Shown here: piece after piece, positions 1-32,174 of the stretch
Numbering within the stretch: the stretch's first letter is position 1
Layout of the letters: each line of letters begins with the position of its first letter
Origin: Bacillota bacterium
GTDB lineage: Bacteria; Bacillota; DSM-12270; Thermacetogeniales; Thermacetogeniaceae
DNA length: 32,174 bases
Direction: 5' to 3'
Assembly: GCA_029907475.1 (NCBI GenBank)
Contig: JARYLU010000032.1
Coordinates: 1 to 32,174 of the forward strand
Position numbers and translations under genes: made by a program
Notes under the pieces: model-generated
Told to the model about the DNA's origin: nothing
Databases searched by the model: none
Seen by the model: only the letters and a program-made list of their open reading frames with translations

Positions 1-396
1 ATCGGCATGAACAGCTCGGGTTTCAATCCGGTGCACTTTGATGGCCGATAAGGCCAGAGCCAGGTAAACCCGGTTGGGATGGGCTTTGGCCAGTTTGGTA
101 AGGGCTCTGCCCAGGGCATCATCATTAAACGCATCGGCGGTTATCCCTTCCCCGAAGAGCACGCTGAGGTTCATTTCACGGTAGAATTCTTCCACCCGGT
201 AGAGCGGTTTTCTGGCTACCAGGACATTGATAACGAGCGCCTCAATCAATGTACCTGGAGACAGCCGGCACTGTTTAGGGTCCCAGGTAACCATGTCATC
301 GATGATATCCCTGAGTTTAATTTCCCGGCAAAAGGCTGCAACCAGAGGGGCAGCACCGGCACTCAAGATCTTGAATTTGGGTATCAGGCTTCTCAT
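1..396 (-). CDS. IS1634-type (DUF4277) transposase, N-terminal part, runs off the window
   Basis: Reading the minus strand from the ATG at 394-396 gives 132 open codons with no stop before base 1, so the gene is cut by the window edge. The protein starts MRSLIPKFKILSAGAAPLVA and contains LIEALVINVLVARKPLYRVE followed by LFGEGITADAFNDDALGRAL. From knowledge of the family, this pattern (a volume of conserved RxPLYRxEE, then LFGxGI and NDDALGRAL) is the N-terminal DUF4277 region of IS1634/IS4-superfamily DDE transposases. The catalytic core lies outside the window, so activity cannot be judged. No terminal inverted repeat was identified in the AT-rich DNA just upstream of its start. Confidence 0.8.
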   Translation of the reverse strand, partial: MRSLIPKFKILSAGAAPLVAAFCREIKLRDIIDDMVTWDPKQCRLSPGTLIEALVINVLVARKPLYRVEEFYREMNLSVLFGEGITADAFNDDALGRALTKLAKAHPNRVYLALALSAIKVHRIETRAVHAD

Positions 397-905
397 GCGA
401 AATTCCCTCGATTATTGTCGTTAGGGGAAAATTCGCGGGATTTTCTGGAATTCCTCCTTGTTCTGAGATTTTTTTTAAAAATTTTTTAAATATTTTTTCT
501 CAAGAAAAGTTAGGGTGCGGAAGATGGGAATTAAGTATGGTGTCCCCCGAATTCCGAATTCCCCCCGAATTCCGTTCCATTTTTTATGCCCTCCCCGGCT
601 GCCTTCTTCAATCTTCCACTTCAAGCTCTTCCACTTCGCTCTTGGGGGCATCTTCATACCTTGAGGCGTATTATTGTACAACGCCTCGGCTTGCCCGGCT
701 CTCAATCATCCCATCCCGCCATCCTACAAAAACATATATTCGATGCCATGAAGAAATTTCCTGTCAAAAAATAGCTTTCTTTATGAAGACCAGTGTGTTA
801 TTTAATATCTCTTGCGCCTCAATATGCTAATTTTTGCTGCCCATATCAACTGCCAGCACGAAGAAAGATGGGCCGGGTTCCACATAGTTAACTCCGTAAA
901 CGCGG
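397..905. other. Non-coding stretch, AT-rich then GAATTCC-repeat region
   Basis: No convincing gene was found in these 509 bases. Bases 468-500 are runs of T and A bounded by TGAGA and TCTCA, possibly the outer end of the adjacent insertion element or a weak hairpin. Bases 544-574 carry short GAATTCC repeats. Open frames such as 537-830 on the plus strand have no ribosome site and low-complexity composition, so they were not called as genes. Confidence 0.5.
544..574. repeat. Three copies of GAATTCC with C-runs
   Basis: GAATTCC occurs at 549-555, 556-562 and 567-573, separated or preceded by runs of C. On the minus strand it reads as G-rich blocks alternating with GGAATTC, next to GGGGGACACC. 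It resembles degenerate ends of repetitive extragenic elements, but no second arm or mobile gene is visible nearby. Confidence 0.5.
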
Positions 906-1520
906 CTAGCATAACCGGAACTGCTTCCAAGCTAAATACTGGATAAGAGCATTGGGAAAGTAAACCCGATCCCGATATTTGCTGCTCAGACTAATCCGGT
1001 TTTGAATGAATTGATCTGCCTCGTAAAGAAGCAAATTTAACCAGGGACCCGCAACACCCTCTTCCGTTACAGCCAGCTTGGCCACGAGCCAGGAATCGAC
1101 CTTAATTTGTTTTTCATTCTGAAGCTTTGCTGTGATAGAAGGAACTCTTGACTTTGGAAAAATTCCAAAGCGGTAAATCGCTTTTCTGAGTCGCTCCCGA
1201 GAGAATGCGTCTTTCATGTCATTCTTACTTACATTGCTTCCAGACTTCACCTCAATAATGAAAGCCAAATTATCTTTATCGATCTCCATGCCCCAACTTG
1301 AGAACCTTCCCCTATCCCAATCCTGTTCCTTCCCGCCAATTTCTTCGTAAACATGAGGGAACCTGATCGCCAGGAGGTCGGAATCTGCAGTGCCCTTTTG
1401 TTCCCCTTCCCTTGAACTTTGTTCCCCTTCCCTTGAACGATGTAAAACAAAATTTTGCAATAAGAAGAAACCATTTAATCGAAGATACCAGTACGCCAGT
1501 TCTTCGGCAAAGTTGACCAT
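906..1520 (-). CDS. Unknown protein with nuclease-like E-x-K motif
   Basis: A 204-residue protein starting MVNFAEELAYWYLRLNGFFL. It is not recognised as a named family. The early pattern (AYWYLRLNGFF, then ADSDLLAIRFP and AFIIEVKSG) fits PD-(D/E)xK nuclease-fold proteins: an acidic residue in the SDLLAIR strand and E-x-K in the IEVKSG strand are arranged as their catalytic residues usually are. That assignment is inference from motif spacing only. The start ATG has only a weak G-rich site about 12 bases upstream. Residues 28-41 contain a perfect seven-residue duplication made by a 21-bp DNA repeat, which may be recent. It stands alone on the minus strand between an insertion element and a gene remnant. 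Confidence 0.6.
   Translation of the reverse strand: MVNFAEELAYWYLRLNGFFLLQNFVLHRSREGEQSSREGEQKGTADSDLLAIRFPHVYEEIGGKEQDWDRGRFSSWGMEIDKDNLAFIIEVKSGSNVSKNDMKDAFSRERLRKAIYRFGIFPKSRVPSITAKLQNEKQIKVDSWLVAKLAVTEEGVAGPWLNLLLYEADQFIQNRISLSSKYRDRVYFPNALIQYLAWKQFRLC
1397..1438. repeat. Perfect 21-bp tandem duplication inside a gene
   Basis: The 21-base unit at 1397-1417 is repeated exactly at 1418-1438. As it is a multiple of three, it duplicates seven residues (SREGEQ plus one) in the minus-strand protein without breaking the frame. Confidence 0.9.
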
Positions 1521-1762
1521 TTTTATATCGCCCCCCCACTTACAAACTCATATTTTGCGGGTTTTCCCCATCCCGGCAAGTCAGCCTGAAAGAAAATTCT
1601 CCCGGTATCGGGACCGAAGAAACTCTCGAACAGTGGCGAGCCTTTGACACCTCATGGAAAGAATTCCACGTAATAGTACCCGAAAGGTGCTTAGAAGAAG
1701 CCGAAAAATCTGCAAGAGATAACCTGATAACGGTTGATCAATGGTGGCATCTAGACATCTAA
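1517..1762 (+). pseudogene. C-terminal remnant of an unknown protein
   Basis: An open frame of about 81 codons begins directly after a TGA and has no ATG, GTG or TTG start. It encodes a protein-like sequence with KLIFCGFSPSRQVSLKEN, ETLEQWRAFDTSWKEFHVIV and a C-terminal VDQWWHLDI, then TAA at 1760-1762. A strong terminator follows 24 bases later in the same direction. A plausible coding tail plus a correctly placed terminator suggests the 3' end of a lost gene whose 5' part was replaced by the divergent nuclease-like gene. The family is not recognised. Confidence 0.45.
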
Positions 1763-1786
1763 ATAAGGATATTGGATAGAAAGACA

Positions 1787-1812
1787 TCCGCAGGCCCCCT
1801 GCGGATTTTTTT
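1787..1812 (+). terminator. Rho-independent terminator
   Basis: Perfect 8-bp stem TCCGCAGG / CCTGCGGA with a CCC loop, followed by seven T. It ends the rightward remnant at 1517-1762. Read in the other direction it lies just past the small leftward gene at 1844-2014, but no T-run follows on that strand. Confidence 0.85.
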
Positions 1813-1843
1813 ACCTCGTTCGCTCAATTCAATTCCGGTACTA

Positions 1844-2014
1844 TTATTTACCTGTTTCGATATCTGTCTTTTCGCGGGGTTTAGGGCCGTAGACCTGGGC
1901 GATGATCTCTTCCGCTTCCCGGCGGGTGATGTGGCCGCCAGCAGCCAGGTGGTCCAGCTCCAGCTCCCTTACTTTTTTCTCCCATTCCTCTGCAGTTAGG
2001 ATCTTTTTAACCAT
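1844..2014 (-). CDS. Small hypothetical protein, 56 residues
   Basis: Begins MVKKILTAEEWEKKVRELEL and ends KTDIETGK, with TAA at 1844-1846. The start is supported by GGGGTGA seven bases upstream of the ATG. The sequence is highly charged and predicted helical, with an inner GGHITRREAEEIIAQVYG segment that could form a helix-turn-helix-like hairpin. No family is recognised. It lies about 40 bases downstream of the aminotransferase gene on the same strand, so it may be the last gene of the polysaccharide operon. Confidence 0.5.
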   Translation of the reverse strand: MVKKILTAEEWEKKVRELELDHLAAGGHITRREAEEIIAQVYGPKPREKTDIETGK

Positions 2015-2052
2015 CGTTTCACCCCAATCAAGAACTCTTAGATTCTGACAAC

Positions 2053-3210
2053 CTAACGCTTGTAGGTTTCTGCAACATCGAGCACAGCCTCGATGACATC
2101 CTCTACGTCTCTGTCCGACATGCGAGGGTAAATCGGAAGGCTGATCATCCGCAGGTAGTTCGAGTAGGCAACTGGGAAATCCTCCGGCCGGTAGCCGTAT
2201 TTATCGCGGTAGTAAGGGTGCAGGTGGATAGGTATGAAGTGAACGCTTGTCCCGATGTTTCGGGCATGAAGTTCTTCGATGAACCTGTTCCGGTCGATGC
2301 GCAGAGTTTCCAGATTCAAGCGCAGCACGTACAGGTGCCAGGCATGTTCCACGTAAGGCCGCCGGCCTGGAATTTCAAAGTAAGGATAATGGATGAAGGC
2401 TTCATCGTACCTCGCTGCAATCTGCTTCCGCCGCTCTTGAAACCCAGGAAGCTTTCTCAACTGGTGCAGACCAAGAGAGGCCTGGATGTCCGTCATGTTG
2501 TACTTGTAGCCGGGGTACACCACTTCATAATACCAGGAACCTTCCTTCCCGTAACGCTTCCAGGCATCCCGGCTCATTCCGTGCAAGCTCAGCACCCTCG
2601 CCCGTTCGACCAGATCAGGGTCGCCGGTCAACATCCCGCCCTCGGCGGTGGTGAGGTTTTTCGTGGCGTAAAAACTGAAGGCGGTCAGGTTCCCCGTACT
2701 GCCAATCATCTGATCTTTATATTTGGCAGGAAGGGCGTGGGCCGCGTCTTCGACGATAAAAAGGCCGTGGGAACGGGCAACCCCGGCGATTGCATCCATT
2801 TCACAAGGGTGGCCAGCGTAGTGAACCGGCATGATGCACTTCGTTTTCGGCGTAACGGCCCTTTCTAGCAGGTCAGGAGAAATATTTAAAGTATCAGGCT
2901 CCACATCCACGAGAACCGGCCTCGCCCCCACATGCTCGACGACGTTGACCGTCGCACAAAAGGTCATGGGCGTTGTGATCACCTCATCCCCCGGGCCAAT
3001 GCCGAGCACAGCCAGGGCCAGGTGCAGCCCCGCCGTACAGGAATTTACGGCCAGCGCCTCCGTAACTCCCAGGAACTCCGCAAACCTGGATTCGAACAAC
3101 CTGGTTTTGGGGCCGGTGGTAATCCATTCAGAAGATAAAGTATCTACAACTTCACCAATTTCATCCGCTCCAATTAGGGGAGGCGAAAACGGAAGAAAAC
3201 TTAAGCGCAT
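2053..3210 (-). CDS. DegT/DnrJ/EryC1/StrS-family sugar aminotransferase
   Basis: A 385-residue PLP-dependent enzyme of the normal family length, expected to transfer an amino group from glutamate to a nucleotide-linked 4-keto (or 3-keto) sugar in the cytoplasm. Visible marks: the substrate-side segment SSEWITTGPKTRLFE (27-41), the PLP-contact VEDAAHAL with Asp155, and the Schiff-base lysine Lys184 in FSFYATKNLTTAEGG. The ATG is preceded by GAGGGG six bases upstream. It is the last large gene of the leftward locus, next to a PglC-like transferase and a formyltransferase. That context suggests a UDP-sugar C4 aminotransferase (PglE/PseC/ArnB type) whose product is N-formylated. The exact sugar cannot be read from sequence. 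Confidence 0.88.
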   Translation of the reverse strand: MRLSFLPFSPPLIGADEIGEVVDTLSSEWITTGPKTRLFESRFAEFLGVTEALAVNSCTAGLHLALAVLGIGPGDEVITTPMTFCATVNVVEHVGARPVLVDVEPDTLNISPDLLERAVTPKTKCIMPVHYAGHPCEMDAIAGVARSHGLFIVEDAAHALPAKYKDQMIGSTGNLTAFSFYATKNLTTAEGGMLTGDPDLVERARVLSLHGMSRDAWKRYGKEGSWYYEVVYPGYKYNMTDIQASLGLHQLRKLPGFQERRKQIAARYDEAFIHYPYFEIPGRRPYVEHAWHLYVLRLNLETLRIDRNRFIEELHARNIGTSVHFIPIHLHPYYRDKYGYRPEDFPVAYSNYLRMISLPIYPRMSDRDVEDVIEAVLDVAETYKR

Positions 3211-3264
3211 TTTTTAACCCCTCGCAAATGAAATAACCTATAACTTTTCCAAATCAAATTAAAT

Positions 3265-3894
3265 TCAACCCTGAATATCCAACCCCCTGTTTTCACTTGG
3301 TGGAAACAGAGAGAAAATAGTCTGAATAATTACCCAGATATCGCTCCAAACCGTTGCTTTTGCAGCGTAATTTAAATTAATTCTGATTTTTTCGGGCATA
3401 ATCTCTTCAATATATTTTTGTTCAGGGTAGCCTGAGCGAGCTAAAACCTCGCTTTCGTTGCGGTATGTAATTGAAGCTGGATCGGTAATTCCGGGAACCA
3501 GATCAAGAACTCTGCGCTGCTCCGGAGTGTAAAGTGATACATACAGGGGTACTTCGGGCCGGGGTCCTACCAGGCTCATTTCACCGAGAAGCACGTTTAT
3601 TAGTTGGGGTAGTTCATCCAGCTTCGTCTTGCGTAACCAGTAACCAACACGTGTAATACGGGGATCGCGCCCTACAGTTAGCTGCCCCCCACACTTTTCG
3701 GCATCAATCACCATGGTACGAAACTTCCAAATTCGGAAACTCTTGCCCCTATACCCCACCCTTTCCTGGCGAAAAAAAACAGGGCCTTTATCCTCAAGCT
3801 TGATTAAAACAGCAATAACAACGAACAAAGGGGAAAGCATCAAAAGCCCCAGGGTGGCCCAAAACAGATCAAAGGCACGCTTGCTTAGACTCAT
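3265..3894 (-). CDS. PglC-like phosphoglycosyl transferase (initiating sugar transferase)
   Basis: A 209-residue membrane-associated enzyme that moves a sugar-1-phosphate from a UDP-sugar to undecaprenyl phosphate, the first membrane step of repeat-unit assembly. It is the short monotopic form: one hydrophobic re-entrant helix at about residues 9-32, then FRQERVGYRGKSFRIWKFRT and the catalytic Asp-Glu pair at 93-94 in KTKLDELPQL, followed by SLVGPRPEVP. The closest named relatives by architecture are PglC and the N,N'-diacetylbacillosamine-phosphate transferases, consistent with the aminotransferase just downstream. A second transferase of this general group, now broken, lies at 21145-21420, so this copy may be the only functional initiator in the window. 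Confidence 0.88.
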   Translation of the reverse strand: MSLSKRAFDLFWATLGLLMLSPLFVVIAVLIKLEDKGPVFFRQERVGYRGKSFRIWKFRTMVIDAEKCGGQLTVGRDPRITRVGYWLRKTKLDELPQLINVLLGEMSLVGPRPEVPLYVSLYTPEQRRVLDLVPGITDPASITYRNESEVLARSGYPEQKYIEEIMPEKIRINLNYAAKATVWSDIWVIIQTIFSLFPPSENRGLDIQG

Positions 3895-3932
3895 CTCCAG
3901 TGCTCCTCTATTGTAATCCCATGAAGCCTAAA

Positions 3933-4784
3933 TTAACTCTTTTCCTCATCACTAAGAACATCTATTTTAGAGCGCTGTAGTTCTTCTTCAAATACTGATA
4001 AAATCTCCCCAAACTTTAGTAAAGAATGACCGCGAGTCTTGAGTTTCAAGTATGAGCGTAAAGTCGGCAAGGAATAATAAGAACGTTCCGAAGATTCTTG
4101 CTTATATCCTGGGTGACGTTGAAGTGCTAATTTAACTGCTTCTGGTAAGATTTTCCGACCTTCCAACGCTAATGTTCTAAATAATTGAAAAGTGCTGATC
4201 CCTGGGGGAACTTCGATTTTACTTTGCACTAAAATGTTGCCTTCGTCTAATTTAGGAGACATATAATGAACCGTCGTACCGCTTAGTTTTTCTCCGTTAC
4301 ACAATACCCAATAATAAGGCGCGAGCCCTGCATACTTAGGCAGAAGTGAAGAATGGATATTAATGCTATTTACTGTCGGGATTTCTAAAATCTCAACACT
4401 TACTTGTTGTGGACAGCTAACTGAAATTAACAAGTCCGGTGCTACTTTTTTAAGTATCTTTTTTACATTATCACTATTCACATCTAGTGCAAATTTCAAA
4501 GGAATAGATGTCCCTTCCAATAAGTCAACAACTCCAAACTTCGCCCACCTAAAAAAAATCTTCGCCACCTTAAATATTACGTAGAGAAAAACTTTATATA
4601 TTAGATATGGAAAAGCAGTAGAAAAACTAAGTGCCAAAAGAGCCCGCAATCCCGACCTTGCTTTATAATCACCGGTAATCACAATAACGCAACAAATCTC
4701 AATTTCTGGGTTATTAAATACGTCCTCTAAGATTAACCTTGAAAAATAATTCCCATTTGTAATAATAGCAATTCGGCTAGTCAT
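3933..4784 (-). CDS. Formyltransferase-family protein (sugar N-formyltransferase candidate)
   Basis: Homologous in pattern to the methionyl-tRNA formyltransferase N-terminal domain, which uses N10-formyltetrahydrofolate. The catalytic Asn-x-His is in INIHSSLLPKYAGLAPYYW (Asn142, His144) and the Asp is in LDEGNIL (Asp180), so the triad is complete. There is no tRNA-binding C-terminal domain. The start chosen is the ATG at 4784 (MTSRIAIITNGNYF), which leads straight into the first strand and overlaps the upstream gene by 8 bases; an ATG five codons earlier is possible. In a sugar locus next to an aminotransferase, the likely job is N-formylation of an amino-dideoxy nucleotide sugar. An unusual hydrophobic stretch at about residues 45-80 is longer than in typical sugar formyltransferases. 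Confidence 0.8.
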   Translation of the reverse strand: MTSRIAIITNGNYFSRLILEDVFNNPEIEICCVIVITGDYKARSGLRALLALSFSTAFPYLIYKVFLYVIFKVAKIFFRWAKFGVVDLLEGTSIPLKFALDVNSDNVKKILKKVAPDLLISVSCPQQVSVEILEIPTVNSINIHSSLLPKYAGLAPYYWVLCNGEKLSGTTVHYMSPKLDEGNILVQSKIEVPPGISTFQLFRTLALEGRKILPEAVKLALQRHPGYKQESSERSYYSLPTLRSYLKLKTRGHSLLKFGEILSVFEEELQRSKIDVLSDEEKS

Positions 4785-5982
4785 AACTGAATGCCCCATT
4801 CGATTTTTTTGCTTCGTAAACCTTCTTATACGTATTTATATAATCCATCAACATGCGCTCTTCGGTATATCGCTCCAGATAGACCTCTCGCGCTCTAGAC
4901 CCCAAACGTTGCATAAGCTCGGGATCCCTTAAAAGGGATGTAATTGCCTCGGCCAAAGCACCAGGATCTTTTGAGGGAACTAAAAGAGCGGTAACACCGT
5001 GCTGCACCACCTCAAGATTGCTCCCAATAGTTGTTGTAATAATAGGCTTTCCGGCAGCCATCGCCTCAAGCAGAGCAATAGAAAGGCCTTCCCGGAGACT
5101 TGGCAGCACTACCAAGTCGCAGGCAGCCAACAAATCGCCCATATCATCGCGAAAACCTAAAAAAATAATGCGGTTTTCGACTCCAAGCCGCTTTATGAGT
5201 TCCTCAAGGTACAAACGTAAAGGACCATCACCAGCCAGGAAAACCTTAAAAGGACATTCAATTCGCGAAAATAAAAGAGGTACAGCCTGGACAAGGTACT
5301 CCAGCCCTTTTTGTGGAGCCAATCTTCCCGTCGCCAAGATTGCAATCTCCTCAGGGCCTAGCCCCAATTCGGCACGGACTTCCTCTCTCTCTTTTTTGGG
5401 AAGCACCCTCTCCTCCGGGATACCATTTGGAATTGCCACGACCTTATCCTCATTTCCAATCCTCAGCCGTAAGGCCCACTTGCGGTGAAACTCACTTACG
5501 GTCACAATTCGGTCACACCAGCGGGCAGCCAGACGCTCCAAAAAAGCAACAAAGTGCAACACCAATGGATGGGTCTCCTCATGAAAAGCAAATCCGTGTA
5601 CCGTATGTATCACCACTGGTACCCGCGCCAACCAAGCTGCAAGGCGACCGACAAACCCCCCTTTAGAGGTATGAGTATGCACCACAGAGTATTCGCTTTC
5701 CCTGAAAAATCTGTACAGGCGGAAAACTCCTCTTAGATCTCGTAGGGGCCGTATTTCTCGCCATACTGCGTCTAATTTAACAACCCCAATCCCGGCATCC
5801 TGGAGAACTTTTTTAAAGGTAGGATCAGTGGTAAGGACATCAACCTGCCATCCCATATCCCGCGCCTTTTCCGCAAGTCGTAAAACAATTACAGAGCCCC
5901 CACCAAACTTTGAGTCCCCTACCACATGTAATACTTTTATCACAGATTTAACCTCACCATCTATATTAATCCTCTTGTTCAA
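4777..5982 (-). CDS. GT4 family glycosyltransferase
   Basis: A 401-residue GT-B retaining glycosyltransferase. The N-terminal domain opens with VIKVLHVVGDSKFGGGSVIV, the typical glycine-rich acceptor-side loop, and contains VVHTHTSKGGFVGRLAAWLA. The C-terminal donor domain has the ATGRLAPQKGLEYLVQAV strand, an FLGFRDDM turn and the E-x7-E motif in PSLREGLSIALLEAMAAGKP. Such enzymes add one sugar to the lipid-linked repeat unit on the cytoplasmic face. Residues 1-15 before the first strand are long and charged, so the true start may be a little further in. It is cotranscribed with its neighbours on the basis of short gaps and overlap. Confidence 0.88.
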   Translation of the reverse strand: MNKRINIDGEVKSVIKVLHVVGDSKFGGGSVIVLRLAEKARDMGWQVDVLTTDPTFKKVLQDAGIGVVKLDAVWREIRPLRDLRGVFRLYRFFRESEYSVVHTHTSKGGFVGRLAAWLARVPVVIHTVHGFAFHEETHPLVLHFVAFLERLAARWCDRIVTVSEFHRKWALRLRIGNEDKVVAIPNGIPEERVLPKKEREEVRAELGLGPEEIAILATGRLAPQKGLEYLVQAVPLLFSRIECPFKVFLAGDGPLRLYLEELIKRLGVENRIIFLGFRDDMGDLLAACDLVVLPSLREGLSIALLEAMAAGKPIITTTIGSNLEVVQHGVTALLVPSKDPGALAEAITSLLRDPELMQRLGSRAREVYLERYTEERMLMDYINTYKKVYEAKKSNGAFSYD

Positions 5983-6005
5983 ATGTAGATTTAAAACTTA
6001 GGGCA

Positions 6006-7136
6006 CTATTTTCCTCGTATGGTACAGCCCTTCTTCGCCAGAAGCTCCCTGTAAAGCGCCTCCCACTGGTCCACGACTTTCTCCAGAGAATAATGAGCGA
6101 CCACATGCTCCCGGCCGCGCTCCCCCATCTTCCGACGCTCCGCAGCAGGAAGCTCCATCATCCGCAGCATGGCCCGCGCCAGAATCTGAGGATTTCCGGG
6201 TGGGACGAGGAGGCCGCTTCCCCCGTCTCGCACTACTTCCCGGTTCCCGCCGACATCGGTCGCCACCACGGGCAGCCCCACCGCCCCCGCCTCAAGGAGC
6301 ACCATCGGCATCCCTTCCCAAAGCGAGGACATCACGTAGGCATCGGCCGCATTCATGAGCTCAGGTATGTCCCTACGCACACCCAAAAAGCGGACTCTCT
6401 CCCCAATGCCGAGTTCCTTGGCGAGATGTTCCATCTCCTTTCGCTGTGGCCCCTGCCCGGCGACAAGCAAAATAGCGTTCTTATGCTTTTCTGCTACCGA
6501 GGCAAAGGCCCGGAGCATGGTGGGATAGTCTTTTTGGAACTCGAAACGCCCCACCGCGAGCCAGGCAAAAGCGTTATTAAGCCCTAGCTCTCTCCAGAGC
6601 CTCGCCCGGGCTTCAGGAGCAGGGGAAAAGCGCTCTGTATCCACGCCGTTAGGAATAAAGCAAATCTTCCCTTCCGGAACGGCCCCAACCCGCACGTAAC
6701 GCTCAAGGCCGGCCCGGCTTACTTGAGTTGTAAGGTCGCAGAGGAAGTCGGTGAGGCGGTATGCAAGCTCCCGGCAGCGGCCCCCTTCGTTAATGTTGTG
6801 GGCTGTGCAAACTAAGACGGGAATAGGGGCCAGTACCCGGGCAAGGCGCGCGAGCAAGTTGGCGTGGACCATGTGGCTGTGGACCACCTGCGGCCATTCG
6901 TGCCGGAGGATGCGTCCTAGACGAAATAAGGCTCGAGGGTCCGGCACCCCACGGCGCATACCGAGCGACTCGACAGGTATCCCCGCCGCTTTCAGTTCCT
7001 CTATGTAAGCCGCTGGCGGGAGCATAGAGACTATTTTTACTTCCCAGCCCCGGGTCTTGAGGCGGGTGGCCAAACGCACCAGCTGGGTTTCCGCGCCGCC
7101 ATAGGCAAGGCCAGTAGAGGCAAAAAGAAGCTTCAC
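6006..7136 (-). CDS. GT4 family glycosyltransferase
   Basis: GT-B enzyme of 376 residues from the chosen start. The GTG at 7134-7136 is preferred over the ATG at 7166 because AAGGAG lies ten bases before it and the protein then starts MKLLFASTGLAYGGAETQLV, the canonical N-terminus. Donor-domain marks are AVGRFEFQKDYPTMLRAF, RFLGVRRDIPELMNAAD and SSLWEGMPMVLLEAGAVGLP with the E-x7-E pair. A broken paralogous fragment sits directly upstream at 7283-7404 and shares the RRGVPDPR segment, so this gene or a close relative was once duplicated here. Confidence 0.88.
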   Translation of the reverse strand: MKLLFASTGLAYGGAETQLVRLATRLKTRGWEVKIVSMLPPAAYIEELKAAGIPVESLGMRRGVPDPRALFRLGRILRHEWPQVVHSHMVHANLLARLARVLAPIPVLVCTAHNINEGGRCRELAYRLTDFLCDLTTQVSRAGLERYVRVGAVPEGKICFIPNGVDTERFSPAPEARARLWRELGLNNAFAWLAVGRFEFQKDYPTMLRAFASVAEKHKNAILLVAGQGPQRKEMEHLAKELGIGERVRFLGVRRDIPELMNAADAYVMSSLWEGMPMVLLEAGAVGLPVVATDVGGNREVVRDGGSGLLVPPGNPQILARAMLRMMELPAAERRKMGERGREHVVAHYSLEKVVDQWEALYRELLAKKGCTIRGK

Positions 7137-7282
7137 AATGAAAGCACTCCTTACACTAGAAGCCAAAAAGATTGACTTTTGATCTCCCCAGGGTCAATGT
7201 TGAAGTGGTGAATCCCCCAACGACCGGATTGCTGCCAGCCCCCCGATGAGTTCCGCGGGGCGCATCAAAGGTCTGGATAATA

Positions 7283-7404
7283 TTAATAAGTATTGCTTTC
7301 TTTTAACCAGCGCGCTAGACGCCAAACAACACGCGGGTCGGGCACCCCCCGGCGTATCCTCAGCCCCCGCACCAGTACCCCCAGCGCCCGAATCTTCTCG
7401 AGAG
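7283..7404 (-). pseudogene. Fragment of a GT4 glycosyltransferase
   Basis: In one minus-strand frame the DNA encodes IRALGVLVRGLRI, RRGVPDPR and VVWRLARWLKES, then a TAA at 7283-7285. This aligns by eye with the segment IPVESLGMRRGVPDPRALFR of the neighbouring GT4. Both ends of the original gene are missing. The rest of the interval 7137-7420 shows no other recognisable coding piece. Confidence 0.65.
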
Positions 7405-7420
7405 ATTATTAACCCTATCC

Positions 7421-8461
7421 TCATGACACCAACTGTTTTATTTTCCGTGCAAGACGCGGTGCCATCACATCAATGCTATAGTGTTCTTCCACAATACGTC
7501 GCCCGACCATTCCCATCTTTTCTCGTTCCCTATCGTCCAACGACAACATCGTAAGCAGTGCATCTTCCCATTCGTCCCGCGATTTTGCCGCAAAGCCAAC
7601 ATTCCCCAGTGATAACACTTGAGCATTCATTCCGACTGGTGAGACCACAACCGGTATGCCACAAGCCATGTATTGGAGCATCTTATAACTACATTTACCT
7701 CTTTCCCATTCAGTGTCGGCAAGTGGCATGATGCCAACGGTCATAGTTTGCACACTTGGAACTTCTGTTTCTGGGGACCATTGGACAAATTCGAATCTTT
7801 CCTTGGGCACTCCTCGGAACTTGGGTTCCTTATCGGCGATCACACGAAAAACTACATTTGGTAATGTTTTTATAACCTTCTCTAGAGCCCCTTCGATTTG
7901 ATATAAATATTTGAAATTCCCGCTGGTCCCTGTCCATCCAATCACGAGCTTATCCTGTGAGTTGCGATTCTGGGCTCTTGGTGTATAACGTCGTGTATCT
8001 ATGGCCGTTGGAATAACGGTAATATTTTTATTCCATTGAGAAAAATGTTCTGCAAGGAAGTCATTACCACAAATAATCAAATCCGATAATTGAGCTAACC
8101 GTTTTGCAAATCTTCCACCCCGGTGCAAAAAAATTGCATCATCCACATCTAGCACACGTGGACGTTTGGCCAGGGGCTCAAGAGTCAGAAAGGTAGAAAT
8201 CAGCTCTCGTTGAAGAAATACGACATCGTAACGATGTGTCGCCAGCACAGCGGGAACGCGCGCGGCGAGAGCTGCGACACCCCAAAATGGGCGAAGCCAT
8301 TTCAATTCGGGCGGATACTTGGATATAGAAGGAATAAATTCGTGCATCTCCACTCCGTACCGTGATAATGCTGGGATCAGCTGTCGCACTCGAAAGCGAG
8401 CAGAAGGCACATGTTCTCCTCCTGTTAGTGCAGCAACCTTTATCGCCTGCCGCACATTCAT
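7421..8461 (-). CDS. GT4-like glycosyltransferase
   Basis: A 346-residue GT-B-type protein. The N-terminus MNVRQAIKVAALTGGEHVPS is followed by ARFRVRQLIPAL, as in glycosyltransferases that act late in surface-glycan loci. The C-terminal domain has LVIGWTGTSGNFKYL, GIMPLADTEWERGKCSYKML and ACGIPVVVSPVGMN, which fit a nucleotide-sugar-binding domain in which the usual E-x7-E is replaced by W-E-R-G-K-C-S-Y-K-M-L. This variant is seen in the GT1_Gtf-like group. Its ATG overlaps the stop of the polymerase pseudogene by 4 bases (ATGA), showing tight operon coupling. Confidence 0.82.
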   Translation of the reverse strand: MNVRQAIKVAALTGGEHVPSARFRVRQLIPALSRYGVEMHEFIPSISKYPPELKWLRPFWGVAALAARVPAVLATHRYDVVFLQRELISTFLTLEPLAKRPRVLDVDDAIFLHRGGRFAKRLAQLSDLIICGNDFLAEHFSQWNKNITVIPTAIDTRRYTPRAQNRNSQDKLVIGWTGTSGNFKYLYQIEGALEKVIKTLPNVVFRVIADKEPKFRGVPKERFEFVQWSPETEVPSVQTMTVGIMPLADTEWERGKCSYKMLQYMACGIPVVVSPVGMNAQVLSLGNVGFAAKSRDEWEDALLTMLSLDDREREKMGMVGRRIVEEHYSIDVMAPRLARKIKQLVS

Positions 8462-9759
8462 GATACAGCCTCCCTGAAAGCACTTTGGCGGTCTGAGACA
8501 TGTGCCGCATACCGCTTTAAAGCACCGGATACCTTCCTTGACAGTTGCCCAACGATCAGGGTATATAGTAGCAAGAAAATTGGAGTGTTTTGATAATAAT
8601 ACGCAAAGAACGAAATAAAAAGTCCATAGGAAAAAAGAGCACTAGATAAATATAGAATCCAATTGCCGCGTTTGCGAGCCGCTATGTACAGTCTGGTAGA
8701 GATAAAACCCAAGAGAAAGCAAATCAAGATAGACCCTAACCAACCAAAATCCCAGTAGACCTCACCTATGAGAGAGTAAGTATTGAAACCACTTGCTCCA
8801 ATGTTTACGAAAGGAAGGTACTGCGGAATCCTTTCCATGATTCCCAAACCACCGGGACCCAGAATCTTCCAAATAGGTAGTAATGTACCCTGCCCCTAGT
8901 GTGCTTGCAGCGGCGGATTTTCCATGACCAAGGTCATGGCAGACCAAGGACCAACTATGTAGAGATATGGCTTCTCTAAAAAAGAAAATACAGGTGGAAA
9001 CTTAGACCCAGGAAACTGACGGGGAGCAAACACATCAATGAAATGATCATACAAAGCCATAAATCCGACAAGACAAACAGCGAGGAACGCCAAGTACTTT
9101 ACTCGTACCCGTCCAGGGTTGGCCGCTGACCATACCAGCAGTGACGTTGCCAACCCTATAACCAGATAAGTCTTTATGCCACATAGCGACATGGTAAAGA
9201 CATTGCTCAGCAAGAAGAATACCGAGGGAAATGTAACCTTACGTCTTGCCAAGGTAAGTAAAACAAAGGTCGGTGGAACCAAAGCACTTGAAACAAGCAA
9301 ATAACCCAGGCGATAAGGAAATACGTATTCTCCTTGTAGCATCCATGGGTTTGACAGCCATCCAGGTGGCACTATAACCGTCACATAGTAGATCCAGCCG
9401 GCTATTCCAATGGAAGCGGTAAGATAATAAAATAAACCGATCCCCTTGGATGCTTTCACGCACCTGCTAAAAACATCCTGCCCGATTAATTGCCTCCCTT
9501 TTAAAGCAAAGAACGGTGATGCCATCAACACCCCGACAAAAAACGAGAACAAAGATGCCGCAATTAAAGCGTAGGCTTGGGCGCTAACAGGGGTTAACGG
9601 AAGAAGATTGAGTTGGTAAAGCGAAAGCGAAGCTAAATTAATTCCAATGAATATCCCCATGGGGGCAAAGTAGTCTCCGTATACTAACCGAGAAAAACGG
9701 AAGCTTGTATAAGATAACACCCCAAGTGATATAAATCCCAAAAAATTGATAACGCTCAT
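8458..9759 (-). pseudogene. Wzy-like O-antigen/oligosaccharide polymerase interrupted by an in-frame TAG
   Basis: Two open stretches in exactly the same frame (8896-9759 and 8458-8895) are separated only by a TAG at 8896-8898. Read through, they make one polytopic membrane protein of about 433 residues with roughly ten or more hydrophobic segments. Such proteins polymerise lipid-linked repeat units on the outer face of the membrane. The residues around the stop (ENPPLQAH, stop, GQGTLLPIWKILGP) read smoothly, as if a Leu or Gln codon became TAG. The downstream part has an internal ATG (MERIPQYLPFVNIGASGFN), but it is not a natural start for this family. Either a nonsense mutation or a base-call error is likely. 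Confidence 0.75.
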
Positions 9760-9762
9760 TTC

Positions 9763-9951
9763 TTATGCCACTTTCCTTTTATCTCTCAAATATACTAACC
9801 ATCCCACCGGTAAGGCAATTATATAGATTCCGCTGAAAAAGTCAGCCAAAAAGTTCCTCGAAAATGCATATAAATCAAGGGATTCCGGCTCCTGTGGCGA
9901 ATTGTTTAAGGAGAAGAAAACAAAACAAACGCACAGGAGGAAATCCCTATA
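9763..9951 (-). pseudogene. C-terminal tail of a membrane protein cut by an insertion element
   Basis: The frame ends ...FLADFFSGIYIIALPVGWLV then YLRDKRKVA and TAA at 9763-9765, a hydrophobic helix followed by a basic cytoplasmic tail. Upstream it includes FLLCVCFVFFSLNNSPQEPE and is then broken at the inverted repeat of the element at 9952. The open frame continues into the element, but that part is not native. A membrane protein between polymerase and ligase genes could be a flippase or another polymerase; this is not provable from about 60 residues. No matching N-terminal part was found beyond the element. Confidence 0.5.
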
Positions 9952-11423
9952 TTGATCATGGTTCGACGCAAAAGCCCAGTTTCCTGCGGGGGTGAAAAAT
10001 AATGTTGCGCCTCCGGCAGGAAGAGAGCAGACAAATATCACTGGTGGATTTACTGCTGCCGCCCGAGGTGCTCGAGTTCCCGAAAGATCTGGCCAAACTG
10101 GACGCCTGGCTGGATGATGAGTGTTTCTTCACACCGTTTCGGGACAAATACCATCAGTGCTTGGGGCGGCTCTCCGTACCGGCGGAAACCTACTTGCGAG
10201 TCAAGCGCTCAAGCACCAGTACGGGAAAGCCGCGGCACCTTTGCGCCCTGGTCAACGACCGGAAAAGCTTTTGCCGTTTCTGCCGGATTCCCTGGCACAA
10301 GCCGGTGCCCCATCCCAGCAGTCTGTCCAAGATCCGGCAGCGGCTGGATGCCGGCGGCAGTCACCACATGGCCGAGTTAAACGCCCACCTCGTTCGCAAG
10401 GCGCAGGAAGAAAAGCTTTTAATGAGCCGCAACAAAGTGCGGGTGGACACCACCGTGGTTGAGGCGAACATCCACCATCCCACCGATTCCGGCTTGGTTG
10501 CAGAAACAGTGCGGGTGGTGACACGCCTGGCGAAACAGGCCCAGGCTGCTGTTGGTGAGGTGGGAACAACTGTCCGGGACCGCACGCGCAGCATCAAAAA
10601 ACGGGTGCTGGCGATCACCAAAGTACTGAAGCGGCGCACGCAAGAGGCGGTAGAGGAAGTGCATCGGATCACCGGCGAAATGGCCGACATCGCGGAAAAG
10701 ACCCTTATTAAGGCCGCCCGGGGAGTAGTGCAGCACCTTCGCCGGGAAGCCCAAAATCTGGCCAACACAGTACAGGCAAGACAACAGCGCCTTGCGGCAC
10801 AGCTGGAAAGAGCCCTTGCCCTGGGAGAACAGGTAATCAAACAGGCGCGGCAGGTAAACGCCGGTCAGCGAAAACTACCGCAGCGCCTGGTGAGCATTTT
10901 CGACCTGGAGGCCCGGCCCATCAAACGCGGCAAGGCACACCGGGAAACCGAGTTCGGCTACAAAGTACGGCTGACGGAAAGTGCAGAGCGGCTGGTGACC
11001 GAGTACGGCGTGATGATGGGCAACCCTCCGGATAGATACTCGTCCCCGGGGTCACGGAGCACATTCGCCGTACCGGGCGAGTGCCCCAATGCGCTGCTAC
11101 CGACCGGGGATTCTGGGCTCCGGCAGGCGATTCGCGCTTTAAAGGAAATGGGTGTGCAAAAAGTCAGCCTGCCCTTTAAAGGCAAACGCAGCCGCCGGCG
11201 CTACTCCACACGAGCGCCAGCCCTGGTTCCGTCGGCTTCAGCGCTGGCGGGCCGGTCAAGGAGGAACAATCAGTGAGCTGAAGAGGCGCTACGGACTCGA
11301 CCGGACACTTTACCGGGGATTGGACGGCTGCCGGCGCTGGGTGGGCGGAGCCATCTGGGGATACAACCTGAACCGGGTAGCCAAGCTGATCTAAGCCAGG
11401 TGGCAGTGCCAAACCATGATCAA
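9952..11423 (+). mobile_element. Insertion sequence with 12-bp perfect terminal inverted repeats
   Basis: TTGATCATGGTT at 9952-9963 is the exact reverse complement of AACCATGATCAA at 11412-11423. The roughly 1.47-kb interval between them holds a single decayed DDE transposase gene. The flanking bases (CCTATA on the left, GTTATC on the right) do not show a clear target duplication, which agrees with an old copy or a later deletion. Confidence 0.75.
10002..11394 (+). pseudogene. DDE transposase (ISNCY-like), multiply frameshifted
   Basis: The frame from 10002 starts MLRLRQEESRQISLVDLLLP and carries the first catalytic Asp in VRVDTTVVEANIHHPTDSG (about residue 147). The middle insert is long and basic. 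Around 11030-11130 the expected sequence, including the second Asp in AATDRGFWAPA, lies in another frame. The last part, including the Glu in ISELKRRYGLDRTLYRGLDG and the ending VGGAIWGYNLNRVAKLI, lies in a third frame ending at 11394. A local shift also places LKHQYGK out of frame near 10205-10230. At least three to four indels therefore make it non-functional. I place it in the ISNCY/IS1182-like group from motif order, not from a search. Confidence 0.75.
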
Positions 11424-11566
11424 GTTATCAAGGAGCAACCTACAGACTTATAGAAGAGTAATCAGGAAATTGCTTTTTTTTAGCAGAATCTAGTTAAGGT
11501 CTCTTCGTTTTCCTTACTTTACTTCCTTCCCAGTTTCCCTCGCTCGCTCTTGCTAAACACTGCGAA

Positions 11567-11668
11567 TTATCCAGCCACGATACAGAAGTTAGGATAGGTC
11601 AGTTGCTGTACCGACTCAAGGCATTCAACAGTGTCCCGCCAGACATAGTAGAGGATGAAGATAAGCAC
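11567..11668 (-). pseudogene. N-terminal fragment of a GT2 glycosyltransferase
   Basis: In frame, the minus strand gives [20 protein letters not shown] followed by QQLTYPNFCIVAG and a TAA at 11567-11569. The part [17 protein letters not shown] matches the start of GT2 (GT-A fold) rhamnosyltransferase-like proteins, where WNGWxDTxECLxSLxxLxYP precedes the DNGS motif. The fragment ends before DNGS and its first residues look replaced. A second, similar fragment lies on the other side of the ligase gene at 13145-13291. Confidence 0.6.
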
Positions 11669-11679
11669 TTAGAACAAAC

Positions 11680-12966
11680 CTATAAGTATGTTCTCCCAGT
11701 CCTTGATGGGATTTTTTCCTTTAATTCGCCAGGCTCCTTTTGAGCCCGGCCAACAAGGAAGCGGCAGGCTAGAGAAAAACCAAGGTATGCCCAAAGGTAG
11801 AATCCAATCTCGTCACTTAACGTGCCAACCATAACCAGGTAACTTGCGAATCCCGCGAACATCGAGGAAGTAACTAGCCTCATCGCTTCCTGACTGTTCC
11901 GCATTGAAAATTGGAAAGCTCGAAGGAAGTTGTAGGTAATATAACTGACCAAAAAAATCAGGAACGTAAAGAGCAGTAAGCCTCCTTGAAGTAAAGTTTT
12001 CAGGTATAAGTTGTGAATGCTCATGTAATAACCTGTTAGCGACCAGACGATATTTCTCAGGTCAAGAATTCCAAGTCCAATGAGAGGATTATCTGCTATG
12101 ACCAGCATACCTGCACGCCATAATTCTAATCGAATTATGAGGTTAGAAGGATCGAGCCGTTGTAACTTACCAAATCCTGCCAGGAACTGCTCAAGCCAAC
12201 CTAAGGCAGAGGCTATAGCGAGGACGGTCACTGTCACCGATGTAACGCCAAAAGCAAGCCCCCACTTGCGCTTCCCGGGCTCGAGTACGAGCAAAATCAT
12301 AAGCAAAACAAAGGTTGCTATCCAACCGCTACGTGAGTAAGTAAATACAAGAGCGAGGATTGTTAACGTCAAGCTACTGAAATATACAAAACGCGCTAGC
12401 CGTCCTTTTACAATGCGTGCAAGCGCAGTGCCTAAGGCCAGAGAAAATAGCAAAGGTAACATTGCGTAATTAGCATCAGGTTCTGACAGTGTGGTAAGTC
12501 TCGCGTATTCTTTGTGCCAGGCAAGCCAGTAATCTGTATGAATAATGGGCTCACCCAAATAAAAGAACTGAATTAAGCCAGCAACTGGACCAGTGACGAT
12601 CGAAACCCAGTAGAGACCTTTTAAAATAGCTACTAGTTGTATATCATTCCTGACGCATCCCGTGAGGTACATTGCTGCGGCAACATATGGCAAAGCACCC
12701 TGCCCGAACTTAATATCCACCGCCTCGGGGCCAAGTGCCGTTACGATCGCAATGATGCACATGTATGCTAAAAACCAAATGAAAACCACCAAAAATATTT
12801 TGCGAATGCCTCTTGCCGAAGCTAAACTAATAATTGCTACGGCGAACAGCATTAGCATCGCTGCTTTCACAAAAGAATAATAAGCCACCTGTCGTGGAAA
12901 AACAAAATACAGGCCAAAGCCCAAAATTCCAAAGACGACGTTAAGCAGTTGGCCGAAGTTGTTCAT
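11680..12966 (-). CDS. O-antigen ligase / Wzy-like polymerase membrane protein
   Basis: A 428-residue protein with about twelve hydrophobic segments, beginning MNNFGQLLNVVFGILGFGLY. It has the Wzy_C-type signature: a cytoplasm-near TYSRSGWIA after about residue 208, then a large outer loop containing LIGLGILDLRNIVWS and SIHNLYLKTLLQGGLL, where the His-Asn pair is the usual ligase mark. It either attaches finished glycan to its carrier or polymerises repeat units. The 5' 220 bases and upstream DNA occur a second time, decayed, at 16249-16470. GT2 N-terminal fragments lie on both sides. Confidence 0.85.
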   Translation of the reverse strand: MNNFGQLLNVVFGILGFGLYFVFPRQVAYYSFVKAAMLMLFAVAIISLASARGIRKIFLVVFIWFLAYMCIIAIVTALGPEAVDIKFGQGALPYVAAAMYLTGCVRNDIQLVAILKGLYWVSIVTGPVAGLIQFFYLGEPIIHTDYWLAWHKEYARLTTLSEPDANYAMLPLLFSLALGTALARIVKGRLARFVYFSSLTLTILALVFTYSRSGWIATFVLLMILLVLEPGKRKWGLAFGVTSVTVTVLAIASALGWLEQFLAGFGKLQRLDPSNLIIRLELWRAGMLVIADNPLIGLGILDLRNIVWSLTGYYMSIHNLYLKTLLQGGLLLFTFLIFLVSYITYNFLRAFQFSMRNSQEAMRLVTSSMFAGFASYLVMVGTLSDEIGFYLWAYLGFSLACRFLVGRAQKEPGELKEKIPSRTGRTYL

Positions 12967-13144
12967 GAGAAAACGCTTCGAAACTATGTAACCTGCGGAA
13001 CTCAGGTTACTTGCACCTCCAGAATCATTAAATGAAGAAACCTCTAGACCTCAAAGGTTAAAATTCGTTTGTCAGTAATACCAGCTACCAAACTTAATTA
13101 CACCTCTAAAGCTGAATTCCAATATTTGACAATATTCCCACAAG
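12741..13144. repeat. Segmental duplication, copy A
   Basis: These 404 bases (start of the ligase gene, its upstream spacer and 13 codons of another gene's tail) match 16249-16641 almost base for base over long stretches, for example GCGAATGCCTCTTGCCGAAG in both. Homology stops abruptly after CCCACAAG at 13144/16641. Both copies are in the same orientation. Confidence 0.92.
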
Positions 13145-13291
13145 CCTTTCGGTCTTGGGATATGTCAGCCGCTGCACCAACTCCAGGCACTCAACGGTGT
13201 CCCGCCAGCCGTTCCAGTTTAGAATGATGATTGCTACCTCGGAGCGGGATTGGATTTCACTGACAACGGTAACTTCTGAAGGTGTAGACAT
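13106..13291 (-). pseudogene. Chimeric remnant: GT2 N-terminus joined to another gene's C-terminus
   Basis: Sixty-one codons: [20 protein letters not shown] leads into [20 protein letters not shown], the first strand and loop of a GT2 enzyme, and then RLTYPKTE runs in frame into [13 protein letters not shown]. The last 12 residues match the C-terminus LVGILASIGIRL of the putative transferase at 16603-17895. The join at about 13145 is exactly the edge of the duplicated segment, so this is a recombination product and not a real small protein. The GT2 catalytic DxD region is absent. Confidence 0.75.
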
Positions 13292-13484
13292 ATCAGTACC
13301 TTCCCACCTTTAACCAGTGTACCTGAATTCAAGATCGGTCCTTCGGTTTTATATAGCTGACTTCAGCTTTTAACTGGCCACCGCCGCACTAATATACGTC
13401 CAGAAAAGAATTAATTGTAAACCGGGTTAATATGCAAAGCAAAAATGCTATAGCCCTTTCTTAATTCTATGTTTAGTTCGGGCT

Positions 13485-14774
13485 TCACTTGGAGCTGCCT
13501 TCAGCCCCTATTATCTGGGATCCAGCCGTTAAAAGCTTGTTCAAAAGTTCAACATCGAAGCCGCCACCTGCTAACAGTCCACCCAATCGAGCAGCCAGTT
13601 TATAATGTTTCATTTGGTCTGGTAAATCTGCCGGCTTTTGTAACGAGAGGAATTCTTCCAGCATTCGAATGGCACGATCCCAAGAAAAGCTTTTTGCAGT
13701 CTCGATTCCCGCCAAGGCTAATCGCGTGCATAAGTCCGGGTTGTTAATCAGACGTAGCAACGCTTCAGCCGTGCGTTGGTGATCGCGAGGCGGAACCACT
13801 AAAGCATTCAGTCCATCAAGAGCGTAGTCCTCCACCCCATAGCATGTAGTTACCACAGCCGTCCCACAAGCCATAGCCTCAAGAGGAGGTAATGGAAAAC
13901 TTTCATACCATGAAGGACACAAAACCGCATGAACACTCGCATATAGGTTGGCCAAGTCCTTACCGAAGACTGTGCCTAAGAATTTGTACGGCACACCCGC
14001 CACCTTTGCCCCGGGGTCACCAAAACCAAAAAGAATCCACTCGACCGCGTCAGACGATATAGCCCGCGTGACCAGTTTCATAGCTGCTACAGCGTCGTCA
14101 AAACCTTTCCAGATGCGCCCAGGGTCTACATAGGTCAAAATCCGGAAAGGCCGAAGCTGGCCACTATACTTCCTGCGTACAAAAGATTCGCTGCCACTAA
14201 ACACGTTTGTATCGATACCAGGATTCAAGATAAGGTTAGGTCGCTTATTAGTTAACGCCGCAACCCAATTATTCAACCATTTGGAATTGGCGACCTGCTC
14301 AAATGGCAAGAAGTAACTGAGGCGGGCTATTTTTCTTCCGAGTTCGCTGATAAAAAAAAGCTCTTCCATATGTTGCATGTGATATATCCAACGTGAAGCA
14401 GGAAGATAGTAACCCGCAAATGCAGTCCAGCAAAAACTAGCTATGATCACATCATTGCTTTTTGGCGAATTTTTTAGAAGAGCACGAATCATACGAGTGG
14501 CCCTGACTATATCCTCTAAGCCATCGGCAACTGTAACCCTAGCAACACCTCTGACAATAAGCTTGCCTAAGTTAACTATCGAACGTCGCAAAAAAGGTTT
14601 TTGAGATGCGCGCTTAGTAAGCTGGTGCCAGCAACCTGGAGACCACTCAAATCTGCCTTCTGGCGCAACTGCCGTAATGTCATGGCCTCTCGAAGCTAAT
14701 CCATCCATAAAGTGGTACAAAACAATATTCCCGCCTGAACGCCCTAGACCAGGCAAAAGGTATGTAATCTTCAA
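13485..14774 (-). CDS. GT4 family glycosyltransferase
   Basis: A 429-residue GT-B enzyme. The TTG start at 14774 is supported by AAGGAG ten bases upstream and gives MKITYLLPGLGRSGGNIVLY, the typical glycine-rich first loop. The donor domain shows RILTYVDPGRIWKGFDDAV, FLGTVFGKDLANLYASVHAV and CPSWYESFPLPPLEAMACGT, with E-x7-E. The C-terminal 50 residues beyond the usual domain end (DLPDQMKHYKLAARLGGLLA onward) are extra and of unknown role. It lies between the ligase gene and UDP-galactopyranose mutase. Confidence 0.87.
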   Translation of the reverse strand: MKITYLLPGLGRSGGNIVLYHFMDGLASRGHDITAVAPEGRFEWSPGCWHQLTKRASQKPFLRRSIVNLGKLIVRGVARVTVADGLEDIVRATRMIRALLKNSPKSNDVIIASFCWTAFAGYYLPASRWIYHMQHMEELFFISELGRKIARLSYFLPFEQVANSKWLNNWVAALTNKRPNLILNPGIDTNVFSGSESFVRRKYSGQLRPFRILTYVDPGRIWKGFDDAVAAMKLVTRAISSDAVEWILFGFGDPGAKVAGVPYKFLGTVFGKDLANLYASVHAVLCPSWYESFPLPPLEAMACGTAVVTTCYGVEDYALDGLNALVVPPRDHQRTAEALLRLINNPDLCTRLALAGIETAKSFSWDRAIRMLEEFLSLQKPADLPDQMKHYKLAARLGGLLAGGGFDVELLNKLLTAGSQIIGAEGSSK

Positions 14775-14887
14775 AAATTATCACTCCTTAGTTCAAAGGC
14801 CAAATAGATATTTGTCAATATCTCAATCCTAGTTATTGCGGTTGTACATTACCATCAGCGCCGCAATGGTTTGGCCGTCCACTTGTA

Positions 14888-16003
14888 TCATTCTTCGGTC
14901 CCCCTGATGATCTCCTCAAATACTTCAAGCGCGCGTGCAACAGCTTCGTCCATGTTGTAATAGCGGTACTCCGCCAGCCGGCCCACAAAATAGACACCCT
15001 TAAGTTTTCTCGCTTCGCTCTCGTACCGGTAGTAAAGCTCCCTGGTTTCATCAGAGAGCACAGGGTAGCAGGGATCTCCTTCGTCTGTGGGATACTCGTA
15101 CACAACTGCGGTCTGTGGGAGGACCTGCCCGGTTAAGTGCTTAAACTCGGTAATCCGGGTAAAGTCGAATTCGTTCGGGTAGTTGACGGTGCCCACCTCC
15201 TGAAACCATTCCCGCTCCAGAATTGCAAACTCAAACCGCAGACTGCGATAGGGCAGCTTGCCGTGCACATAATCAAAGAAAGCGTCTATGGGGCCGGTGT
15301 AAACCATACGGCTGAACTTTACTTCATTTTCAATTTCCCGGTAGTCGGTATTCAAAAGCACCTTAATGTTCGGGTGGGCCAGCATGAGGCGGAATAACTG
15401 GTTGTACCCCGGCACGGGCATAGCCTGGTACCTGTCCCGAAAGTAACGGTCATCCCTGCTGACGTAAACCGGAACCCGCCCGGTAACCGAAGGATCGAGT
15501 TCCTCCGGCTTTAATCCCCACTGTTTGAGCGTGTAGCCGTAGAAGATCTTCTCGTATATGTAGTCAGCCAAAAAGCGCAGGTCCCTTTTTTCGCTCTCCC
15601 GCAGTCTGAGAATAGGAACCCTGGCTCTAAAGCCGTACTCATCGATAAGGGCCGCCTCCAGCCGCGCGGCCTGGCCGGGGGGGAAAAGAGCGTACAGAGA
15701 ATTCAGGTTGAAAGGCACCGGGACCTTTTTCCCGTCGACCACCGCCAGTACCCGGTGGTAGTAAGGACGCCACCGGGTAAAGTAAGAAAGATAGTCCCAC
15801 ACGTGCTTTAAATTCGTGTGAAAGATGTGCGGCCCGTACCTGTGCACCAGAACGCCGTGTTCGTCATATTCATCATAGGCGTTACCGCCAACATGGTCGC
15901 GCTTTTCCACCACCAATACTTTTTGGCCCAATTGAGTGGCGATCCGTTCCGCCAGGGTAACCCCGGCAAAACCCGCGCCGATGATGAGCCAATCTACCTT
16001 CAC
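14888..16003 (-). CDS. glf: UDP-galactopyranose mutase
   Basis: A 371-residue FAD enzyme that converts UDP-galactopyranose to UDP-galactofuranose in the cytoplasm; the length is typical. The N-terminal dinucleotide fold is WLIIGAGFAGVTLAERIA, followed by VVEKRDHVGGNAYDEYDEHG and YGPHIFHTN, a mutase hallmark. Later marks are YTLKQWGLKPEELDPSV, RVPVYVSRDDRYFRDRYQAM and P-VPGYNQLF. The GTG start is preceded by AAAGGAG ten bases upstream. It predicts galactofuranose in the surface glycan made by this locus. Confidence 0.95.
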   Translation of the reverse strand: MKVDWLIIGAGFAGVTLAERIATQLGQKVLVVEKRDHVGGNAYDEYDEHGVLVHRYGPHIFHTNLKHVWDYLSYFTRWRPYYHRVLAVVDGKKVPVPFNLNSLYALFPPGQAARLEAALIDEYGFRARVPILRLRESEKRDLRFLADYIYEKIFYGYTLKQWGLKPEELDPSVTGRVPVYVSRDDRYFRDRYQAMPVPGYNQLFRLMLAHPNIKVLLNTDYREIENEVKFSRMVYTGPIDAFFDYVHGKLPYRSLRFEFAILEREWFQEVGTVNYPNEFDFTRITEFKHLTGQVLPQTAVVYEYPTDEGDPCYPVLSDETRELYYRYESEARKLKGVYFVGRLAEYRYYNMDEAVARALEVFEEIIRGTEE

Positions 16004-16056
16004 GATAATTTCTCCTTTCGCAGTACATCTTTAAAAGAGAATTCTCAGTGTTTTCT

Positions 16057-16212
16057 CTAAAAAACTAACTTGGCAAAAATCCCGGAAACAATTCCTTTCA
16101 AAGCTGCAGCAGCACGCTGCCATTCACCTGTGAAGATCCTGCGACCCGCCAGGAGTAATTGAAAGAATACGGCTATCGCGGACGACCGGAGTAATAGCAC
16201 CGCTTTATCCAG
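16057..16212 (-). pseudogene. C-terminal remnant of a GT2 glycosyltransferase
   Basis: One minus-strand frame reads LDKAVLLLRSSAIAVFFQLL, then LAGRRIFTGEWQRAAAALKG and IVSGIFAKLVF with TAG at 16057-16059. A hydrophobic helix followed by a basic amphipathic R-A-A-A-A-L-K-G stretch is the usual tail of membrane-attached GT2 enzymes. The frame is broken upstream by a stop and a shift near 16213. It may be the other end of the gene whose N-terminal pieces lie at 11567 and 13145. Confidence 0.5.
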
Positions 16213-16248
16213 AGGGAACTACGCCTGGCGTAATATCCCACTAAAGGG

Positions 16249-16470
16249 TTACGACCGCAATGATGCTCATGTAAGCTAAAAACCAAACAAAAACTGCCAA
16301 CAATACTTTGCGAATGCCTCTTGCCGAAGCTAAACTAATAATTGCTACGGCGAACAGCATTAGCATCGCTGCTTTATAATAAGCCAACTCTCGTGGAAAA
16401 ACAAAATACAGGCCAAAGCCTAAAATTCCAAAGACGTTAAACGGTTGGCCAAAGTTGTTGTATGAGAAAA
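16249..16470 (-). pseudogene. Decayed second copy of the ligase N-terminus
   Basis: Nearly identical to the first 220 bases of the ligase gene at 11680-12966, including CTTGCCGAAGCTAAACTAAT. Relative to that gene the start codon region reads TTGTATGAG instead of TTCATGAG, so the ATG is gone, and several bases are deleted (11 fewer over the segment). It stops at 16249, where the DNA switches to the GT2 remnant. Confidence 0.8.
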
Positions 16471-16641
16471 CGCTTCCAGACTCTGTAACCTACGTAATTC
16501 AGGCTGCTTGCACCTCCACAATCATTAAACGACGAAACCCCTAGACCTTAAAGGTTAAAACCCGTTTGTCAGTAATACCAAGTACCAAACTTAATTACAC
16601 CTTTAAAGCCGAATTCCAATACTTGCCAATATTCCCACAAG
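16249..16641. repeat. Segmental duplication, copy B
   Basis: A 393-base direct copy of 12741-13144. It includes the ligase remnant, the spacer with AGTACCAAACTTAATTACAC and the last 13 codons of the gene at 16603-17895, which appears to be the original context of that tail. Confidence 0.92.
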
Positions 16642-17895
16642 ACTCTTAGCCGGGTCTGCGGACGTTTCAATGCAACTCTCCGTGACGGTCCGAGGTTGTA
16701 GTTTTCCCTGTATAAATTGTTCCAGGATGGCGCTTACTTCCCTTTCTTCACTATCCACGGTGTAACATAAACCTATTTCCTCGAAATTGTCGGCTGGAAT
16801 TTCCGGCGTGTGCACCTGGACCGCAATTTTTTCGTAAAGTGAAGCCTCCACCAGGGCGGTGGAACTGATGCTAAAGAACAGTTCAGCGTCTTCCAACAAC
16901 TGCCACAAAGGAACCTTCGGCGAGATGATATCAATATCGCGTAAAATATCCCTTAAAAACGAAACATCTTCGCGTGGATGCGGCCGGTAAACCAACCGCA
17001 TCCCAGATTTCCGGCATGCACTTACTAGAGTTGTAACTACGTTCCTTTTACCGAATACCAAGGCTGGACTGTATTTTTCGAAGTCCTGGCCTAGAAAACA
17101 TACCTGTAACTTTCGTGATTCACCATTTTTAAATACTTTTCCGGATGACTTTCGAGGAAGGAAAAAAGGGTAACCAAGCACGAGCACTCGCCCCTCATCC
17201 AAACCTTGCGCAACGTAAAGTTCTTTGAAGTACTTACCCCAAACGGCAAAGTAGTCGGCAAAACTATCCCAATAGTTAGCCAGCCAGGCACGCTGAAATA
17301 TGCCGTGCTGTATGGCCAGTGATGGAATCCCTCCCATTCGTGCCGCCAGCACAACCACTCTCTCAAATGGCTGTCCGTCATTCCACAATATTACCGCCTT
17401 CGGCCTTACACGCAGGAGGTCGCGATAGACGCTGTCTATGGCCGCCTGGACCAGTGCGTTGCAGTCTTGCTGCGAGGCCGCTGCGTAAGCGCTGGCTATA
17501 AGCGATATTGCCTGGTTTGCCACAAGATAAGGAATACGCTTCTGCAGGCAAAATCGCCTATCGTTTTTACCGTGAACGAAAACGCGTACCCTTGTGTCAC
17601 GGTGAACACGAGCAATCAGCTCTGCAAACTTCGTACCTGGCGCGCCCACAAAGACCACATCGGCTGCCTGATCCCACATCTTATCCTGAACAGCATCGAC
17701 TATAGCGAGTATGGGCCTGTAAAGAAGGAACTTAGCCGTCACATTGCGCAAATTTGCCAGAACAAGGTCGTGATGAACCGAGAAGCCATCCTCGGTGAGG
17801 TTGTGCAGGATGCCGAATACCTGTTTCGCAAGGTCCATTGCTTCACTGTCCTCACTTTTTCGTTTTTTAGAGAAACCTAACACAGGTCTTCCCAC
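16603..17895 (-). CDS. Putative nonulosonic-acid glycosyltransferase (GT-B-like, capsule-type)
   Basis: A 430-residue protein not firmly assigned. The C-terminal half has CFLGQDFEKYSPALVFG, GMRLVYRPHPREDVSFLRDI and LFFSISSTALVEASLYEKIA, which resemble the donor-site H-P-R-E and S-S-T-A-L-x-E-A motifs of polysialyltransferase and capsule-polysaccharide transferase families. The middle has AVILWNDGQPFERVVVLAAR and IPSLAIQHGIFQRAW. It overlaps the NeuB-like gene by 19 bases, so the likely role is transfer of the CMP-activated nonulosonic acid. The GTG start at 17895 is the longest choice; an ATG at 17838 with AGGA upstream is possible. The last 12 residues are shared with the chimeric fragment at 13106. 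Confidence 0.6.
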   Translation of the reverse strand: MGRPVLGFSKKRKSEDSEAMDLAKQVFGILHNLTEDGFSVHHDLVLANLRNVTAKFLLYRPILAIVDAVQDKMWDQAADVVFVGAPGTKFAELIARVHRDTRVRVFVHGKNDRRFCLQKRIPYLVANQAISLIASAYAAASQQDCNALVQAAIDSVYRDLLRVRPKAVILWNDGQPFERVVVLAARMGGIPSLAIQHGIFQRAWLANYWDSFADYFAVWGKYFKELYVAQGLDEGRVLVLGYPFFLPRKSSGKVFKNGESRKLQVCFLGQDFEKYSPALVFGKRNVVTTLVSACRKSGMRLVYRPHPREDVSFLRDILRDIDIISPKVPLWQLLEDAELFFSISSTALVEASLYEKIAVQVHTPEIPADNFEEIGLCYTVDSEEREVSAILEQFIQGKLQPRTVTESCIETSADPAKSLVGILASIGIRL

Positions 17896-18968
17896 CTGAG
17901 CACCGAGTCCTCAGCAATATCACGCCGCGCCTTGCGGCCACAGACAACATCTATAAACTCCGGGGGAATACCAGTGCCCGGCCTTTTTATGCCCAGCATT
18001 TCTTCGGTTATAACCTGTCCACTCGGAATTTCCCGCACAGCCACCAGGCTCCTGCGCGCGTACGTCCTGGCGGGTTGCTCGCACGGCAATACGTCCTTTG
18101 TATCAGAGCCGTGCAGCACCCTCACCATTTCCACGTTCTCCACGAAGGTTCGTAAATCCGCGGAGTCCATGGCGTGATAATGATCGTTCCCCGGTAGTTT
18201 CTTATCGAGAGTAAAATGCTTTTCAATAATCCGTGCTCCTTGCAAAAAGGCCAGCGTGAGAACAAGCATCCTGGGATCAGACGGACAGTGGTCTGAATAC
18301 CCGACAATGCATCCTGGAAAGGTCCGTGCCAGATGTGCGATCATCCCTAAATTTGCGTCCTCATACCTAGTTGGATAGGAAAGAACGCAGTGCAGGAGGC
18401 CGATGTGTTCGCACCCTTCTTCCCGTAACCATTCTACTGCGCGGGCAATTTCGCTCAACCGCGCCGCACCGGTCGACAAGAGTACGGGCCTTCGCTGACG
18501 GGCAACAAATCTGAGATGCGGTTTGTTTGTTATGTCCGCAGAAGCTACTTTAAACGCAGGAACCAGGGGGGCGAGCGCCAACACGGCGTCGGTATCAAAA
18601 GGGGTACAAAGAAACTCGATCCCTCTCTTTTTGCACTCCTCAGCCAGGAACGCATAATCGTCGTAAGAAAGCTTATCGTACTTCTTGAATAACTCATACT
18701 GGGAAGCTACCCGCTCTTTCCCGGTGTCCCAGTATGCCACGGCCTCTTTTACAGCAAGGGTGTCTGCTTTGTACGCCTGAAACTTAACCGCATGGGCACC
18801 GGCCCTGGCTGCTTCATCGATCATCAATGTTGCGGCTTCGAGCAGAGATATTCCGTTTTTATCTGCCACCTCATAGTAATTAACGCCTATCTCGGCGATG
18901 ATGTATGGACCGGTCTCGCTTTCTTTTCTTTGAAAAAGTTCTGCAAGCTTTATTCTGTTCTCTATCAT
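17877..18968 (-). CDS. neuB: NeuB-family nonulosonic acid synthase
   Basis: A 363-residue enzyme of family length that condenses phosphoenolpyruvate with a six-carbon amino sugar to give a nine-carbon sialic-acid-like sugar. The TIM-barrel part has YIIAEIGVNYYEVADKNGIS, GAHAVKFQAYKADTLA, IEFLCTPFDTDAVLAL, VPAFKVASADITNKPHL and IIEKHFTLDKKLPGNDHYHA. The C-terminal SAF (antifreeze-like) domain is ARRSLVAVREIPSGQVITEE and GIKRPGTGIPPEFIDVVCGR. Whether the product is neuraminic, legionaminic or pseudaminic acid cannot be settled here; the PseG-like domain in the next gene favours pseudaminic- or legionaminic-type chemistry. It overlaps that gene by 4 bases. Confidence 0.9.
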   Translation of the reverse strand: MIENRIKLAELFQRKESETGPYIIAEIGVNYYEVADKNGISLLEAATLMIDEAARAGAHAVKFQAYKADTLAVKEAVAYWDTGKERVASQYELFKKYDKLSYDDYAFLAEECKKRGIEFLCTPFDTDAVLALAPLVPAFKVASADITNKPHLRFVARQRRPVLLSTGAARLSEIARAVEWLREEGCEHIGLLHCVLSYPTRYEDANLGMIAHLARTFPGCIVGYSDHCPSDPRMLVLTLAFLQGARIIEKHFTLDKKLPGNDHYHAMDSADLRTFVENVEMVRVLHGSDTKDVLPCEQPARTYARRSLVAVREIPSGQVITEEMLGIKRPGTGIPPEFIDVVCGRKARRDIAEDSVLRWEDLC

Positions 18969-20665
18969 TTGACCACATACACCCCTTCCAGAATGAGTCC
19001 CAGTACTCTTTCAATTCCTTTTCTTAAGTCGAGCGCAATTGGCCGCAGCTCTTCATGCATGCGACGGCGCTGCTCATAGTCGTTCACCAATGCTGCGATG
19101 GTGCTGGCGATTTGCTCAGGGCCAATTTCGGCAGACAAACCAATATTAATAACACCGGGACTAATTCGAGAAAACAAGTGCGAGGTTTCCCTAACGTTCT
19201 GCGAGATGGTTACCGTCGGTACGGCCACGGCCACCGCCTCGTATACGGTCCGGCCATTTGAGCAGATAACAAGGTCTGCCTCGCGTAAGAGGGGCGCCAT
19301 CAGCTGCACATCCTGCAAGACCTCTACCTCAAATCCCTTGGCTCGCAGGGTTTGCACATAAGCTAGTAGCTGTTCGATGGGAGCGTACCCGAGACCAACA
19401 ACTACCTTCACCCGAATATCTCGTAGGTCAGCCTTTTCAATTGCCTTGAGAACCTTGGCAGTAGTGTTACCTGGATCGGTACCGCCAAACGTGATGACCA
19501 TTTCCTTAACGTTAGGTGACACACCCTGCTTAGGTGCTACGAAGTAACAGTCTTCTCGCAAGCATTCGTACTTGTACCCGTAGTACTGGTTTGTCGACAA
19601 ACCACTCCACTCATATAACGCGTTAATCACTATATCAGCCAATCGCGCACCTTGCCCAAGGTCCTCGAAGTTGACCACCCGGCACCCAAGTGATTTCAAA
19701 GTGGCTATGTATGTAGTCTCAGTATCCAAAATGTCATTAATCACTATATCCGGGGCATACTTCCTAAGAAGATCAAACAGTTCATCATCACTGGTAAATG
19801 TGCGCACTGGCAAACATTCGCTTTCTACTTTTTTAACGCCAAGAGGCTTTTGGGCATCCATGAAAAACATGACTTCGTGGTTCCACAAGCGCTTGGCCAG
19901 GGTCAGCATCCGGTAGACGTGGCCTAAGCCCATGTTACGATCGCCATCCGTCCTTATGGCAATTCTTTTACGCTTCAGGCACGCCTCCACAAGCACAAGA
20001 TCGTGCCAGTTGTCCACATCGATGTTCTCAGGGAAGTCGAGTGGGTATATCTCGACAGCAACTCCGAATCTTTTGCCCTCGTCCAGTACGTGCCGTCGGG
20101 ATATGACAAATCCGCCTGTTTCTCTGTAAAGCGGTTCCAACCATTGCCTGTTACGGCGTTCTTTGCAAAGTGGTAACAAGGAATCACCAGCCTTTTGCCA
20201 GTAGATGTGAGATTCCAGTGAAACACTAATTAATGTGTCCGCTTCCCCCACGAAGAATTGTCTGATGGCACGAACCAGGGTAGCACCACGAAGCAACGGT
20301 GAAGTGGGCTGTAACGTAACAACTGTGTCAAACTTAACTTGCCGCATGCCTTCGACAGTGTGGACGGCATGACAGACCACCGGATCAAGTGGTACATGGT
20401 CTTCCGACAGGTAAGCAGGCCGTATCAAAGTATTTACTCCAAAAAGTCGACCAATCTCCAAAATTGCTTGGTCATCACTGGAAACAAAAACATCAACCTC
20501 GGCAATCGCTTCCTGCTCAAGCTCGTGCTTTGCTTGTAACGCCGCTTCGATGGAAAAAGCCAGCAACGGTTTGTTGTTAATAAGGAGTAAGTTTTTCCTT
20601 GGAATACTTTTACTCCCGCCGCGGGCAGGAATAATTACTAATATATGTTTTCTAGGGTGCTCCAA
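18965..20665 (-). CDS. CMP-nonulosonate synthetase fused to a PseG-like UDP-sugar hydrolase
   Basis: About 566 residues. The N-terminal part (about 1-230) is a CMP-sialate synthetase: HILVIIPARGGSKSIPRKNL, VDVFVSSDDQAILEIG, VVTLQPTSPLLRGATLV and FPENIDVDNWHDLVLVEACL. The C-terminal part (about 235 to the end) is a GT-B-like PseG hydrolase: RIAIRTDGDRNMGLGHVYRM, MVITFGGTDPGNTTAKVLKA and LREADLVICSNGRTVYEAVA. One chain thus provides the steps just before and after NeuB. The start is the TTG at 20665, because AGGAGAGGAG lies 11 bases upstream; a longer frame begins with a TTG at 20701 inside which that ribosome site sits. It overlaps neuB by 4 bases, so production is coupled. Confidence 0.88.
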   Translation of the reverse strand: MEHPRKHILVIIPARGGSKSIPRKNLLLINNKPLLAFSIEAALQAKHELEQEAIAEVDVFVSSDDQAILEIGRLFGVNTLIRPAYLSEDHVPLDPVVCHAVHTVEGMRQVKFDTVVTLQPTSPLLRGATLVRAIRQFFVGEADTLISVSLESHIYWQKAGDSLLPLCKERRNRQWLEPLYRETGGFVISRRHVLDEGKRFGVAVEIYPLDFPENIDVDNWHDLVLVEACLKRKRIAIRTDGDRNMGLGHVYRMLTLAKRLWNHEVMFFMDAQKPLGVKKVESECLPVRTFTSDDELFDLLRKYAPDIVINDILDTETTYIATLKSLGCRVVNFEDLGQGARLADIVINALYEWSGLSTNQYYGYKYECLREDCYFVAPKQGVSPNVKEMVITFGGTDPGNTTAKVLKAIEKADLRDIRVKVVVGLGYAPIEQLLAYVQTLRAKGFEVEVLQDVQLMAPLLREADLVICSNGRTVYEAVAVAVPTVTISQNVRETSHLFSRISPGVINIGLSAEIGPEQIASTIAALVNDYEQRRRMHEELRPIALDLRKGIERVLGLILEGVYVVK

Positions 20666-20717
20666 CTTACCTAATTCTCCTCTCCTCGCATTACTACGCA
20701 AAGGTGCTACTGCTGAT

Positions 20718-20747
20718 TTTTTAGCAGCATTATTTTTAGCAGCATTA
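20718..20747. repeat. Two tandem 15-bp repeats upstream of the fused synthetase gene
   Basis: TTTTTAGCAGCATTA occurs twice head to tail (20718-20732 and 20733-20747). On the minus strand a TATAAT-like hexamer (20744-20749) overlaps the first unit. It lies 50-80 bases before the start of the synthetase gene and could be an operator or a weak promoter; no good -35 box is seen. Confidence 0.5.
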
Positions 20748-20907
20748 TAGGTAAATCAACTCATCGCATACACATAACCATAACTATAACCTTAGATTTG
20801 GACATAATTTTAGAATTCCCTGATGATAAAACATTTTCCTTTTTTCTTTGCTCCAGAGTTCAATTCAAAATCGATGTGAAACCTCTAACATCAAAAAATT
20901 TGATTTA

Positions 20908-21144
20908 TTAAATTATTAAATCCTCAACAGAGATTTGACTCCACTTGCCGCTTTTGTATTTGATCATTGCAGCGTTAGCTGGTATGCATATATAGAAACT
21001 GTCCTGAGTCTTTCTAATGATGTACCACTGTCGAAAATGTGTTTTCCCACAGCAATCACAATAGGAAGTGTTACAATCAGATTTATCTATTAATCCTCTA
21101 TTCCCAGCAAGGTCAAGAAGCCAAAATACATCTACACTTGGCAT
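20908..21144 (-). CDS. Small cysteine-containing hypothetical protein
   Basis: A 78-residue protein starting MPSVDVFWLLDLAGNRGLID. It contains CNTSYCDCCGKTHFRQWYII, a cluster of four cysteines and a histidine within 13 residues that could bind zinc. No family is recognised. Its ATG directly follows the stop of the sugar-transferase remnant (TTAAATG), with AAGGGGC ten bases upstream, so it was probably translated as the next gene of the operon. Base composition is more AT-rich than in the neighbouring rhamnose genes. Confidence 0.45.
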   Translation of the reverse strand: MPSVDVFWLLDLAGNRGLIDKSDCNTSYCDCCGKTHFRQWYIIRKTQDSFYICIPANAAMIKYKSGKWSQISVEDLII

Positions 21145-21420
21145 TTAATACGCCCCTTTCTTCAATAGCACCACTCTAATAGTGCGGATGAAGATAATAA
21201 TTTTCCAGTCACAGTACCCAGAAGCTGCCCAGAAGCCCTCTGGGAGGAAAAAGCGGAACTAGCGCAGGCAAAACGTATACCTTTATCCAGACGGCCAGAC
21301 GAAAGCTGACTGCCATCCCCAGAAGGTCAAAGAGCGACGACGAAGGCAACTTCTAGGGTACGTCGTAAGAAGAGCGCCAAGGAGACGGTTACTGCCGGGT
21401 GGAGCGCTTTTTCACCAGGA
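21145..21420 (-). pseudogene. Sugar-phosphate transferase with the middle deleted
   Basis: Two ends of one protein type can be read on the minus strand. The N-terminal piece is FLRRTLEVAFVVAL, then after a one-base shift FDLLGMAVSFRLAVWIKVYV and LPALVPLF, matching the first membrane helices of polyprenyl glycosylphosphotransferases. The C-terminal piece is GYCDWKIIIFIRTIRVVLLK then KGAY and TAA at 21145-21147, matching the D-x-K-I-x-x-x-T-x-x-V-V-L-x-x-x-G-A-Y ending of the same family. The several hundred residues normally between them are missing, so this is a deletion remnant. Confidence 0.6.
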
Positions 21421-21462
21421 GCAGGCGGCAGAGAAAGCTCCCAGAGAAGGACTTCCCTAGGG

Positions 21463-22497
21463 TTAACGGGAACACCTCCTAAACATCCTTGAGCCATACC
21501 ATTGCTCCACGAACTCACGATGGGCGCCGGTGCGGACACATTCCCACCAGGTACGGTTTTCGAGGTACCACTTTACTGTTTGGACGAGACCCTCCTCGAA
21601 GGAGACCGCAGGCTGCCAGCCGAACTCTTGAAGCATCTTACCGGTGTTGAGGGCATACCTTCGGTCGTGGCCGGGGCGGTCCTTGACGAAAGTGATCAGG
21701 CTTTCTGGTTTCCCCAGGAGGCGAAGGATAGCCTTTACTACATCGATGTTTCGTTTTTCCTCCCCGCCTCCGATGTTGTAGATCTCTCCGGGTTTTCCTT
21801 TCTCAATGACAAGGGCAATGGCCCGGCAGTTGTCCTCGACGAAGAGCCAGTCCCGGACGTTCTGGCCGTCCCCGTAGACGGGCAGGGGCTTGTCTTCCAG
21901 GGCGTTGGTGATCATCAGGGGAATCAGCTTCTCCGGGAACTGGTACGGGCCGTAGTTGTTGGAGCTCCGGGTGATGACAACGGGCAACCGATACGTTTTA
22001 TGGTAGGCGCGGCACAAGAGGTCCGCCGCCGCCTTACTGGCGGAGTAGGGGCTGTTGGGAAGCAGGGGGCTCTCCTCGGTGCAGGGCGGATCGTCGGGGG
22101 CGAGGGAGCCGTAAACCTCATCGGTGGAGATCTGGACGAACTTTTTTATTTTGAACTCCCTTGCCGCCTCCAGGAGCACCTGCACTCCCTTGACGTTCGT
22201 CTCGATGAAGGGGGAGGAGTCGAGGATGCTCCGGTCCACGTGGGACTCGGCGGCGAAATTAACAACTGCATCGAACTTCTCCTCATGGAAGAGCCTCTCC
22301 ACCAGCCCGCGGTCGGCAATATCCCCCCTGACGAACCTGTACCGGGGATTGTCTTCGACATCCTTCAAATTGGCCAGATTTCCAGCGTAAGTGAGCTTAT
22401 CCAGGTTGACGACCTGCCATTCTGGATGCTCCCGCAGGATATAGCGAATGAAATTGCTCCCGATGAAACCTGCACCGCCGGTAATGAGTAGCTTCAT
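21463..22497 (-). CDS. rfbB: dTDP-glucose 4,6-dehydratase
   Basis: A 344-residue short-chain dehydrogenase-type enzyme that makes dTDP-4-keto-6-deoxyglucose, the second step of dTDP-L-rhamnose synthesis. NAD-binding [20 protein letters not shown] is at residue 6 on, [12 protein letters not shown] follows, and the active-site Y-x-x-x-K lies in [13 protein letters not shown] preceded by the STDEVYGSL segment. The sequence near the end, [13 protein letters not shown], is typical; the last residues (SRMFRRCSR) look altered. It is the last gene of the tightly packed rfbD-A-C-B set. Confidence 0.95.
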
Positions 22498-22547
22498 TTA
22501 TTAGAGGCCTCGAGCCTCCTTGCCTCCTTTCGCTTGAAGAATGTTTC

Positions 22548-23108
22548 CTATTCTTGATAGAAAAAGAGGTTTTCTGCTTCCTTGAGGCGGGGAAAAGCTG
22601 CATCCTTTTCAGAGATGATGGGGTCTGCGACCGGCCAGCGGATGCCGATGTCGGGGTCGTTCCAGATAATCCCTGCCTCGTGCTCAGGTGCGTATTCTTC
22701 GGTCACCTTGTAAACGACCTCGGCCTCCTGACTCAGGACGCAGAAGCCGTGGGCAAACCCCGGGGGGATGTAGAGCATCCGCTTGTTTTCTGCCGAAAGC
22801 CTCTCACCAACCCACTTCCCGTAGGTCGGGGAGCCTCTCCTGATATCCACGGCCACATCGAATATTTCCCCGGCGACGACCCGGACGAGCTTCCCCTGGG
22901 CCTTCGGGGGGTTCTGGTAGTGGAGGCCGCGGATGACGCCTCTCAACGAACGCGAATGGTTGTCCTGAACGAAGCGCTCGGTGATCCCGAATGCTGCGAA
23001 ATCGGAAAACTTGTAGGTCTCCATGAAGAAACCGCGCCCATCCTGAAAGACCTTCGGCTCGATGAGGACGACCTCCGGAATCTCCAGCCTCTGAAAACTA
23101 AACGGCAC
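22548..23108 (-). CDS. rfbC: dTDP-4-dehydrorhamnose 3,5-epimerase
   Basis: A 186-residue cupin-fold enzyme of standard size that epimerises C3 and C5 of the 4-keto sugar. Visible marks are PEVVLIEPKVFQDGRGFFME at the start, the catalytic histidine region SLRGVIRGLHYQNPPKAQGK and the late YIPPGFAHGFCVLSQEAEVV, followed by YKVTEEYAPEHEAGIIWNDP. The GTG start overlaps the last base of the rfbA stop codon. Confidence 0.96.
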   Translation of the reverse strand: MPFSFQRLEIPEVVLIEPKVFQDGRGFFMETYKFSDFAAFGITERFVQDNHSRSLRGVIRGLHYQNPPKAQGKLVRVVAGEIFDVAVDIRRGSPTYGKWVGERLSAENKRMLYIPPGFAHGFCVLSQEAEVVYKVTEEYAPEHEAGIIWNDPDIGIRWPVADPIISEKDAAFPRLKEAENLFFYQE

Positions 23109-24172
23109 TACAGCAGCACCTCCGCATCATCACCCACCATCAGCCGCAGAGCCTGGCTGTTTTGACTCCCCTTCCTGATGATGGCGTTTCTCCCGACAAC
23201 GCTGTCCTCCAGGCGCGCGACGCCTGCAATCCTGGCGCCGTCTAGGATCACGGCGTGTTCGAGGGCAGAACCTTCAACCGCGCAGCCGCTGCCGACGCTT
23301 GTATAGGGGCCTATGAACGAATTCCTGACGATCGTTCCCTTCCCGATAACCGCCGGGCCGCGGACGGTGCTCCCTTCGATCCGGGCTCCTTTCGCCAGAA
23401 AGACGCGTCCTGCAATCCTGCTCCCCCCGTCAACTTCTCCCTGCAGGCTCTCTCTCACGAGTTCATCTAAAACCACGCGGTTGGCCTCCAGCAGATCGTC
23501 CTTCTTCCCGGTGTCAAGCCACCATCTTTCGAGGATGAAACTCCTTACGGTCTTTCCCTTGTCGAGGAGTTTCTGGATGGCATCGGTAATCTCTAGTTCC
23601 CCCCGAAAAGAGGGCTTAATCTCCTGAACAGCTTCATGGATGGAAGGAGAAAAAAGGTAAATTCCAACCAGCGCCAGATTGGAAGGGGGAACCTTTGGCT
23701 TCTCGACGAGGCGCCTGATCTTGCCGTCGCAGTCAACTTCGGCAACTCCAAACATGCGCGGGTCAGCTACTTCCTTCAAAAGGATCATCGCCTCGGGCTC
23801 CGACTGCCGGAACTCTTCGACAAAAGCCTCGATGCCCTGCCCGATGAGGTTATCCCCGAGATACATCAGGAAGGGGTCATTGCCCAGGAAGTCACGAGCC
23901 ACCATAACGGCATGGGCAAGGCCCCTGGGCTCTTCCTGAAGGATAAAGGAAAAGTTAAATCTCCAGGGATTCTCTGCCAGCGCCTCCTTTATCTGCGAAC
24001 CGGTCTCAGGCGAAATGATGACCCCCACATCGCTGATGCCCACACCGGAGATCTGATCCATTACGTAGTGAATGATCGGGCGGTTGGCCACGGGAACCAG
24101 CTGCTTGGGGATCGTATATGTCAGGGGCCGCAGGCGGGTTCCCTTTCCCCCTGCCAGAACCAATGCCTTCAC
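23108..24172 (-). CDS. rfbA: Glucose-1-phosphate thymidylyltransferase, long form
   Basis: A 354-residue nucleotidyltransferase that makes dTDP-glucose from glucose-1-phosphate and dTTP. The N-terminal catalytic part has LVLAGGKGTRLRPLTYTIPK and DPFLMYLGDNLI. The C-terminal 110 residues (SRIAGRVFLAKGARIEGSTV and later hexapeptide repeats) form a left-handed beta-helix. That longer form is common in Gram-positive bacteria, archaea and antibiotic clusters, in contrast to the roughly 290-residue RmlA. The GTG start overlaps the rfbD stop by 4 bases, with AGAGGAAA upstream. Confidence 0.94.
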   Translation of the reverse strand: MKALVLAGGKGTRLRPLTYTIPKQLVPVANRPIIHYVMDQISGVGISDVGVIISPETGSQIKEALAENPWRFNFSFILQEEPRGLAHAVMVARDFLGNDPFLMYLGDNLIGQGIEAFVEEFRQSEPEAMILLKEVADPRMFGVAEVDCDGKIRRLVEKPKVPPSNLALVGIYLFSPSIHEAVQEIKPSFRGELEITDAIQKLLDKGKTVRSFILERWWLDTGKKDDLLEANRVVLDELVRESLQGEVDGGSRIAGRVFLAKGARIEGSTVRGPAVIGKGTIVRNSFIGPYTSVGSGCAVEGSALEHAVILDGARIAGVARLEDSVVGRNAIIRKGSQNSQALRLMVGDDAEVLL

Positions 24173-25029
24173 AATATCATTTCCTCTCTTTTAAATGCTC
24201 TTATGAACTTCTCCAGCGACTCCTCCCAGTGAGGCATGATGTCGAGCCCCTCGAGCTTGAGCGCAAAGTTTTCCAGCACCGAATTCTTGGGTCGTTTTGC
24301 CGGGCGCTGAAACTTTTCGGAGGTTACAGGCTCAACCCTGACGCTCAGACCGGCCAGCCTGAAGATCTCGACGGCGAACTCGTACCAGGTGCAGGCCCCT
24401 TGAGAGGAACAGTGATATGTGCCGTACAGTTCCGTGGGAAGCAGTTCTTTGATCTGGAGCGCCAGGTCCCCAGTATACGTGGGAGTGCCCCTCTGGTCGT
24501 TAACGACCTGCAATTCCCCCTTTTCCCTCCCTAGCATCAGCATCGTTTTCACAAAGTTCCTGCCCACCCGCCCGTAAAGCCAGGCAGTGCGGATGATGAA
24601 AAACTTCTGCAGCTGCTCCTTAACTAGCTCTTCGCCCCACAGCTTCGATCTCCCGTAAACGTTGAGCGGATCCGGCCTGTCGAACTCAAAGTAAGGCCCC
24701 TCCTTAAGGCCATCGAAGACATAATCAGTGCTGATGTAAAAGAGCTTGGCATCTACCTTTCTTGCTGCAACAGCGACATTCCTTGCTCCCAGACCGTTGA
24801 CGGCAAAGGCTTTTTCACGCTGACCTTCGCAGGCGTCAACATCCGTAAAGGCAGCGCTGTGCACAACGGCGTCCGGTTGAGCACCGGTAATGAATTTTAC
24901 GGTGGCCTCGAGATCGGTGATATCGAAGTCGGCGCGGCCTGCGGGGATCACCTGGCAGCCGCCGTCACCCAAAACTTTCACCAGATCAGCACCAAGCTGC
25001 CCTGCAGCACCTGTAATCAAAACCTTCAC
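24169..25029 (-). CDS. rfbD: dTDP-4-dehydrorhamnose reductase
   Basis: A protein of about 286 residues from the chosen start that performs the last, NAD(P)H-dependent step to dTDP-L-rhamnose. Marks: KVLITGAAGQLGADLVKVLG, AVVHSAAFTDVDACEGQREK, FYISTDYVFDGLKEGPYFEF and PLNVYGRSKLWGEE with the Y-x-x-x-K pair. The GTG at 25027-25029 is preferred because AAGGAG lies six bases before it; the frame can be opened 16 codons further upstream but without a ribosome site. It begins the rfbD-A-C-B set. Confidence 0.94.
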   Translation of the reverse strand: MKVLITGAAGQLGADLVKVLGDGGCQVIPAGRADFDITDLEATVKFITGAQPDAVVHSAAFTDVDACEGQREKAFAVNGLGARNVAVAARKVDAKLFYISTDYVFDGLKEGPYFEFDRPDPLNVYGRSKLWGEELVKEQLQKFFIIRTAWLYGRVGRNFVKTMLMLGREKGELQVVNDQRGTPTYTGDLALQIKELLPTELYGTYHCSSQGACTWYEFAVEIFRLAGLSVRVEPVTSEKFQRPAKRPKNSVLENFALKLEGLDIMPHWEESLEKFIRAFKREEMIL

Positions 25030-25082
25030 CGGGTTCTCCTTCTCCATCCGAGTTTCTTGACAAAACCAAAACACCACTTAGT

Positions 25083-25268
25083 CTACTTTGAATTTATCTT
25101 CATCAGGACTGGGGACCAGATGATGAAAAGAAGGCTTTCTTTCCCGCCGATTGCCAGAAACTGCTTGGGTTTTTCTTTTCTGCTGTACGGCCAGAACCTC
25201 TCGCCGGAGCCGCCGGCCATAATGACAACTGCCGTCTCCGAAAAGAGAGCCCTCCTCCGGACCCCGGA
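25083..25268 (-). pseudogene. N-terminal remnant of mannose-1-phosphate guanylyltransferase
   Basis: One minus-strand frame reads [37 protein letters not shown], then [13 protein letters not shown] and TAG at 25083-25085. [20 protein letters not shown] is the signature of the ManC/CpsB nucleotide-binding loop. The frame has no usable ATG before this motif and ends after about 50 residues, while a complete enzyme has 350-470. It shows that a GDP-mannose branch once existed at this locus. Confidence 0.75.
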
Positions 25269-25594
25269 TTAAGCACCAGGCAGCTTGCACACTGTAGTTT
25301 ATATATTCATTAGAAATTCAACAAAAAAGAAATTCGACAAAAAGCTGGAACTTCCTGCCCGATCTTTTCTAAATTCCCAAAAATTTTCCTGCCTGGAACA
25401 TTTTTTAAAATATAATCAAAGCAATCTGGGATTTTAAAAACACAGCACCGATCGGCACCGGGTAAGCGAAATGGGGGTTGGTGCGTACCGTTATAATTTG
25501 TAATTTTTAGGAATATTCAGGAAGGATTTTGGATATTATTGCCGAACCTTCATAATTCAGATAGTTTATTGAAGCATCAGGGGTTGTTTGGGAA
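25269..25594. other. Intergenic region between the glycan locus and the SIR2 operon
   Basis: No gene seen. It separates the leftward glycan locus from the rightward SIR2 operon and is AT-rich in the middle. Two TATAAT hexamers (25412-25417 and 25492-25497) could be -10 boxes for the SIR2 operon, but neither has a convincing -35 box at proper spacing. A 16-bp tandem repeat lies at 25312-25343. Confidence 0.4.
25312..25343. repeat. 16-bp tandem repeat, one mismatch
   Basis: AGAAATTCAACAAAAA at 25312-25327 is followed directly by AGAAATTCGACAAAAA at 25328-25343. It is placed in the divergent spacer, upstream of both possible -10 boxes of the SIR2 operon. Confidence 0.7.
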
Positions 25595-27519
25595 ATGGGC
25601 AAGGGAAAAATTAAAGTAAATTACAAAATATCCCGGCTGGTTGATCGTTTTTATAAAGGCAAAGTTGTCCCTTTCATCGGAGCCGGAGTTTCGAGAAACG
25701 CAGTACACAAAGATGGTAGAACAGGGGTTGCTGATACTAGGCGCATGATCAGTTTAATTGCCTGTAAATTATTGGACTTGCGGCTGCAAGGTAAAGAACA
25801 AAAACAATGGGCTAAATGGTGCTGCTCTTTCCTGGAATGCGAAAAACAGCATCAAAACCAGCATCAGGGTGTATGTAACAACAAAAAATGTCTGCTCAAA
25901 GAACTCAGCAATAATTCCGAAGGCGACAAGTATCTAAAAAAATACGTCACTCTGGATAAACTTTGCGAAATGTATACATGGGTAGCCGGGACGAACGCCC
26001 CGCGATCTTTAGTGGAAGATGTTTTAGTAATCCAGGATTTCAGCGAACTACAGCCGACCATCGCTCACAGATACATCTCGTTTCTTGCACGGGAGGGCTT
26101 AATAGACGAGGTTATCACCACGAATTATGACTGTTGCCTGGAAGAAGCATATAATTCAACCTTTATCAATGGTTCTGAGAACGCCGCCCTGGTTATAACC
26201 GATCTTGAAGAATACAGGAGAGATTCAGGAAAATTTTTCATTAAAGAAGACATACGGTGTCTCAAGATTTATAAAATTAACGGGTGTGCGGCCAAACTAA
26301 AACAAAAAAATTTCCGCCGGAAAAAATCCTTCTTACGGAACGCCAGTTACAGGAATGGGGGGACCGCCACTGGGCGCGGGATCTATTTCGCGACTGCCTG
26401 CGCTCGCGCACCCTCATATTCTCCGGTTTTGGCAGTGATGAGCCCCAGGTAAGACATACTGTCCTGCAAATTGAAGAAGAATTTCAAAATTCGGAATGTA
26501 GCAACGGAAGGAGGCCCGGTAGCCGCCAAGCAAAACAAAGATCCTGCTGGGATCTGCCAAACGCCCCTTTCATAGCCGCGTATGAATGCAACCTCACCTT
26601 TAACCAGGTGCAAATTCTTCATTCTTACGCCATTGCACATAACGATTCCCTGGCTTACTGCAATATCCACAAAAATGTATTTACGGGGGCTGATGCCAAA
26701 GATCTCGATCCAGGAATCAAAGATAGTTGTTTGTCAGCTGACGTATTTTGGGAAAAAGTATACCAGGCAGCTTTTTGGCAGCTGTTTAAAAAATGCTGTA
26801 GACTGGATACTCCGTTTTATGCTTACCTCTCTTCTTGCATTCACCCTGTAGACGCCCTGCTATCCGACTTTACTAACTGGGTCGCCCCCGCCAAAGCACC
26901 CTTCGGGCGTTTCCCGGAACTGCTTTCACTAGATAACCATTTACATGTAACTACATTAACGAAATGGATAAACTGCATCAGGTACAGCAGAACATACTGC
27001 AACCCGGGGGCCTACCTGCCATTGCTAGAAAAGCCCGTACTGCTTCCCCTGGTTCTTTTAATCCTCCTTTTCGTTGCCGGTAATAGAAGGAAATGGGAAG
27101 AAATAAACAGGATGGTGTGTATTGAGAATAACCTTTTCATCCTGAAAATCTTCGCGGACCTGCCGGTTTTTATTGTTCACGATACAAGCGTGCTGCAAAA
27201 AGCTCTTGGAAATAAAAATGTTTTGCTTAACAACAACATCAGCATTGGAATCGTTGTCAGCTCTAAATCAGTAGAACGAGCGGAAATTATCCACCAAAAA
27301 GTCGATCTCCAGGAATCAAATAGTGCCCGGGAACTCAATATGAAAAAGAGGGTTACTATTTACAAAATCCCTTTTAGAGACATCTTCTGCTGGGATTCCA
27401 AAGTACCATCGAGCGTTGATGCAACAAGAGAAAAGTTCTTCGCATCGTTGAGAGCGGCTAAACTTATTGCGGCCAATGCTCGCCGCAGGATCAGGGGGCG
27501 GGCAAAGAAAATCTTATAG
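25595..27519 (+). CDS. SIR2-domain effector of a conflict system, two frames joined at an A-run
   Basis: Two overlapping frames make one continuous protein of about 641 residues if the ribosome slips -1 at 26305-26311. The first part (from 25595) has VVPFIGAGVSRNAVHKDGRT, the NAD-binding GAGxS, and EGLIDEVITTNYDCCLEEAY, the TTNYD motif of SIR2-like domains. The second part (in frame before 27519) has ILLTERQLQEWGDRHWARDL and TLIFSGFGSDEPQVRHTVLQ, the end of the same domain. About 350 further residues have no recognised motif. SIR2 effectors in phage defence deplete NAD. The expected K-x-H-G reads IYKINGCAAK, with Asn for the catalytic His. Without slippage the first frame would end at 26452 with about 50 unrelated residues. 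It could instead be a pseudogene or a base-call error. Confidence 0.75.
26304..26311 (+). other. Possible -1 frameshift site, A-AAA-AAT
   Basis: A run of seven A (26304-26310) followed by TTT. In the reading frame of the upstream part the bases 26305-26311 form A AAA AAT, the X XXY YYZ pattern, and a -1 slip at this heptamer joins the SIR2 halves exactly. A short TTTCC-GCC-GGAAA hairpin starts right at the site, too close to act as a usual stimulator, and no upstream ribosome-site-like stimulator is seen. RNA-polymerase slippage on A7 is another option. Confidence 0.5.
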
Positions 27520-27532
27520 CAGGGTGATCACT

Positions 27533-28204
27533 TTGTATGAGGATATCGTAATCGAATCCAAAGTAATTGCCAACTGGCGGCTTAAGCTTGATAAGAACAC
27601 AAAAAACAGGCTTGTATCCTCACTACTAGAAAGAGACGAAAAACTCCTGGCCGTCAGTGAGGTTTACCTTACCGATGTGGCGCTCGCCGTGCACTTTACC
27701 GCAAAACTAGCAACTCAGAAGCTTCATGAAAGCATTTCTGAAATTAAAAAAGCGATTGCCGGGATTCTGCGATTGCTAAGCGGTTATGCAGAGCAGCAAG
27801 GAGTGATAGTACCGGTAATAGGAGTTATTTCTCCCGTTGAAGGCATGGATGAAGAAAACCTGGAAAACGAAGTAGCCATGTGGGCGGCAGATCAGGACTG
27901 GCATCGCGGCGATTTTTCCCTGTTTTATGCTCCAAGCGGTGATGAGACAAAGGTTATCTACTCTCTGCTATCCGGCGCAACCGCCCTCTGGACAGAGTCG
28001 GATAAAATAAAACAACTTGAATCAAAGGTATATCTCAAAATGTTGAAAAACACATACAGGTTTGAAAAATCAACTGACGAACACCGGGAGTTAATGAATA
28101 CAATAATCCAATCCTGGGAAACTGGCAACCCTATTAAAGACGCAATATTAGAGTGGACTGCTGAGTCGCTCTCAGAAATCGACAAAATTACCGGAGAAAA
28201 ATGA
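27533..28204 (+). CDS. Middle component of the SIR2-ATPase system (LmuC-like candidate)
   Basis: About 223 residues, of unknown fold, beginning at a TTG (LYEDIVIESKVIANWRLKLD). The start is chosen because GGTGATC, a perfect match to the 16S rRNA tail, lies just before it; a GTG at 27524 or an ATG at 27467 inside the upstream gene are alternatives. The protein is mostly helical with SVEVYLTDVALAVHFTAKLA-like amphipathic stretches and a central QGVIVPVIGVISPVEGMDEE segment. It starts within 15 bases of the SIR2 stop and ends 46 bases before the ATPase start, so the three genes form an operon. Its position matches the middle protein of ABC-three-component and Lamassu type II systems; this role is inferred from context only. 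Confidence 0.6.
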   Translation: MYEDIVIESKVIANWRLKLDKNTKNRLVSSLLERDEKLLAVSEVYLTDVALAVHFTAKLATQKLHESISEIKKAIAGILRLLSGYAEQQGVIVPVIGVISPVEGMDEENLENEVAMWAADQDWHRGDFSLFYAPSGDETKVIYSLLSGATALWTESDKIKQLESKVYLKMLKNTYRFEKSTDEHRELMNTIIQSWETGNPIKDAILEWTAESLSEIDKITGEK

Positions 28205-28250
28205 ATAAAGCAAGAACGAACAGGTGTTTTACACGGGGGGAGAGGGGAAC

Positions 28251-30512
28251 ATGTTTTCCACAAGTGATGAAGGTATTTTAAGAGTAAAATCTATCAACAT
28301 CTGCGATTTTCGCGGGATAAAAAAGCTTAATAAACCGCTAAACACCGATGCAGATGTTGTTTTAATTACCGGGCCCAACGGATTCGGTAAAACCAGCTTG
28401 ATCGATGCCCTCTGCCTGCTCCTTACAGGTCACCTTCACCCCCTCAGGGATCCTGTTATCTTTGAATTGCCAGAGATAAAGTACTTCCCTGAAAAGGCTA
28501 CATTAGAAGCAACCATCTTAAAAACAAGTGGTGCTGAAAAAAATGTGACGGTTACTGTTCCTAGAAAAGGTTCCCCCGTATGCAGCGACCCGATCTGGCA
28601 TCGTTCACCTTCTGCAAGAGAAATTACAGCAAAGGCAAGTTTTTTCTATCAGGATCTGGTTGAAGAGACTTTTGATAATTTTACACGAGGAACAACCCTT
28701 AAGGACTTTCTGGCGCCCCCACCTGAGGAGGTTGAAGTAGCGCGTTTCGCCCTTAAAGAGGCCCTAAAACAGGTAGAGCAAAAGGAGAAAATGCTGGTCA
28801 TAACCGGAGTCGAAAGCGAGGCGGCATTAAACAAAGAGCGGGAGGAAATTGCTCGCAGCGTAACAACCTTATGGCGGCAACTCATCTTCGCAGTGGAAAA
28901 TTTCAATATTGTACCACGGGAGCTTCCCGGCATCGATGTCTTAAAGATCGGGGGAAACTTAAAAAAGGACTGGCAAAAAAAGCTCGCCGATTTTACGCTC
29001 AGCTTCGGCAATTATATGAGCCTGGAGGAACCAAGCGAAGACATGAACATAACATCCACCTTGATAAACTTTCAAGCCCTCATCAATGAGCTCAAAATAA
29101 AGTATATCCTCCCAAAAAGCGATACGGCGGAACGGCTGAATCACCTGATCGCCAGCCTTCCCGACGCCACGAATGTACTGAAATTGAATCAAATTGACGC
29201 TTTGAAGAATGACTGCCTGGAGTTGGAGAAAGAACTGGCCAAAAACAAAGAAAGGCTTCAGTTGCTGTTAAAAGTAGAGAATCATTTCAAGAGTCCTGAA
29301 GGGCCCGGTTTGCTGGAAATTATGCAATCACTTCGCCACCACGGGCACGAATGGCAACAATTAGATGTCGGTTCCAATGATGAATATATGCGTCCACCTG
29401 AGGAAGTTATGAATTGGCTTAATGCAGCCTATACATCCCTTACCGTTAATGGAAAGCCCCTCGATGAAATACTGGCAAACTGGCAGGAACAGGTGGAAAA
29501 CGAGCGAAGCAGGCTTTCATCAGCTGTTAACAAACAAGAAAAAGAGCTTTCTGAGTGCATGACAACCATTGATATACTCGAAGAAATCAAGAAAATTGCA
29601 AATACTTCTGCCGACGCACAGGAACTTCTAAAAAAAGCGCAGGAAAGGGCCAGACAGAGAGCGAAACTCGAAGCTGGCCAGGTTTTTCGCGATGCCACAT
29701 CAAAATCTGAAACGCATCCTGTTAAATTGGCCGATGACATTCTAAAGGCTTTGGACAAATGGATTGACGTTGAAAAAAGAGACCAGATTCGCCAGGAACA
29801 GCTGAAGAAGTCGGGCCAATACAGGCAGGCAAAAGAGCAAATTAGAATTTTAAAGGATGCACTGAGTAGAGAAATTACACGGGACAAATCGGTCCTGGAG
29901 AGCATCCTTCAGGTTCCGGATAGCGAAGCCCAAAAGCTTGCAGAACTGATAAACAAAATTCTCTACAGGTTTCGCCTGGTTCGGGGTATTCTCCCTGTGA
30001 GAATCCAAAGCTCGCAAAGAAAACAAGGAAGAAATCAACAGGGAACATGGGAATTTAAAACCGCAGACGGTCGCACTTTAACCTCACTTTCTACAGGGCA
30101 GCAGTCTCAACTTGCCCTTTCGCTGCTCCTGGGGCTGAACATATCCCTGGATATCAGTTTTTTGCGTCATGGCATCATTGCCCTTGACGATACTACGACA
30201 TCCTTCGACATGGCACAGCTACCCCGGGAGGCCGCACTGTTAAGGCAAATCGTTTATGGGACCGGAGATGACGACAGCCCGCGGCGCCAACTGTTTATCG
30301 TGAGCCACCATGAGGAACTAACTCACAGGTTAATGGATTTCCTCATACCGCCCCAGGGAAAGAAAATGCACATTCTAAATTTTGATGATTGGAGTCCGGA
30401 GGAAGGGCCGAAAATCGAACAGTATCAGATGGAATCTGCAAAACCCGCCAGGGAAGGGAGGAAAGACTTAGGGAGATTTCTAAGGGATGTTCTGAAAGAG
30501 AACTTTGGATAA
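28251..30512 (+). CDS. ABC/SMC-like ATPase (LmuB-like, AAA_23-type)
   Basis: About 753 residues from the ATG at 28251, which has GGGGGAGAGGGG directly upstream; a GTG nine codons earlier is possible. The N-terminus is ILRVKSINICDFRGIKKLNK, then Walker A GPNGFGKTSLIDALC (about residues 41-49). Two predicted coiled-coil stretches fill about 160-330 and 420-590, with a short middle and no Cys-x-x-Cys zinc hook. The C-terminal part has the signature LTSLSTGQQSQLALSLLL, Walker B GIIALDDTTTSFD and the switch histidines in QLFIVSHHEELTHR. Such ATPases sense DNA or its ends and control a partner effector. Here the partner is the SIR2 protein of the same operon. Confidence 0.85.
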   Translation: MFSTSDEGILRVKSINICDFRGIKKLNKPLNTDADVVLITGPNGFGKTSLIDALCLLLTGHLHPLRDPVIFELPEIKYFPEKATLEATILKTSGAEKNVTVTVPRKGSPVCSDPIWHRSPSAREITAKASFFYQDLVEETFDNFTRGTTLKDFLAPPPEEVEVARFALKEALKQVEQKEKMLVITGVESEAALNKEREEIARSVTTLWRQLIFAVENFNIVPRELPGIDVLKIGGNLKKDWQKKLADFTLSFGNYMSLEEPSEDMNITSTLINFQALINELKIKYILPKSDTAERLNHLIASLPDATNVLKLNQIDALKNDCLELEKELAKNKERLQLLLKVENHFKSPEGPGLLEIMQSLRHHGHEWQQLDVGSNDEYMRPPEEVMNWLNAAYTSLTVNGKPLDEILANWQEQVENERSRLSSAVNKQEKELSECMTTIDILEEIKKIANTSADAQELLKKAQERARQRAKLEAGQVFRDATSKSETHPVKLADDILKALDKWIDVEKRDQIRQEQLKKSGQYRQAKEQIRILKDALSREITRDKSVLESILQVPDSEAQKLAELINKILYRFRLVRGILPVRIQSSQRKQGRNQQGTWEFKTADGRTLTSLSTGQQSQLALSLLLGLNISLDISFLRHGIIALDDTTTSFDMAQLPREAALLRQIVYGTGDDDSPRRQLFIVSHHEELTHRLMDFLIPPQGKKMHILNFDDWSPEEGPKIEQYQMESAKPAREGRKDLGRFLRDVLKENFG

Positions 30513-30665
30513 AGCGCTCCATGAGAAAAGAATCAATTGGCATCTCGGACACATGAGCCTAAATCGCTGCCTCCGTATCGCGCAACTACCGAAACCGTCC
30601 CTCTCCTTGAGTGCACCCCAATGAGTTCAATACGCCCCCCGGCGGGCCAGGACAACGTCGGGGTT

Positions 30666-31151
30666 AGCGTTGTTTGGGTTTTTCCGGGAGCCAGTGAACC
30701 GGCGCGACCCCCTCCGCCTTTTTAAACTCGGGGTCCCCCGTGACCACAGTTCCCCCGCTGGCGGGGTGAAGTTGCTCAAAACAATCGGGTCGTAGCGCCA
30801 GAGGACGCGCTCGGGAGAGTACCTCCCGGAGAGGGCCTTGAAAGTTGCCAGAGTCCCGGCAGGCGCGGGAACCCGCGGCTCCAGGGCCCGCGGGAGGCCG
30901 GTGATGGTAAAGAAGAGCACAAAATTATAGCCGCGCCTCTCGAGTTCTTCCAGGTGTTTGAAAAACGGGGCGTAGTTCTTCGACCAGAAGACGAAGGCGG
31001 CCACATCCTCCGGCTTCAAGGAAACAAGGAGCTTTTCGCGCCGGTACGGGTGGAGCACGGCCGTCTCCCCCCGGCGTACCTGCTCCAGGAACCAGTCGCC
31101 GTAGAAGGCGGGGATGTCCGTCCTCCTGCTCACCGAGACGATCTTCGGCAT
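30666..31151 (-). pseudogene. DUF1848 protein, truncated and joined to a PIN-toxin tail
   Basis: From the ATG at 31151 (GGGGGAGA four bases upstream) the sequence MPKIVSVSRRTDIPAFYGDW, FVFWSKNYAPFFKHLEEL, FTITGLPRALEPRVP and RYSPERVLWRYDPIVLS is the first half of DUF1848, a radical-SAM-related family of about 280-310 residues. After DPIVLSN the family match stops. A different frame of the same DNA then encodes the end of a PIN domain. The DUF1848 frame runs on without meaning to about 30627. The gene therefore lost its 3' half by recombination. Confidence 0.75.
30668..30780 (-). pseudogene. C-terminal remnant of a PIN-domain toxin
   Basis: The minus-strand frame reads HPASGGTVVTGDPEFKKAEG then VAPVHWLPEKPKQR and a TAA. 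GGTVVTGDPEFKKxE...V..VxWLP is the typical final strand and helix of VapC-type PIN nucleases, which end with an Asp-containing T-G-D-P-E-F motif. Only the last 40 or so residues are present, starting at the break in the DUF1848 gene. Confidence 0.65.
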
Positions 31152-31218
31152 CTTCTCCCCCTGTATTTACATTACCGCTTTGGAATGGGTGTAATCTTAC
31201 GAGAAGCCATAACCCTGT

Positions 31219-31485
31219 TTACCCGAGGGCGACCAGTTCAGCTGAGACCGGTTGACGCGGTAGCCAAGTCCCATCCTGCCGGAGGTAGCCCGCTTCCTCC
31301 AAAACCTCCTCCAGGGTCCCCATCGCTTCACATTCCTCGAGGAAAGCCTCCAAAGCCTCTCGAAGAGAATCCTTCGCTTCGGTGATCGTCTCCCCAAAGC
31401 TTGAGACTTCCAAGTCTGGGCAGAGACCCACGTACAGATCACCTTCGCGGAAGATTTCCACCCGCACGACGACGCGCTGTTTCAA
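31219..31485 (-). CDS. HicB-like antitoxin
   Basis: An 88-residue protein. The TTG start at 31485 has AGAGGAG nine bases upstream. The N-terminus VVVRVEIFREGDLYVGLCPD, followed by LEVSSFGETITEAKDSLREA and LEAFLEECEAMG, is the partly degraded RNase-H-fold typical of HicB antitoxins (V-x-F-E-x-E-x-x-G-x-Y-V-A-x-x-P-x-L and T-x-x-E-A). A DNA-binding domain is not obvious in the short C-terminal LEEVLEEAGYLRQDGTWLPR. No HicA toxin (a small double-stranded-RNA-binding-like protein) is found on either side, so it is an orphan or a homologue with a different role. Confidence 0.75.
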   Translation of the reverse strand: MKQRVVVRVEIFREGDLYVGLCPDLEVSSFGETITEAKDSLREALEAFLEECEAMGTLEEVLEEAGYLRQDGTWLPRQPVSAELVALG

Positions 31486-31529
31486 TCTTTCACGCTCCTC
31501 TTACCTCCACGAACTCTTATTTTCATCTA

Positions 31530-31556
31530 CATTATACCGGTTATATTATACCAGTT
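31530..31556 (-). promoter_or_regulatory. Doubled -10-like boxes upstream of the HicB-like gene
   Basis: The minus strand reads GGTATAATATAACC then GGTATAATGTAG, two TATAAT hexamers 14 bases apart and about 50-70 bases before the TTG start. Either may be the -10 box, and the repeated GGTATAAT could be an operator for self-repression, as is usual in antitoxin genes. No good -35 box is seen. Confidence 0.4.
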
Positions 31557-31703
31557 TCCTGATCTATAATGCGAAGAATGCGAAAGTGCCCCCAAACATT
31601 GCGCCCTTTGCTGGGTTGCAACCAACAACCCAAAAGCCTCCGCGACTTCTTGTTTCTTGAGGAGGTGGGGCTTGAGGTCCCTGATGGCCTTCCGCCGGGT
31701 GGT

Positions 31704-32117
31704 TCAGCTTTCCCGGGTGGTGCCTGCTGCGGGAGCGCCGGGGAAAACCACCTCGACGCTGGGGAAGTCCTTAACATTCGAGGTTGCCACCTTAAGTCCC
31801 TTTAGCTCGGCAGTCGCTGCGATGAGGCAGTCGGCCATTCCCAGCGTCCTCCCTTGCGCGGCCTGGTCGCGGCGGATTTCCGCGGCGCGCCTCGCAACCT
31901 CGCGGTCTACGGAGAGCACATTCCACGCCTTCAGCAGTTCCTCGACGGCGGTCCGCGCCTTTTCAGTGCGCGCCCCGTACAGGAGCTCGTGGTAGACGAT
32001 CACGCTGGTGGCTGCCAGCCCGGAAGCGACTACGTGTTCCAGCCAGGCGGAGGCATCGGGAGGCAGCCTGTCGGTTAAGTGGTCGATCAGGATGCAGGTG
32101 TCAATCAGGAAGGCCAT
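31704..32117 (-). CDS. vapC: PIN-domain toxin, VapC family
   Basis: A 137-residue protein from the chosen ATG at 32117; a longer frame begins 14 codons upstream. The start MAFLIDTCILIDHLTDRLPP gives the first acidic residue in LIDTCILIDH. Then SVIVYHELLYGARTEKARTA holds the conserved Glu, GRTLGMADCLIAATAELKGL holds the third acidic residue, and LKVATSNVKDFPSVEV holds the last one in the usual N-x-x-D-F position. These four form the metal site of VapC ribonucleases. The ATG overlaps the end of the preceding antitoxin frame by 11 bases. The sequence beyond VVFPGAPAAG is slightly longer than usual. Confidence 0.88.
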   Translation of the reverse strand: MAFLIDTCILIDHLTDRLPPDASAWLEHVVASGLAATSVIVYHELLYGARTEKARTAVEELLKAWNVLSVDREVARRAAEIRRDQAAQGRTLGMADCLIAATAELKGLKVATSNVKDFPSVEVVFPGAPAAGTTRES

Positions 32118-32174
32118 CGCGGCGCCCTGCTCTCCTCTCCGCGTACCTTTCGCACCCACTCCGCCGCCGGGGCT
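32105..32174 (-). CDS. VapB-like antitoxin, C-terminal end only (cut by the window)
   Basis: The frame entering the window at its right edge reads APAAEWVRKVRGEESRAPRW then PS and TGA at 32105-32107. It is on the same strand as the toxin, just before it, and overlaps its start, which is the normal antitoxin-toxin order. Only 22 residues are visible, so its family cannot be named from sequence. Confidence 0.5.
   Translation of the reverse strand, partial: APAAEWVRKVRGEESRAPRWPS

What the first reader, a model, noticed from the sequence alone, without database searches (positions are those of the whole stretch)
12741..16641. Direct segmental duplication of about 400 bp inside the glycan locus
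12741-13144 and 16249-16641 share long identical stretches covering a ligase start, its spacer and the tail of a transferase gene. Only copy A has an intact gene. The copies flank GT4 and glf, so recombination between them could delete or amplify a 3.5-kb block and change the surface glycan.
Basis: seen in the sequence. Interest (0 to 1): 0.55.

Follow-up and report, generated by a model that had tools for sequence, protein, structure and literature searches.

The report
Old duplication scar in sugar-coat locus
A 400-base stretch really occurs twice inside this bacterium's surface-sugar gene cluster, but the two copies have drifted about a tenth apart and look like a scar of an old rearrangement that put two sugar genes between two neighbours, not like a working genetic switch.

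Summary
In detail: 12740-13147 and 16248-16644 are diverged direct repeats (358 identities, 38 mismatches, 13 gap columns; E 1e-144), the only two copies found in the genome. Each copy is the junction "end of transferase T, spacer, start of a Wzy_C gene" on the minus strand. Copy A borders the intact Wzy_C gene, copy B the intact T gene; the inner halves are fragments. Between them lie glf (only GLF match of the genome), a GT4 gene and a GT2 remnant. A second GT2 scrap and a multi-copy IS lie beyond Wzy_C.

Most likely this is a decayed relic of an old duplication or insertion that left a glf-GT4(-GT2) cassette between T and Wzy_C. Deletion of 3.5 kb by recombination is possible, but about 12% divergence in the spacer argues against frequent exchange, and the loss would be one-way. 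No relative with the ancestral junction was found. The "ligase" is more likely a polymerase, as LpxC was not found. An ordinary kind of event; low interest.

The parts
12740..13147 (-). Repeat copy A: start of the intact Wzy_C gene (12740-12966), spacer (12967-13105), 13-residue tail and stop of T (13106-13147)
   Evidence: alignment, segment identities
16248..16644 (-). Repeat copy B: about 75 codons of Wzy_C without a start codon, spacer, end of the intact T gene
   Evidence: protein-level match of 84% over residues 2-78 with one TAG
11680..12966 (-). Intact Wzy_C-domain membrane protein (polysaccharide polymerase or ligase)
   Evidence: ORF; PF04932 E 5.7e-19
16603..17895 (-). T: putative glycosyltransferase, weakly like the surface carbohydrate biosynthesis family
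   Evidence: ORF; TIGR04396 E 2.6e-8, below its cut-off
14888..16003 (-). glf, UDP-galactopyranose mutase, inside the flanked block
   Evidence: TIGR00031 440 bits, above cut-off; only GLF match in the genome
13485..14774 (-). GT4 glycosyltransferase inside the flanked block
   Evidence: PF13692 E 3.4e-22; best phylum match (region L053) lies next to a glf
13148..13291 (-). N-terminal remnant of a GT2 glycosyltransferase, running in frame into the T tail of copy A (61-aa ORF 13106-13291)
   Evidence: translation; 7 of 10 plasmid records hit are annotated glycosyltransferase family 2 and 1 glycosyltransferase, weak E-values; no Pfam match
11585..11665 (-). Second GT2 remnant, just after the end of Wzy_C; shares a 54-bp stretch at 83% with the first
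16004..16247 (.). Stretch of unknown origin between the Wzy_C fragment and glf; no other copy in the genome
9824..11497 (+). Insertion sequence with a split transposase ORF; its ends recur at the ends of other contigs
   Evidence: DUF772 transposase domain

Best explanation
The repeats are the two ends of an old rearrangement scar. Shown: a T-spacer-Wzy_C junction exists twice, in direct orientation, with an intact gene on the outer side of each copy and a fragment on the inner side, and a glf-GT4-(GT2 remnant) block sits between. Inferred: T and Wzy_C were once neighbours; a duplication or a recombination with a related locus doubled the junction and left the glf-GT4-GT2 cassette between the copies; the inner fragments and GT2 then decayed. 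Today copy B's fragment has no start codon and copy A's T tail lacks the rest of T, so the repeats most likely do nothing. Recombination between them could delete the block, but this would be a rare and irreversible loss, not a programmed switch.
For: Outer-intact, inner-broken gene arrangement. Divergence of 17 of 139 in the spacer and 38 of 396 overall means the copies have been separate for long or came from diverged sources. Both internal indels in the Wzy_C part are multiples of three and the substitutions fall 7, 2 and 7 on the three codon positions, weakly in favour of some divergence while still coding. Further scraps of GT2 genes and a multi-copy IS next door show a locus that is being reshuffled. 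glf-GT4-GT2 in this order also occurs in another family of the phylum (L053: glf 69%, GT4 31% identity, then a GT2 gene), so the block makes sense as a cassette.
Against: No genome with the undivided T-spacer-Wzy_C junction was found: none of 19 genus and family members matches either protein, and the phylum matches are about 20-33% identical. The direction of the event is therefore inferred. L053 was 1 of 9 regions examined, the only one with a glf match, and its GT2 gives no match to the remnant. The codon-position signal is weak and 11 of 15 changed codons alter the residue.
Confidence: 0.68

Rival explanations
1. Decayed tandem duplication: an ancestral unit T-Wzy_C-...-GT2 was duplicated in place, and each unit later lost different parts, leaving T, Wzy_C fragment, glf, GT4, GT2 remnant, then T tail, Wzy_C, GT2 scrap. 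A specific form of the best explanation.
For: The order T, Wzy_C, GT2 recurs twice in register; the second GT2 scrap shares 54 bp at 83% with the first, roughly like the main repeat.
Against: GT2 N-termini are conserved in general (recalled), so the scraps may be unrelated paralogues; no trace of a second glf or GT4 at DNA level in the window self-comparison.
Confidence: 0.3
2. Crossover with a related but diverged glycan locus (incoming DNA carrying glf-GT4-GT2 and its own T-Wzy_C junction) integrated at the junction and left a diverged direct repeat on each side. Also a specific form of the best explanation.
For: About 10% divergence including in-frame indels; cassette-like glf-GT4-GT2; T and Wzy_C are missing from 19 genus and family members, as expected of an exchangeable glycan locus.
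Against: No donor locus was found.
Confidence: 0.35
3. Active switch: homologous recombination between the repeats deletes or amplifies the glf-GT4 block in part of the population and changes the surface glycan.
For: Direct repeats of about 400 bp with a 69-bp exact run; a longest run of this size arises in 1.1% of random placements of the differences, which may hint at one past exchange. Sequence duplications in pneumococcal capsule genes are reported to cause phase variation (titles of Waite et al. 2001 and 2003 seen in a reference list).
Against: 12% divergence in the spacer; only glf of the genome inside the block, so loss is not locally reversible; no reads; the identical run could be chance or constraint.
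Confidence: 0.07
4. Assembly artefact.
For: Draft genome of 114 contigs.
Against: The copies differ at 38 bases plus indels and have different flanks, so they are not one sequence assembled twice; the IS, not the repeat, is what recurs at contig ends.
Confidence: 0.02

Closest known systems
wzy remnants and the partial wzy duplication in Salmonella O-antigen clusters (groups B1, D1, D3; passages of PMC3715488)
   Same: Fragments of a polymerase gene left beside IS elements in a glycan cluster, including a duplication of part of wzy in group D3; remnants explained there by serial deletions.
   Different: Other phylum; here the duplicated piece spans the end of a transferase, a spacer and the polymerase start, and it flanks a glf-GT4 block.
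Spontaneous sequence duplications in pneumococcal capsule genes causing phase variation (Waite et al. 2001, 2003; only titles seen, in the reference list of PMC8406281)
   Same: Duplicated DNA in a surface-glycan locus.
   Different: Those titles report duplications within a gene that control phase variation; here the copies are diverged, 3.5 kb apart, and no switching is shown.

Membership tests
Relic of segmental duplication in a glycan locus | Homologous direct copies well above chance | tested here: met
   E 1.1e-144
Relic of segmental duplication in a glycan locus | Inner gene copies broken | tested here: met
   Wzy_C fragment without start in B, 13-residue T tail in A
Relic of segmental duplication in a glycan locus | Ancestral undivided junction in a relative | tested here: inconclusive
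   no close relative found
Recombination-driven phase variation | Both forms seen in one population | not testable with these tools
   no reads, one assembly
Recombination-driven phase variation | Repeats kept nearly identical | tested here: not met
   87.5% over 409 columns
Recombination-driven phase variation | Reversible change | tested here: inconclusive
   the only GLF match of the genome lies in the block, so deletion has no local template for return; amplification could be reversible and was not tested
O-antigen ligase (WaaL) for the Wzy_C gene | Host makes lipid A / LPS | tested here: not met
   LpxC: 0 matches in the own genome while 4 of 14 control genomes ring
Mobile element (IS or MITE) for the 400-bp repeat | Many copies in the genome | tested here: not met
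   2 copies genome-wide

The most novel reading that the evidence does not exclude
The duplicated junction is a recurrent exchange point: related strains swap whole glycan cassettes such as glf-GT4-GT2 in and out between T and Wzy_C through the shared 400-bp homology, so the repeats mark a docking site for changing the surface sugar.
Probability: 0.07. Interest if true: 0.4.

Novelty: new member of a known kind. Interest (0 to 1): 0.15.

Why it matters
It records how a glycan locus was rebuilt: a UDP-galactofuranose cassette lies between two genes that were probably neighbours, with the scar still readable. It also marks a place where a single crossover would remove the only glf found. Beyond that it is an ordinary example of glycan-locus turnover.

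Tried and rejected
Looked for an undivided T-spacer-Wzy_C junction: Wzy_C and T proteins in 61 genomes (the own genome is one of them), T in the class set of 20 genomes, T in 398 and Wzy_C in 398 genomes of the phylum (own genome included in each), both in genome contigs (no relative), Wzy_C in viral contigs (none) and plasmids (none). No close relative.

Spacer as an RNA or regulatory element: no Rfam match in 11400-17000; the two spacers do not fold better than shuffles (z -0.20 and 1.03) and fold differently; promoter- and terminator-like sites are at chance level (6 found against a mean of 7.9; 8 against 7.6).

Pfam on the GT2 pieces and the Wzy_C fragment: nothing, even at E 10. That says little for such short pieces.

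Papers: six searches. PMC8406281, PMC3715488 and PMC6382021 were read as passages only; all other papers were seen as listings only. The search followed a recalled guess about the host's family; the guess was not confirmed and is not used. I make no claim that the case is absent from print.

Full report
Observation. The two intervals are homologous over their whole length. The alignment runs from 12740 to 13147 and from 16248 to 16644 with 358 identities, 38 mismatches and 13 gap columns; self-BLAST gives 87.5% over 409 columns and E 1.1e-144. No other copy was found in the genome.

Anatomy, in the direction of transcription (minus strand). First comes T, an intact gene (16603-17895) weakly like surface carbohydrate biosynthesis proteins (TIGR04396, below its cut-off). 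Its end opens copy B: spacer, then about 75 codons of a Wzy_C gene that has no ATG at the matching place and is then cut off. After 244 bases with no other copy in the genome follow glf (14888-16003; TIGR00031 above cut-off; only GLF match of the genome) and a GT4 gene (13485-14774). Then comes a GT2 N-terminus (13148-13291) that runs in frame into the T tail that opens copy A. Copy A continues with the spacer and the intact Wzy_C gene (11680-12966; PF04932). After that lie a second GT2 scrap (11585-11665) and an IS (9824-11497) whose ends recur at five other contig ends.

Identity of the scraps. The GT2 reading rests on weak protein matches: of 10 plasmid records hit, 7 are annotated glycosyltransferase family 2 and 1 glycosyltransferase, 2 have no annotation (E-values 0.02 to 7). 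Pfam gives nothing for these short pieces.

Divergence. In the Wzy_C part 16 substitutions fall 7, 2 and 7 on codon positions 1, 2 and 3, in 15 codons, 4 of them synonymous, and both internal indels (3 and 9 bases) keep the frame. This is weak evidence that some divergence arose while both copies still coded. The 69-bp identical run is longer than expected if the differences were placed at random (P 0.011, mean longest run 38); it may mark a past exchange between the copies, or chance or constraint.

Relatives. None of 19 genus and family members matches T or Wzy_C. In phylum samples 15 of 398 genomes match T and 30 of 398 match Wzy_C, the own genome included in both counts; listed identities outside the own genome are about 20-33%. 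The two scans of genome contigs found no relative. The locus is therefore strain-specific as far as these data go, and the ancestral junction was not seen.

The flanked block. The best phylum match of GT4 (region L053) lies directly after a glf that is 69% identical to the window's, and is followed by a GT2 gene, a GT4 gene and a Wzy_C gene. This was the only one of nine regions examined with a glf match. The GT2 there gives no match to the remnant, and its Wzy_C protein is only weakly similar. So glf-GT4-GT2 is a plausible cassette order, not proof of a shared origin.

Mechanism. The arrangement fits an event that doubled the T-Wzy_C junction and left a cassette between the copies, followed by decay of the inner fragments. 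Whether the doubling was a tandem duplication or a crossover with a diverged related locus cannot be told without a sister genome. Recombination today between the copies would leave T-spacer-Wzy_C and delete about 3.5 kb with the only glf found. The exact run is longer than the 25-35 bp that PMC6382021 (passages) quotes as predicted minimum for Bacillus subtilis transformation, so deletion is possible; the divergence of the copies argues that exchange is not frequent.

Naming. LpxC was not found in the genome, while 4 of 14 control genomes ring, so an LPS ligase role is unlikely and a Wzy-type polymerase is the better guess for the Wzy_C gene. That Wzy_C proteins include both roles is general knowledge.

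Known precedents. Salmonella O-antigen clusters carry wzy remnants next to IS elements and, in group D3, a duplication of part of wzy (passages of PMC3715488). The present case is of that kind.

Verdict. An ordinary scar; interest 0.15.

Noticed in passing
window 25595-30512 (+): SIR2-like ORF split over two frames (25595-26452 and 26284-27519; both match SIR2_2), a further ORF, and an SMC/AAA ATPase that best matches LmuB of PADLOC (E 1e-18): looks like a Lamassu-type defence locus with a broken SIR2 gene (the link of SIR2 with Lamassu is recalled).
   Followed up: partly
window 18965-20701 (-): One ORF matches both PseF and PseG, below their cut-offs: a fused cytidylyltransferase-hydrolase next to a NeuB/PseI-like gene, suggesting a nonulosonic acid pathway.
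   Followed up: no
window 8458-9759 (-): Two adjacent ORFs, one (8458-8847) with weak O-antigen polymerase matches and one (8896-9759) with none, may be a polymerase gene split by a frameshift or stop.
   Followed up: no
window 9824-11497: Insertion sequence with a split transposase; its ends match the ends of five other contigs, so it is probably a collapsed multi-copy element in this assembly.
   Followed up: partly
window 12988-13010: Copy A's spacer has an 8-base inverted repeat that is broken in copy B (sequence; alignment).
   Followed up: partly
window 31707-32159 (-): PIN-domain protein at the contig end, possibly a toxin of a toxin-antitoxin pair.
   Followed up: no
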